A stretch of DNA of 51,477 nucleotides from an uncultured Bacteroidales bacterium (lineage in GTDB: Bacteria > Bacteroidota > Bacteroidia > Bacteroidales > FEN-979), in NCBI GenBank assembly GCA_903824935.1, contig CAIJYT010000285.1:1-51477 (forward strand), written 5' to 3'. Below, piece by piece: positions 1 to 51,477 of this stretch (positions are counted from its first letter, which is position 1; each line of letters opens with the position of its first letter). The notes under the pieces are model-generated. The model had not been told where the DNA came from, searched no databases, and saw only the letters and a program-made list of their open reading frames with translations. The position numbers and the translations under genes are program-made.

Positions 1-341
1 CCTGTAAAGGAGGATGGGTCTTCAAATGACCAATGGAGGGTTTTGGTCACGCTTGGGAAAATCGGGCATCTTTCGGAATTTGCTGCATCGCAAACGGTTA
101 CCACATAATTATAGCGATGACCATTTTTATAGAAATCAAATACATCTTTTGTTTCGTTTGCTGAAATGTTTATCCCGGTCTCGGCCATGACTTTAACTGC
201 CAGCAGATTTAAGGTTCCTTTTTCCAGGCCTGCACTATGGGCTTCGAATTTATCACCGGCCATGTTATTCAGCAAGGCCTCGGCCATCTGGCTGCGGGCT
301 GAGTTATGAATACAAACAAATAAAACCCTGATTTTTTCCAT
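1..341 (-). CDS. arsC: Arsenate reductase, low-molecular-weight phosphatase fold (partial)
   Basis: Reduces As(V) to As(III) in the cytoplasm so that it can be exported or methylated. The ATG is at 341 and the gene runs off the left edge after about 113 residues (the family is about 130-140). The N-terminus holds the phosphatase-type loop C-I-H-N-S-A-R-S with nucleophile Cys10. Two further cysteines, Cys84 and Cys92, match the redox relay of thioredoxin-coupled ArsC (Cys10/82/89 in the Staphylococcus enzyme). It is the last visible gene of the arsenic island, 106 bp after the DUF5714 gene, and has its own promoter with an ArsR-type palindrome (369-384), so it can probably be induced separately. 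Alternative: an LMW protein tyrosine phosphatase, which the extra cysteines and the context make less likely. Confidence 0.9.
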
Positions 342-368
342 TCATTAATATTTATGAAGATGAATTCA

Positions 369-406
369 ATCGTAAAAGTACGATGGAATTATTTCAGTTA
401 AACAAA
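369..406 (-). promoter_or_regulatory. arsC promoter with ArsR-type operator
   Basis: The palindrome ATCGTAAAAGTACGAT (369-384) has the form ATCG-N8-CGAT. Read on the minus strand, its central 8 bases are TACTTTTA, a 7/8 match to the Bacteroidota -7 box TAnnTTTG. TTTG (403-406) lies 22 bp upstream as a possible -33 element. The arsC start is 31 bp downstream. The same architecture lies in front of arsR (5280-5295). A repressor bound here would cover the -7 box. Confidence 0.65.
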
Positions 407-447
407 ACATGTATTAACTTATTGTTAAATCGGTGCAGGCAGATTAT

Positions 448-1152
448 TTAAGGTAATTGAAAATAAAGGCAGTCCGCCTTCAAACATTCTTTATTGTGTT
501 CTGAGAATCCGCAACGGATTTCTGATGATTCCAATGTAATCTGAAACTTTTCCTTAAGGAAATTTATCGCTTCGTTCACGGCAAGATAAGTGTCCCTTTT
601 GCAGCACCTGGGGCCGCCATGTTCTGCAATTGAAACCAGGCATCTTCCGGTAGCCAGGTTACTTAGACTCCATTCGTCCCTGGCGAGAGGCGAAGAACCT
701 GTAATAACGCTGATGAAAATCCCGGTTCCCACACCTGCACCGCAATTCCCATGGGTTTCGCAGAATCCGCCCAGGACTTTTTCGGCTCGTTTACGTGCAA
801 TTTCAATTTTGGATTGTTTCGAGGCATCTTTCAGCATATTGCAGTAAGCAGAAATAAGTACGGCCGGCACCAGGAAATGATGTTCGGGGCCATGCATTTT
901 TATCTTTTCACTATGCATGATCGCGGTAGCCATTTCAATTGGATTCAAGGAAGCTGAATGGTTGCAATAGGTCTCAATCAGCTTAATCCCCGATTGGGCA
1001 TGGCAGTTGTCACAAACAAAATGATCGTTAACACAGCTGACGTTCGATTGAAATGATCCTTTACAATAATAACATTCCCTTGATGTATAATCTGGGCTGT
1101 ATGTTAAATCCTTTCCGCAGATCAGGCAGCCATTCCTATTTTCCGTAATCAT
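448..1152 (-). CDS. DUF5714-family cysteine-rich protein
   Basis: A 234-residue soluble protein with no signal peptide. The N-terminal ~60 residues carry zinc-ribbon-like pairs (C-L-I-C, C-Y-Y-C, C-D-N-C). The body has G-x-C-E-T-H-G-N-C-G-A-G-V-G-T-G and G-G-P-R-C-C-K-R-D motifs and a C-terminal C-L-K-A-D-C. I recognise this arrangement as DUF5714, a family of unknown function common in anaerobes and methanogens. The ATG at 1152 is 1 bp from the acr3 stop codon, so the two are very likely translationally coupled. The many cysteines and the place in an ars operon suggest metal or metalloid binding or a redox role; that is inference. No enzymatic function can be assigned. Confidence 0.8.
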   Translation of the reverse strand: MITENRNGCLICGKDLTYSPDYTSRECYYCKGSFQSNVSCVNDHFVCDNCHAQSGIKLIETYCNHSASLNPIEMATAIMHSEKIKMHGPEHHFLVPAVLISAYCNMLKDASKQSKIEIARKRAEKVLGGFCETHGNCGAGVGTGIFISVITGSSPLARDEWSLSNLATGRCLVSIAEHGGPRCCKRDTYLAVNEAINFLKEKFQITLESSEIRCGFSEHNKECLKADCLYFQLP

Positions 1153-1153
1153 G

Positions 1154-2206
1154 CTAAGCCGTTTGTTTGGTGAAATACCTGCGCTGAAACCAGAATGATA
1201 CGTTGACCAGGCTGATCAGCACAGGAACTTCAACCAGGGGGCCGATCACCGCCGCAAAGGCAACCCCCGAACTGATCCCGAAAACCGAAATAGCTACTGC
1301 AATTGCCAGTTCAAAATTATTGCTTGCCGCTGTGAAGGAAAGAGTAGCGGTTTTCTCATACCCGGCGCCAATACGCTTACCGATAAAAAATGACACAATG
1401 AACATGACCACGAAGTAAATCACCAGCGGTATTGCAATGCGCACAACATCCAGAGGAATCTTTACGATGTATTCGCCTTTGAGTGAGAACATGACGATGA
1501 TCGTGAACAGCAGGGCGACCAGGGTTATGGGGCTGATTTTCGGGATGAATTTGCGTTCGTACCAGTCGCGGCTCTTCATACGGATCAGGCTGAACCTGGT
1601 GATAATCCCTGCAATGAAAGGGATCCCCAGGTATATGAACACGCTCTTCACAATCTGGCCTATGGTGATGTCCACTGCAAATGTTTTAAGCCCCAGCCAG
1701 GAAGGAAGAACAGTCAGGAAAATGTATGCATAAACAGAAAAGAACAAGACCTGGAAAATCGAATTGAATGCAACCAGGCCTGCACAATATTCCCTGTCGC
1801 CTTTTGCAAGATCATTCCACACAATGACCATCGCAATGCACCTGGCCAGCCCGATCAGGATCAGTCCGGCCATGTATTCAGGGTATCCCCTCAGGAAGAT
1901 AATGGCTAGTAAAAACATAAAGACGGGCCCTATGATCCAGTTCTGGACCAACGAAACCGCGAGTATCTTTACGTTTTTAAACACATCACCCAGTTCTTCA
2001 TACCTCACTTTCGCAAGAGGAGGGTACATCATCAGGATCAATCCTATGGCGATAGGGATGTTGGTGGTTCCCGATTGAAAGCTGTTCCAGAAGCCTGCAA
2101 CAGAAGGGAAAAGATATCCTGAAAAAACACCTGCAAACATGGCAAGAAAAATCCATAAGGTCAGGTAGCGGTCAAGAAAGTTGAGACGTTTGTTTGATGG
2201 AGACAT
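1154..2206 (-). CDS. acr3: ACR3-family arsenite efflux permease
   Basis: Inner-membrane carrier that exports As(III) using the proton gradient. 350 residues with about ten hydrophobic segments, as usual for ACR3. The N-terminal motif [17 protein letters not shown] is typical of the family. The essential Cys of ACR3 proteins is present (Cys123 in G-L-A-R-C-I-A-M-V), and a conserved Glu lies in the last helices (G-P-L-V-E-V-P-V). The ATG at 2206 was chosen because the in-frame extension to 2251 would need a TTG start and runs into the repeat at 2245-2279. It follows arsM by 74 bp and precedes the DUF5714 gene by 1 bp. Confidence 0.95.
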
Positions 2207-2244
2207 ATCTGTGTATAATTGAAAATGATAGTTATAATTTAAAA

Positions 2245-2279
2245 TGTACAATGTACCAGATACAATGTACCAACAATCA
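2245..2279. repeat. Degenerate 7-bp tandem repeat between arsM and acr3
   Basis: Five heptads in register: TGTACAA, TGTACCA, GATACAA, TGTACCA, ACAATCA. The array ends 1 bp from the arsM stop codon (2281-2283). Its position after a stop codon inside an operon matches the arrays at 27105-27132 and 35598-35632, though the unit sequence differs. Confidence 0.75.
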
Positions 2280-2280
2280 A

Positions 2281-3087
2281 TTATTTTTCTGCTGTTACTG
2301 TAATGCTGAAGATGCCAATCTTATTACTTTTAAATTCATTGATCTCTTCTGCAGAAAGGTAATTGCGCAAGAGTTCATCGGGCAGTTCAACTTCCTTCTC
2401 CTTGTTTATCTCAATGTTCCTGAACCCGCTCAGGCGGATGATATCGAGGTATTCATCTTTCTGTATGGCTCCTGCAACACATCCTGCATACATTACTGCA
2501 TCATCTTTCAATCCCTTTGGCAGAGCCCCTTTCAGCACAACATCGGATATGCTGAAATGACCTCCTGGTTTCAGAACACGGAATATCCCGTCATAAGCCT
2601 TTTGCTTATCGGGGACAAGATTCAGGACACAGTTACTTACAACCACGTCAACCGTATCTGAATCTACAGGCATTTCTTCTATATCGCCTTTGATGAATTC
2701 CACATTGGTAAACCCTAGTTTTTTCACATTTTCACGGGCTTTTTCAAGCATGGTATCACTGAAATCAAGGCCGATCACTTTACCTGCTTCCCCTGCAAGT
2801 GCGCGCGCTACGAAGCAATCATTGCCAGCACCGGAGCCGAGGTCAAGCACGGTGTCACCTTTTCTAATCTTTGCAAACTGTGTTGGGATCCCGCAGCCAA
2901 GGCCGAGGTCCGCATCGGGATTGTACCCTTCGAGCTTCTCATAATTCTCACTGAAGATAGTGTAATCGATCTCGCAGCATCCCCCGGCACCGCAGCAGGA
3001 TGTTTCGTTTTCTTTTTTTGATTGCAGCGCGATTTGGCTGTATTTTTCGTTGACTATCTCTTTGATGTCTTTTTTATGGATATTCAT
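2281..3087 (-). CDS. arsM: Arsenite S-adenosylmethionine methyltransferase
   Basis: Methylates As(III) with SAM to mono-, di- and trimethyl arsenicals in the cytoplasm. 268 residues from the ATG at 3087; the frame extends to 3114 only with a TTG start. The SAM-binding motif is [11 protein letters not shown] (residues 80-90). The three As(III)-binding cysteines of ArsM are present: Cys65 (G-L-G-C-G-I-P-T), Cys153 (S-N-C-V-L-N-L) and Cys203 (A-G-C-V-A-G-A). The N-terminal pairs C-C-G-A-G-G-C-C (31-38) are also typical of ArsM. The rhodanese gene lies 31 bp upstream, so the genes are probably co-transcribed. Confidence 0.95.
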
Positions 3088-3118
3088 ATGGTTGAAATTT
3101 GTTTTGTTACTCAATGAA

Positions 3119-3532
3119 TTATTTTCTTTCTCTTGGCCTTATCATGCACGGACATGGCCCGTTGAGAGGCTGGTATTTTCCCGCTTTCATGGGAAACCCG
3201 TCTTTTTCCCAGTCGGCAATCCCGCCTGCGAGACTGGCCACTTTTTCATAACCTTTTGATCTCAGAAAAACTACAGATTTCCTGCTCCACAATCCAACTG
3301 CATCGGCCAGGATCAAGGGTTTATCCAGGGGTAGTGATTCCCATTTCTCTTCAAATTCAGTATGTGGAAGATAAATTATATTCTCGACCCCGAATGCACG
3401 GATATCAGTATCGAATTCTTCCCTGAGATCGACCAGAACAGCGCCCAGTCCTAATAATTCCAGGACTTCCCCTGGCAGGGGATAGGGAATCCCATCGATC
3501 TTCAGGCTGCAGGTATCAAATATATTTGGCAT
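3119..3532 (-). CDS. Rhodanese-like protein lacking the catalytic cysteine
   Basis: A 137-residue single rhodanese domain. The fold motifs are visible (V-L-V-D-L-R-E-E-F at 32-40; G-Y-E-K-V-A-S-L-A-G-G-I-A-D-W at 94-108). The active-site loop, normally C-x-x-G-x-R, reads D77-A-V-G80-L-W-S-R, so Asp replaces the sulfur-carrying Cys. A C-terminal tail adds C127-P-C129, which could be a thiol pair or an As(III) site; that is inference. The gene lies 12 bp after the arsG-like gene and 31 bp before arsM. It is probably a non-enzymatic or repurposed rhodanese serving this operon rather than a sulfurtransferase. Confidence 0.8.
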   Translation of the reverse strand: MPNIFDTCSLKIDGIPYPLPGEVLELLGLGAVLVDLREEFDTDIRAFGVENIIYLPHTEFEEKWESLPLDKPLILADAVGLWSRKSVVFLRSKGYEKVASLAGGIADWEKDGFPMKAGKYQPLNGPCPCMIRPRERK

Positions 3533-3544
3533 GGAATATCAGGT

Positions 3545-4258
3545 TTATAAAGGCGCTTTAAAGAAATAAATGGCAATAAAATAAAACCCGCTAAGGATGA
3601 AGATGACAGCTACGATACGCCTGAACCACAATTCAAAAATCCTTATCCTGTTATAAAAATTTCCGACTGAAGATATGCTGAAGGCAATGATATAGGCAAT
3701 AATGATAACAGGAAGCCCTGTTGCTACAGCGAATACCAGGGGCAGTAAAATTCCGGACTTACTGGCCAGAGTCATAGGGATCAGGATGCCAAAATAAAGT
3801 ACCCCGCTGTATGGGCAGAAAGCAAGGGCAAAAAGACAACCCAGCACAAATGAGCCCCAGTAACTGTTTAACTTAAGTTTCGTTGTAAAACGGTCTGTTA
3901 AATTATTGAGTGAAAATCTTCCCAGGTTAATAAAATCGAGCATCAGGATACCGATAATAAGCAAGAAGATCCCGATGAACTTTTCCCCGTTTTGCTGCAG
4001 AAATCTGGCAAGATGAAATCTGCTTGCGCCGAAAAATAAAATAAGTCCTAAAACAGTATAACTGAAAGCCCTTCCGGCAGTATAGATCAGGCCATTGATA
4101 AATACCCTGCGTTTATTTTCCAGTTCTTTACTGATGTATGCTGTGGCGGTAATATTAGTGGCAAGAGGGCACGGACTGAGGGCTGTCATGATCCCCAGTA
4201 TGAATGCCGACACAAACGGCAGCTGAGCAGAGTCCAGGATATTTTGGAGGTACTCCAT
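3545..4258 (-). CDS. arsG: ArsG-like permease of the CcdA/DsbD membrane family
   Basis: 237 residues with about six transmembrane helices. It resembles CcdA/DsbD electron carriers: S-P-C30-P-L-A-T-N near the start and A-F-C-P-Y-S-G-V-L-Y-F-G midway. In arsenic operons such proteins are named ArsG, an efflux permease linked to trivalent aromatic arsenicals in Shewanella. Directly upstream, 4 bp away, is the ArsF-like thioredoxin-fold protein, and before that the ArsE-like one. This order (E-F-G) supports the assignment. The alternative is a thiol-redox transporter feeding electrons to the periplasmic ArsF-like partner; sequence alone does not separate the two. Confidence 0.8.
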   Translation of the reverse strand: MEYLQNILDSAQLPFVSAFILGIMTALSPCPLATNITATAYISKELENKRRVFINGLIYTAGRAFSYTVLGLILFFGASRFHLARFLQQNGEKFIGIFLLIIGILMLDFINLGRFSLNNLTDRFTTKLKLNSYWGSFVLGCLFALAFCPYSGVLYFGILIPMTLASKSGILLPLVFAVATGLPVIIIAYIIAFSISSVGNFYNRIRIFELWFRRIVAVIFILSGFYFIAIYFFKAPL

Positions 4259-4262
4259 AAGT

Positions 4263-4670
4263 CTATTTCAGCAGTAAATTGATCTTATCCTTGAGCCCGC
4301 TGATGAATTTATCGGGGTTATTCCGTGCATTGGCAAAAGCAAATTCCGTCAGGTCATCTTTACTTTCTTTGCCTCCCATTGTTTTAGTCAGGAACAGAGC
4401 TGAACCTGTCGCCTCATATTTCTCAGCTATGGCCTTGTTCTTACTGTCATCCACATTGATTATAGTAAATTTAACGCTGCCATTCTTCAGCTGTGCTGAA
4501 AAATATGTATCCAGGGTTTTCTTTGTATTTTCCTCGATGGCCATGCAGGTGGGGCATCTCCGCGTTGCATGGAAATATAAAACATCCAGTTTCTGAACCG
4601 GGTTCTGGGCCATCAGCATTGAGCAAAAGATAAAGCCCAGGATCAATGAAAGACTAAGTTTTTTAATCAT
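4263..4670 (-). CDS. arsF: ArsF-like exported thioredoxin-fold protein
   Basis: 135 residues with a signal peptide (residues 1-21, ending M-L-M-A-Q) and a thioredoxin-type C39-P-T-C42 in the segment Y-F-H-A-T-R-R-C-P-T-C-M. This matches the family called ArsF, described as a subunit of a nitro-aromatic-arsenical reducing system together with ArsE. The protein should act in the periplasm. It lies between the arsE-like gene (11 bp upstream) and the arsG-like gene (4 bp downstream), consistent with one operon. A generic periplasmic thioredoxin is the alternative, but the family look and gene order favour ArsF. Confidence 0.75.
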   Translation of the reverse strand: MIKKLSLSLILGFIFCSMLMAQNPVQKLDVLYFHATRRCPTCMAIEENTKKTLDTYFSAQLKNGSVKFTIINVDDSKNKAIAEKYEATGSALFLTKTMGGKESKDDLTEFAFANARNNPDKFISGLKDKINLLLK

Positions 4671-4681
4671 GGTATCATAAT

Positions 4682-4936
4682 TTAATGTTCTGTTTTTTCA
4701 ATATGGTCCTGTATAAGTTGTTTGATTTCTGATACCGCAGGGACCCTACCGTAAATCACCACCTTTTCATCAAAAACCAGGGCCGGGGTTCGCATAACTT
4801 TATATTCAAGGATCTTTGTAATATCTTCGACTTTCTGAACTTCGGCCCTAATCCCTGATTCAGACACAGCCTGCTTCGTATGATCCAGGAGGGTCCTGCA
4901 ATTCGCACATCCTGTTCCCAGTACTTTAATGATCAT
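4682..4936 (-). CDS. Small thioredoxin-fold protein, ArsE-like
   Basis: 84 residues, cytoplasmic, with the redox pair C10-A-N-C13 in V-L-G-T-G-C-A-N-C-R. It belongs to the mini-thioredoxin family (M-R-T-P-A-L-V cis-Pro region at about 48-54). The ATG overlaps the arsR stop codon by 4 bp (ATGA), so the two are translationally coupled. Such proteins accompany ArsF and ArsG, where the name ArsE is used; here the name rests mainly on gene order. A likely role is thiol transfer to the arsenic enzymes or to ArsC. Confidence 0.75.
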   Translation of the reverse strand: MIIKVLGTGCANCRTLLDHTKQAVSESGIRAEVQKVEDITKILEYKVMRTPALVFDEKVVIYGRVPAVSEIKQLIQDHIEKTEH

Positions 4937-5268
4937 ACTTTTTGTGTTTCTGTTTTTGACAGGTATGATTGTTCCCAGAAATCGGTAAAAAGCTTCTGCG
5001 CCTGATTCCAGTTCTCAGGTTCAATGCAATACCTGATCTTGGGAGGCTCTATACAACCCTGTATCAGCCCTGATTCCTTCAATTCTTTCAGGTGCTGTGA
5101 AACAGTAGCCTGGGCAATGGGAAGTTCTTCGACGATTTCCCCGCAAAAACAGGTATCCATTGAAGCAAGCAGCTTCACGATCGCAATCCTTGCAGGATGG
5201 CTCAATGCCTTGGCATACCTTGCCATCCGGATTTCATCTTCCATGTAATCAGTACTCGTATAAGCCAT
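4933..5268 (-). CDS. arsR: ArsR-family arsenite-responsive repressor
   Basis: 111-residue winged-helix ArsR/SmtB repressor. The As(III) site of the classic type is visible as C40-F-C42 in D-T-C-F-C-G-E-I-V-E, followed by the DNA-recognition helix Q-A-T-V-S-Q-H-L-K-E-L. As(III) binding should release it from DNA. It is the first gene of the island and overlaps the next gene by 4 bp. The palindrome at 5280-5295 in its own promoter and the one at 369-384 are the probable operators. The chosen ATG (5268) sits only 15 bp from the -7 box, so the leader is very short. Met9 (5244) or Met15 are possible alternative starts. Confidence 0.95.
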   Translation of the reverse strand: MAYTSTDYMEDEIRMARYAKALSHPARIAIVKLLASMDTCFCGEIVEELPIAQATVSQHLKELKESGLIQGCIEPPKIRYCIEPENWNQAQKLFTDFWEQSYLSKTETQKV

Positions 5269-5279
5269 ATTAATAGTTT

Positions 5280-5295
5280 ATCGCAAATATACGAT
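5280..5295 (-). promoter_or_regulatory. arsR promoter with ArsR operator palindrome
   Basis: The palindrome ATCGCAAATATACGAT has ATCG/CGAT arms around 8 bases. On the minus strand those 8 bases read TATATTTG, a perfect Bacteroidota -7 box TAnnTTTG. No convincing -33 TTG is seen. Predicted transcription start is about 5278, giving a leader of about 10 bases before arsR. Confidence 0.7.
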
Positions 5296-5352
5296 TAGAA
5301 TTTGAATTATGAACTGATTTGCCCGATTTTTAATAAACCAGAGAAATACTTT

Positions 5353-5360
5353 TAAATTTG
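5353..5360 (+). promoter_or_regulatory. -7 box TAAATTTG facing the ketoacyl-synthase gene
   Basis: Perfect match to TAnnTTTG, 103 bp before the start codon at 5464. A -33 TTG at the usual 18-22 bp spacing is not present. A transcript from here would run into the hairpin at 5371-5406. Confidence 0.4.
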
Positions 5361-5370
5361 TATCGATTTC

Positions 5371-5406
5371 CATGGCTGTCCTATTCAGGCAGCCATGAAT
5401 TTTTTT
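5371..5406 (+). terminator. Terminator-like hairpin in a leader region
   Basis: A perfect 8-bp stem, CATGGCTG (5371-5378) and CAGCCATG (5390-5397), with an 11-base loop, followed at 5400 by seven T. There is no plus-strand gene upstream to terminate, because arsR points the other way. It lies 11 bp after the TAAATTTG box and 58 bp before the ketoacyl-synthase gene, so it may be an attenuator or the end of a roughly 40-nt small RNA. Confidence 0.6.
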
Positions 5407-5463
5407 GATTGAGCAGTAGAGAAAACAAAGTTATCAGAAGTAAAAAATCAGGCGGGGAACAAC

Positions 5464-6357
5464 ATGGGGACGGTCTTTTCTAAAATGAACAGCTATTTTG
5501 AGTTTTCGAAGGAAAGCGATCTGAAAGAATATCCCAAACAGGTCTTCGTACTTGCGGAGAAGTCCCTGGGTTCCCTTATCGAATCAAAGCTCCCCGAAAA
5601 CCTTAGTCATCTGATAGTGGCAACGACCACCCCGGATTCACTTGCCCCTTCCCTCGGACAGATGATCGTTGATAAATTCAGCAGTTCTTTTTCAAATTGT
5701 CATTCCATCGATATTGTCCAGGGATGTGCCGGAAGTGTTACTTCCCTGATAATGGCCAGCCAGCTGGCTGAGTTGAATAAATCGTCGGTGATGGTGGTTA
5801 ATGCCGATGCAGCAAAAAGGGCCACCTCCAGGTCAAGCAGGTTTAATAAAATTTTCGGAAACGGTTCGTTTGCCTGCCTGATCAGTTACCAGGATTCAAA
5901 TACAGGGCTGATACACTCAAAGTCAAGGCAATACAAGGGTCTATCGGAGGTTGTAAGTGTTCCCCTGGGTCATGATCTGCATGATATATTATTAAGGGAA
6001 AACAAGAATTTGTACAATGATCCGCGAAAATATCTCGGCTTGTCGATGAACAACCCCCTTGCATTGAAGCTGATCAGGAAAGCTGAAGCTTTCTACCTTG
6101 ATTTTACCAAAGAAACCGGACCTCCGGATATTATGATCCTTCACCAGGTGAACCCGCTTATCCTGAAATACCTAACATCGGTCTTTAAAAAGTATAAATT
6201 TGAATTTATCAACGTCGTTGAAAGTACCGGGAACTGTGGTACTGCATCGGTTGGTATAGCGCTGGATTCAATCAAGGGCAGCATACGGGGGAAAACCGTT
6301 CTTTTATGCAGTTTCGGGACTGGCGGGGTCATTACAGCAGGTTATTGGCAAAACTAA
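5464..6357 (+). CDS. Ketoacyl-ACP synthase III-like protein (short form)
   Basis: 297 residues of the FabH/KAS III thiolase fold, which condenses an acyl-CoA or acyl-carrier unit with malonyl groups. The catalytic triad is intact: Cys88 (V-Q-G-C-A-G-S), His227 (L-H-Q-V-N-P) and Asn257 (S-T-G-N-C-G-T-A-S-V-G). It is about 30 residues shorter than usual and lacks the N-terminal I-x-G-x-G-x-Y-x-P strand. There is a stop codon in frame at 5410 and no ATG before 5464, so this is not an annotation artefact. The START-domain gene follows after 15 bp, so this KAS may make or modify a lipid or polyketide rather than serve basic fatty-acid synthesis. Substrate unknown. Confidence 0.85.
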   Translation: MGTVFSKMNSYFEFSKESDLKEYPKQVFVLAEKSLGSLIESKLPENLSHLIVATTTPDSLAPSLGQMIVDKFSSSFSNCHSIDIVQGCAGSVTSLIMASQLAELNKSSVMVVNADAAKRATSRSSRFNKIFGNGSFACLISYQDSNTGLIHSKSRQYKGLSEVVSVPLGHDLHDILLRENKNLYNDPRKYLGLSMNNPLALKLIRKAEAFYLDFTKETGPPDIMILHQVNPLILKYLTSVFKKYKFEFINVVESTGNCGTASVGIALDSIKGSIRGKTVLLCSFGTGGVITAGYWQN

Positions 6358-6372
6358 AAACCGGGTTTCCTA

Positions 6373-6996
6373 ATGCAGAAGCTGCTTGCGTTTATTTTTA
6401 CGGCTCTTCTTCAAATGAGTGCATTGACGGCAGGTGCACAGTCCTGGAACTTCATCAAAGAAAAGGAAGGGTTCAGGCTGTATACCCGGCAGGAAGCAAA
6501 CAGTTCTTTTAAATCGTTCAGGGGGGAAGCTGAAATCAGGGCCGATATGGATAAAGTAAGTTCCCTTATTGGCAATATCAAAAATCTCGACTGGTGGGGT
6601 GATGATGTGCATGACATCACCGTACTTGCTTTTGAAAAGGACAGGCATATCAGGTATTATTTTGTGTATGATGTTCCCTGGCCATTCACTGATCGTGACC
6701 TGGTTGCCGATGTCACAATTTCTGAAGATTCGGCTACCGGGATACGCACCGTTTATTCACATCCCTTGCCTGATGTGGTCCCTGAAAAGCATGGATTGAT
6801 CCGTGTTACAAATTACTGGCAGAAGTGGACCATCAGGCCTTTAAACAATGGAATGATCCATCTCACCCTTGAAGGTTTTATTGATCCCGCAGGCAGCGTG
6901 CCTGCCTGGTTGTATAACATGGTTATCATTGATACACCCCTGAGGCTTTTACGGGAGGTTCAGAAGAGGGTTCAAACAGATCAGACCCCAGGCTGA
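6373..6996 (+). CDS. START-domain lipid-binding protein, exported
   Basis: 207 residues. Signal peptide at 1-22 (ending A-G-A-Q), then a single START-like (helix-grip) domain: W-N-F-I-K-E-K-E-G-F-R-L-Y-T-R near the start, Y-D-V-P-W-P-F-T-D-R-D-L-V in the middle, W-T-I-R-P-L-N-N-G at about 152-160. START domains carry a hydrophobic ligand such as a sterol, phospholipid or polyketide. The gene starts 15 bp after the KAS III gene, so the pair probably forms an operon in which this protein binds the product or substrate. Expected location is the periplasm. The ligand cannot be named from sequence. Confidence 0.85.
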   Translation: MQKLLAFIFTALLQMSALTAGAQSWNFIKEKEGFRLYTRQEANSSFKSFRGEAEIRADMDKVSSLIGNIKNLDWWGDDVHDITVLAFEKDRHIRYYFVYDVPWPFTDRDLVADVTISEDSATGIRTVYSHPLPDVVPEKHGLIRVTNYWQKWTIRPLNNGMIHLTLEGFIDPAGSVPAWLYNMVIIDTPLRLLREVQKRVQTDQTPG

Positions 6997-7014
6997 AACA
7001 AGAAAATTCTTTCG

Positions 7015-7037
7015 CCCGTAGAGGATCAACGGGTTAA
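7015..7037 (+). terminator. Weak hairpin after the START-domain gene
   Basis: CCCGT (7015-7019) pairs with ACGGG (7029-7033) across a 9-base loop and is followed by TT-rich sequence. It lies between two converging genes. The T tract is short, so termination is uncertain. Confidence 0.35.
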
Positions 7038-7041
7038 TTAA

Positions 7042-7860
7042 TTACTGCCTGAAAACCCTGGTAAGAAATGATTTCATGTCGTTCCACGATGCTTTGTCAG
7101 CTTCAGCATTATATTGAATCGGAAGATTGAACTCTTTTCCAAGCTTTGTAGCAGCGGGGTTTGTGAAGGCATGGGTTGCATTGGCGTAGGTCTTAAAAAT
7201 ATAATCGGCATGAATGGAATCCATCTGCCGTTTAAATGTATCGACATCATCCTGTGAAACCGATTTGTCGCTGCCTCCATGGCATATCAGTATTTTGGCT
7301 TTTAATGACTGCGGATGTGCAGGCACACCTGCCAATCCGCCGTGGAAGCTTACAATTCCCTTCAGATCGGCTCCAAGTTTGGCATAATTAAGTACCATGG
7401 AACCTCCGAAGCAATATCCTATGGCAGCAATATTCCCGGCATCAGCCAGTGGATATTCTTTGACCTTGTCAATTGCAGCATCAAGCCTGGCCTTTGCCAG
7501 GGTGGGATTATTGTAAAACGCTGAGGTCAGTTGCCTGGCCCCGGCTGGATCCGAGGCAGTATCGCCATTTCCGAACATATCGACAGCCATGGCCAGGTAG
7601 CCAAGTTCTGCCAGCTGTCTTGCCCGCATTTTTGAATAATCATTCAGTCCCCACCATTCATGGACGACGAGAACAACAGGCCGTTTCCCTTTCCTGATTT
7701 CATCCCAGGCGATAAATCCCTTCAGGGTAACGCCACTGGCTGAATAATTCACGCTTTCTTCTTTGATCTTTGATGCCATGGTTTTTGAATATGAGATTAA
7801 GAGTATTGTAACGATGAGTGCACAGGTAAGGATGCAATGAAAAATATTTTTTGCTTTCAT
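7042..7860 (-). CDS. Dienelactone hydrolase family protein, exported
   Basis: 272-residue alpha/beta hydrolase. The N-terminal hydrophobic stretch (residues 7-25) looks like a signal peptide or anchor. The catalytic triad of dienelactone hydrolases is visible: nucleophile Cys150 in G-Y-C-F-G-G-S, Asp198 in G-G-S-D-K and His230 in A-T-H-A-F. The motif V-V-H-E-W-W-G-L-N lies at about 65-73. The family hydrolyses lactones and esters, but the real substrate of such exported members is rarely known. It stands alone between two oppositely directed transcription units, so context gives no hint. Confidence 0.85.
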   Translation of the reverse strand: MKAKNIFHCILTCALIVTILLISYSKTMASKIKEESVNYSASGVTLKGFIAWDEIRKGKRPVVLVVHEWWGLNDYSKMRARQLAELGYLAMAVDMFGNGDTASDPAGARQLTSAFYNNPTLAKARLDAAIDKVKEYPLADAGNIAAIGYCFGGSMVLNYAKLGADLKGIVSFHGGLAGVPAHPQSLKAKILICHGGSDKSVSQDDVDTFKRQMDSIHADYIFKTYANATHAFTNPAATKLGKEFNLPIQYNAEADKASWNDMKSFLTRVFRQ

Positions 7861-8197
7861 TTTTTTAAGATTCTGGAAAAACGGTCAATAAAAATTTAAA
7901 ACAAAGGTAAGGGGAAGACAAGCCGGCTTAGTGTGATTACAGCTCAATAATATAAAAGGATTATACCTCAATGTTAAGGTAGTGGCTTTTCAATCAATTC
8001 TCCGGGAAACCGAACAAATTTGTTGCAGCAAATCCCAAAAACTATGCAAGTGCATTTTTTTTCGCAATAAATACTAAAACATGAAGCATTTAAGCTGATT
8101 CATCCTGAAATTCTGCAAAAGAGTTTTGGTCCTTCGCAGGTTCCCGTTTTTACTCCCCTTGTTTGCGAGCTAATTTTATGCAATCAAATTCCAGGGT
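7861..8197. other. 337-bp divergent intergenic region
   Basis: Separates the dienelactone hydrolase gene (minus) from the barrel protein gene (plus). On the minus strand TACCTTTG (7902-7909) matches the -7 consensus, but without a -33 TTG at normal spacing. On the plus strand TAATTTTA (8171-8178) is a weaker 7/8 candidate. No open frame of note, repeat or RNA structure was recognised. Confidence 0.5.
7902..7909 (-). promoter_or_regulatory. -7 box TACCTTTG for the dienelactone hydrolase gene
   Basis: Perfect TAnnTTTG match on the minus strand, 42 bp before the ATG at 7860. No matching -33 TTG at 18-22 bp, so support is limited to the -7 box and its position. Confidence 0.4.
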
Positions 8198-9310
8198 ATG
8201 AAAAAGTTTCTCATTTTATCGTTGGCAGTGTTATTAATGAAAAGCATGATGGCAATGAATTTCGCAGGTTCAACCGACCCTCTGGCAGGCAGTCTTAATA
8301 ACAATCCCGACACTGTCAGTAAGAAAGCGGCTCACCCACACACCGGTTTTCCCGGGCAACGTAAATCCGCAGTCAAAAAAAAGGTTCTGCCCATAGGCAC
8401 TTTGAAGATCAGGACTGAAATCCCTGCCAGTTTTTCTTATGATAAAGATTCAACGCTCACACTTACTCCTTATCATCTCGTGGTAATTTACAAGGTTCCT
8501 GTCGGACCACATACACTTACATTCCGTGATTCACTAATGGAGCGCCGTAAAACGATTATGGTCGATACCGGAACCACCGGGTATTACCGATTGCTTAAGG
8601 ATTCGACCATCTCCGATTCGGTCAGCAGGGGAAAACCCGAGCTGGGCCATAAACAGCATATTGTATTAAGGTATGAGCCATTCAAACATGCAATAAGTTT
8701 TGATTTTCTTCCGGGTGCCTTTTTTAACGGGAGGGGTATCGGCCCGAATATCAGGTTTGAGATCGGGTATAATGTCAGCAGGGTTCTGAAGCTTGGAATC
8801 GGCACAGGGTATGCCTGTTACACAACCCACCTGAAATACACAGCCTGGGAGTGGTTCGTGCCTGCAGGCACCTATGAATCGGAAAACTTCGGCTTGCCTT
8901 TTATTCCCCTATACCTGGATATTGCACTGAACTTTAAATCCAACCGCACCACTACCTTTTTAAGCTTTAATATAGGGGCAAGTTTCCCAATGGTCGGATC
9001 TATGAGTTGCAAATCTACCTACAACGGATCAACCTATTATCTGAAGATCGACAAGATCCAAACCGGCCTTTATTTTGGTATCGGAGCCGGTATGAAATAT
9101 TTTTTCACTCCCTTTTTCGAAGGAGGCGTGTCTGCCGGCTTTAACATGAGCATCAATGCTGTCAGCGGCGATTACTACAATGACCAGGCATATACAGAGT
9201 ATGCCTACCCTCATGCAGCACCTCATGCCACGACAGGTCTAGGGATCAACCTCATGTTCGGATTTAACCTGGATACAAAGAAATCACAGACTAGACCTCA
9301 GCCATGGTGA
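8198..9310 (+). CDS. Predicted outer-membrane beta-barrel protein
   Basis: 370 residues, no family firmly recognised. Signal peptide at 1-19 (M-K-K-F-L-I-L-S-L-A-V-L-L). Residues about 65-150 contain a small beta domain resembling PEGA-type surface modules (I-G-T-L-K-I-R-T-E-I-P and V-P-V-G-P-H-T-L-T-F). From about 160 to the end there are alternating hydrophobic/glycine beta strands (I-G-P-N-I-R-F-E-I-G-Y-N, L-K-L-G-I-G-T-G-Y) and a final strand L-G-I-N-L-M-F-G-F-N-L, the pattern of an 8- to 10-strand barrel. It stands alone. Role could be structural or porin-like; unknown. Confidence 0.65.
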   Translation: MKKFLILSLAVLLMKSMMAMNFAGSTDPLAGSLNNNPDTVSKKAAHPHTGFPGQRKSAVKKKVLPIGTLKIRTEIPASFSYDKDSTLTLTPYHLVVIYKVPVGPHTLTFRDSLMERRKTIMVDTGTTGYYRLLKDSTISDSVSRGKPELGHKQHIVLRYEPFKHAISFDFLPGAFFNGRGIGPNIRFEIGYNVSRVLKLGIGTGYACYTTHLKYTAWEWFVPAGTYESENFGLPFIPLYLDIALNFKSNRTTTFLSFNIGASFPMVGSMSCKSTYNGSTYYLKIDKIQTGLYFGIGAGMKYFFTPFFEGGVSAGFNMSINAVSGDYYNDQAYTEYAYPHAAPHATTGLGINLMFGFNLDTKKSQTRPQPW

Positions 9311-9371
9311 GTCCTGGTAATTCAGAAAGCCTGATCTTCTTGCAGTCGGGCAAAAATATTGCCGGTCCTGT

Positions 9372-10358
9372 CTATTTTTTCTTTGCTGGCGTATAGACGA
9401 CAACCTCGTTTTTAATTGGCTTCACTGTCTTGAGGTAAGCAAATATCGCCTGAAGGTCCTTTTCGGTCATTTTTCCGTACATGGTCCATGGCATGATTGA
9501 ATTGAATTTCCCCGGCTCAACTTTGGTGTTAAGGGTCAGTGAGTCGCTGTGGATGCGGAAATAATGGATGAACATGTCATCTTTCCAGGCTCCGATCCCG
9601 GTTTCTTCATCGGGTGTGATATTGCTTGATCGAACTATCAAACCATCAGGGAAAGGGAATTCCCTTCCTCCTCCGAATTCAGTTCCTGCAACCAGGCTGC
9701 CCTTGTCGACTTTGGTGTGGCAATCAATGCAGGCTGCTGCCGTGGTCAGGTATTTCCCATAATTCACCACATCGGTTTCCTGAGGAAGCTTTGAAGGTCT
9801 GGCTTTATGAGGCATTGTGTTAATGATGAAATTCATAGGGAAATCGGATGATGATTCGGGGACCTGGTTTTTTATTGGTTTCAGGGTCCTGAGATAAGCA
9901 ATAATACATTTTATGTCTTCCTCGTCCATCAGCCCGTAATAATGATAAGGCATTACCGGAAAAATAGCTTTGCCTTTTTTGGAAACCCCTGTGGTGATTG
10001 CCCTGAAGAGTTCTCCGTCAGTATTATTGGCTATCCCTTCGGGTGTGATATTGGTAGCATAATATGCCCCGGGAAATCCGAATTTCTGATCAAATAAGTC
10101 ACCTCCCATTCCTATTGTTCCTTCAGTCGGAGGACCTGAAAATCTTGACCAGTCGCGTTTTGAATGGCAATCGATACAAATTGTCACATGGTTGGCAAGG
10201 TATTCCCCTCTTGCTATCCTTTCGGGGGTCAATTCGACCTTAAGATCCTGCGCAGATCCTACATTTGGCAGGGCAAACTTCAGGTAACAAAGGGCTACAG
10301 CCAAAACAATAACAATGATTATTACAATCCAGAGTAAAATCTTCTTTGCTTTTTTCAT
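9372..10358 (-). CDS. Dihaem cytochrome c, membrane-anchored
   Basis: 328 residues with one N-terminal transmembrane anchor (7-27) and two cytochrome c domains. The haem motifs are C61-I-D-C-H and C210-I-D-C-H. Each domain ends with a helix typical of class I cytochromes (E-D-I-K-C-I-I-A-Y-L-R-T-L-K-P-I-K-N and K-D-L-Q-A-I-F-A-Y-L-K-T-V-K-P-I-K-N), so the halves look like an internal duplication. Candidate axial Met residues lie in P-V-M-P-Y and S-I-M-P-W. It resembles the cytochrome c subunits of membrane alcohol or aldehyde dehydrogenases, but no dehydrogenase is nearby. It follows tspO by 95 bp on the same strand. Confidence 0.9.
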   Translation of the reverse strand: MKKAKKILLWIVIIIVIVLAVALCYLKFALPNVGSAQDLKVELTPERIARGEYLANHVTICIDCHSKRDWSRFSGPPTEGTIGMGGDLFDQKFGFPGAYYATNITPEGIANNTDGELFRAITTGVSKKGKAIFPVMPYHYYGLMDEEDIKCIIAYLRTLKPIKNQVPESSSDFPMNFIINTMPHKARPSKLPQETDVVNYGKYLTTAAACIDCHTKVDKGSLVAGTEFGGGREFPFPDGLIVRSSNITPDEETGIGAWKDDMFIHYFRIHSDSLTLNTKVEPGKFNSIMPWTMYGKMTEKDLQAIFAYLKTVKPIKNEVVVYTPAKKK

Positions 10359-10453
10359 GGTTCCGGTTTTAAAGGATTAATGATTAAACGATTTTATTCT
10401 GAATGCGGAAGGGTATAGTAATCCCGGGAAAGTGCCGTGATGATCATTGCATT

Positions 10454-10927
10454 TCAGTTTAGTTTGAAAAACGCTGCATTCAGTATTGTTGCAAAACTAA
10501 CCCAAAGAAAGTAAGGGATATTAATATAGGCGGCGGCGGGCTTGATCCTGTAAAAGAGTGCGATCATAACGGGTAAGCACAGCCAAAGTATTACGATATC
10601 CAGCAGACCGAGCCCGATGTGTTTAAAATAGAAAAAGAAGAAACTCCAGGCAAAGTTAAGGAGGAGCTGAATGAAATAAACGGCAAGGGCCCATGATTTT
10701 GCTTTACCTGCCGGCTGGTTCCAGATCATGTAAAATGAGACTCCCATCAGGATGTATAGAACAGTCCAGACAGGACCAAAAATCCAGTTTGGAGGGCTGA
10801 TGGCCGGGTGGTTCAGTGAAGCATACCATTCAGGTATAGCGTTTGAAGTGAAGAGGCCTGAAACGGCTCCGATCAAAAGCGGTAAAGAAAGGGAAATAAG
10901 AAGCCTGATAATATTCATGGTCTTCAT
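10454..10927 (-). CDS. tspO: TspO/MBR family tryptophan-rich membrane protein
   Basis: 157 residues with five transmembrane helices, the standard TspO size. Family motifs: P-x-I-S-P-P-N-W-I-F-G-P-V-W-T-V-L-Y (about 42-58), L-N-F-A-W-S-F-F-F-F, and the last helix Y-F-L-W-V-S-F-A-T-I-L-N. TspO proteins bind porphyrins and other tetrapyrroles and act in stress or tetrapyrrole handling. The gene sits 21 bp after the second KAS III gene and before a cytochrome c gene, which fits a haem-related role but does not prove it. The ATG at 10918 (Met4) is an equally good start. Confidence 0.93.
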   Translation of the reverse strand: MKTMNIIRLLISLSLPLLIGAVSGLFTSNAIPEWYASLNHPAISPPNWIFGPVWTVLYILMGVSFYMIWNQPAGKAKSWALAVYFIQLLLNFAWSFFFFYFKHIGLGLLDIVILWLCLPVMIALFYRIKPAAAYINIPYFLWVSFATILNAAFFKLN

Positions 10928-10948
10928 GTGGATGGATTGAAGTTCAAT

Positions 10949-12031
10949 TTACATTTTATAAACCAATGCATTGATATTCATTCCGGCTCCGACAGAGGCC
11001 AGAATAATGGTATCCCCTTTCTTAATTTTATGGGTGTTCATCTTCTTCTTCAGGATGAGGTCGAGAAGTGTGGGAACTGTTGCAACCGAAGAATTACCCA
11101 GCCATGAGATAGTCATAGGCATAACGTTTTCAGGTATATCATCAATACCATAAAGTGTATAAAGCCTTTGCAATATCGCATCATCCATTTTCCCGTTCGC
11201 CTGATGGATCAGCACTTTTTTAATGTCGCGGAGATTTACTTTGCTTTTTTCCAGGCAGTCTTTGATCGCCTGTGGAACTGTTTCAAGGGCATACTGGTAT
11301 AGCCTCCTGCCGTTCATTTTTAAAAACATTTCTTCGTGCTCAGCACCGGAAGGCTTATATGATTTGCCCATGAAAAGCATTTTGGAATACAGGAAGGTAT
11401 CTGAACGTGTTTTGTGCGCCAGGATACCGATTGGAGTGCTGCTCTTCCTTGCTTCCAGAACAGCCGCGCCTGCCCCGTCGGAATAAAGCATACTGTCCCT
11501 GTCGTGGGGGTCGGATACCCTTGATAAAATTTCCGCCCCGATAACCAGGATTTTCTTAGCATCCCCTGATTTTATATAATAATCGGCCTGAATCATTGCC
11601 TGCAGCCAGCCGGGACATCCAAAAGGCAGGTCGTAAGCTACAGTGTTGGGATTTTTTATGCCAAGCTGAAACTTGACCCGGGATGCAAGGCTGGGTACAA
11701 TATCCAGTTGCTTATTGCCTTTACGTACATCACCGAAATTGTGAGCAACAATGATGTAATCGAGTTCTTCCTTGTCGATTTTGGCAGACTTAATGGCCTC
11801 AATAGCCGCAAAACCTGCCAGGTCGGAGGTTACGAGGCTGCCTGATGCATAACGTCTTTCGGCGATTGTTGAAATTTCCTCAAATTTATCAATGATCTCG
11901 CGATTCGATTTATCGAGTTTTTTCCCGGATGTATCAAAGAATTCAGCGGCAAGGAAATCTTCATTTTTAACAAGTTTTGAAGGGATATAAGACCCGGTTC
12001 CTGTGATAATACTGTAAATGTTTTTCTCCAT
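10949..12031 (-). CDS. 3-oxoacyl-ACP synthase III family protein
   Basis: 360 residues. The complete KAS III fold starts with I-I-T-G-T-G-S-Y-I-P, which sets the start at ATG 12031; the frame continues to 12115 only with a TTG codon and unlikely sequence. Catalytic residues: Cys139 (F-G-C-P-G-W), His276 (I-H-Q-A-N-G-K-M) and Asn313 (L-G-N-S-S-V-A-T-V-P). It is longer than housekeeping FabH (about 320) because of an insertion near 30-60, as in KAS III proteins acting outside normal fatty-acid synthesis. It heads a minus-strand set with tspO and cytochrome c, and has a well-formed promoter at 12175-12204 with a leader of about 138 nt. Confidence 0.88.
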   Translation of the reverse strand: MEKNIYSIITGTGSYIPSKLVKNEDFLAAEFFDTSGKKLDKSNREIIDKFEEISTIAERRYASGSLVTSDLAGFAAIEAIKSAKIDKEELDYIIVAHNFGDVRKGNKQLDIVPSLASRVKFQLGIKNPNTVAYDLPFGCPGWLQAMIQADYYIKSGDAKKILVIGAEILSRVSDPHDRDSMLYSDGAGAAVLEARKSSTPIGILAHKTRSDTFLYSKMLFMGKSYKPSGAEHEEMFLKMNGRRLYQYALETVPQAIKDCLEKSKVNLRDIKKVLIHQANGKMDDAILQRLYTLYGIDDIPENVMPMTISWLGNSSVATVPTLLDLILKKKMNTHKIKKGDTIILASVGAGMNINALVYKM

Positions 12032-12174
12032 ATAAAAATGATGTACGCCTTTGATTATTTGCCTGAAAATTATGCTGTTCCCGGTCGATTTTGAATTATT
12101 TTCAACCGGTTCCAACTGTCCATCACGTATTTAAGCTTTTTTAGAAAAGGATTTTTTAATGCCAAATATTTTTA

Positions 12175-12204
12175 CAAATATACTTTTTTCAATATATTTT
12201 ACAA
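12175..12204 (-). promoter_or_regulatory. Promoter of the KAS III-tspO-cytochrome set
   Basis: On the minus strand: TTG (12204-12202), 19-bp spacer, TATATTTG (12182-12175). This is a perfect -7 box with ideal spacing, the best promoter seen in the window. Predicted start near 12169. No other feature was recognised in the 293-bp gap 12032-12324. Confidence 0.7.
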
Positions 12205-12324
12205 GTAAAAATAAGAGGGTGCAGCTAAGATTTCTACAAAGAATAACCTGAAAGAGGGTCATGAATTAGTGGGGCAGGATATTCCCTTATGGATTTCAGG
12301 ATCGGAAAAATCAGGCATACCCTG

Positions 12325-15300
12325 TTAATCGCGTGAAATTGCCGAGTTCAGGTACGAGACAAGCACCTCGTTCTTATTCCCGCTGGTGCCATCGTAGGTC
12401 AGGGTAACGACAGGAATTCCTGTGATTCGCCTGATCTCCTGGGCCATGGCCTCAGTTACCATTGCCGGGCAGCAGAAGGCAGGATTGGTTTGCACAAAAA
12501 GAGAGATCCCCGGATAGTTTTCGAGGATATAAAAAATCTTCAGGATGTTCTCGTAGGATTCGCCTGAATGATAAGGGTTTATATTGAATTTAGGCAGATT
12601 TTTTTCAAGGCGTTCAGGACTGACAACCGGTTTGTTCCCCAGGTATTTTTTGAATTGATTATAGTACCTGTCCTCAAACATTTTAATGCTCGAAATCATC
12701 ACCCTGTAGAGACCAGTATTAAAATAATCGCCACGTGCCATAGCCCGGCGTATCTGATTCTCGATCGTTAATTTTACCAGGTCGGTATAGGGTGTTGTGA
12801 CTACTTCGCCCCCGTTTTCTTCGATATCACGAATCAGGTCCTGATTCATGATGTCGTTATCCCTCACGTACAGGTCGCCGAAAATGGCAACCAGCGGCTT
12901 GTTCTCCGGTTTCCGTTCAATTTTATCAAACAGTGAGACCGCTTCAGTTACGGCAGCATCAATCTGACGCTTGCCGAGAAAAGCCGTTTCAAGGATACTT
13001 ATGCTTTTTTCGATAGCAGCATCCGTTTCACCCCGGTTGACCTCATAAGGCCTTATTTTGCATCCCATCTTCCTGATCAGCCCGCCCAGCAGGTAAGCGA
13101 AGTAGGCATAGTACCCGGTGCTGTATGCAATTTCAAGATGGGTAAGCTGCCCGAAATAAACGGATGCCTTATCAAAACCATGCCCGTAATCCTCAAGCAG
13201 GTTTTTAATATAAAAAGGATAAAGCCTGAGGTTGCAGGTGATGTAACATTTGGTCATCCAGAGCATGGTTTGTTCGGGTTTCAGCCCATGCTGTTCAACA
13301 TAATCAATGAATTCCTGGGCAACGATATTCACAGGAATACACTGCCCTGTATTATGGGCCATGCTCTTGCGGATGATCATTTCGCTGGATTTCATAAGGC
13401 GGGCATCGATGCCTCCCCTCCGGAGGTTGGCAACCAGTAAGGGTGCCACCAGGTTATCCCAGTTGGGGAACAACAGGGTCTTGCCGTTGATCCTGGTTTC
13501 GAGATGAGGCAATAAGGCGGGAGACTTTGGCTCAGGCGCTTTACGGTCCAGGGCCGAGTGGTTTCTGAACGACCTGATCGCAGCTTCTATCCTGGTTTCA
13601 TAGCCCACATTCGAGTCATGCTCATCGATCTGGAGGATGAGATAAGGCTTGTCATATTCGTTCATCATTTTTTTAAAATATTCAATGATGAAAGAATCGG
13701 GAGCGCATTTGAATGCGGTGACCAGGACAGGATAAAGATTTTTTGCCGTGGCCGTGGTCCTGGCTGTTTCAAGGATCCTGGAAGCATAATACCAGGGAAT
13801 TTTCCTGAGCAGAAGTTCGGTTTCTTCGGGCTGCAATTCGTCAGGATCAATCATGTCCTGGAAAAAGCTTTTAATCCCCATCCTGGCAAAAATATCGGGA
13901 ATGCCTTTGTTCATTGACTTCGAGAGTACCACGTAGGGCCGTCCCAGTAAAACCACCGAAACCCCGTCGGCAGGGTTAAATTCAGTTTTAAAAACCGTGA
14001 TCAGTTGCTTTTTGCGTTCATGGGCAAACAGCAGGGCCTCTTCGTAAGCCCATTTCACTTTTTCAAACGTGATGGCTGGTCCAAGGCAGGGGCTGAAACT
14101 TGCGGTAAGCTGTTTGACCACCTGCCGGTTCCCCTTATGGAAATTAAGCATTGGGGATATCATTTTCCCGGTAACGGCCTTATCCTTCATTGTAAAAAGG
14201 AGAGAGCCCGAGTACTGTGTGTAATAGCAGTAATGGCTATCGGAATTTTCCTGTTTGTCCCTTGTTTCCAGTGAAACCGGGAAAAAAATAAAATCTGTTT
14301 TACCTGCCAGCCAGTTTACATGACCGTGAATGGAATCAATTGGCGCGCAAAATTCAGCACCGGCTATTCGCTTTCCTTCTTTTACAGGGTCTGTGTAATT
14401 TTCGCTGGTCACGATGCGCACGGATAAATTTCCGAAAAAACGTTTCCAGAGTATAAGTTCATCATACAGGTGCAATGCAGCCGGTAATCCAACCACGACC
14501 TCATGGCTGAAGGTCTTGGGCTGGACCAGGCGAAGGATAGTGGCTCTCTGTTCAAGGAGGTTAAAAACCCCTGATTCTAAGTTAAGGTGTTTTTTTGTTT
14601 CATAATCCCGCCCGCAAAGAAACCCGTATGCCACCTGTTCTCCATGCACATTGGCGAGGCTGATGTGGCAATGATTCGCGCAGATCGTGCACCTCTCTGA
14701 ACGGATGTCAAGGACTTCCCGGAAAAACCCGAGGCCCCTGAACCCGGATTTGGACGACATATCATTTTTAAAGCCATAGTGCCTGGTTTCAGCCGGTTTT
14801 TCTTCCCCGAGAAGCAGGGCTACGCCCAGAGCGCCGGTAAGATGACAGTAAGGCGATACAAATATTTGTTTTCCCAGCCGTTGTTCAAAGGCCGCGACCA
14901 GTGACTTGTTTTTTGCTGTTGCCCCCTGGAAACAGACTTGCTTGCCTATGGAACTCTCTACAGCCACTTTTTTAAGGTAATTTTCGGTCACTGAATGAAG
15001 TACCGCAGCAAGGATCTCATCCACCGTATACCCTTTATTAAGAAGATGATTCATGTCGCGTTCCATAAAAACAGTGCAGCGGTCGCTGGTAAGCGGGGCC
15101 GACACTCCCCCTGTCCGCTTTGAATAGGCATCCAGTTCACAGCCCAGTTTCCCTGCCTGCTCCTCGAGAAAACTCCCGGTACCGGCTGCACAAACGGCGT
15201 TCATCTGCGAAAAAGTCACCATTCCCTTATGCATGATGGTAAACTTGGAATCCTGTCCGCCGATCTCAATTATGGTATCAGTTTCGGGATTCAGTTCATA

Positions 15301-16596
15301 CGCAGCCCTGGCATGCGCCGTGATCTCATCAACGATGAGATCGGCATGGATGAGCTTCCCTATGAATTTCCTTCCCGACCCTGTGGTCCCGGCACCCGAT
15401 ATGCTGAGGTTGATCCCTGTTCTAAGTATAAGGTCATCAATGGATTCGAAAACTGCCTGGACTGCTTCGGCAGGCCTGCCCAAGGTAGCGGTATAAAAAC
15501 CGGCAAGGGGGGAATGATCAGTGTTTGTAAGAATGGCTTTTGTACTCGTTGATCCGATATCTATTCCCAGCAAAGACTTATAATTCGAGCCTTTAACCAG
15601 TGGAACATACTGGTCGACCAGCACATCCGCAGTATGGGCAACAAAAGAAGGTTTGAATTTCCATGAAGCCTCACTTATAAAATCCGGATACCCCGAAAGC
15701 TTTATTTCCAGCGGGGGATAGAAATAATTTTTCTCCTGGTCATCAGGAAGTAAAATCTCATCAAGGGATGATATCTTCTTCATTGCTGGATGCTGTTTAT
15801 CCTGCAGCCAAAGATAACATGCACCGGCAGCACCCAGGCAACATGAATATTCATTCAGAATGAAACGGGTGTTCAGAAGGTCTTCAAGATGCCTTATCAC
15901 AGCTGCATTTTTTGAAACGCCTCCAGCAAAGAACAAGGGGAGTGAGGGGTCGGCCTGTTTAAAGAGTGTATCCACCACATTCACGGCGAGTCCCCTGCAA
16001 AGGCTGTCGCAAATGGCTTCAAGGGAAAAACCTCTCTGCTGGGCATGGATAAGGTCGGTTTTGGCAAAAACCGAACAACGGGATGCAATTTCAGGAATGG
16101 GGCCTTTGTTTCTTAATGCAACTTCACTCAACTCTTCGATGCCTGAGAGGTTAAGGCGGAAGGCCTGCTGGTCGAGAAAACTTCCGGTACCCGCAGCACA
16201 GGAAGAGTTAGACCTCACCGATTCGAAATTTCCTTTGTCATCGAACCTGATCAGGCTGAATTTTTCGGCTCCTATGTACAACAGTGACCTTGCTTCATTG
16301 CATAAAATTTTTGTCGCCCTGATAAGTGCAAGCTGGGTGTTAAAGGAAGTGATCAGCCCGGTATTAAATACCGGGGATGCACAGGCGGCAATACCAGTAA
16401 GGTTCGACAGGTCCAGCTCATGAGTGGCAGACCTCAGCCATTCCCTGAGTTTCCCTTTATGAGCAAGGTACAGGGTTTTCAGGATACGGCCCGACATATC
16501 CATGAGCACAAACGAAATGGTGACCGATCCTATATCTATTCCAAGCAGGGTCTCCCGGGTAAAATGCCCGGTTTGTTCCCTCATCGACATGTCCAT
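12325..16596 (-). CDS. Giant acyl-CoA dehydratase activase (BadF/HgdC type) fusion
   Basis: 1423 residues. Activators of 2-hydroxyacyl-CoA dehydratases and benzoyl-CoA reductases use ATP to push an electron from a [4Fe-4S] cluster to the dehydratase. Here two ASKHA ATPase domains are fused: L-L-G-I-D-I-G-S-V-T at about 17-26 and L-L-G-I-D-I-G-S-T-S at about 342-351. Each has the cluster cysteines: Cys133 (S-S-C-A-A-G-T-G-S-F) and Cys174 (R-C-S-V-F), then Cys469 and Cys507. A Cys/His segment (C-T-I-C-A-N-H-C-H) near 650 starts the DUF2229 region. The C-terminal part resembles HgdB/dehydratase subunits (T-N-P-A-F-C-C-P; T-Y-D-G-T-S-G-N-K-N). The ATG at 16596 was chosen because extension to 16689 needs a GTG and overlaps pirin. 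No partner dehydratase genes are adjacent. Confidence 0.9.
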   Translation of the reverse strand: MDMSMREQTGHFTRETLLGIDIGSVTISFVLMDMSGRILKTLYLAHKGKLREWLRSATHELDLSNLTGIAACASPVFNTGLITSFNTQLALIRATKILCNEARSLLYIGAEKFSLIRFDDKGNFESVRSNSSCAAGTGSFLDQQAFRLNLSGIEELSEVALRNKGPIPEIASRCSVFAKTDLIHAQQRGFSLEAICDSLCRGLAVNVVDTLFKQADPSLPLFFAGGVSKNAAVIRHLEDLLNTRFILNEYSCCLGAAGACYLWLQDKQHPAMKKISSLDEILLPDDQEKNYFYPPLEIKLSGYPDFISEASWKFKPSFVAHTADVLVDQYVPLVKGSNYKSLLGIDIGSTSTKAILTNTDHSPLAGFYTATLGRPAEAVQAVFESIDDLILRTGINLSISGAGTTGSGRKFIGKLIHADLIVDEITAHARAAYELNPETDTIIEIGGQDSKFTIMHKGMVTFSQMNAVCAAGTGSFLEEQAGKLGCELDAYSKRTGGVSAPLTSDRCTVFMERDMNHLLNKGYTVDEILAAVLHSVTENYLKKVAVESSIGKQVCFQGATAKNKSLVAAFEQRLGKQIFVSPYCHLTGALGVALLLGEEKPAETRHYGFKNDMSSKSGFRGLGFFREVLDIRSERCTICANHCHISLANVHGEQVAYGFLCGRDYETKKHLNLESGVFNLLEQRATILRLVQPKTFSHEVVVGLPAALHLYDELILWKRFFGNLSVRIVTSENYTDPVKEGKRIAGAEFCAPIDSIHGHVNWLAGKTDFIFFPVSLETRDKQENSDSHYCYYTQYSGSLLFTMKDKAVTGKMISPMLNFHKGNRQVVKQLTASFSPCLGPAITFEKVKWAYEEALLFAHERKKQLITVFKTEFNPADGVSVVLLGRPYVVLSKSMNKGIPDIFARMGIKSFFQDMIDPDELQPEETELLLRKIPWYYASRILETARTTATAKNLYPVLVTAFKCAPDSFIIEYFKKMMNEYDKPYLILQIDEHDSNVGYETRIEAAIRSFRNHSALDRKAPEPKSPALLPHLETRINGKTLLFPNWDNLVAPLLVANLRRGGIDARLMKSSEMIIRKSMAHNTGQCIPVNIVAQEFIDYVEQHGLKPEQTMLWMTKCYITCNLRLYPFYIKNLLEDYGHGFDKASVYFGQLTHLEIAYSTGYYAYFAYLLGGLIRKMGCKIRPYEVNRGETDAAIEKSISILETAFLGKRQIDAAVTEAVSLFDKIERKPENKPLVAIFGDLYVRDNDIMNQDLIRDIEENGGEVVTTPYTDLVKLTIENQIRRAMARGDYFNTGLYRVMISSIKMFEDRYYNQFKKYLGNKPVVSPERLEKNLPKFNINPYHSGESYENILKIFYILENYPGISLFVQTNPAFCCPAMVTEAMAQEIRRITGIPVVTLTYDGTSGNKNEVLVSYLNSAISRD

Positions 16597-16666
16597 TTGA
16601 TGCCATAAGGTTGTTCGGCCAAAGGTAACCCAAAGGCCGTCTGAATGCAAATTAAAATGATTCTTC

Positions 16667-17515
16667 TTATTTCGTGAAAGTCCCTTCACGGAACTCGCGG
16701 AAGGCGGTCATAAGCTCTTCCTCGGTGTTCATTACGATGGGGCCCCGCCAGGCAATGGGTTCTTTTAAAGGCATCCCCGAGATCAGTATGAAACGGGCCC
16801 CGTTACTGCCTGCCCTGGCAATGATTTGGGGGCCTTCCCCGAACAGGGCTCCCTCACCTGCGTTTAAGAGGGTTTCTGATAAGGGTTCAAAGCCGGCTTC
16901 GCCTTCAAATACGTAAGCAAAAACAGTATGTGCGGGATTGACAGGCGCGTAGAATTCTGTACCTGGAGGCATTGCCACATCGAGATATTCAGGTTCGGCA
17001 AAGATATCCTTAACAGGTCCTTTAAGGCCATTAAAAGTTCCGGCGATGACCCTGACCCTGACATCATTTTCAAGGATGGCTTCCTTTATGTCTTTTGCAG
17101 GGATGTCCTGGTAGCGGGGAGCAATCATTTTATGAGCTGCGGGCAGGTTGACCCAAAGCTGGAAGCCATGCATGCGGCCCCCATCATATTTCGGCATCTC
17201 CTGGTGAATGATCCCTTTGCCGGCCGTCATCCATTGAATGTCGCCCTTGCCGATCACACCGCTGTTTCCCATACTGTCACTATGTTCGACACGTCCGTCG
17301 AGTATATAGGTCACCGTTTCAATGCCACGATGAGGGTGCCAGGGGAACCCAGCCATGAAGTCATCCGGGTTATCCGATCCAAAGAAGTCAAGCAATAAAA
17401 ACGGGTCAAACAAGCCTTCTTCGTAAAAACCGAAGATCCTTGTCAGTTTCACACCGGCCCCGTCGGAAGTCGGCTGCCCGTGGATGATCTTTTTAATTTT
17501 CCTGTAAACTTCCAT
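16667..17515 (-). CDS. Pirin family protein
   Basis: 282-residue bicupin. The N-terminal cupin has the pirin metal ligands His60, His62 (W-H-P-H-R-G-I-E-T-V-T-Y), His104 and Glu106 (G-I-I-H-Q-E-M-P). The C-terminal pirin domain carries the smaller motif about 200-260 (T-V-F-A-Y-V-F-E-G-E-A). Some pirins have quercetin dioxygenase activity and others are regulatory; no choice is possible from sequence. It is cytoplasmic with no signal peptide. It lies 41 bp after the small membrane protein and 70 bp before the activase gene. Confidence 0.93.
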   Translation of the reverse strand: MEVYRKIKKIIHGQPTSDGAGVKLTRIFGFYEEGLFDPFLLLDFFGSDNPDDFMAGFPWHPHRGIETVTYILDGRVEHSDSMGNSGVIGKGDIQWMTAGKGIIHQEMPKYDGGRMHGFQLWVNLPAAHKMIAPRYQDIPAKDIKEAILENDVRVRVIAGTFNGLKGPVKDIFAEPEYLDVAMPPGTEFYAPVNPAHTVFAYVFEGEAGFEPLSETLLNAGEGALFGEGPQIIARAGSNGARFILISGMPLKEPIAWRGPIVMNTEEELMTAFREFREGTFTK

Positions 17516-17556
17516 AATTACCTTATCAGTTTGAATTCAGCAGGACTGGCTTTCTC

Positions 17557-17943
17557 TCAGGCATGCCGCAAAGCCACGAGCAGTGCGCCGGTGATATAGG
17601 CTGCTATCCACCAGATATAGGCAAATCTTGAGAAGAGGTGAACAGGCCTTGTGACCATTGTCCCTGGTGCATTTTTCCTGTAAAAACGCCAGATGATAAC
17701 AGAATCGGTAAACATGCCAACCAGGGAAGAATAACCCAGTACCCCGTGTAAAGTGAAAAAACCATGGCTTGAGCCGAGTATCATAAAGGCTGTAGCTGTA
17801 ATGTCGAATACCACGCCTGTGGTCAGGAACGAAAGCACGAAACCTGATACCAGTTTTTTTCTTTGTTCAGTTATGATTGCAATGGAATAGAAGATCAGCG
17901 CAAGCTGGACGATAATTATACCGAATAAAGAGAATTTGTTCAT
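17557..17943 (-). CDS. Small four-helix membrane protein (TIGR03987/HsmA-like)
   Basis: 128 residues with four predicted transmembrane helices (about 3-22, 31-56, 64-86, 105-125). The conserved stretch F-D-I-T-A-T-A-F-M-I-L-G-S-S, then H-G-V-L-G-Y-S-S-L-V-G-M, resembles the small membrane family TIGR03987, also named HsmA. I am not certain of this match. Function is unknown. The ATG at 17943 is used because the frame extends to 17967 only through a TTG. Its -7 box TAACTTTG (minus strand, 17965-17972) lies in the gap after the GH31 gene, so it may have its own promoter. Confidence 0.65.
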   Translation of the reverse strand: MNKFSLFGIIIVQLALIFYSIAIITEQRKKLVSGFVLSFLTTGVVFDITATAFMILGSSHGFFTLHGVLGYSSLVGMFTDSVIIWRFYRKNAPGTMVTRPVHLFSRFAYIWWIAAYITGALLVALRHA

Positions 17944-17985
17944 TGTTTCATTTGGTTTTGGCAACAAAGTTAATGGATTTCGATA

Positions 17986-20900
17986 TCAATACTTCAGCTT
18001 GATCTTTACTTCCATGTTAGTGGGTATTTCCCTTGTTTTAATAAAGACCATCCCGTTTTTTTCATCAGGAGAAAAGCACCAGCCGGCAGACTTTTTCTTA
18101 TAAACTTCAGCAGTTTTACAATACCTGAGTTTTGAGCCTGAGGAGGTAACCTGCTTCGGGACTGAGTTGCCGTGCAACTGGATAATGTAAGAACGTGACT
18201 GAAGCTCCCCTTTGTAATCCCCTTTCGCAGCTGCTATCTTAATTTCAGTGACACGGTTAAGGGTATCGGATAGGGCGGACATGTCTGTAAGCGTAAACTT
18301 CCCTTCCCTGTAATCACGGTTGGAGCCTTCGTCCTCGAACATCGTGAAATCAGCCCCGGCTCCGGGGTACACATCGAGTGTAAGCGTATCTGCCGGGCGT
18401 TCATTATCGTAATTCATCTGCTGGTACATAGGGATAACCGAACCTGCCCTCACGAACAATGGTAATTTATCAAGAGGGGCGGGATAGGAGTTCAGCCAGG
18501 TTTTTCCTTGGTATACCTTACCATCCCAGTAATCGAACCAACGGCCTGCGGGCAGGTATATGCTGTCACGCTTTTCCTCATCCCGGTAAACAGGAACAAC
18601 AAGAAAATTTTTACCCAGGAGGAATTCGTAGCTGTCAAGACTTCCCAGTGCGACAGGGTCCCGGGGGTATTCGAGCACAAGGGCGCGGACGGCAGGAACC
18701 CCGGTTTCGGACGCCTCATGGCAGAGAGAATACATATAGGGAGTCAAACGGAGTTTAAGTTTCAGGTATCTACGGTTGATGGAAGTGTAGGGCTCTCCAT
18801 AGATATAGGGTTGTTTGTCTTTTGGCGCCCAGCCCGACATGGACATGAACACCGGCGTGAAACATTTCCACTGAAGGTCGCGGGTAAAGGTTTTGTCGCT
18901 TCCTGCAAAGATACCGTCCACGTCGCCCGTAGCGCAGTTCTGGGCCGAAAGCCCCGAGCCGATAACTGTTGGGATATGCCAGCGGATATAATCCCAGCTT
19001 CCTTTCTGGTCACCTGTCCATACTACCGAATTGCGCTGGGTGCCCGCCCATCCGCAGACCGACCATACAAAACCACGGGCATCGCTGTTTTGTTCTATCC
19101 CTTCATAAGCGGCCTTACAACCATCAATAGCGAATTTATAACCTTCGCCAACCCAGGCCACATCGAGCTTACAGAGACGGCTGCCATACTGCCCGACCTC
19201 CCTGGCGATTTTTTCAACCCCGTTCTCGGTCCAAAGCCCCGTATGGAAGCCTTTTTTACGCAGTTCAACAATTACCGAATCCAGCTTTGTATAGCCACAG
19301 CCGTAGCCGTCGTTGGGCAGTATCCATCCGCGAGGCATGTCATTTGCAATGTACTGGTCGGCTATCAGTGAAATAACATCAGGCGTCGTGCCATTGTGGC
19401 CGCTGGTATTATGGCCTTTTTTGGCCCCCCGGTTGTAGCAGTTCGCATCGCCCATGCCCAGCGCCCAGCGCGGAGGCAGGAACGGTTTGCCTGTAACATC
19501 GGTATAAGCATTAAGGATCTCCTTAAGCGATCCGCCTGCAAAATAATAACAGTCAAAACGGGCTTCCGAATGCGACAGCTTTACAGTGTCTTTGAAGGCG
19601 TATTCACCCGCTGCGTAAGTGTTCCTCAAGGCCCCGTAGCCATTGGTGCTCATATAAAACGGGGCCGGATTCGGGGCACCGCCTTCTTCCCAGTTCCAGT
19701 CGATCCGCAGCAGTATCGTCTTGTCGCGATGGGAGAAGCGCCCGTTTTGCATCCCGCCACCGTAAAAATATTCGTTTTCGCCACGGCTGAGGTATTGCAT
19801 AGTTTCCCTGCCATAGCTCATACAACGGTTTTCTTCCCAGACCAGAGTACTGTTATCAGGCTTATACATTGCAAAACGCAGGGGATTTTTATATGCGCGA
19901 AGGGCCACAGCAGATGTAGTCATGAGGTAATACCTGTCCTTTTCAACAAACTTAACACCGGCCTGCCCATTGGGCTGGCTGATCACAATATCGCTTCCTG
20001 CAGGGTTTGTGAACATGCCGTCATAAGCCATTTGTATCCTGAATATATCATCCCTGCAGAACTCAACATTCACCCTGGCATGGTTGCATTCGAAGGTGAA
20101 AGTCTTTCCCGACCATGTGAAACCTGTAACGGCCCCAAGCTCGTAAGCTCCTGAATACAGCTCCATCGCAAGCGTATCGTTTCCCTTCCTTTCATCTTCA
20201 GGCAGTGCCGTATAAAATCTGATCCGATGAATGCCGTAATCGGTGAGATCGGCAGGGGGAAATGCAACTTCCACAGTGTCTATGACCTGTATCTGGTGCT
20301 GGACGTTTAAGGGCACCGTGACTTTTACAGGATTGCGCTGATCGACCTGCAGGTAGCAGTCAAATGGCTTTTCCAGGGGTTTCGAACCCAGGTTGACAAC
20401 CTTAAAACGGAACACGTCGGCATTGCTAAAAGTATTGCCAGCCTGTTTATGCGAAGAGAGTGAAGAAGCCAGGAGATCGGCATCCAGGGCTTCCGAAAGT
20501 TCGATGTCATCGACCATCCAGTACCACATGTAAATGCCTTTCCAGTAAAACCGCAGGTATACGGTCTTCTGGAAAGCAGCCGTACCCGTGATGTTCAGCT
20601 CAACTTCCATGGGGTTTGGGCAATCCCCTTCGGAACTGATGCCATGCCTGACTTCGTATTCCTTCCAGTCGGTCCCGTTGCGTGAAACCCCTACGTAGAG
20701 CCCGCCATCATTTCGGACCTTACCCCAATCGTTCCATTTGAAATTCTGCGTGAACTTCAGCACAACGGAGCTTTTATCCGAGCAATCGATGGACATTGTC
20801 TGGAAATACGCATCAGGCCAGATGTTCTTCTTTTCCCAGCGGCGGTAATATTTGTCGACCTTCACACCCGGTGCAAACTGCATATGAAATCCCCCGCTCT

Positions 20901-21135
20901 TTGAAGCTATAGGAGGCGCCTGCTGGTCAAATCCGTATGATCCGGGGTAAGGCTGGTTTGTACATTCCCAAACAATATTGCTGTCGTTGACGGCTTTGCA
21001 GATCCATCCTTCGGGAAGCCTGCCCCCTGAAAAATTTTCAGCCCAGAAAACTTTGGATGGGAACTGCTTGTTTTTCTGTGCCTGTGCCAGGATTGCGAGT
21101 ACGATAAGTGCAAAGAGGATAAACGGTCTTTTCAT
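17986..21135 (-). CDS. GH31 glycoside hydrolase, exported
   Basis: 1049 residues. Signal peptide at 1-19. Residues about 27-215 form a jelly-roll, MAM/carbohydrate-binding-like domain, then a CARDB-like segment (about 235-330). The GH31 N-terminal beta domain follows, then the TIM barrel from about 540. The nucleophile is probably Asp658 (L-C-K-L-D-V-A-W) and the acid/base Asp709 (V-V-W-T-G-D-Q). A C-terminal beta domain includes V-Y-P-G-A-G-A-D-F-T. GH31 enzymes cut alpha-glucosidic, xylosidic or related links; the substrate is not clear here. The start is 1 bp from the stop codon of the GH29 fusion gene upstream, so the two enzymes are almost certainly co-expressed and may act on one glycan. 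Confidence 0.9.
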   Translation of the reverse strand: MKRPFILFALIVLAILAQAQKNKQFPSKVFWAENFSGGRLPEGWICKAVNDSNIVWECTNQPYPGSYGFDQQAPPIASKSGGFHMQFAPGVKVDKYYRRWEKKNIWPDAYFQTMSIDCSDKSSVVLKFTQNFKWNDWGKVRNDGGLYVGVSRNGTDWKEYEVRHGISSEGDCPNPMEVELNITGTAAFQKTVYLRFYWKGIYMWYWMVDDIELSEALDADLLASSLSSHKQAGNTFSNADVFRFKVVNLGSKPLEKPFDCYLQVDQRNPVKVTVPLNVQHQIQVIDTVEVAFPPADLTDYGIHRIRFYTALPEDERKGNDTLAMELYSGAYELGAVTGFTWSGKTFTFECNHARVNVEFCRDDIFRIQMAYDGMFTNPAGSDIVISQPNGQAGVKFVEKDRYYLMTTSAVALRAYKNPLRFAMYKPDNSTLVWEENRCMSYGRETMQYLSRGENEYFYGGGMQNGRFSHRDKTILLRIDWNWEEGGAPNPAPFYMSTNGYGALRNTYAAGEYAFKDTVKLSHSEARFDCYYFAGGSLKEILNAYTDVTGKPFLPPRWALGMGDANCYNRGAKKGHNTSGHNGTTPDVISLIADQYIANDMPRGWILPNDGYGCGYTKLDSVIVELRKKGFHTGLWTENGVEKIAREVGQYGSRLCKLDVAWVGEGYKFAIDGCKAAYEGIEQNSDARGFVWSVCGWAGTQRNSVVWTGDQKGSWDYIRWHIPTVIGSGLSAQNCATGDVDGIFAGSDKTFTRDLQWKCFTPVFMSMSGWAPKDKQPYIYGEPYTSINRRYLKLKLRLTPYMYSLCHEASETGVPAVRALVLEYPRDPVALGSLDSYEFLLGKNFLVVPVYRDEEKRDSIYLPAGRWFDYWDGKVYQGKTWLNSYPAPLDKLPLFVRAGSVIPMYQQMNYDNERPADTLTLDVYPGAGADFTMFEDEGSNRDYREGKFTLTDMSALSDTLNRVTEIKIAAAKGDYKGELQSRSYIIQLHGNSVPKQVTSSGSKLRYCKTAEVYKKKSAGWCFSPDEKNGMVFIKTREIPTNMEVKIKLKY

Positions 21136-21136
21136 A

Positions 21137-24100
21137 TTATTTTTCGGTAATGCGGATTACGAGTGCCGGTGATTTGGCCATTGTTTTAAGGTATGAGGCA
21201 GGGATGATGACTGTTCTTTTCCCATCTTTACTTCTGATCTTTAATGTCTGCGGATGACCGGGCAGGCTGGCTTCAGAGGCTTTCCCGGCAAACCCGGCCG
21301 GCAGATTGACGGAAGCGGGGAGGGCTTCATTTTCCTTTGCCAGGAAAAACAGGTACTTCGTTTTGCCATCCTTGCTTTGGGTGAAACAGATGTTGTCTTG
21401 CTGGTAAGGGGCAAGCGGACGGCTGTTGTAAATGGCTTCCCCGTTGACTTTCATCCATTCCCCGATTTGTTGCAGCCTAAGGTAAGCTTCAGGTGCGAAT
21501 TCGCCTGTCTTGTCGGGACCTATCCCCAGGAGAAGGTTGCCGCCTTTGGCCACTATCTTTACAAGCGTGCTGATGACCCAGTTGAGTGATTTATAATGTT
21601 CACCCGGACCTGTATGATACCAGGAATCTCCAAGCGTAATGCAACTCTCCCAGGGATAAGCAGGAACGTTGGCAGGGATCTGCTGTTCAGGGGTGCGGTA
21701 ATTTTCGAAATCACCGTGAACCGTGCGGTCGACGATAAGGATGCCGGGCTGGTTCTTCCTGGCCATCTTCGCGATGGTTGGCATGTCAACATCCTGTATC
21801 CACAGGTGTTTCCCAAGCCATGGCTTTGTTTCTTCAGTGAGTGTGTTTGCAGGTCTTACCTGTCCCCCGTCAAGCCAGAGGATATCGATTTTGCCATATT
21901 CCTTCGTGATCTCATCAATCTGGTTGAAGGTGAATTTCTGGAATGACTTCCACCGGTCAGGATATTTTGCCGGATCGTAGTTCACGTTCCTGTCAAGGGC
22001 AGGGAAGTAAGGCCACCAGTAATCCGGGCAGTGCCAGTCGGGCTTGCTGAAATAGGCGCCAATTGCCAACCCCTCTTTTCGGAAAGCTGAGAAGACTTCT
22101 TTGACCACATTACTTCTTGGGTTCTTTGAAAATGCTGATGCGGCATCGGTGATTTTGTAATCGGTAAATTTTGTGTCGAACATGCAAAAACCGTCATGGT
22201 GCTTGGTGGTGAATACCACGTATCTCATTCCCGCGTCATGCGCTGCTTTCGCCCAATGCTCAGGATTGAATTTATCGGGGTAGAATGTCTTTCGGATATC
22301 TTCATAAGCTTTTTTATAAGTAAACCAGTCGTCGGAGTAAGGACCGCGCCTCTGGCACCATCCCTCGTCTTCGGGGCAGAGGCTCCAGCTTTCCACTACT
22401 CCCCATTCGCTGTATGCGCCCCAGTGGATCAGGATTCCGAATTTCCAGTCCTGCCATGTCTTTAAGTTCCGGCTGACCAGTGAATCCTTGGGCCAGTCAT
22501 ACGGAGGTTCGGCATTGGCAGGAGGTTCAGCAGTGTAACGGATACGCTTGTTGAATTTTTCCTCTCCGTTTACAAGCACTTTCAGGTAGAACCTGCCCGA
22601 AGGATACCGGCGAAGATCATAGGTGAACATGCCTTCTTTCAGTTTCGGGTAGAGGTGTTCTTCTACTACACTTGCCCCCGGGTCGCTTACAAGCCGAACC
22701 GTGACATCTTCGGTTTTGTTTGCAAAATAATCGAGTGTCGTGAAATCCTTGGTCCTGGTTGGATAGAGGCCTATGGAACAGGCATTCCTGTCCACCGTGT
22801 CAGGATGATACCCGGCTGTGAAGTTATACACCCAACCTGATCCGCAGTCAGATTCGAACGACTTGATAAGTTCGCCCCTGCAGTTCAGCAGCCGGGCAAT
22901 CCCGCGCCCACCCTCTTTGTTATTCCAGAACTCCAGCCCATCGCCGGCTGTGTCGCTCATTATCAGGAGGTAAGGACCGGGTGCCAGTTTCAGCGTATCC
23001 CGGTACTCAGTCTTTTCAGTTAAGGAGCCCAATTTTCTTTCCTTGACGATCTTCCCGCCGGCCGACTGGATCTTCCAGGAATTATGTGAGGGTTCATTAT
23101 TGGTGAGCAGGTAGAACAAAAGTGCTGTGTCAAGAACCGGGGCAGGGATGAATGCTGTTTTAAGGCTGTTATCGGCAGGATACTCGTCATCATTTCCATT
23201 GGGTTTTGAAAGGCTGACTTCAAAGCTGTTGGAACCCGGCTTTGAATCAATGTTCCCCGGGAGGTAGACGTTTTCACTTCTCATGGATTCAAGTTTTCCT
23301 GTCCATTTGAATTCCCTGTAAGGAAAGCCTGTTGTTCCATACCTTATGATGCAGTTTTCAAGCCTCAGGCTGCCTGAGTTCCGTATTATTACAGCCGGGT
23401 TGGCCGACCTTGGGTTGGCCCTGGAATAGATGCATTTGGAAGACGGGGCTCGCACATCATCAACTGAAATATCCATTTCAGCCTGAGGTTTTTTGTACTG
23501 GACAAGGTAAGCGCTGATCACTTCGTTTGCACTTGGTTTGGGGGAAACATAAGACTGCATTTTAAAGACGAGGGTATGGGCTGATCCCGGGATTACAGCT
23601 ATGTCGTAAATGTCGGGTTGAACCAGGTCGCCGGGGCACCACCCGGCGCGGTCATAGATCCAGGTCCCGGCCTGGGGATATAAGGGGTTTTCGCCGCATT
23701 TTTTCCAAATTGCCCTTGAATCGGCCATTTGACCGTCATACCATATTTCCCGTGTCTTTTTGCAGAATTCCCCGCAACCGTCGGGCTCATCCATCCCATG
23801 TCCGGTTTGAATGACCCTAAGCCTGGCAAACGACGCTCCCTCATCCGCAGTAAATGAAACAGGAATTAATTTCCGAGTTATAGGTTTAAGGCTGTCGCCA
23901 TATTCAAAATGATCATCATATATTTTGCGGATTGAAATTGCCTCGGCTGCAGGCTTCCCTTTGATTATCTCAAAATCGATTGTGATGGCCCAGCCCCTGT
24001 CGTTCGCAGGTTCATAGCCTGAATGGTTGTAATTGATCTCTACGCTGTCTCGCAGCAGCAGGCTGAAATCGGTAACTTCCACCTCCCATTCAAAATGCCA

Positions 24101-24454
24101 GTTTTTTCCGAACGCTCCTCCATAGGGCGTGAGCATGCGGCCTATCTCGTAATTCTGAAGATTGCCGTGAATGCCTCCCTGCCTGAGAATGCTGATACGG
24201 TCGGAATAGTCCCAGTCGGCGCAGCGCATGGTGTCGGGGCAGGCGAAATCAACATGCATGATAATTTTACGGACAGGCTCGGTTGGTTTTGGAAAAACAC
24301 CCCAGCGGATATAATCCTTGTTCCCTTTCGAGGGGTCGGTAACAACGGTTGTTTTATGATGCGTGATCACATGGATGGTGTCAGCCGGAATGGCCCGGAC
24401 AGGGGTATTGAACACAATGCAGCTAATGATGAACAGAAAAATGGCAGGTTTCAT
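21137..24454 (-). CDS. PNGase F-like / T9SS-domain / GH29 alpha-L-fucosidase fusion
   Basis: 1105 residues in one uninterrupted frame. Signal peptide at 1-21. Residues about 40-320 match PNGase F: the pair C72/C78 then W81-D82 (Asp60 of PNGase F), G-C-G-E229-F-C (Glu206), and P-Q-A-G-T-W-I-Y-D-R-A-G-W-C-P-G. The residue equivalent to Glu118 is not conserved (Y-N-H-S-G-Y). Then come a CARDB-like piece (about 320-430), a beta domain (430-550) and a segment at about 560-642 that resembles a T9SS type A sorting domain (L-Y-P-T-R-T-K-D-F-T). The rest (about 651-1105) is a GH29 fucosidase with nucleophile Asp862 (I-L-W-L-D-G-G) and H-W-G-A-Y-S, K-H-H-D-G-F. Activity of either half is untested. It is followed after 1 bp by GH31 and preceded by GDP-fucose synthase. 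Confidence 0.88.
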   Translation of the reverse strand: MKPAIFLFIISCIVFNTPVRAIPADTIHVITHHKTTVVTDPSKGNKDYIRWGVFPKPTEPVRKIIMHVDFACPDTMRCADWDYSDRISILRQGGIHGNLQNYEIGRMLTPYGGAFGKNWHFEWEVEVTDFSLLLRDSVEINYNHSGYEPANDRGWAITIDFEIIKGKPAAEAISIRKIYDDHFEYGDSLKPITRKLIPVSFTADEGASFARLRVIQTGHGMDEPDGCGEFCKKTREIWYDGQMADSRAIWKKCGENPLYPQAGTWIYDRAGWCPGDLVQPDIYDIAVIPGSAHTLVFKMQSYVSPKPSANEVISAYLVQYKKPQAEMDISVDDVRAPSSKCIYSRANPRSANPAVIIRNSGSLRLENCIIRYGTTGFPYREFKWTGKLESMRSENVYLPGNIDSKPGSNSFEVSLSKPNGNDDEYPADNSLKTAFIPAPVLDTALLFYLLTNNEPSHNSWKIQSAGGKIVKERKLGSLTEKTEYRDTLKLAPGPYLLIMSDTAGDGLEFWNNKEGGRGIARLLNCRGELIKSFESDCGSGWVYNFTAGYHPDTVDRNACSIGLYPTRTKDFTTLDYFANKTEDVTVRLVSDPGASVVEEHLYPKLKEGMFTYDLRRYPSGRFYLKVLVNGEEKFNKRIRYTAEPPANAEPPYDWPKDSLVSRNLKTWQDWKFGILIHWGAYSEWGVVESWSLCPEDEGWCQRRGPYSDDWFTYKKAYEDIRKTFYPDKFNPEHWAKAAHDAGMRYVVFTTKHHDGFCMFDTKFTDYKITDAASAFSKNPRSNVVKEVFSAFRKEGLAIGAYFSKPDWHCPDYWWPYFPALDRNVNYDPAKYPDRWKSFQKFTFNQIDEITKEYGKIDILWLDGGQVRPANTLTEETKPWLGKHLWIQDVDMPTIAKMARKNQPGILIVDRTVHGDFENYRTPEQQIPANVPAYPWESCITLGDSWYHTGPGEHYKSLNWVISTLVKIVAKGGNLLLGIGPDKTGEFAPEAYLRLQQIGEWMKVNGEAIYNSRPLAPYQQDNICFTQSKDGKTKYLFFLAKENEALPASVNLPAGFAGKASEASLPGHPQTLKIRSKDGKRTVIIPASYLKTMAKSPALVIRITEK

Positions 24455-24585
24455 AAACAGAGATGTTATTTGTTTAGTTCAGTTCAATGCTTCATTTCAT
24501 TATTTATCACGGCCTGTCGGTTCATCGCGGTATTCATGCTTAAACAAGCTGTGTGGTTTGAGTGAGGCTCAAAACCGGGTATCAA

Positions 24586-25551
24586 TTAACCGTATTTTTT
24601 TAAAAAATCGGAATAAGTGCTCTCAATCCCCGGGCGTAACTTGATTTTAGGAGTAAACCCCAGTTCAGTGAGCAGGGTGGTATCGAGAAGCTTTTTCGGG
24701 GTTCCGTCGGGTTTGGTATGATCAAAAATCAATGTCCCGCTGAATCCTACAATTTCCTTAATGAGAATTGCGAGTTCTTTAATGCTTATATCCCTGCCCC
24801 ATCCTATATTTATAAACGGGGTCCCTTCATAGTTCTCCATGAGAAAAACCACGGCGGCAGCAAGATCATCAACGTGCATGAATTCACGAAGGGGTGAACC
24901 TGTACCCCAGATATTCACATAAGCGGCACCGGAGATCCTGGCCTCATGAAACTTCCTTATCAGGGCAGGGAGAACATGTGAAGTTTGAAGATCGTAGTTG
25001 TCGTTCGGACCGTAAAGGTTGGTAGGCATTGCCGAAATATATTTTGTGCCATATTGCAGGTTGTAATTTTCGCACATTTTCAGGCCGGCAATTTTTGCAA
25101 TCGCGTAAGGTTCGTTGGTGTATTCAAGGGGACCTGTAAGAAGGTGTTCTTCTTTGATTGGCTGAGGCGCATTTTTAGGATAGATACATGAACTTCCCAG
25201 GTAAAGCAGTTTTTTAACCTGTGAAAGATAGGCGGTATGTATCACGTTATTCTGAATCTGGAGATTTTCATAAAGGAACTGTGCCCTGAGGGTGTTGTTT
25301 GCACTGATCCCGCCAACGATGGCAGCGGCATAAAAAACATAGTCGGGGTTTTCTTCTGTAAATAGTGAAGTACAGGCATGGAGATCAAGCAGGTCGATCC
25401 TGTGGTATTTTACAGATTCAAGCTTTTCGGGTACTTTCCGGTTAAAAGTCCCAACGATGTTCGTATACCCTTGTGATCGCAGACTGCGAAGGATTGCGCT
25501 GCCAACCATTCCGGCAGAACCTGCAATCAGGATTTTATCTGTCTTATTCAT
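24586..25551 (-). CDS. fcl: GDP-L-fucose synthase
   Basis: 321-residue short-chain dehydrogenase/reductase (extended) that makes GDP-L-fucose from GDP-4-keto-6-deoxymannose with NADPH. The nucleotide motif G-S-A-G-M-V-G-S-A is at 11-19. The catalytic Ser-Tyr-Lys set is visible as S-S-C-I-Y-P (120-125), Tyr149 and Lys153 (Y-A-I-A-K). P-T-N-L-Y-G-P-N-D-N-Y and L-R-E-F-M-H-V-D-D-L-A are typical of Fcl. It lies 131 bp upstream of the fucosidase fusion on the same strand. The partner GDP-mannose dehydratase (gmd) is not in this window. Confidence 0.95.
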   Translation of the reverse strand: MNKTDKILIAGSAGMVGSAILRSLRSQGYTNIVGTFNRKVPEKLESVKYHRIDLLDLHACTSLFTEENPDYVFYAAAIVGGISANNTLRAQFLYENLQIQNNVIHTAYLSQVKKLLYLGSSCIYPKNAPQPIKEEHLLTGPLEYTNEPYAIAKIAGLKMCENYNLQYGTKYISAMPTNLYGPNDNYDLQTSHVLPALIRKFHEARISGAAYVNIWGTGSPLREFMHVDDLAAAVVFLMENYEGTPFINIGWGRDISIKELAILIKEIVGFSGTLIFDHTKPDGTPKKLLDTTLLTELGFTPKIKLRPGIESTYSDFLKKYG

Positions 25552-25602
25552 TCAATCGCTTAATTATGTTGTTGTGTTGTTGCAGTGGATTTAAAGACCA
25601 GA

Positions 25603-25628
25603 TTGTTCATGAAATAATTTTAAATTTG
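25603..25628 (+). promoter_or_regulatory. Possible promoter of the cytochrome b operon
   Basis: TTG (25603-25605), 15-bp spacer, TAAATTTG (25621-25628). The -7 box is a perfect TAnnTTTG; the spacer is shorter than usual. It lies 236 bp before the cytochrome b start and 36 bp before the 17-residue open frame at 25664. Confidence 0.45.
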
Positions 25629-25663
25629 TTCAATAAGAGTTTCACCAATAAAAGTAAATAAAA

Positions 25664-25717
25664 ATGAAGAAGTATCAGGTAATTATTGCCGTATTATTCT
25701 TCAGTTTATTTGCATAG
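25664..25717 (+). pseudogene. Signal-peptide-like 17-codon frame, possible gene remnant or leader
   Basis: The frame starts ATG at 25664 and stops TAG at 25715-25717. The peptide M-K-K-Y-Q-V-I-I-A-V-L-F-F-S-L-F-A looks exactly like a signal peptide. No sensible mature protein follows in any frame before 25837. It may be the stump of a lost exported protein or a small leader peptide for the downstream cytochrome b operon. Confidence 0.35.
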
Positions 25718-25836
25718 GCACGGTAAAACAAGGAAGATATTGAAAATATGCAGGTTTTGCAGAAAGTATCGTTCATCATAAAGACCGCAAAACAATACTG
25801 AAATTAATCGTATCCGGAACGCAGCCGGACCAGTGA

Positions 25837-27099
25837 ATGCGAAACATTTTATTACATGTTCATCCATTGAAGGTCAGTGAGAGATCACTTATCTTTCACC
25901 GAACCTTCGGGCTGGGTGGAATGGCAGCCCTGCTGATCGTGGTGCAGATTTTCACCGGCATACTGCTCAGGTTTTATTATATCCCTTCACCTGCCGGGGC
26001 CTACAACTCGGTTATCTTTCTTAAGCAGCAGGTAGTGTTCGGGCAGTTTGTGCGGAACATACATTACTGGAGCGGGGTGTTCCTTTTAATGATAGCGTTT
26101 CTCCATTTTCTCAGGGTCTTCTTTACCGGTGCATACAGGGAGGACCGTAGAATAAACTGGTTGTTCGGATTGTTACTGTTAACTATAATCGTGCTTTCGA
26201 ATTTTACGGGGTACCTGCTTCCCTGGGACCAGCTTGCTTACTGGGCGATCACGGTAAGCACTAATATTATCGGGTATTTTCCTTTTTTTGGTGAAAGTCT
26301 GCGGATGGCCATAATCGGGGGCAAAGAGCTGAACGCTGAAACCCTTCAGTCGTTTTTTGCAGTTCATTCGGCCTTGCTGCCTTTCATGCTCCTGGTGATT
26401 GTTGTATATCATTTCTGGAGAGTGAGGAAAAGCGGGGGCATCATGCTCCCTGCCGGGCAGGACAAAGGAGAAATGCTGCCTGTCATGCCAAACCTGGTTT
26501 ACAGGGAGTTTATAGTCGCGTTGGTGCTGATGGCAGTTTTGTTTTTATTCGGAGCCTTATTCAATGCGCCCCTTCTCGAAAAAGCAAACCCGGCTTACAG
26601 CATGAACCCGACAAAGGCGCCCTGGTATTTTGCCGGCGTGCAGGAGTTGCTGATGCATTTCCATCCTTTTTTCGCAGCTTTCATCATTCCCCTGAGCGTC
26701 CTGACCTTTATGGCAGTGATCCCTTTCCTTAAATATGATCAGCCGCCATCGGGTCACTGGTTCATTTCCGAAAAGGGAAAGAAATCGGCCAAAGCTGCGG
26801 CTGTTTTTGCAGTTGCCGTAACCCTGGCCGGGATACTGTTCAGCGCATATGTGCTTAATTTCGAAATTATGATGCGGGGGATACCGGCTTTCATAAGCAA
26901 CGGAATAATCCCGCTCTGCATCCTTGTCCTTTTAATGACTGCATATTACCGCTTTTACATGAAGGGATTCAGACTTTCAAAGGAAGAGAAGGTGCAGGTT
27001 GCATTTGTTTTTATCATTGTTGCCTTTATTGTTTTAACCCTGTGCGGGATATTTTTCAGGGGGAAGGATATGGCACTTATGTTGCCCTGGAATGTGTAA
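25837..27099 (+). CDS. Cytochrome b of a bc-type complex
   Basis: 420 residues with about 9-10 transmembrane helices. Haem-ligand histidines of cytochrome b are seen in H-Y-W-S-G and H-F-L-R-V-F (about 75-90) and again in V-H-S-A-L-L-P and V-V-Y-H-F-W. Q-site motifs: G-Y-L-L-P-W-D-Q-L-A-Y-W-A near 130 and K-A-P-W-Y-F-A-G-V-Q-E-L in place of P-E-W-Y. The protein is a full-length fusion of the b6 and subunit-IV parts. It oxidises quinol together with the Rieske protein encoded 41 bp downstream. It starts the operon cytochrome b, Rieske, octahaem cytochrome, with a 7-bp repeat array just after its stop codon. Confidence 0.93.
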   Translation: MRNILLHVHPLKVSERSLIFHRTFGLGGMAALLIVVQIFTGILLRFYYIPSPAGAYNSVIFLKQQVVFGQFVRNIHYWSGVFLLMIAFLHFLRVFFTGAYREDRRINWLFGLLLLTIIVLSNFTGYLLPWDQLAYWAITVSTNIIGYFPFFGESLRMAIIGGKELNAETLQSFFAVHSALLPFMLLVIVVYHFWRVRKSGGIMLPAGQDKGEMLPVMPNLVYREFIVALVLMAVLFLFGALFNAPLLEKANPAYSMNPTKAPWYFAGVQELLMHFHPFFAAFIIPLSVLTFMAVIPFLKYDQPPSGHWFISEKGKKSAKAAAVFAVAVTLAGILFSAYVLNFEIMMRGIPAFISNGIIPLCILVLLMTAYYRFYMKGFRLSKEEKVQVAFVFIIVAFIVLTLCGIFFRGKDMALMLPWNV

Positions 27100-27104
27100 A
27101 ATTA

Positions 27105-27132
27105 TGTACGATGTACGATGTACGATGTACGA
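27105..27132. repeat. Four perfect copies of TGTACGA between cytochrome b and Rieske genes
   Basis: Exact tandem array of four heptads (28 bp), starting 5 bp after the cytochrome b stop codon (27097-27099) and ending 8 bp before the Rieske ATG (27141). Compare the heptad arrays at 2245-2279 and 35598-35632. Confidence 0.95.
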
Positions 27133-27140
27133 ATTAAGAG

Positions 27141-27662
27141 ATGAAGAATAGAAAAAACAGTTTACCGGAAACTTCGAATTCAGGAACATTAAGCCGTCGT
27201 GATTTCTTCGGGACTGTGTGGAAGGGACTTGGCGTTCTTGCTGCGCTGGAATCGCTGGGGATGTTATCAGCATACATTTTTTCTGCTAAGAACAAACAGG
27301 CTCCTTTAACGAAATTGATGCAGGATGCAGGTCCGGTGGATTCCTTTGCTCCCGGTTCGGTAACTGCATTCATGGGCGGGAGGTTTTACCTGGCAAGGTT
27401 GCAGGACGGGGGATTTATCGCACTTTCACTGAGATGCACCCATCTTGGCTGTTCCATTTCCTGGGAAGAGAACAGAAAAAGATTTATCTGCCCCTGCCAT
27501 TCTTCTGCCTTTGATATCAACGGGGAAGTGCTGAATCCGCCTGCTGCCAGGGCGCTAAGCTATTATCCTGTACTTATTGAGAACGAAATTGTGAAAGTGG
27601 ATATAGGAACCCTGAAGGAAAGGAACTCGTTCAGGAAAGACCAACTGGTTTACGCCCAATGA
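27141..27662 (+). CDS. Rieske [2Fe-2S] protein of the bc complex
   Basis: 173 residues. N-terminal Tat-type signal with L-S-R-R-D-F-F (17-23) and a membrane anchor (about 24-47), then the Rieske domain. The cluster ligands are Cys99 and His101 (C-T-H-L-G-C) and Cys117 and His120 (C-P-C-H-S-S), with Cys104/Cys119 forming the usual disulfide. The protein transfers electrons from quinol to a cytochrome c. It overlaps the next gene by 4 bp (ATGA), so the octahaem cytochrome is translated in step with it. Confidence 0.95.
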   Translation: MKNRKNSLPETSNSGTLSRRDFFGTVWKGLGVLAALESLGMLSAYIFSAKNKQAPLTKLMQDAGPVDSFAPGSVTAFMGGRFYLARLQDGGFIALSLRCTHLGCSISWEENRKRFICPCHSSAFDINGEVLNPPAARALSYYPVLIENEIVKVDIGTLKERNSFRKDQLVYAQ

Positions 27663-29959
27663 TGATGGACAGAGCCTGGAAACTCACCGGATTTATTGCA
27701 ACTGCTGTGATAGTGCTCAGTTTTCCGCTGTCGTTGTTGCTGAACAGGCATACAGGTGAACCTAAACAGGATGCAGCTGTTTTCACAGGGGGACATGCAT
27801 GCATTGAATGCCACCGAAAAGAATTCCGTTTGTGGAAGGGCTCCGACCATGACAAGGCCATGAGCGTTGCTACAGACAGCAGCGTGCTCGGGAATTTTAA
27901 CAATGCAGAATTCACATACAACGGGATAACTTCGAAGTTTTATAAGAAAGGCGGGAAGTTCTTTGTGTTTACCGAGGGAGTGGGAGGGAAGATGACAGAA
28001 TTCGAGGTGACTCATACCTTTGGTGTCCACCCCTTGCAGCAATACCTTATTCCTTTTGAAAAGGGGAAATACCAGTGCCTGCCGGTTGCATGGAACACCA
28101 GTGAAAAGAAATGGTTCCAGATGGCGGGGATGGTCTATAAACCCGATGACCTTAAGCCTGACAATTGGTTGTTCTGGACCAACCAGGCCCAGAACTGGAA
28201 CAGCATGTGTGCCGAATGCCATTCGACCAACCTGCAGAAGAATTTTGATCTATCGACGAAATCATATAACACTACATGGAGCGATATCAATGTGAACTGC
28301 GAGGCCTGCCACGGTCCGGGTTCTTCACATATCGAATGGGCCCGTTTGCCTGAAATGGCCAGGCCGCAGGATAATAATACGGGACTGGTTGTAAAAACAA
28401 GCAGGATCCCCTCGCGTATGTATGTCGAGTCCTGCGCTCCCTGCCATGCCCGCAGGAGTTCCCTCGGACCATACGATTTTGAGCACCCTGAATTCCTTGG
28501 AAATGCAATTCCCCAGCTCCCGGTTGAATCGTATTATTATATTGACGGGCAGTTCAGGGATGAGGATTACGAATACGGGTCGTTCACCCAGAGTAAAATG
28601 TACATGAAGGATGTGCGTTGCGGCGACTGCCACGACCCTCACAGCCTGAAACGGAAATTCGAGGGCAACGCCTTGTGCACCCAATGCCATAAGGCTGAAG
28701 AGTATGATACTTACAACCATCATTTTCACAAAGCAAAAGGTGAGACAGGTACTTCCTTTGTAAACAAGGAAGGCCGCAAACTGGGCCCGGGTGCCGGGAA
28801 CCTTTGCCGGGACTGCCATATGCCGGGAAGGTATTATATGGGTATCGACCGCAGGTATGACCACAGCCTGCGGATCCCGCGGCCTGATCTTTCCATTAAA
28901 CTGGGGACGCCTAATGCCTGCACGCGTTGCCATGACGACAAGACCGATCAATGGGCGGTTCAGAATGTGAACAAATGGTACGGGGAGAAGCGTAAGCCAC
29001 ATTACGGAAGCATTCTCGCGGATGCCGCAGCAGGGAAGACCGGGGCTGATTCAGGATTGCTGAGGATCATCAACAGTAACCTGTATCCCGAGATTATCAG
29101 GGCAACAGCCATAGTGTATCTGAGCGCCTACCCCGGTGTGAAGGCACAGTCGGCAGTGCGAAAGGCCTGCGGGGACCCCGATCCTTTACTGAGGTATACT
29201 GCAGTCGAGAATTTCCTGGCCGCCGATTCAACTGAGCTGTTTCGCATACTTTCACCGCTGCTGAATGACCCTGTAAAGGCAGTCCGCATGCAAGCCGCCA
29301 ACAGGCTGTCCACATACAAAAAAGAAACTTTTAATGAGATCCAGTACCGCCTGTTCCTGAAAGCACTCGAAGAGTACAGGAAATCCCAGGAATACGTGGC
29401 CGATTTTCCTACCGGCCGGTATAATCTTGGCAATTATTATGCAAAGCTGAGGGATATGTCCAAAGCAGAGGAAAATTATCGTGAGGCAATCCGTATCGAT
29501 GACCTGTTTTACCCGGCTAAAGCAAATCTTGCACTAATCTATTATCAGCAGGGAAAGACCGATTCGGTGGTCAAACTTTGCAGGAACATGATCGCTTCGA
29601 ATCCGGATCTGACCGATGGTTATTACTATCTCGCTTTACTTTATGGTGAACAGAAGAACTACCCTCAAGCGATCGCTTTGCTCGAAACCGCATCGGTCAA
29701 AGTTCGCACTAACACACGGGTCCTGTATAACCTGGGACTTCTGTACCAGATGACAGGGCAAAATGAAAAATGTGTTGCAACCCTTATAAAAGGTCTTTCA
29801 ACGGATCCCTGCAATTTCGACCTGTTGTATGCGCTTTATGCTTTCTATATGAACCGGAACGAGAAGGTTAAAGCCGCGCCATACATAGAGAAATTAAAAA
29901 CCTGCTTCCCGGGGGAGAAGCAGGTAGTAAACCTTTACAATGAATTTAACAGGAGATGA
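27659..29959 (+). CDS. Octahaem c-type cytochrome with HEAT and TPR repeats
   Basis: 766 residues. N-terminal membrane anchor or signal (8-28). Eight C-x-x-C-H haem sites, with first Cys at 48, 184, 214, 259, 321, 340, 383 and 421. Residues about 450-565 look like HEAT-like repeats and about 575-740 like tetratricopeptide repeats (Y-N-L-G-N-Y-Y, Y-Y-L-A-L-L-Y-G). The layout matches multihaem cytochromes of the c554/NrfA-like kind with a TPR tail. The 4-bp overlap with the Rieske gene and the absence of any cytochrome c1 gene suggest it takes electrons from the bc complex. It could itself be a terminal reductase; the acceptor is unknown. Confidence 0.88.
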   Translation: MMMDRAWKLTGFIATAVIVLSFPLSLLLNRHTGEPKQDAAVFTGGHACIECHRKEFRLWKGSDHDKAMSVATDSSVLGNFNNAEFTYNGITSKFYKKGGKFFVFTEGVGGKMTEFEVTHTFGVHPLQQYLIPFEKGKYQCLPVAWNTSEKKWFQMAGMVYKPDDLKPDNWLFWTNQAQNWNSMCAECHSTNLQKNFDLSTKSYNTTWSDINVNCEACHGPGSSHIEWARLPEMARPQDNNTGLVVKTSRIPSRMYVESCAPCHARRSSLGPYDFEHPEFLGNAIPQLPVESYYYIDGQFRDEDYEYGSFTQSKMYMKDVRCGDCHDPHSLKRKFEGNALCTQCHKAEEYDTYNHHFHKAKGETGTSFVNKEGRKLGPGAGNLCRDCHMPGRYYMGIDRRYDHSLRIPRPDLSIKLGTPNACTRCHDDKTDQWAVQNVNKWYGEKRKPHYGSILADAAAGKTGADSGLLRIINSNLYPEIIRATAIVYLSAYPGVKAQSAVRKACGDPDPLLRYTAVENFLAADSTELFRILSPLLNDPVKAVRMQAANRLSTYKKETFNEIQYRLFLKALEEYRKSQEYVADFPTGRYNLGNYYAKLRDMSKAEENYREAIRIDDLFYPAKANLALIYYQQGKTDSVVKLCRNMIASNPDLTDGYYYLALLYGEQKNYPQAIALLETASVKVRTNTRVLYNLGLLYQMTGQNEKCVATLIKGLSTDPCNFDLLYALYAFYMNRNEKVKAAPYIEKLKTCFPGEKQVVNLYNEFNRR

Positions 29960-30020
29960 TCATGATGCCCGGAAACTTGTTTCATTTTAGGGTGAAGTTT
30001 TTAGGTTCCCCGGAGGCTGT

Positions 30021-30058
30021 AATAAAAAACGGCCATCTGCCGGATGACCGTTTTTATT
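30021..30058. terminator. Bidirectional terminator
   Basis: Stem CGGcCATC (30030-30037) with GATGaCCG (30043-30050), one internal mismatch, 5-base loop, flanked by A runs on the left and T runs on the right. It can end both the octahaem cytochrome operon (plus) and the arylsulfatase gene (minus). Confidence 0.75.
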
Positions 30059-30098
30059 ACTTTCTGCCCTGAATAATTTCAGGTAAAAATATTAATCT

Positions 30099-32525
30099 CT
30101 ATTCTCTCGCAAATGCTGCCTTAGCCTCCATCTCAAGGTCCAGGTATGCAGCCTTTTCAACGGTAACACCAACGAAACGAATAGTTCCACCCTTGAAAGT
30201 TCCGGGAGACTTGTATGCCTGGCTCACTGCATCACCGCTATCATAGCCAACGCAAAGTCCGTCGCCCGAAAGTGTGAATTTACCTGCCTGAGTCCTCATC
30301 GGCCCCTGGGCAACCACCTTGTCATTTACATAAAGTTTCATAGTCCCTATAGATTCGTGGTGGTCTCCGGCCTTTTCCCGGGTGAATTCCATTCCAAAGG
30401 TATATTTGCCGGGTTTTAGAGGGCCTGAAACGTATTCCTGTTCGGGCTTGATGCCAAGGAAATTATAGACATAGTGCAATTTATGGTCTTTAATAAATAA
30501 GGTATGTCCACCAAAGCGTGAGCCATGTGCGAAGATAACGCCCGAGCAGTTTGCATCAGTTATTGTTACATCTGCAAGGATCTTGTAAGAGCGGTTGCGA
30601 ACATTCACTGCAACACCTTCGGGAACCGGGGCGGTATTGGGATAATAAATATACCTGTCCCGAGGAGGCTCTCCTGTTGGCCTGTCCAGACTGATCAGTT
30701 CAAGTGCGGTGCGGTCATCGAGAGGCAATACATTATTTTTATCAGCTTCTTCAAACCAGGCTTTGATCATTTCCTTCAGTTTTTCAGGATTTTCCTTTGC
30801 CAGGTCTTTTGATTCGGAGCGGTCAACCTCAACATGGTAGAGCTGCCATTCATCTTTGTCGAAATGACCTTTAGCGGTCAGCGGAGCATGCAGAGCTGCA
30901 GCTTTCCAGCCGTCTTCCCATATCCCGCGTGTGCCAAGCATTTCAAAGTACTGACGATGTTTTTTCGTCGGGTCTTCCTTTTTGGCATCAAAAGTATAAC
31001 GCATCGAGATACCCGAGAGGGGGATCTGTTTTACACCGCGATAAACATCAGGCATCTGCAGTCCGCATACATCAAGGATAGTTGGCACGATATCAACAGA
31101 GTGATGATACTGGTCACGAACCTCTCCACGGGCTTTGATGCCTTTTGGCCAGGATATTACAAGGGGATCACAGGTACCTCCTGAATACTGGGAATACCGC
31201 TTGAACATCTGGAAAGGGGTTGAGAATGCGGCAGCCCACCCGGTGGGGAAATGTTCGTAAGTATTGGGGCCTCCAAGTTCATTAATATGCTTCATGTTCT
31301 CTGCCAAAGCATCAGGCCATCCATTGAAAAATTTATTCTCATTGACCGAGCCGTTAGGTGTGCCCTCTCCTGAAGCGCCGTTGTCGGCAGCATAGATCAC
31401 AATCGTGTTGTCAAGCTGGCCGGTTCTTTCGAGGTACTCAATGATACGACCCACCTGGGCATCGGTATACTCGGAAAATCCCGCGTATACTTCAGCCAAT
31501 TTTGAGAACAGTTTTTTCTCATCAGGGTTAAGGGTATTCCATGGACGCACAAAGTCGGCAGGATTGGATATCGCTTCAGGCAGGGGGTTGAATGGGGTGA
31601 GCTGTGTGCCTTTTGGAATAATACCCTTCGCGATCATACGGGGAAGCACCCATTCCCTGTAAGCTTCATACCCGTCGTCGAACTTTCCCTTGTATTTATC
31701 GATATAATCCTGCGGGCACTGGTGAGGGGCGTGATTGGCTCCCGGGCAAAACCACATATACCATGGTTTTGACGGGTTGCTTGCCTTTTCATCGGATATC
31801 ATTGTGATGGCCTCGTCGGCCAGGTCTTTTGAAAGATGGTATCCCTGTTCAGGCATGTAAGGCTGGTCAACAAAGTGGTTGTCGTTTACCAGGTCGGGAT
31901 ACCATTGATTTGTTTCACCGCCGATAAAGCCATAATATCTGTCGAATCCCATATTGAGCGGCCAGTTCTTACGGCTTCCTCCCTCGGCAACATCAGTATA
32001 GGGTACATTATGGTTTTTCCCAAGCCAGAAAGTGCTCCAGCCATTTTCCTGAAGGATTTGTGCCATAGTGGCACAAGCTTCCGGGATATGACCGTTTGAA
32101 CCGGGGTATCCGGTAGCTCCTTCCGTGATGGATGCCATACTGTTAAGATGATGGTTACGCCCGGTAAGGAGAGTTGAGCGGGTTGGAGAACAAAGGGCAC
32201 AGGTATGCCATTGGGAATACATCAGACCGTTGTCGGCCAGCTTCTGTAATGTGGGCATATTGATCCTACCGCCAAACGGCGACCAGGAAGCAAGGCCAGT
32301 GTCGTCGTAAAGAACAAACAGGATATTCGGAGCTTCTGCCGGAGCCTGTTTCGGGATGAACGGTGCCCAGTCAGGAACAGATTCACGTACATCAAGGTTT
32401 ATTTTACCCTTGAATTCTTTTGAATCAGCCGGTGATCCGGCTTCTTTTTTTTGTGCTTGCTGGCAGCCAAATGCAAATACGATGAGTGCAAGCAAAAATA
32501 AATTGAGTGCTTTTCCTTGTTTCAT
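30099..32525 (-). CDS. Arylsulfatase (formylglycine type) lipoprotein
   Basis: 808 residues. Lipoprotein signal peptide with lipobox Cys21 (F-A-F-G-C). The formylglycine motif C112-S-P-T-R is in L-C-S-P-T-R-S-T-L-L-T-G-R, and Asp74-Asp75 (L-Y-D-D-T-G) are metal ligands. Later motifs N-H-A-P-H and A-A-D-N-G-A-S-G-E-G fit the sulfatase fold. The C-terminal ~180 residues (about 640-800) form an extra beta domain often found in long arylsulfatases. It removes sulfate from an organic sulfate ester outside the cytoplasm; the substrate is unknown. No maturase gene lies in the window. Promoter at 32543-32574. Confidence 0.93.
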   Translation of the reverse strand: MKQGKALNLFLLALIVFAFGCQQAQKKEAGSPADSKEFKGKINLDVRESVPDWAPFIPKQAPAEAPNILFVLYDDTGLASWSPFGGRINMPTLQKLADNGLMYSQWHTCALCSPTRSTLLTGRNHHLNSMASITEGATGYPGSNGHIPEACATMAQILQENGWSTFWLGKNHNVPYTDVAEGGSRKNWPLNMGFDRYYGFIGGETNQWYPDLVNDNHFVDQPYMPEQGYHLSKDLADEAITMISDEKASNPSKPWYMWFCPGANHAPHQCPQDYIDKYKGKFDDGYEAYREWVLPRMIAKGIIPKGTQLTPFNPLPEAISNPADFVRPWNTLNPDEKKLFSKLAEVYAGFSEYTDAQVGRIIEYLERTGQLDNTIVIYAADNGASGEGTPNGSVNENKFFNGWPDALAENMKHINELGGPNTYEHFPTGWAAAFSTPFQMFKRYSQYSGGTCDPLVISWPKGIKARGEVRDQYHHSVDIVPTILDVCGLQMPDVYRGVKQIPLSGISMRYTFDAKKEDPTKKHRQYFEMLGTRGIWEDGWKAAALHAPLTAKGHFDKDEWQLYHVEVDRSESKDLAKENPEKLKEMIKAWFEEADKNNVLPLDDRTALELISLDRPTGEPPRDRYIYYPNTAPVPEGVAVNVRNRSYKILADVTITDANCSGVIFAHGSRFGGHTLFIKDHKLHYVYNFLGIKPEQEYVSGPLKPGKYTFGMEFTREKAGDHHESIGTMKLYVNDKVVAQGPMRTQAGKFTLSGDGLCVGYDSGDAVSQAYKSPGTFKGGTIRFVGVTVEKAAYLDLEMEAKAAFARE

Positions 32526-32542
32526 ATTTTTTTTTTAGGGTA

Positions 32543-32574
32543 TAAATATAATAAATTAATCTGCCATTTGTCAA
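32543..32574 (-). promoter_or_regulatory. Promoter of the arylsulfatase gene
   Basis: On the minus strand: TTG (32574-32572), 21-bp spacer, TATATTTA (32550-32543), a 7/8 match to the -7 box. An A-rich leader of about 12 nt follows before the ATG at 32525. Confidence 0.5.
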
Positions 32575-32678
32575 GCCTCCTGAATTACAGAAAAAAAACC
32601 CAACTTATACCAGGGATCAGGCTCCTGCTCAGAATACCGGTTTTGCAGGTTAATGTTGTCATTGGTAAATCTGCCTGA

Positions 32679-33308
32679 TTATTTTATTCCAAAACCCAGG
32701 GTTCCCATGAATCTTTTAATGAAATTTTCCCGTTGGGGAAGTGGAATAAAATCATTTTGAAAAGCGGTAGCGGGATCAATATTCACAGAGGAATCTAATT
32801 TTAACTTATTAAGGGAATCATAAATAATCGGGATAAAAGCAACAGGAAGTGCATAATCCCATGCGAAAAGCTTAAGGGTATTTGACTGTAAGGGGTCGGT
32901 TGCAACAGCAATATTTTTAAAACCCAGTTCCCGGGCCAAACGAATTGAGTATACGAGATTTTCGGTACTGTGTTTGGCCTTTGTTTCTGAAAAAACATGT
33001 TCAGTTGGAATACCAAGAGCTATAGCATGAAGAGCCATTACCTTTCCTTCGACATAAGGTGTATAAACAGCCCCTCCAGAATAGATCACATTAAGGGCAA
33101 TCCTGTTTGAATACAGGTAAAATGACCAGAGCACCCTTGCCTTCATGACATTGCTTCCCCAATCCTGGTCCTGGTATGGGATGCCCGGAACAATAATCAC
33201 GTCATAAGGCGATTCCACAAGAGCCTTATGGTAGGATCTGGGAGGAGAAGTGCAAGCAATAAGGAAGAGGCAAATGATACCCAAATTCGCAATCCGGGTT
33301 TTTCTCAT
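32679..33308 (-). CDS. YdcF/DUF218-like lipoprotein
   Basis: 209 residues from the ATG at 33308; the frame extends to 33326 with a GTG only. A lipobox is visible (F-L-I-A-C-T-S). The DUF218/YdcF signature follows: V-I-I-V-P-G-I-P-Y-Q, Y-S-G-G-A-V-Y-T-P-Y-V-E-G, T-E-N-L-V-Y-S-I-R-L-A-R, V-A-T-D-P-L-Q-S-N-T-L-K. Family members sit at the cell envelope and have an SAM- or nucleotide-binding-like fold; their function is largely unknown. It lies 24 bp after the DUF2177 gene on the same strand. Confidence 0.85.
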   Translation of the reverse strand: MRKTRIANLGIICLFLIACTSPPRSYHKALVESPYDVIIVPGIPYQDQDWGSNVMKARVLWSFYLYSNRIALNVIYSGGAVYTPYVEGKVMALHAIALGIPTEHVFSETKAKHSTENLVYSIRLARELGFKNIAVATDPLQSNTLKLFAWDYALPVAFIPIIYDSLNKLKLDSSVNIDPATAFQNDFIPLPQRENFIKRFMGTLGFGIK

Positions 33309-33332
33309 ATTCAGGGGTTGATTCACAAAAGT

Positions 33333-33731
33333 CTAAAGCAGCCTGGCAATAAAGTATGATGCAACACTCACTATGGTAGAAAGTACCATGCCCCAAACCA
33401 GGTCAACAAGGGTGATTATAAGCGGCCAGTTGCTGACCGTTGCGAGGTTTGTCAAATCGTAGGTCGCATAGGTAATCAGGCCGAACAATGCTGCCCTGAA
33501 AATCGTGTTCGGAAGAGAATTTTCCTTCACGCCCGGAAGGACAACAAACACAAGTATCCCGACTATAAACAGCAGGTAGAAAATTATTGCCGCAGCCCAG
33601 TTAACTGTTGGAGCCATAAGATATCCAAGGTGTTTTTTGTAAAATGAACGGGCCACGAATACAAGCCAAACCATATCGGTAGCAAAAAATACAGCCAAGG
33701 TGGCCAGGTAGAGTTTTATATAATAGATCAT
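33333..33731 (-). CDS. DUF2177 family membrane protein
   Basis: 132 residues with four transmembrane helices. Conserved family features: F-A-T-D-M-V-W-L near 16-23, F-Y-K-K-H-L-G-Y-L, and Y-A-T-Y-D-L-T-N-L-A-T at about 88-98. Function unknown. It starts a small minus-strand set with the YdcF-like lipoprotein and is divergent from the gene at 33893. Promoter at 33755-33787. Confidence 0.88.
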   Translation of the reverse strand: MIYYIKLYLATLAVFFATDMVWLVFVARSFYKKHLGYLMAPTVNWAAAIIFYLLFIVGILVFVVLPGVKENSLPNTIFRAALFGLITYATYDLTNLATVSNWPLIITLVDLVWGMVLSTIVSVASYFIARLL

Positions 33732-33754
33732 GGCTGTTGTTTTAGAATTGAGAA

Positions 33755-33787
33755 TAAAGATAATACAAAGATTATTAACTAAATCAA
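33755..33787 (-). promoter_or_regulatory. Promoter of the DUF2177 gene
   Basis: On the minus strand: TTG (33787-33785), 22-bp spacer, TATCTTTA (33762-33755), a 7/8 match to TAnnTTTG. Leader about 19 nt. Confidence 0.5.
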
Positions 33788-33817
33788 TTAAAAAATTAAT
33801 TTAGACTAAATACACAC

Positions 33818-33825
33818 TATATTTG
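33818..33825 (+). promoter_or_regulatory. -7 box TATATTTG of the gene at 33893
   Basis: Perfect TAnnTTTG, predicted start near 33832. It places the in-frame ATG at 33827 upstream of the transcript and so supports the start at 33893. No clear -33 TTG. Confidence 0.5.
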
Positions 33826-33892
33826 CATGATAATTAATAAATTATTGTTAATCAGAAGCAAACGTAACGTTAAACCAAGAAAAAGATTCAAT

Positions 33893-34204
33893 ATGAGATA
33901 TATCATGAAAGTTAAGATGTCCCAGGAAAAGGGTGACAAGGCTGTACGCGATCCGCAGTTCGGAAAAAAGATGCATGATCTGCTTGCCGAGATCAAGGCG
34001 GAATCAGCATATTTTACAACAATTTGCGGCCACAGGGGAGCATATATTATTGTAAATATCAATGATGCATCTGAGATTACTGCAATTGCCGAACCGTTTT
34101 TCCTATGGCTTGGAGCGGATGTAGATTTTATTCCGGTGATGACTCCTGAGGATCTTGCAAAGGGCGGCCCCGGAATAAGTGCTGCAATCCAGAAGTGGGG
34201 TTGA
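33893..34204 (+). CDS. Small protein, DUF3303-like ferredoxin-like fold
   Basis: 103 residues, cytoplasmic. Start at ATG 33893 is preferred over 33827 because the promoter box lies at 33818-33825. The chain alternates strands and helices: R-Y-I-M-K-V-K-M, a helix with D-L-L-A-E-I-K, strand G-A-Y-I-I-V-N-I, then F-F-L-W-L-G-A-D-V-D-F-I-P-V-M. This resembles small dimeric alpha/beta-barrel proteins such as DUF3303; the match is tentative. It ends in a strong terminator at 34233-34263. No function can be given. Confidence 0.7.
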   Translation: MRYIMKVKMSQEKGDKAVRDPQFGKKMHDLLAEIKAESAYFTTICGHRGAYIIVNINDASEITAIAEPFFLWLGADVDFIPVMTPEDLAKGGPGISAAIQKWG

Positions 34205-34232
34205 TTTAATTAATCTGAAATTTCCTGTTTGG

Positions 34233-34263
34233 GGTGCCCTGGGTTTCCGGGGCACCTTTTTTT
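34233..34263 (+). terminator. Rho-independent terminator
   Basis: Stem GGTGCCC (34233-34239) with GGGCACC (34250-34256), 10-base loop, followed by seven T (34257-34263). It ends the gene at 33893-34204 on the plus strand, 2 bp before the converging tolC stop codon. Confidence 0.85.
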
Positions 34264-34264
34264 A

Positions 34265-35566
34265 TCACCACCACCTGATCCCTGCGAGCCTGCACAGTTC
34301 CATCCTTGATAACAACAGGTTATATTCAAATTGCAGGCGGCTGAGCTGTGCATCCTTATAATTGGTAATGGAAGTGAGAAGGTCGAGGTTGGTAATGACC
34401 CCATACTTGTAACGGTCGGTTGCAAGGTCCATGGCAATCTGGGCTGAACTGATCAGTGTATCGGCGCTTTCAAGTTTCCTTATATTTTTCTGAATATCCT
34501 CGAAAGAGTTGAGAATGTCTTTATTCAGGCTGACTTTCTGGGATTCCAGGGCCAGTTTTGATGCATTGAGATTGATGGTGGCCAGTTTCTTCTGGAGAGC
34601 GGGCCGGGCTGCAGAGATAATAGGGACAGTAAGGCCAACTCCAACGGCATAGTTGAATGTCATGGGATCAATGTCGGGCATGAAACCGTTCTTATATCCC
34701 AGGCCTGCCTGGAAACTGACCAGGGGCATGCGCAGGCGGTTGGCTGAAACAATATCCCACCCTGCCGATTTGATCTTATCGCCGGCTATCCTGATCTCGG
34801 GGTTGTTCTGGACTGCTATGGCAAGTATGGAATCGGTTGCCACCCTGAAGGTCGACTGGTTCACCACGGTATCATTGAGATACCCGCTGCCGCTGATCCC
34901 GGTGAGCATACCCAGGAGGTTGTATTGTTTTCCCAGCTGGGTTTGAAGGTCGGTATAAAAATTTTCGGCATTGGTGTATTTTACCTGGGTCGATACCAGG
35001 TCGTATTTCAGGGCATCGCCGTAATTAACTTTCACATTGATCTGCTGCAAGGTTGACTGGAGCAGGTTAATCTGTTCCTTCTGAACAGTCAGGCTTTTAT
35101 TAAGGAATATGATAGAGTAGTAGATCTGTGCCACCTGGTATGCCAGCTGGATCTTGAAACCATCGAGATTGTCCTTTGATGTTTCCAGATCGCTTTTTGC
35201 CTTGTTCACTGCTGCCGGGGTCCTCAGGTCGAGAATAGGCTGGGCGACACTTACAGAGGCATTGTAATTGTCGGCAGGCGCTACCCTGAAGGACTGGACC
35301 GTTGAACCCATGGGGATCTCAATGGCCGGGGTAGGGAAAATACGGCTATAAGATAAATTCACTCCCGCAATTGGCAGGTATCCTGCTTTCCCAAGGCTTA
35401 CCCTGACTTCACTCATACGCACCATGTCGGTCATCTCGCCCACCCTGGGATAATTCCGGAATGACTGTTCAACGAAATGTTTCAAAGTGGCCGGTGCCGG
35501 GATGTCCTGGGCCTGCAGGTTACTTGCGAAAAAACATATCAATATTGCTGACAGAAATGATTTCAT
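34265..35566 (-). CDS. TolC-family outer-membrane efflux channel
   Basis: 433 residues from ATG 35566; the frame extends to 35602 with a GTG only. Signal peptide ends at L-Q-A-Q. The protein has long helices and two repeated halves, as in TolC-like proteins (S-R-I-F-P-T-P-A-I-E-I-P, Q-P-I-L-D-L-R-T-P, G-L-T-V-P-I-I-S-A-A-R-P, D-R-Y-K-Y-G-V-I-T-N-L-D-L). It should form the outer-membrane duct of the efflux system encoded by the two upstream genes. It lies 66 bp after the MFS gene, a gap mostly filled by the 7-bp repeat at 35598-35632. Confidence 0.92.
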   Translation of the reverse strand: MKSFLSAILICFFASNLQAQDIPAPATLKHFVEQSFRNYPRVGEMTDMVRMSEVRVSLGKAGYLPIAGVNLSYSRIFPTPAIEIPMGSTVQSFRVAPADNYNASVSVAQPILDLRTPAAVNKAKSDLETSKDNLDGFKIQLAYQVAQIYYSIIFLNKSLTVQKEQINLLQSTLQQINVKVNYGDALKYDLVSTQVKYTNAENFYTDLQTQLGKQYNLLGMLTGISGSGYLNDTVVNQSTFRVATDSILAIAVQNNPEIRIAGDKIKSAGWDIVSANRLRMPLVSFQAGLGYKNGFMPDIDPMTFNYAVGVGLTVPIISAARPALQKKLATINLNASKLALESQKVSLNKDILNSFEDIQKNIRKLESADTLISSAQIAMDLATDRYKYGVITNLDLLTSITNYKDAQLSRLQFEYNLLLSRMELCRLAGIRWW

Positions 35567-35597
35567 TGGATGTAGTGTTTTAATTCTTTTATAACGG

Positions 35598-35632
35598 TTC
35601 ACGGTTCACGATTCACGATTCACGATTCACGA
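35598..35632. repeat. Five copies of TTCACGR between MFS and tolC genes
   Basis: Tandem heptads TTCACGG followed by four TTCACGA (35 bp). The array directly touches the MFS stop codon (35633-35635). Compare the arrays at 2245-2279 and 27105-27132. Confidence 0.95.
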
Positions 35633-37195
35633 TTAATGTGCCTCACTTGCTGCCGCTATCTGTCCGCCGAATAACTTCTTGTTTTTTGTGATGAAGATCA
35701 GGGGAAAGGCAATCAGAATAAACAGGGTTGCATAAAGGAATGCATCGAGATAGCTCAGCATAAATGTTTGCTTCATCACCGAAAGTTCTATCACCTGGTA
35801 GGTTTGCTGCTGCAGGTTTGCCGCCAGGGGGAGTTTTGCCTGAAGTCCCTGGTAAACCTGGTTATATCGTTCGGTGAACTGCTGGCCCCCGCTGTAAATA
35901 TTGCTGATCAGGTCCATCCGGTGAACTGCGACACGGTGTGCGATATAGTTGTTAATAATGGCAATGCCAAAAGATCCACCCATCTGCCGCATCATATTAT
36001 TCAAAGCGACGCCTTGCGGGATATCACGGGGCTGCAATCCGGCGACAGCCATCGCATTCAAAGGAACAAAAAGGCATGCCAGACCGGCTCCCCTTATCAT
36101 CAACGGCAGGGCAAAAAATCCTGAGGAAACATTCATGTCGGCTCTGGACATCAGTATACCGAAGCCCATCAGGGTAATGAATCCTAAGCCGACAAAAAGT
36201 TTGGGAGGTGTCCCTGCCGAGAGTGCCCTCCCAATGAATGGCATGAAGATGAGCGAAAGGATGGATGCGGGAAGCAGGGTGAGACCGGTCTCATAAGCAG
36301 TATAGCCTAGCACCCTTTGCAGCATCAGTGGAAAAATAAACACCGAGGTGAATAAAATAAACCCTACAATGAAGGTCAGGAGTGTTGTAAGTGCAAGGTT
36401 ACGGTCCTTAAGGATGCGGAGATTAACAACAGGTTCTTTCTGTTTCAGTTCCCACCAGATAAAGGTTACCAGCCCGATAACTGCAGTCACTGTTAGCCAG
36501 ATGATCAGTTTCGAATCGTACCAGTCTTCGTGTTCTCCCCGTTCAAGGACATACTGCAGTGAACCGATTCCTATAGTCAGAAGGAAGATCCCGCTCCAGT
36601 CTATTTTAGGTTTTATATGGATATCGAATCCCCTGGGGATAAACCGGTAGGTGAGGATGCTTGCAATAATTCCGAAGGGAACATTGATGTAAAATATCAG
36701 GGGCCATGAATAACTGTCGATAATCATGCCGCCAACCGTTGGGCCAAGTGTGGGGCCGAGCACGACCCCCATTCCGAAGAGTGCAGCTGCGAGCCCTCTT
36801 TGTTTGCCTGGGAAGGTTTCGAAAAGGATGGATTGTGAAGTTGAAAGTAGACCGCCACCGCCGAGACCCTGAACGAACCGCCACAATACGATTTGCCACA
36901 GGGAGACTGACATTCCGCAGAAAATGGAAGCGATGGTAAAAATGACGATAGAGGCCATGTAATAACGCCTGCGGCCGAAAAAGGCAGCCAGGAAACCTGT
37001 CATGGGGATGATGATCACGTTGGCTATGGCATAGGAAGTGATAACCCAGGCGATATCTTCGATGGATGCGCCGAGGTTGCCGGCCATCTGGTTGAGAGCG
37101 ACATTCACTATGGAAGTGTCGATCAGCTCCATGATGGCCGCCGAGATCGTCGTAAGGGCGATGATGATCTTTGCTGCTCTGCTCAGGGTTGACAT
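35633..37195 (-). CDS. emrB: MFS multidrug transporter, DHA2/EmrB type
   Basis: 520 residues with about 14 transmembrane helices. Typical features: N-terminal L-D-T-S-I-V-N-V-A-L-N and R-F-V-Q-G-L-G-G-G-G-L-L motifs, and G-P-T-L-G-P-T-V-G-G in helix 5 (motif C of drug antiporters). It exports drugs or hydrophobic acids by proton antiport and works with the HlyD protein 8 bp upstream and TolC downstream. The set is controlled by the divergent MarR gene. Confidence 0.93.
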   Translation of the reverse strand: MSTLSRAAKIIIALTTISAAIMELIDTSIVNVALNQMAGNLGASIEDIAWVITSYAIANVIIIPMTGFLAAFFGRRRYYMASIVIFTIASIFCGMSVSLWQIVLWRFVQGLGGGGLLSTSQSILFETFPGKQRGLAAALFGMGVVLGPTLGPTVGGMIIDSYSWPLIFYINVPFGIIASILTYRFIPRGFDIHIKPKIDWSGIFLLTIGIGSLQYVLERGEHEDWYDSKLIIWLTVTAVIGLVTFIWWELKQKEPVVNLRILKDRNLALTTLLTFIVGFILFTSVFIFPLMLQRVLGYTAYETGLTLLPASILSLIFMPFIGRALSAGTPPKLFVGLGFITLMGFGILMSRADMNVSSGFFALPLMIRGAGLACLFVPLNAMAVAGLQPRDIPQGVALNNMMRQMGGSFGIAIINNYIAHRVAVHRMDLISNIYSGGQQFTERYNQVYQGLQAKLPLAANLQQQTYQVIELSVMKQTFMLSYLDAFLYATLFILIAFPLIFITKNKKLFGGQIAAASEAH

Positions 37196-37203
37196 AGACT
37201 GGA

Positions 37204-38253
37204 TCAGATGTGAGCTGAAACAACCACGCTCATGCCGGCGCGAAGGATGTCTTTATATTTTTCCGCATCAATGATCTCGATGCGTATCGGGACGCGCTGG
37301 GTCACTTTTACAAAATTTCCCGTGGCGTTATCGGGGGGCAGAAGTGAAAACCTGGCTCCTGTTGCATCGGAGAGTGAAACAATCTTTCCCTCGACATCCA
37401 GGTTGGGATAGCCGTCAATTTTAATGGAAACTACCTGTCCCTGGTGCAGGTTTTTAAGCTGGTTCTCTTTGAAATTTGCAACTACCCAACGGCTTTCAGT
37501 GTTTACTATGGTGAAGAGGGGAGTGCCTGACTGGATGAACTGACCCTGGTCAACATTTCTCTTTCCAAGTTTGCCGTCGGCTATTGCATAAATACTGCAA
37601 TATGAAAGTTTAAGTTTTTGCTGGTCGATACGGGCTTTTTTAACATCAGCCTGGGCTTGTGCCTTGCCTACCAGTGATCTCAGGACTTCCAGCCTTGTTT
37701 CAGCAACCCTCACTTCAATCTGGCTTGTTTCAAGTTGTTTGTTCGTCACGTCGAAGTTTGACTGGCTGTCGTCGACCTGCCTTTTAGTGATGGCATTGCC
37801 TTCAAACAGTTTCTTATCGCGGTTCAGGTCATTGGCTGCTTTGGACTGCCTTATCCTGGTGACTTCCAGGTTTGATTTTGCCGAGGAAAGGGAGGCTTCG
37901 GCATTGGTCAGCGATGCTTTCGCATTTTCAATATCCGATAACGACTGGCTGAAATCAGCCTGCATCTCCTGGAGCTGCAGCCTGAGTTCCGTGGAATCAA
38001 CCACCATCAGGAGCTGCCCCCTGGTCACATTCACATAGTCATCGACATAAATCTTATCCACGTAACCCGAAACCCTTGAAAGGATGGGCACCAGCCTCAT
38101 CTCGACCTGGGCATTGTCGGTTTCTTCATGATGAATTGCGTACCAGACTTCTTTGGTGAGGTAGATCAAAGCAATTATGACAACCGTGCTGATAATGATC
38201 CTGGGCAATATTTTTTTCCCGCTTTTTCGTTCTTTTCCGGAATCAGTGTCCAT
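37204..38253 (-). CDS. emrA: HlyD/EmrA-type membrane fusion protein
   Basis: 349 residues. One N-terminal transmembrane anchor (about 15-31), a lipoyl/barrel-sandwich domain (D-N-A-Q-V-E-M-R-L-V-P-I-L-S-R-V-S-G-Y-V-D-K-I-Y), a coiled-coil hairpin (about 80-200), then G-Q-F-I-Q-S-G-T-P-L-F-T-I-V of the second barrel half and a beta-barrel domain. It links the MFS pump to TolC. It starts the operon, 8 bp before emrB, and is divergent from marR with 88 bp between them. Confidence 0.92.
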   Translation of the reverse strand: MDTDSGKERKSGKKILPRIIISTVVIIALIYLTKEVWYAIHHEETDNAQVEMRLVPILSRVSGYVDKIYVDDYVNVTRGQLLMVVDSTELRLQLQEMQADFSQSLSDIENAKASLTNAEASLSSAKSNLEVTRIRQSKAANDLNRDKKLFEGNAITKRQVDDSQSNFDVTNKQLETSQIEVRVAETRLEVLRSLVGKAQAQADVKKARIDQQKLKLSYCSIYAIADGKLGKRNVDQGQFIQSGTPLFTIVNTESRWVVANFKENQLKNLHQGQVVSIKIDGYPNLDVEGKIVSLSDATGARFSLLPPDNATGNFVKVTQRVPIRIEIIDAEKYKDILRAGMSVVVSAHI

Positions 38254-38276
38254 GTAAATTGTTTTTTATATTTTTG

Positions 38277-38309
38277 CAAAAGTAAACTAAGTTGACGAAT
38301 AATAGACAA
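38277..38309 (-). promoter_or_regulatory. Promoter of the emrAB-tolC operon
   Basis: On the minus strand: TTG (38309-38307), 22-bp spacer, TACTTTTG (38284-38277), a perfect -7 box. It lies between the two AAGTTGAC repeats and the emrA start. Confidence 0.6.
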
Positions 38310-38319
38310 TGAAGTTGAC
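38289..38319. promoter_or_regulatory. Direct repeats AAGTTGAC, candidate MarR operator
   Basis: AAGTTGAC occurs at 38289-38296 and 38312-38319, 23 bp apart (about two helical turns). The first copy overlaps the spacer of the emrA promoter and the second is 22 bp before the marR start. MarR-type repressors usually bind inverted repeats, so the exact operator is uncertain. Confidence 0.45.
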
Positions 38320-38341
38320 TAATTTTTTATAAAATATTTTT

Positions 38342-38839
38342 ATGCTCTCGAAATCAGTCAGAACAAAGCTTCTTAAAAAGAGGCCCCCCAAGGAGGAAAG
38401 TGTCGGCCGCCTCATCTACCTTTTATACCGGCATCTGACAGCCTGGGGTGAAAGCCGGTGGCCGAAAGTCGGGCTTCATGCATTCGGACCAAGTCATATT
38501 CATCTCCTTGCCACTATCGGCCTTGAGGGTGTTTCAAACAGCGGGATGGCAAGGCGGGCTAAAGTTTCGAAGCAAGCAATGAGCAAACTGGTGAAGGACA
38601 TGCTGGCGCTTGGGCTGATCGTAATCCAGGTGAATGAGAATGACAGCCGCTGCAATATCATATCGCTTACCGACAAGGGAGCAGAGGCTCTCATGCAAAT
38701 ATGGGAAACCAATGACCTGCTAAAAAAACAGGTTGAAAAACGCCTGGGCATGGCAAAATCAAAAAGGATACTCACCCTGATGGATGAACTGGTGGATGCA
38801 CTGGATGCCGAAGAGGAGCAATCAGGCCAGGCGGGCTGA
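38342..38839 (+). CDS. MarR-family transcriptional regulator
   Basis: 165 residues. Winged helix-turn-helix (about 40-110) with the wing D-S-R-C-N-I-I-S-L-T-D-K-G typical of MarR (D-x-R-x-x-x-x-x-L-T-x-x-G), flanked by dimerisation helices. The recognition helix is near K-V-S-K-Q-A-M-S-K-L. It is divergent from the emrA-emrB-tolC operon and probably represses it until a drug or phenolic ligand binds. It converges with the next gene, ending 5 bp before it. Confidence 0.92.
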   Translation: MLSKSVRTKLLKKRPPKEESVGRLIYLLYRHLTAWGESRWPKVGLHAFGPSHIHLLATIGLEGVSNSGMARRAKVSKQAMSKLVKDMLALGLIVIQVNENDSRCNIISLTDKGAEALMQIWETNDLLKKQVEKRLGMAKSKRILTLMDELVDALDAEEEQSGQAG

Positions 38840-38844
38840 AAGAA

Positions 38845-41800
38845 TCAGTCTTTCTTTAATACCTTTATCCTGTATGTTACTCCTGAGTTATCAGTCAGTA
38901 TGAAATAGTAAGCCCCGGCCTGTTTATTTGCAAGGTTCATGAGGTATGTTGTTGAAGGATGTTCAATGGCCCCCTGTTCAACAACCTGTCCTGCCGAAGA
39001 AACCAGCCTGTAATTAAATCGTTCCCCCGGGGGGAGGCTTAAATTGACGTATCCATCGGCGGGTACAGGGAAAGCGGTAAGGTTGTATGCCGGGGGAACT
39101 TTTTCGGTGCCTGCAGGGTAGTCAACGCATCCCACCAGGCTGAATTCAGCTGCAGATGCCCAGGGATTGCCATTGACTTCCGAGAGCGCCCTCAACCTGA
39201 AAAACCTTCCGGATTTTGCAGAATCGAGAACTACGGTCTGGGGTGCGCTGGTATTTACAAACTGGCCTGTTTTAACCGGAACTCCCCAATTAAGGGTATC
39301 ATCGCCAATATAGAGTTCATATTCTTTGATGCGGCCATTTTCGCCGTCCTGCCTGGTAAGATAAATGAACTTATAGATCTGGTATTCCTGGCCAAGCGCT
39401 ATCCGTATTTCGTGAGGATAAGGAACATCACCAGTACTCCAGGCCGTATGCCAGATGGTTGAAGGATCATTGTCGAAGCTCATGACTGCATAACCCGGGT
39501 AATTCAATTCTTCGCTGTCGACATAAAGCAGGGACCATATTGATTTAGGCAGTATGTCGGGGTTGTTGCAATCGTAAATCGAAGGGCAGGTCGTGGCCGT
39601 TACCATTCCTGCGATTGAACGGGTGTAAGCCTGGCCGTTTTGAGTTACTGTAAGGCTTACATCGTAACTTCCCGGGCTGCCAAGCACAACCCTTGGGTTG
39701 CGGATGTCGGGGTTCTCTAGCCATGCCGGTGCTGGACTGATGCTCCAGTGCCACGTGGCCCCGGAATGGTCCAGTATTGAATGATCATCAAAGAAAAGGG
39801 TATCAGTCATGCAGTCGTAATGTGCTTTTTCTACCCAGGGATTGACGATGGGCTTGAAATCGGTTTCCTGCATGGGTGATGACCATACACCGCAGTTACC
39901 GGCGGAACGAAGTTTGGCGTCCCTGTAAAACGGCAATGCCAGGTTGACGTCCATTCCCGCAGGATAATTATTGTCATAGGCCTCCCAATCGCTCATCCCT
40001 TCTTTCCTGTAAAACACCTTTGCCACATGACCGTTTTTTGCCTGTGTGTAGAGATACACCAGGTCCTGCCCCGAGGCAGTAGGTTGAATGTTGATGCATT
40101 TCAGGTATTCCACGACAGAACCTGTCCAGTCGGTCCAGGTATCGCCACCGTCGGTTGATTTGAATACTTTTCCAAGATCGGCCGACCAGGTCCCGTTCTG
40201 CAGGCATGCATAGACTATATTTTCACTATACGGGGAGATTGCAAAAAAGAGCTTGCCCTTCCAGTTTGAAGTCCCGTTTGGAGGCGAGGTCAGGGAGGGC
40301 TTTAAAACCCAGCTGAGACCTCCGTCAGTACTTTTATACAGGCCCCGGTTTACTATATCGGCATAGAAAACCGTTGGGTTGCTATAGCTGGTCTGCAAAT
40401 ACCTTACCTCGTCGGGAAAATTGTAAACCAGGTCCCAGGTCACGCCCATATCAATACTTTTCCAAAACCCGGTACCGTTGCCCAGGTATATCGTTCCGTA
40501 GTAATTGGGGTGAAATACCATATTGCCCCTTCTCCCGCCATATTCATCCATGTTGGGATATTTGCTGAAGATAAAACGGCCGTCGGGTTTTCCTTCGGCA
40601 GTTGAAGGCAGAATCCAGCCATTGCCCAGGTCATTGAACGCTGCATACCGGCTTTTACCTTGTAGCACCCAGCCTGTAGGAGATTCAGCGCCTCCCATCC
40701 GCAGTGCTTTAGGCTGATAAAAATCTGCCATGGCGGTATTTCCGTTATGGTACCTTCCGCCTACCACAATATCTTCATTCCAGCCCTGATCAAACCCCCA
40801 CATATCGGAGCCTTCGAGTCCGTTCACCCTTACAAAATAATTTGCCTGCAAAGTGAAATTATCAGTGGTATAGTTCATTCCACCGTCTGTCGAAACCCAG
40901 GTATTGCCATTAGGGAGCATTTTGATATCCTGAATGTCGGGATGGATGCTGAAGCTCCCGGCATAACCTCCGACGGCAGAAAAAGTGCTGCCTCCGTTCA
41001 CCGATTTGTAAAAGGTTTGAGTGCCCACCAGGATGATGTTTGCATCGACCGGGGAAATATCCAGGACCAGGTCGAAATAGCCCTGCCCGTTGTCCATAGG
41101 GAAGCTTCCTGTTTTGCCTGTCGCCAGCAGGGACCAGTTCCAGGTACTTCCGCTCAGCGTTCCTTTTAAGAGGTAAGGAGTGCTGTTGGAGCTGAGTAAA
41201 ACTGCCATGAGGGTATTCGGGTTTGCGGGAGTCACTGCAAGAAGCCCCCCGCTTGATTCGGTATAGGTTGAAGGGAAGGATGCCTGGACCTGGAAAGAAA
41301 CACCCCCGTCAACGGAAGTGATTAATGAGAAGTTTCCGCCCGATTTGGTCAGGGCAAAGATCTGTGAATTATCGTTTGTCTTTATCTCTGCATCATATAC
41401 AGGGGCAGTCCATTTTTGGGTCCAGCTTGTTCCTCCGTTAGTGCTTATGAAAAGTCCGCTGGCTGAAGCAGCCAGTATTTTCTGGGGATTTGAGGCATCT
41501 ATCCTGAGCCGGTCGGCGTAAAAAAGGCTGCCTGAAGGCAGCAGGGGAGTCCAGGTCACCCCTCCGTCGATAGTTTTGTGGACCTGGTTGCCTGCCGCTG
41601 CATATACTTCATCAGGATTCGAAGGATGCACTGCAATGGCTGTAACAGCGCCTCCGAAATAATATCCCGGGGCAAGCAATGACCAGGTCATCCCCTGGTC
41701 GGTGGTCTTGTTCACAAACCCAGTTTCGGTGCCGCAGTAAATGGTGTTGTTGTCGGAAGCAGCAACATCAAATGAATAAACGTTCGCCTGCCAGGGACAT

Positions 41801-42276
41801 GAACCGGGAGGCGATGGAGAGCCTGATTCATTGAGCCAGTAGGTCTCTTTGGGCCCTAAAAAAGTCCAGTTGGAATTCGAGGTCTGGGGACTTTTAATCC
41901 CCCGGCTTGCCTTAACCTGTGCTTCATTAAGGTCGCGGTAATACTTTTCCATATCGGGCAAAACAATCGTCCCGTCGGAAAGTGCATAGGATTCAACAGT
42001 CCGGCTCCATATCCTGAAATACCTGATCACAGGGCTTTCTTCCCCCTGGTGTGCCTGCATCCAGGTGTTGAACTCCCTGGTGATGTCGTTGTAATTCACC
42101 GGCGACTGGTAGAGCATCCTGGCCCATGAGGGGAAGTCTTCACTGTAAGCCGGTTTGTAGCTCCTGACGATACCGGGTATTTCATCATAGGGAGTGAACT
42201 GGTCCTGGCCGGCAGCTGATATGCTGAAAAGGCAAAATAACAGCGAGATAAGGTGAATTCTTGATACAGGGTTCAT
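38845..42276 (-). CDS. Large secreted Asp-box protein with discoidin and T9SS domains
   Basis: 1143 residues. Signal peptide at 1-23. Residues about 140-800 contain at least nine Asp-box/BNR-type repeats (for example T-D-Q-G-M-T-W, K-T-I-D-G-G-V-T-W, K-S-T-D-G-G-D-T-W), which fold as a beta-propeller of the VPS10/sortilin or sialidase class. A PKD-like domain follows (about 825-898), then an F5/8-type C (discoidin) domain (about 900-1054) and a T9SS type A sorting domain (about 1064-1143, L-T-A-F-P-V-P-A-D-G). It is probably secreted and anchored to the cell surface. No catalytic residues can be assigned; carbohydrate or protein binding is likely. It is divergent from the sialidase-like gene at 42418. 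Confidence 0.85.
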   Translation of the reverse strand: MNPVSRIHLISLLFCLFSISAAGQDQFTPYDEIPGIVRSYKPAYSEDFPSWARMLYQSPVNYNDITREFNTWMQAHQGEESPVIRYFRIWSRTVESYALSDGTIVLPDMEKYYRDLNEAQVKASRGIKSPQTSNSNWTFLGPKETYWLNESGSPSPPGSCPWQANVYSFDVAASDNNTIYCGTETGFVNKTTDQGMTWSLLAPGYYFGGAVTAIAVHPSNPDEVYAAAGNQVHKTIDGGVTWTPLLPSGSLFYADRLRIDASNPQKILAASASGLFISTNGGTSWTQKWTAPVYDAEIKTNDNSQIFALTKSGGNFSLITSVDGGVSFQVQASFPSTYTESSGGLLAVTPANPNTLMAVLLSSNSTPYLLKGTLSGSTWNWSLLATGKTGSFPMDNGQGYFDLVLDISPVDANIILVGTQTFYKSVNGGSTFSAVGGYAGSFSIHPDIQDIKMLPNGNTWVSTDGGMNYTTDNFTLQANYFVRVNGLEGSDMWGFDQGWNEDIVVGGRYHNGNTAMADFYQPKALRMGGAESPTGWVLQGKSRYAAFNDLGNGWILPSTAEGKPDGRFIFSKYPNMDEYGGRRGNMVFHPNYYGTIYLGNGTGFWKSIDMGVTWDLVYNFPDEVRYLQTSYSNPTVFYADIVNRGLYKSTDGGLSWVLKPSLTSPPNGTSNWKGKLFFAISPYSENIVYACLQNGTWSADLGKVFKSTDGGDTWTDWTGSVVEYLKCINIQPTASGQDLVYLYTQAKNGHVAKVFYRKEGMSDWEAYDNNYPAGMDVNLALPFYRDAKLRSAGNCGVWSSPMQETDFKPIVNPWVEKAHYDCMTDTLFFDDHSILDHSGATWHWSISPAPAWLENPDIRNPRVVLGSPGSYDVSLTVTQNGQAYTRSIAGMVTATTCPSIYDCNNPDILPKSIWSLLYVDSEELNYPGYAVMSFDNDPSTIWHTAWSTGDVPYPHEIRIALGQEYQIYKFIYLTRQDGENGRIKEYELYIGDDTLNWGVPVKTGQFVNTSAPQTVVLDSAKSGRFFRLRALSEVNGNPWASAAEFSLVGCVDYPAGTEKVPPAYNLTAFPVPADGYVNLSLPPGERFNYRLVSSAGQVVEQGAIEHPSTTYLMNLANKQAGAYYFILTDNSGVTYRIKVLKKD

Positions 42277-42279
42277 CTG

Positions 42280-42308
42280 TAAAAGTATTACGTTTAATAA
42301 CTATACAA
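42280..42308 (-). promoter_or_regulatory. Possible promoter of the large Asp-box gene
   Basis: On the minus strand: TTG (42308-42306), 18-bp spacer, TACTTTTA (42287-42280). The -7 box is only 3 bp before the ATG at 42276, so the mRNA would be leaderless or the start lies further in. Weak. Confidence 0.3.
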
Positions 42309-42354
42309 AATTAGATCACATTTTCGGATTTCCCGGTGATTTGGGAGCAGTGAA

Positions 42355-42384
42355 TTGAAAAACATTTAAAAATTTGTACTTTCG
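42355..42384 (+). promoter_or_regulatory. Promoter of the sialidase-like gene
   Basis: TTG (42355-42357), 19-bp spacer, TACTTTCG (42377-42384), 7/8 match to the -7 box. Leader about 27 nt before ATG 42418. Confidence 0.5.
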
Positions 42385-42417
42385 TGAGGATAAATTCAAG
42401 TCAACGGATAAATTAAA

Positions 42418-44031
42418 ATGGCTGATTTCACCAGGGCAGGGACTGCTTTCATGCGTGAGGGTTTCTTAATGGTTTTACTGGTTTGCAGGCTCCTCGCCTC
42501 AGCTCAGAATGTGAACCTTTCCCAGGGCCTTTCTTTTGACGGGGAACCTTACCTGGCAGTCGATCCTTTGAATCAACAGCACCTGGTTGTTGCATGGATG
42601 GGTTATATCCCTTACCAGCAGCTGGCCATCAAGACCATTGTTACTTTTAATGCAGGCCGCAGCTGGAGCCAGGTCCAGAGTATTCCCCACGCTTCTGCGG
42701 GCTTTACTTCGGCCGACCCTTCGCTTGCATTTGATGCTGCAGGCAATATTTTTCTTGCCTATGTTGATTACAGGAAAAACCCGGATTCAGGTGCTGTTTA
42801 TGTTATGAAGTCTTCGGATGGCGGGCTGAGCTGGGGCCAGAGGAAGAAGGTGATAGCTGCCTGGGATGATGGCATAAAACAGCCCATCGACAGGCCCTGG
42901 CTAAGCATCGACCGTTCAGGAGGGGCATTCAGCGGGAGAATGTACGTCACCACAAAACCCGCTCCATGGGTACTCCCTCCTAACCGGCCATACTTCATAC
43001 GTTCAAAGGATTCCGGGCAAAGCTGGGAAGGCTGGCGTTACATCGATACCCTCAACTGGATGGCTGGGCCATATATTGCAGGCCCTATGGCTGCGCCCGA
43101 GACAGGTTCAAACGGTATGTTTTATGCAATTTATCCAAGCTATGACCCCTCGCAGAGTTTACTGCCAAGGTTCATCATAGCCCGCTCGGCCGACGGGGGT
43201 TCTTCCTTTAACTACCACCAGGTGATAAGCGGGGCGGCCGGTGTGACCGATACTCTGGCAAAAAAAGGTTACCGCCTGGTCGCCGATCCTACCGATGAAT
43301 CCCACCTCGCTTTTATACGTATTTCAGCAATGTTCGGGGATCCTGACGTGGTGATGACAGAATCGGGTGACGGAGGGATTTCATGGCATGATACAACCCG
43401 CGTGAATGATGATCCTGCCGGCAACGGCCGGATGCAGGAGCTCGCATGGGCCGGATTCAGCAGTAAGGGGGACCTGGTTTCGGCCTGGCGCGACCGCAGG
43501 CATGCACCGGATACAGGCTATGCCACATCATACGAGATTTACGGGGCAGTGCGCTGGCATGATTCCCTGCATTTTTCGCCGAACTTCCGCATCTCCGATA
43601 CACTGGTGGCTTTTAACCAGGTGCTGAAAGGCAAGGGTAATGATTTTATGAATGTGGTGATGGCCGATGACACAATGTCGGCTGTCTGGGGCGATACCCG
43701 CGATGGCAAGCTGAATATATGGTTCGACCGGACTGATCTTCATCACCCCCATCCGGGAGGAATAGGCCCTGTTGCTTCTGAAACCCCTCCCTGGCTAAGT
43801 TACGGACCCAACCCGGCAGCAGACAGGATCTGGGCTGAAGCCCCGGGGCTGGCATGCCTGGTCCTTTACGATCTGAAGGGAAATCCCGTCAGAACTGTTT
43901 CTGTGGCTAATCCCGGCCCTGATACTGTAAATTCCTCCACCATTGAGATCTCAGGTCTTCCGCCAGGGGAATATTTACTCGAAGCATTAACAGCAAGAGG
44001 TAACCTGGTTCAGAAAATCATTAAAAATTAA
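42418..44031 (+). CDS. Sialidase-fold secreted protein with T9SS sorting domain
   Basis: 537 residues. Signal peptide near 1-30 (Met12 or Met18 could also start). Asp-boxes are visible at S-S-D-G-G-L-S-W, S-K-D-S-G-Q-S-W, S-A-D-G-G-S-S-F and S-G-D-G-G-I-S-W, which mark a sialidase-type beta-propeller. The C-terminus (about 460-537, S-Y-G-P-N-P-A-A-D-R and G-E-Y-L-L-E-A) is a T9SS type A sorting domain. The catalytic residues of true sialidases could not be confirmed by eye, so exo-alpha-sialidase activity is only possible. Divergent from the large Asp-box gene with 141 bp between. Confidence 0.8.
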   Translation: MADFTRAGTAFMREGFLMVLLVCRLLASAQNVNLSQGLSFDGEPYLAVDPLNQQHLVVAWMGYIPYQQLAIKTIVTFNAGRSWSQVQSIPHASAGFTSADPSLAFDAAGNIFLAYVDYRKNPDSGAVYVMKSSDGGLSWGQRKKVIAAWDDGIKQPIDRPWLSIDRSGGAFSGRMYVTTKPAPWVLPPNRPYFIRSKDSGQSWEGWRYIDTLNWMAGPYIAGPMAAPETGSNGMFYAIYPSYDPSQSLLPRFIIARSADGGSSFNYHQVISGAAGVTDTLAKKGYRLVADPTDESHLAFIRISAMFGDPDVVMTESGDGGISWHDTTRVNDDPAGNGRMQELAWAGFSSKGDLVSAWRDRRHAPDTGYATSYEIYGAVRWHDSLHFSPNFRISDTLVAFNQVLKGKGNDFMNVVMADDTMSAVWGDTRDGKLNIWFDRTDLHHPHPGGIGPVASETPPWLSYGPNPAADRIWAEAPGLACLVLYDLKGNPVRTVSVANPGPDTVNSSTIEISGLPPGEYLLEALTARGNLVQKIIKN

Positions 44032-44154
44032 GGATGAAAAAATCCTTACCTGTAAATTCCCCTCAGCCTGACGGAAAGCCAGGTGCAAGGTTTCATTCAA
44101 TTGGCTGAACGGAAAATATTTCTTTTTTCATCAGGGCTGCAACAGTTTCATAAA

Positions 44155-44184
44155 TTGAATTTTTAATGATTTTTTATATCTTTA
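44155..44184 (+). promoter_or_regulatory. Promoter of the small secreted protein-pgi unit
   Basis: TTG (44155-44157), 19-bp spacer, TATCTTTA (44177-44184), a 7/8 match to TAnnTTTG with ideal spacing. Predicted start near 44190, leader about 30 nt. Confidence 0.55.
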
Positions 44185-44219
44185 CGATATTAAAATGTTT
44201 AACCTTAAAACTGAACATT

Positions 44220-44720
44220 ATGAAAGCAAGGGTATTGTTTGTTTGCATGATCCTGTTCGCGTTTATTGTGAATGCCCAGGACCTTAAACTTCCGACATCC
44301 AAGGATGTAAAGAATGCTGAGCGGGGTGTAAAAAGCGAAGCTGCCAAAACCACCGGCCAGGCCAATATCGGCAGTCTTATCGGGCAGCTTACCAGCAACA
44401 TTTCCGACAAGTCTTTAACTGATTCATTCAAAAAGAACAAAGGTGATTTCATCAATAAGGTGAGCAGCGTCAATGATGCGGCGGGTGCTTCTTCCGCACT
44501 GCAAACCCTCCAGGGCGGTATATTGCCGTCAGCCATGGATGCAGGATGGGGTAAAGTGAAAGATAAATGGGTAAAAGACGCCAAGACCGCCAACACTGTG
44601 AAGAGTGTGGCAGGTGTGGCAGGTACCCTCGAAAAGAACATCAACAGTTCGGCTTTTAAAGGCAGCTGGAGTTCGGCCCGCCCTGCATGGCAGGCAGCAT
44701 TGAGCACACTCGCCAAATAA
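44220..44720 (+). CDS. Small secreted hypothetical protein
   Basis: 166 residues from the ATG at 44220; the frame runs back to 44166, but the promoter box at 44177-44184 lies inside that extension. Signal peptide at 1-19 (V-C-M-I-L-F-A-F-I-V-N-A-Q). The mature part is Ala/Ser/Lys-rich and mostly helical (S-L-I-G-Q-L-T-S-N-I-S, A-A-G-A-S-S-A-L-Q-T-L). No family recognised. It ends 14 bp before pgi and may be co-transcribed with it. Confidence 0.7.
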   Translation: MKARVLFVCMILFAFIVNAQDLKLPTSKDVKNAERGVKSEAAKTTGQANIGSLIGQLTSNISDKSLTDSFKKNKGDFINKVSSVNDAAGASSALQTLQGGILPSAMDAGWGKVKDKWVKDAKTANTVKSVAGVAGTLEKNINSSAFKGSWSSARPAWQAALSTLAK

Positions 44721-44734
44721 CATAAAGGAACAGA

Positions 44735-46348
44735 ATGAAAAATGGTTTAACCGGATCAGCCGCCTGGAAGTCGCTCGAAAACCACTTCCGGGCTGTTAAA
44801 GACATATCGCTAAGGACCCTTTTCAGCGAAGATCCTTCCAGGGCAGAACGTTTCCGAATTCAGGATGAAGGGATATATTTTGATTATTCAAAGCACAGGA
44901 TCACTTCCGAAACTATGGTTTTGCTTTTTGCCCTTGCCCGTGAAAGAGGGCTGGGCAAAAGGATAGCTGCCATGTTCTCTGGCGAAAAGATCAATATCAC
45001 CGAGAACAGGGCAGTACTTCACACCGCTTTAAGGGCTCCCAAGGGATCAACTGTCATGGTTGATGGCCATAACGTGGTTCCTGATGTACATCAGGTCCTT
45101 GAAAAGATGAGCCGTTTTGCAAACAGCATACGGAGAGGAGAATGGAAAGGATTTACAGGAAAACCTATAAAGAATATTGTCAATATCGGAATAGGGGGAT
45201 CCGACCTGGGCCCGGTCATGGCGTATGAAGCCCTGAAATTCTATTCGCACAGGGACCTTGCATTTCGTTTTGTATCAAACATTGACGGGAACGATTTTTC
45301 AGAGGCGGTTCAGGACCTGTCTCCTGAAGAAACCCTTTTCATAGTTTCATCAAAGACCTTCACCACTCTTGAAACCATGACCAATGCCCGCACGGCAAGG
45401 AAATGGCTGCTTGACAAACTGGCTGATGATAAAGCTGTCGCAAGGCATTTCGTTGCTGTCTCGACCAATGAAAAAGAAGTCGCGGCCTTCGGTATCGACA
45501 CTGCGAATATGTTTGGGTTCTGGGACTGGGTAGGAGGAAGGTACTCATTGGATTCAGCCATAGGATTGTCGACTATGCTGGCTATAGGGCCGGATAATTT
45601 TTATCTGCTGCTGGATGGCTTCCACCAGATGGACGAGCATTTCCGCTCTGCGCCGTTTGAAAGGAACATCCCTGTGATCATGGGACTACTGGGGGTCTGG
45701 TATATTGATTTTTTCGGGTTCAGCTCACAGGCCGTTCTGCCTTACGAAAACTACCTGAAACGATTCCCGGCATACCTTCAGCAGCTTACCATGGAAAGCA
45801 ACGGCAAACAGGTTACGCTTGATGGCGACCGGGTTGATTATAATACCGGGGCTATTTACTGGGGAGAGCCGGGGACCAATGGCCAGCATTCGTTTTACCA
45901 GATGATACACCAGGGAACTTCAATCATCCCATGCGACTTTATCGGCTTCAGGACTTCGCTGAACCATCTTGCGCTTCACCAGGACTATCTCATTGCAAAC
46001 ATGATCGCACAGGGCGAGGCCCTCGCCTTCGGGAAGTCCGCAAACGAAGTTAAAAATGAAGGGGTACCCGGCAGCCTGGTACCGCATAAGGTGTTTGAAG
46101 GGAACCGGCCGTCATCGGTGTTCTTCATGGAAAAACTCACACCCGGGAAGCTGGGCAAACTGGTTGCGATGTACGAGCATGCAGTTTATACCCAGGGTGT
46201 GATATGGGGGATCAATCCCTTTGACCAGATGGGGGTTGAACTCGGGAAAGTGCTCGCAATGAAAATCATCCCCGAGCTTCTTGACAGGGACAGGCCTTTG
46301 CAGCATGATACATCCACGAATGAACTCATAAATTTTTACAGGGGCTGA
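44735..46348 (+). CDS. pgi: Glucose-6-phosphate isomerase
   Basis: 537 residues, near the usual ~550 for the large bacterial form. Interconverts glucose-6-phosphate and fructose-6-phosphate in the cytoplasm. Signatures: [29 protein letters not shown], and [12 protein letters not shown]. The catalytic Lys lies in Q-M-G-V-E-L-G-K near 485-492. It is a housekeeping gene that follows the small secreted protein and converges with the archaemetzincin gene, with 21 bp between. Confidence 0.97.
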
Positions 46349-46369
46349 TCACTCTCCCGCTGAAGGCTT

Positions 46370-46915
46370 TTACCAGGCTTTATCAGCAGCATCCAGCTGC
46401 CTGCGGCAGTTATGGCAAAGATGCTGATCTTTCTGGTCAATATCTTCAACGTAAGTGCCCGAACGCATTACACAATCGGGTGTCATGCAGTGGATCAATC
46501 CAAAGGTGTGCCCCAGCTCGTGTATCACCTCTTTTGTGAATCTCTCGAGCAGAAGTTTGTCATCGGGTGCAATGCCATAGCGTTCATTGCTTAACCTGTA
46601 CAGGGATGCAATCCCTGAATGCCCGTTTAACTCGGCCTGGCCAAAAATATAAGTCAGGATGGGGATAAAAAGATCCACGCTGAACATGCCTACCGTCTTC
46701 AGGGTCTGTGGCATCGACAAAGTGTTAACGGCATGTAATAATTTATTCCCGTTATACTGTCTCCTGCCGGGATCGAAAAATTCACTTAAATCAAGATGGG
46801 ATTCTTTTATGATGACCGAATATTTATATTCCAGTTTAACAGCTTCTGCTATTTTCTCAAGAAAGTGTTTCCCGAAATACCCAAAGGAAATCAGTGTGAT
46901 ATTTGGTTGAGTCAT
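46370..46915 (-). CDS. amzA: Archaemetzincin zinc metalloprotease
   Basis: 181 residues, cytoplasmic. Zinc-binding motif H132-E-L-G-H136-T-F-G-L-I-H142, then C143-x4-C148-V-M150 and C167-H-N-C170, the pattern of archaemetzincins. The family pattern has 17 residues between Met and the third Cys; here there are 16. These are peptidases of archaea, animals and few bacteria. It lies 69 bp after the response regulator gene on the same strand and may be co-transcribed with it. Substrate unknown. Confidence 0.92.
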   Translation of the reverse strand: MTQPNITLISFGYFGKHFLEKIAEAVKLEYKYSVIIKESHLDLSEFFDPGRRQYNGNKLLHAVNTLSMPQTLKTVGMFSVDLFIPILTYIFGQAELNGHSGIASLYRLSNERYGIAPDDKLLLERFTKEVIHELGHTFGLIHCMTPDCVMRSGTYVEDIDQKDQHLCHNCRRQLDAADKAW

Positions 46916-46984
46916 CAGGAAATTATCAGGTTAAAAAAGTTTTATAGCCTGGGGTGATCAGTTGCCATGACCGGTATGCACTGA

Positions 46985-48325
46985 TCATTCATCGGGCTTC
47001 AGGTCATACTTTTTGATCTTGTTGTAGAGCGTTACCCTGTCGACTTTCAATGCCTTGGCTGTACGGGTAATATTCCAGCTGTATTTATTCAGGATCTGGC
47101 GGATAAAGGTTTTTTCAAAATCATCCAGGCTTTCTATTGAATTATCGATCATGTCTTTTCCGAAAGGCAGGTCTTTCAGGGTGATCTTCTTTCCATTCCC
47201 TATTACAATGGCCCTTTCTATCATGTTTTCCAGTTCACGGATATTGCCGGGGAAGGGATATTCCCCAAGTCTTTGCATAGCAGCGTCATCAATGGTGATA
47301 AGCGGCTTGTTCATGGTAGTGCAGTACTTTTTAATAAAATAATCGACAAGCAGGGGAATGTCTTCAACCCTCTCGCGCAGCGGAGGAACGTTGATATTAA
47401 CCACATTCAGGCGGTAGTAGAGATCTTCCCTGAACGTGCCCTGCTCAACCATGCTTTTCAGGTCCCGGTTGGTTGCACAAATGACCCTGAAATCAGAGGA
47501 TGTTTCCTTGTTTCCACCGACCCTCACGAACGATTTGGTTTCAAGTACCCTCAGTAATTCGATCTGCATTTTCGGGGAGATGGTAGCTATTTCATCCAGG
47601 AAGATGGTACCGCTGTCGGCCATCTCAAACCTGCCTTTACGGTTGTACATGGCGCCGGTAAAAGCCCCTTTCTCATGGCCGAACAATTCGCTTTCAAGCA
47701 GGCTTTCGGTAAGGGCGCCGCAATGAACGCTGACAAGGGGATAGTATTTGCGGGAGGAATTGGCATGAATAGCCCGTGCAATCAATTCTTTTCCTGTTCC
47801 ACTTTCACCGGTGATGATGACTGAAGAATTTGACTGTGCGACGCTCTCAACCTGTTTCAAAACTTCTTTCATGGCTTGACTGTTCCCGATCAGGTCTTCC
47901 ACGTTGTCAAGGGAAATGACTTTGTTTTTCAGGGTCTCATTCTCCTGGGCCAGCAAGATCTGTTTTGAGGCATTGCGTATAAGGTGCGAAAGATCGTCGG
48001 GGTCAAACGGTTTTGTGACATAATCAAAAGCTCCGTCCTTTAATGCCATGACAGCTGTATTGACACTTGCAAAGGCCGTCATCACAATCACGATCGAATC
48101 ATTCCTGAGCGATTTGATCCTCCTGAGCATTTCCAGCCCGTCCATGCCAGGCATTTTTATATCTGCCAGGATGATGTCAAAATGTGAGGATTCAATGAGC
48201 TGCAACGCTTTTTTTGCATTCTCAGCACAATCCACCTGGTAGCCGTCTTCAATAAACCAGTTGCTTAAAGAATCCCTTACCGATTCTTCGTCGTCAACGA
48301 CTAAGATTGAAATCTTTCTGGCCAT
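46985..48325 (-). CDS. Sigma-54-dependent response regulator (NtrC type)
   Basis: 446 residues. Receiver domain (1-120) with phospho-acceptor Asp55 (I-I-L-A-D-I-K-M-P-G). AAA+ sigma-54 domain (about 140-370) with Walker A G-E-S-G-T-G-K-E and the GAFTGA loop (E-K-G-A-F-T-G-A). Fis-type DNA-binding helices at the C-terminus (Y-S-W-N-I-T-R-T-A-K-A-L-K-V-D-R-V-T-L-Y-N split over the helix-turn-helix). It activates sigma-54 promoters when phosphorylated by the kinase whose gene ends 12 bp upstream. No sigma-54 site (TGGC-N8-TTGCW) was recognised in the window. Confidence 0.95.
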   Translation of the reverse strand: MARKISILVVDDEESVRDSLSNWFIEDGYQVDCAENAKKALQLIESSHFDIILADIKMPGMDGLEMLRRIKSLRNDSIVIVMTAFASVNTAVMALKDGAFDYVTKPFDPDDLSHLIRNASKQILLAQENETLKNKVISLDNVEDLIGNSQAMKEVLKQVESVAQSNSSVIITGESGTGKELIARAIHANSSRKYYPLVSVHCGALTESLLESELFGHEKGAFTGAMYNRKGRFEMADSGTIFLDEIATISPKMQIELLRVLETKSFVRVGGNKETSSDFRVICATNRDLKSMVEQGTFREDLYYRLNVVNINVPPLRERVEDIPLLVDYFIKKYCTTMNKPLITIDDAAMQRLGEYPFPGNIRELENMIERAIVIGNGKKITLKDLPFGKDMIDNSIESLDDFEKTFIRQILNKYSWNITRTAKALKVDRVTLYNKIKKYDLKPDE

Positions 48326-48337
48326 TATATTTTCATC

Positions 48338-49990
48338 TTAAGTTTTTATCAAAGGTATGGTTATCGAGAAAGTCGTACCCTGCCCCGGCTCGGACTTAAC
48401 CTGTATTTTGCCGTTATGGCTTTGGATAATTCCATGTACAATAGCGAGCCCAAGCCCGATCCCGCTGGCTTTCTGCTTGGTCGAAAAGAATGGTTCGAAA
48501 ATATGGGGGATGTCTTCCGCAGATATCCCAATTCCATTATCGATGATCTCGAATCTTACATTTTCTTCGTTAGGATTTAATGTGCGTATGGTGATCTCCC
48601 CGTTTTCATGCACGGCTTCACTTGAATTCACCAGCATGGCCACGCAGGCCTGCTTGATCTGGTTGGGGCTGCAGTAGATCAGGTCGGAGGTTGCCGTAAA
48701 ATCGGTGTAGAAATGAATGTTCGCAATTTTTATTGGGTGGGTCATTAATTCGTAAGTCTCCTGCAAAATCTCCTGCAAATGACGGGGCTCGAAATCCTCC
48801 TGGTCTTTCTTTGAGAACTCCAGCAGGCCTTTGACAATATCACCGCAGCGTTTGGCTTCGCTTTCGATAAGCTTTAAATGCTTCAGCATGGAATCCCTCC
48901 TGCTGGCATACAATTCGGGATTGCTCAGCTGTTTATAGATCAGTTTGGTGTAGATGAGGATCCCGGATAAGGGATTGTTGATTTCATGGGCCACTGAGGA
49001 TGACAGTTTCCCTAATGAAGCGAGACGTTCAATATGGATCATCTCATTCTGTGCGGCGCTTAACTCTTCAGATTTCTTCTGGACTTTGTATTCAAGCTGC
49101 TGGGACCAGTTTTCAAGCTCGTTTGTTGCAGCCTGCAGGTTGTCGAGCATCTCATTAAATGCATAGGAAACCATTTTCATGTCCTCGAGCTGGTTAGGCT
49201 TGATCTCAAGGCGGGTACTGGTATCGCCGTTTGCTACAGAGATACTTGCTTTGACAAGGGCATTCAGGGGCTTTTTGATATTTTGCCGGGTGAATATCAT
49301 AAGGACCGCTAAAAGCACAAGTGTCGTAAGGATGGCAAGAAGGAAAAATTCGGTCGAAGAGGTTTGTATGGCGGTATCAAGTTCGGCCAGCGGGATCTTA
49401 ATAATAAGTGAACCAAGAATATCTTCACTGGCAGGATGGGCATGGCAGGAACTTTCGTAACAGGATTTCTCGTTAAGAATGGGCAGCTTGATCAGAAGAT
49501 GCCTGCTTTTATTATCGTTGTGATTCATCCTGCAATAGCTGTCGGCATTGATGATCTTGTAATGCCTGCCTTTGCCGGGGAACATGGAGCTCAAATTGTT
49601 ATGGCAACTGAGGCAGTTGGGATTGCTGTGTGAAGTGCTGGTATCTCCGGGAATGGAGGTATAAACCAGGTTGTCCTTGTTGTCGTACATGTTTACTTCA
49701 TCAATACCAGGCATGGTATTGATGATATCAAGGGTATTCTGAAGCGTGCTTTTATCATTCTCAAGCATGGAATGATAGAGGGAGCCTCCGACAATTGAGC
49801 CGATGTTGTTCCCGTTCTGGCGTATCACGGTATTCAGGTACTCTTCGTTTACAGAACGGAAAATGATACTGAATGAAACGAAAAGAAGGACCGAGGAAAT
49901 GAAAATCACAAGTACAACACGGCTGTAGATCGATGAGCGGAACTGGACGTACTTGAGGAAAATCGACGTGATGGTATTGTTTTTACTCAT
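48338..49990 (-). CDS. Sensor histidine kinase with periplasmic haem-type motifs
   Basis: 550 residues. Two transmembrane helices (about 24-44 and 213-234) enclose a periplasmic domain of about 168 residues that carries C126-L-S-C-H130, a c-type haem motif, and C177-Y-E-S-S-C182-H183, a C-x4-C-H motif. HAMP follows, then a coiled coil, a phospho-acceptor H335 (A-H-E-I-N-N-P) and the ATPase domain (D-N-G-I-G-I, F-E-P-F-F-S-T-K, G-I-G-L-G-L-A-I). The partner is the sigma-54 regulator 12 bp downstream. Haem attachment is inferred. It could sense redox state, oxygen, NO or electron-carrier flow, perhaps linked to the NrfD-type genes upstream. Confidence 0.92.
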   Translation of the reverse strand: MSKNNTITSIFLKYVQFRSSIYSRVVLVIFISSVLLFVSFSIIFRSVNEEYLNTVIRQNGNNIGSIVGGSLYHSMLENDKSTLQNTLDIINTMPGIDEVNMYDNKDNLVYTSIPGDTSTSHSNPNCLSCHNNLSSMFPGKGRHYKIINADSYCRMNHNDNKSRHLLIKLPILNEKSCYESSCHAHPASEDILGSLIIKIPLAELDTAIQTSSTEFFLLAILTTLVLLAVLMIFTRQNIKKPLNALVKASISVANGDTSTRLEIKPNQLEDMKMVSYAFNEMLDNLQAATNELENWSQQLEYKVQKKSEELSAAQNEMIHIERLASLGKLSSSVAHEINNPLSGILIYTKLIYKQLSNPELYASRRDSMLKHLKLIESEAKRCGDIVKGLLEFSKKDQEDFEPRHLQEILQETYELMTHPIKIANIHFYTDFTATSDLIYCSPNQIKQACVAMLVNSSEAVHENGEITIRTLNPNEENVRFEIIDNGIGISAEDIPHIFEPFFSTKQKASGIGLGLAIVHGIIQSHNGKIQVKSEPGQGTTFSITIPLIKT

Positions 49991-50011
49991 GGGATTATAA
50001 TCACTGCAATA

Positions 50012-50047
50012 TAAAAAAAAACTGGCGATTTGACACCAGTTTTTTTA
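50012..50047. terminator. Terminator between GcvH-like gene and sensor kinase
   Basis: ACTGG (50021-50025) pairs with CCAGT (50036-50040) around a 10-base loop, flanked by eight A on the left and six T on the right. On the minus strand it ends the GcvH-like operon. The kinase therefore needs its own promoter, which was not recognised. Confidence 0.7.
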
Positions 50048-50090
50048 CTTATTCAATGTTAAGGAAACAAGGTCATAATTTTCTCCGGTA

Positions 50091-50819
50091 TCAGCTTACC
50101 GCTTCCCCGGGGGTTAAAAATGCCTTTTGAAAATCCTTCCAGATCTCCGGCGGCAGGTCGGGAAGAAGGTTGTCCCTGAGTTCGCCTCCGTCCTGGAAGG
50201 TTACCCCTGAGGCTTCGGTGGCGTACTTCGGCATAGTGGTAGCCAGAAAGTCCTTGAACCTCAGCAGTTCCATCTGTGACCAATCTGTTGCTGCCTCGGC
50301 AAGGTAATATGAACTTGTTTCAGCTTTCCAGTCTGCCGGTTTGATTTTATAGAGCCATCCTGATCCATACGGATCTTCGTTCATAAGCCCGGGCTGTTCG
50401 TTCAGAGCCGGATTTGTTCCTGTGATATTCCCCGAGACGGGTGAATATATCTCCAGTGCTTTTCCTTCATGTGCAATCACTGACATTATTTCACCTTTTG
50501 CGATCTTCTCTCCTGACTTTTTCAGGAAAGTGACACTGACTTCGCCTGTGATATGCAGAAGCAGATCATCAACGCCAACCTTTGCAATACCTGATTTTGC
50601 AAGGTGAGCCCAGGTGTGGCTGTTACTGTGGAAAACCCCCTGGGGGATTTTTAAAACACTGGTGGTAAGAATTCCAAACGCCTTTTGGAGCTGGTGTTTT
50701 ATCTTCACTTTCCTGTTCAGCATGATGGAGAAAGGAATAAGCAGGGCGAGGAATGCGATAATGATGAGGTATTCCATCCCCTTTGTCTCAAAAATATTGT
50801 AATAACTGAAGCCGTCCAT
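50091..50819 (-). CDS. Membrane-anchored GcvH/lipoyl-domain-like protein
   Basis: 242 residues from the ATG at 50819; the frame extends to 50879 with a GTG only. One N-terminal transmembrane helix (about 15-35), then a domain resembling glycine cleavage H protein (G-E-I-M-S-V-I-A-H-E-G-K120-A-L-E-I-Y-S-P-V-S-G). In GcvH the lipoyl lysine sits six residues before the Tyr of I-Y-S-P-V-S-G; here Lys120 sits five before, so attachment of lipoate is doubtful. The C-terminal ~90 residues are not recognised. It follows the NrfD/HybB gene by 25 bp, so it is likely an accessory part of that membrane complex, not of glycine cleavage. Confidence 0.8.
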   Translation of the reverse strand: MDGFSYYNIFETKGMEYLIIIAFLALLIPFSIMLNRKVKIKHQLQKAFGILTTSVLKIPQGVFHSNSHTWAHLAKSGIAKVGVDDLLLHITGEVSVTFLKKSGEKIAKGEIMSVIAHEGKALEIYSPVSGNITGTNPALNEQPGLMNEDPYGSGWLYKIKPADWKAETSSYYLAEAATDWSQMELLRFKDFLATTMPKYATEASGVTFQDGGELRDNLLPDLPPEIWKDFQKAFLTPGEAVS

Positions 50820-50844
50820 ATGATTTAGATTTACGATTGATGTT

Positions 50845-51477
50845 TTATTCTTGTTTCTTGGCCCAGGAAGGGGAATCACGCAGCACCGGCATGCGGTTGA
50901 TGACCCACCTGAAAATCCATAATTCAGTAAATATCACGGTGAGGGTTACCACCACTTCCATCCAGGAAGGAATATAATGAACGGCAGCATCCCATCTGAA
51001 GCCGATTACCGTGACATTCAGCCTGTTCAGTATGATCCCGAGTATTGTCATGACAGAGGCTATACGGGCAAGTTTGATGTTATTCGTCCTGTAGCTGTAA
51101 AAAAAGAGCAGCATCGGAAGGAATACGAACCCCAGCATTTCAAGCAGGTACCAGTATCCCATTGGAGTGTTGATAAGGTCCCAGTGCCTTTCATGAATGA
51201 AGACCAGCAATTGCAGGAAGAAGTAAGCGAACATGGCACCTGCACAGATCTTTGAAAGGCCTAAAATGATACCATTCTGGGCATGGTGGTCTTTATCGCT
51301 GATTTGTTTAAAAAACACCTTATGGCTGATAGAACCTTCGAAGATGACCATCGAAAGTCCGGCAAATATGCTGGAAACGAAAAACATGATAGGGATGAAT
51401 TCCGAATACCATAAGGGGTGAATTTTCTCTTTTGCCATCAGGTAAAGAGCTCCGAGGCCCGACTGATGCAGGGTTGA
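50845..51477 (-). CDS. NrfD/HybB-type integral membrane subunit (partial)
   Basis: C-terminal 210 residues; the reading frame is open through the right edge, so the start is outside. The upstream part S-T-L-H-Q-S-G-L-G-A-L-Y-L is a conserved HybB motif, so the apparent ATG at 51438 is internal. Six or so hydrophobic helices follow, with L-N-R-L-N-V-T-V-I-G-F at about 155-165. NrfD/HybB proteins exchange electrons with the quinone pool for hydrogenases, polysulfide and other reductases, usually next to a ferredoxin-like subunit. The catalytic partner would lie upstream of the window. Confidence 0.85.
   Translation of the reverse strand, partial: STLHQSGLGALYLMAKEKIHPLWYSEFIPIMFFVSSIFAGLSMVIFEGSISHKVFFKQISDKDHHAQNGIILGLSKICAGAMFAYFFLQLLVFIHERHWDLINTPMGYWYLLEMLGFVFLPMLLFFYSYRTNNIKLARIASVMTILGIILNRLNVTVIGFRWDAAVHYIPSWMEVVVTLTVIFTELWIFRWVINRMPVLRDSPSWAKKQE

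Follow-up and report, generated by a model that had tools for sequence, protein, structure and literature searches.

Among the closest described systems, PNGase F of Elizabethkingia meningoseptica (1pgs, EC 3.5.1.52) is a type I enzyme with an acidic residue, Glu118, which is said to block core alpha-1,3-fucose, and core fucose limits this enzyme only if it is alpha-1,3-linked (accessible part of PMC9522356). According to the same part of that source, type II PNGases carry Gly at this position and are still active. PNGaseL and PNGaseDo are Bacteroidota PNGases with C-terminal T9SS signals and, as described in the accessible part of PMC12381499, they are unfused to any glycosidase. The GH29-A alpha-L-fucosidases 6gn6 and 9eu1-9eu4 are stand-alone proteins. 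On a plasmid of Hymenobacter sp. NBH84, a PNGase and then a GH29 protein are encoded by two genes (WP_185284537.1 and WP_185284538.1). In the stretch of 51,477 nucleotides from an uncultured Bacteroidales bacterium analysed here (hereafter the window), a PNGase and a GH29 domain are instead encoded by a single gene. Its PNGase is homologous to PNGase F in the catalytic domain, the Hymenobacter PNGase is 54% identical, and its C-terminal half has the fold and sequence of the GH29-A enzymes, with about 30% identity; the Hymenobacter GH29, also 30% identical, belongs to another subfamily. Compared with PNGase F and the type II enzymes, the window protein has in addition a long beta and T9SS-like C-terminal extension and the GH29 fusion, the latter also setting it apart from PNGaseL and PNGaseDo as these are described. 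No N-terminal bowl-like domain was seen in its PNGase.

An earlier note, made from the DNA alone, had proposed that one 1105-codon frame joins a PNGase F-like protein to a GH29 fucosidase through an internal T9SS sorting domain. The single frame was borne out (Table 1); it lies on the minus strand, the note having specified neither, and the plus strand across the same interval, 21137-24454, contains many stops.

Table 1. Features of the fusion gene and of its downstream neighbour (positions are those of the window).
Feature	Position	Strand	Basis
Whole fusion gene, 1105 codons and stop	21137..24454	-	open frame without internal stop
N-terminal Sec signal peptide, about residues 1-22	24389..24454	-	read by eye; N-termini of relatives aligned
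PNGase F-like catalytic domain, about residues 45-320	23495..24322	-	Pfam, phmmer, profile, alignment
Asp82, counterpart of PNGase F Asp60	24209..24211	-	alignment
Ser145, counterpart of PNGase F Glu118	24020..24022	-	alignment
Glu229, counterpart of the Glu in PNGase F 'CAEWC' (which we take to be Glu206)	23768..23770	-	alignment
Two conserved beta-character regions past the catalytic domain, residues 330-435 and 436-550	22805..23467	-	conservation
T9SS C-terminal-domain-like domain, about residues 560-641, now internal	22532..22777	-	Pfam, profile comparison
GH29 alpha-L-fucosidase domain, about residues 650-1105	21140..22507	-	Pfam, structure comparison
Asp862, predicted GH29 nucleophile, invariant, end of strand 4	21869..21871	-	alignment and model
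GH31 gene, 1 nt downstream of the fusion gene	17986..21135	-	Pfam, closest solved structures

The PNGase F signature anticipated at about residues 40-320 was recovered: PF09113 (N-glycanase_C) matches residues 194-317 with 58.5 bits (E 8.1e-16; Pfam cut-off 25), and a phmmer alignment pairs residues 53-307 with residues 32-287 of 1pgs (E 2.9e-17), covering both Pfam halves. PF09112 found no match in the window protein at E <= 0.1; a profile built from 28 relatives matches 1pgs at 3e-29. The window's own genome contains no second PF09113 gene at E <= 0.01, and no relatives of the PNGase domain were found in viral contigs. In an alignment of 28 PNGases (7 fused, 21 stand-alone; truncated G085 and sequences of the distant LamG type were excluded), the equivalents of Asp60, Glu206 and Arg248, presumably the key residues of PNGase F, are kept in every sequence, that of the window included. 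The catalytic domain is also the best conserved portion of the PNGase half in most of the fused pairs compared. In an AlphaFold2 model computed from the window protein and 21 proteins from related loci, only one of these being a relative of the PNGase half, this half was unusable, with pLDDT mostly below 50.

The residue at position 118 departs from the type I enzyme. Whereas PNGase F is acidic there, the 28 aligned PNGases all carry Ser, Thr or Ala (Ser145 in the window) followed by an invariant Gly; the alignment may be shifted by one residue here. No acidic residue is found at this position, as in the type II enzymes PNGF-II and B035DRAFT_03341, which differ from the window family in having Gly. 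On these grounds, tolerance of core alpha-1,3-fucose by the window PNGase is plausible. The earlier claim that core fucose limits PNGase F action holds for the alpha-1,3 linkage (accessible part of PMC9522356) and may not carry over to a PNGase without Glu118; as this residue is missing, fucose need not come off first, and either order of the two steps is possible.

The complete GH29 domain of the C-terminal half was confirmed by a PF01120 match at residues 645-1006 (E 2.7e-93) and by superposition of this half of the model on 6gn6 (Z 34.8, 386 residues, rmsd 2.9); the barrel fold and the Pfam match together place it in GH29. Asp862, at strand 858-862 of the predicted model, is invariant in the 22 alignment rows that cover the position (a PNGase-only row aside) and in 7/7 fusions, and is the predicted nucleophile. 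Glu923 and Glu936 are candidates for the acid/base, whose positions align poorly among GH29-A enzymes (accessible part of PMC10154630). Between the window GH29 half and its unfused relative L002, dN/dS is 0.064 over 457 codons: the GH29 half is under purifying selection.

The segment between the two enzymes, about residues 560-642 in the earlier note (22529-22774, i.e., residues 561-642), had been read as a T9SS domain. Homology to such domains was recovered by profile comparison, but the family models remain below threshold. PF18962 (Por_Secre_tail) aligns at residues 563-637 (profile positions 1-73 of 75) with 17.4 bits in the whole protein and 15.0 bits as a fragment, below the cut-off of 27; NCBIfam gave no match to the whole window protein at E <= 1, and a TIGR04183 search of the whole genome gave none at this domain. 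The same genome encodes a T9SS: it has 134 TIGR04183 matches, and its SprA (TIGR04189) is split into two pieces, each on its own contig. In a profile-profile comparison with 20 real T9SS domains of this genome, the internal domain scored 97.8% (E 7.8e-13, 78 of 87 columns). The preceding beta domain scored 92.2% (56 columns) and a third region 4%, so that part of the T9SS signal is common to beta sandwiches of this sort. A local profile of the 20 domains gave the internal domain 10.5 bits, versus 9.5 bits for the best of 560 shuffled proteins, and in several relatives it scored the beta domain before it above the internal one (15.3 versus 11.0 in G033, for example). A T9SS-like identity is nevertheless probable, given the profile-profile match and one stand-alone PNGase, G076, in which a canonical T9SS domain occupies this position (40.7 bits with the full-length protein). 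More distant PNGases from the same taxonomic order, which carry LamG domains, end in canonical T9SS domains (58.0 and 47.7 bits).

The stand-alone PNGases carry the domain at their C-terminus, with 0-6 residues beyond it. Apart from G076, they fall below the PF18962 cut-off (20/21); 13 of these 20 retain a weak match when tested as fragments or whole. Among the 14 stand-alone fragments that PF18962 matched, Pfam DUF3244 scores higher than it in 7. As stand-alone copies are below threshold too, the divergence of the sorting-like domain probably predates the fusion. The domain does sit mid-protein, as had been noted, with 464 residues after it, but its divergence is probably not due to that move. 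At similar catalytic identity, it is conserved to about the same degree in fused and stand-alone copies. In our view it descends from a T9SS domain and is probably kept for structure, as a conserved spacer.

We then asked how widely the architecture occurs. With the PNGase half as query (E <= 1e-90), matches were obtained in 23 of the 393 genomes of the order sample, in 4/395 of the phylum sample and in 29/395 of the class sample, three samples that overlap. Six of the order-level matches, own genome included, lie in frames longer than 1000 aa; in the phylum and class samples, only the own genome has such a frame, according to the frame column of the table. G033 came from a further search, in 61 relatives. 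By translation there are seven fusions: that of the window (G000), G033, G186, G128, G218, G073 and G311, so that six further genomes share the layout. G056 was rejected: its 1097-aa frame in the search table contains several stops in translation and corresponds to two genes, a 571-aa PNGase and a 487-aa GH29, 63 bp apart. Six of the seven fusions share one GH29 subfamily. The seventh, G311, has a GH29-B domain (closest to 4zrx, 3e-142, and 3ues, 1.4e-125) and an F5/8C domain; in the tree, its PNGase has a stand-alone PNGase as closest sister (support 99/98). As G311 joins the same kind of PNGase to GH29-B, at least two fusion events took place. No earlier description of a PNGase-GH29 fusion was found in the open-access literature.

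Fused and unfused genes are mixed in the GH29 trees. In a 54-row tree, one clade (100/99) contains the six fused genes and four unfused ones (L002, L003, L004 and G015); L002 is the sister of the window gene (100/100), and L003 and L004 belong, by contig match, to the same genus as the window. In a 24-row tree with G090 added, five unfused genes stand among the fused. Constraining the six fused genes as a clade was rejected (log-likelihood difference 194, AU p 2e-6), and the tree requires a minimum of 4 changes between the fused and unfused states. These trees rule out a fresh fusion confined to the window. The earlier view that a PNGase-like protein with its terminal sorting domain was fused to a fucosidase thus stands for the parts, a PNGase with a T9SS remnant joined in frame to a complete GH29, but the fusion is not fresh.

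Change counts alone cannot separate gain from loss. Three observations speak for loss: the PNGase tree, a scar at the L002 N-terminus and the GH3-GH29 protein of G015. In the PNGase tree, the six fused sequences group with one stand-alone PNGase, G338 (87/97, not starred), which nests with G218, G128 and G073 (100/100). After its signal peptide, L002 starts PNGase-like: it tops 48 GH29 N-termini scored against a profile of the PNGase N-terminus, a score reached by 0/9600 shuffles, and L004 comes second (12/9600). The accompanying DNA match at the junction is colinear but weak (34 nt, 73.5%, E 2.7). The G015 protein is 70% identical over 892 aa to the GH3 gene that in G033 precedes the fusion by ~70 nt, and then 79% identical to the GH29 half, an arrangement that appears best explained by deletion of the PNGase stretch. 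The profile revealed no PNGase scar in L003 or G090, and none was found in the GH29-B lineage (G117, G377); the N-terminus of G220 looks PNGase-like by eye, with a non-significant profile score (59/2000 of its own shuffles). In G004, G005 and G007, three lineages of the window's genus, the search for PF09113 found nothing. On these sequence comparisons, the best-fitting history is a single old fusion from which the PNGase half was repeatedly lost. Such losses seem to have occurred several times and suggest that this half is often dispensable.

The gene company points to glycoproteins as substrates. The best solved relatives of the GH31 downstream of the fusion are alpha-N-acetylgalactosaminidases (6m76, 5.1e-117), which weakens a xyloglucan reading of the GH29-GH31-GH3 company; GH31 also comes after GH29 in L002, L003 and L004. 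Around the 21 stand-alone PNGases (338.6 kb), 6 GH29 genes occur in 4 loci, versus about 0.6 expected from 157 GH29 in 87 Mb, a rough test with differing thresholds; within the stretch covered, GH29 is absent at the other 17. L005 has an unfused PNGase-GH29 pair. GH29 proteins of a second subfamily, about 440 aa long, are encoded beside the fusions G186, G218 and G128 and beside the PNGases of Hymenobacter, G463 and G321. On the Hymenobacter plasmid, the GH29 gene follows the PNGase gene by 96 bp, adjoined by sialidase, GH20, GH27, sulfatase and SusC/SusD genes. In the immediate neighbourhood in the window, no SusC/SusD pair was seen among the scanned proteins, and genes unrelated to glycans are included. 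With both the fusion and the neighbourhood recurring, the pairing of PNGase and fucosidase proposed earlier appears sensible.

Taken together, we consider, with a probability of roughly 0.7, that the gene encodes a natural Sec-exported enzyme with two activities for fucosylated N-glycoproteins, an old fusion with a T9SS-type spacer whose PNGase was lost in several lineages. After export by Sec, the N-terminal half would hydrolyse the GlcNAc-Asn bond of N-glycoproteins or glycopeptides, as PNGase F does, and the C-terminal half would take alpha-L-fucose off these glycans, whether still attached to the protein or already freed. Between the two halves, the domain that was once of T9SS type would act as a folded spacer and would no longer be the sorting signal of the fusion protein, which would probably act in the periplasm. 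The architecture would have arisen long ago in this domain order and at least once more independently, with GH29-B. The two-step N-glycan tool of the earlier note is retained in that both enzymes are joined in frame, but removal of fucose need not come first. More specific, and less probable, is a version in which a type II-like PNGase tolerant of core alpha-1,3-fucose and a fucosidase, with the former secretion domain as spacer, would strip and defucosylate plant, insect or other core-fucosylated N-glycoproteins, in a lineage that repeatedly builds and dismantles the fusion.

The halves might instead act on unrelated substrates and be joined only for co-export or co-expression, with no functional hand-over. 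GH29 enzymes of the window's subfamily are indeed common without PNGase, G015 has GH3 in its place, and G004, G005 and G007 keep GH29 with no PF09113 gene found; but PNGases of one kind were fused independently to two GH29 subfamilies, and PNGase-GH29 gene neighbourhoods recur, which makes this unlikely. We give still less credence to the PNGase half being a binding or degenerate domain beside a fucosidase that works alone: the replaced Glu118, the unmatched PF09112 and the repeated losses would suit such a domain, whereas the three invariant residues (28/28), the conservation of the catalytic domain and the activity of type II PNGases with Gly for Glu118 (accessible part of PMC9522356) argue for an enzyme. 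It is very improbable that the internal domain still engages the T9SS, with the protein either carried to the surface or cleaved to give a surface PNGase and a free GH29. Although the genome encodes the system and has many TIGR04183 matches, and the domain is homologous to real ones and conserved equally in fused and stand-alone PNGases, it scores below cut-off and is internal, whereas T9SS signals are described at the C-terminus (accessible part of PMC4560394). An assembly or annotation error, for which the fragmentation of the genome (289 contigs) might speak, has a negligible probability: the same junction, colinear over the linker, is present in six other assemblies, which rules out an artefact.

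Core alpha-1,3-fucosylated N-glycans are awkward for standard PNGase F, and a natural enzyme joining both steps would be a candidate tool. The fusions show which GH29 subfamilies partner PNGases, and so suggest testable specificities for uncharacterised fucosidases. For the family itself, they may provide a worked case of fusion followed by repeated loss, in which sequence scars give the direction of change.

The gene for GDP-L-fucose synthase was found 131 nt upstream of the PNGase-GH29 fusion gene and on the same strand, a fucose-making gene thereby adjoining a fucose-removing one. The other window genes of note are listed below, together with loci from related genomes.

Coordinates of window genes and related loci
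Feature	Location	Strand	Remarks
GDP-L-fucose synthase	window 24586-25551	minus	
Sulfatase	window 30099-32525	minus	
BNR/sortilin-type protein	window 38845-42276	minus	TIGR04183 domain
BNR/sortilin-type protein	window 42418-44031	plus	TIGR04183 domain
Acyl-CoA dehydratase activase-like protein	window 12325-16689	minus	1454 aa; BcrAD_BadFG + DUF2229
GH29, second subfamily	L119:11225-12553		
GH29, second subfamily	L121:10614-11954		
GH29, second subfamily	L120:1736-3058		
GH29, second subfamily	L171:7912-9252		
Short GH29 frames (two)	G014:C98:7630-8185		
LamG-type PNGase F relative	L090:5049-8495		
LamG-type PNGase F relative	L092:4670-6856		
GH3-GH29 fusion	L086:6341-10516 (genome G015)		1391 aa

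The distant PNGase F relatives that carry LamG domains, which come from the same family and order, end in canonical C-terminal T9SS domains. A second GH29 subfamily (52-73% identity between the members compared) occurs repeatedly close to PNGases or fusions. The two short frames of genome G014, 71% and 75% identical to the window GH29, are probably a broken copy. As for the GH3-GH29 protein, it apparently arose by deletion of the PNGase from between a GH3 gene and GH29.
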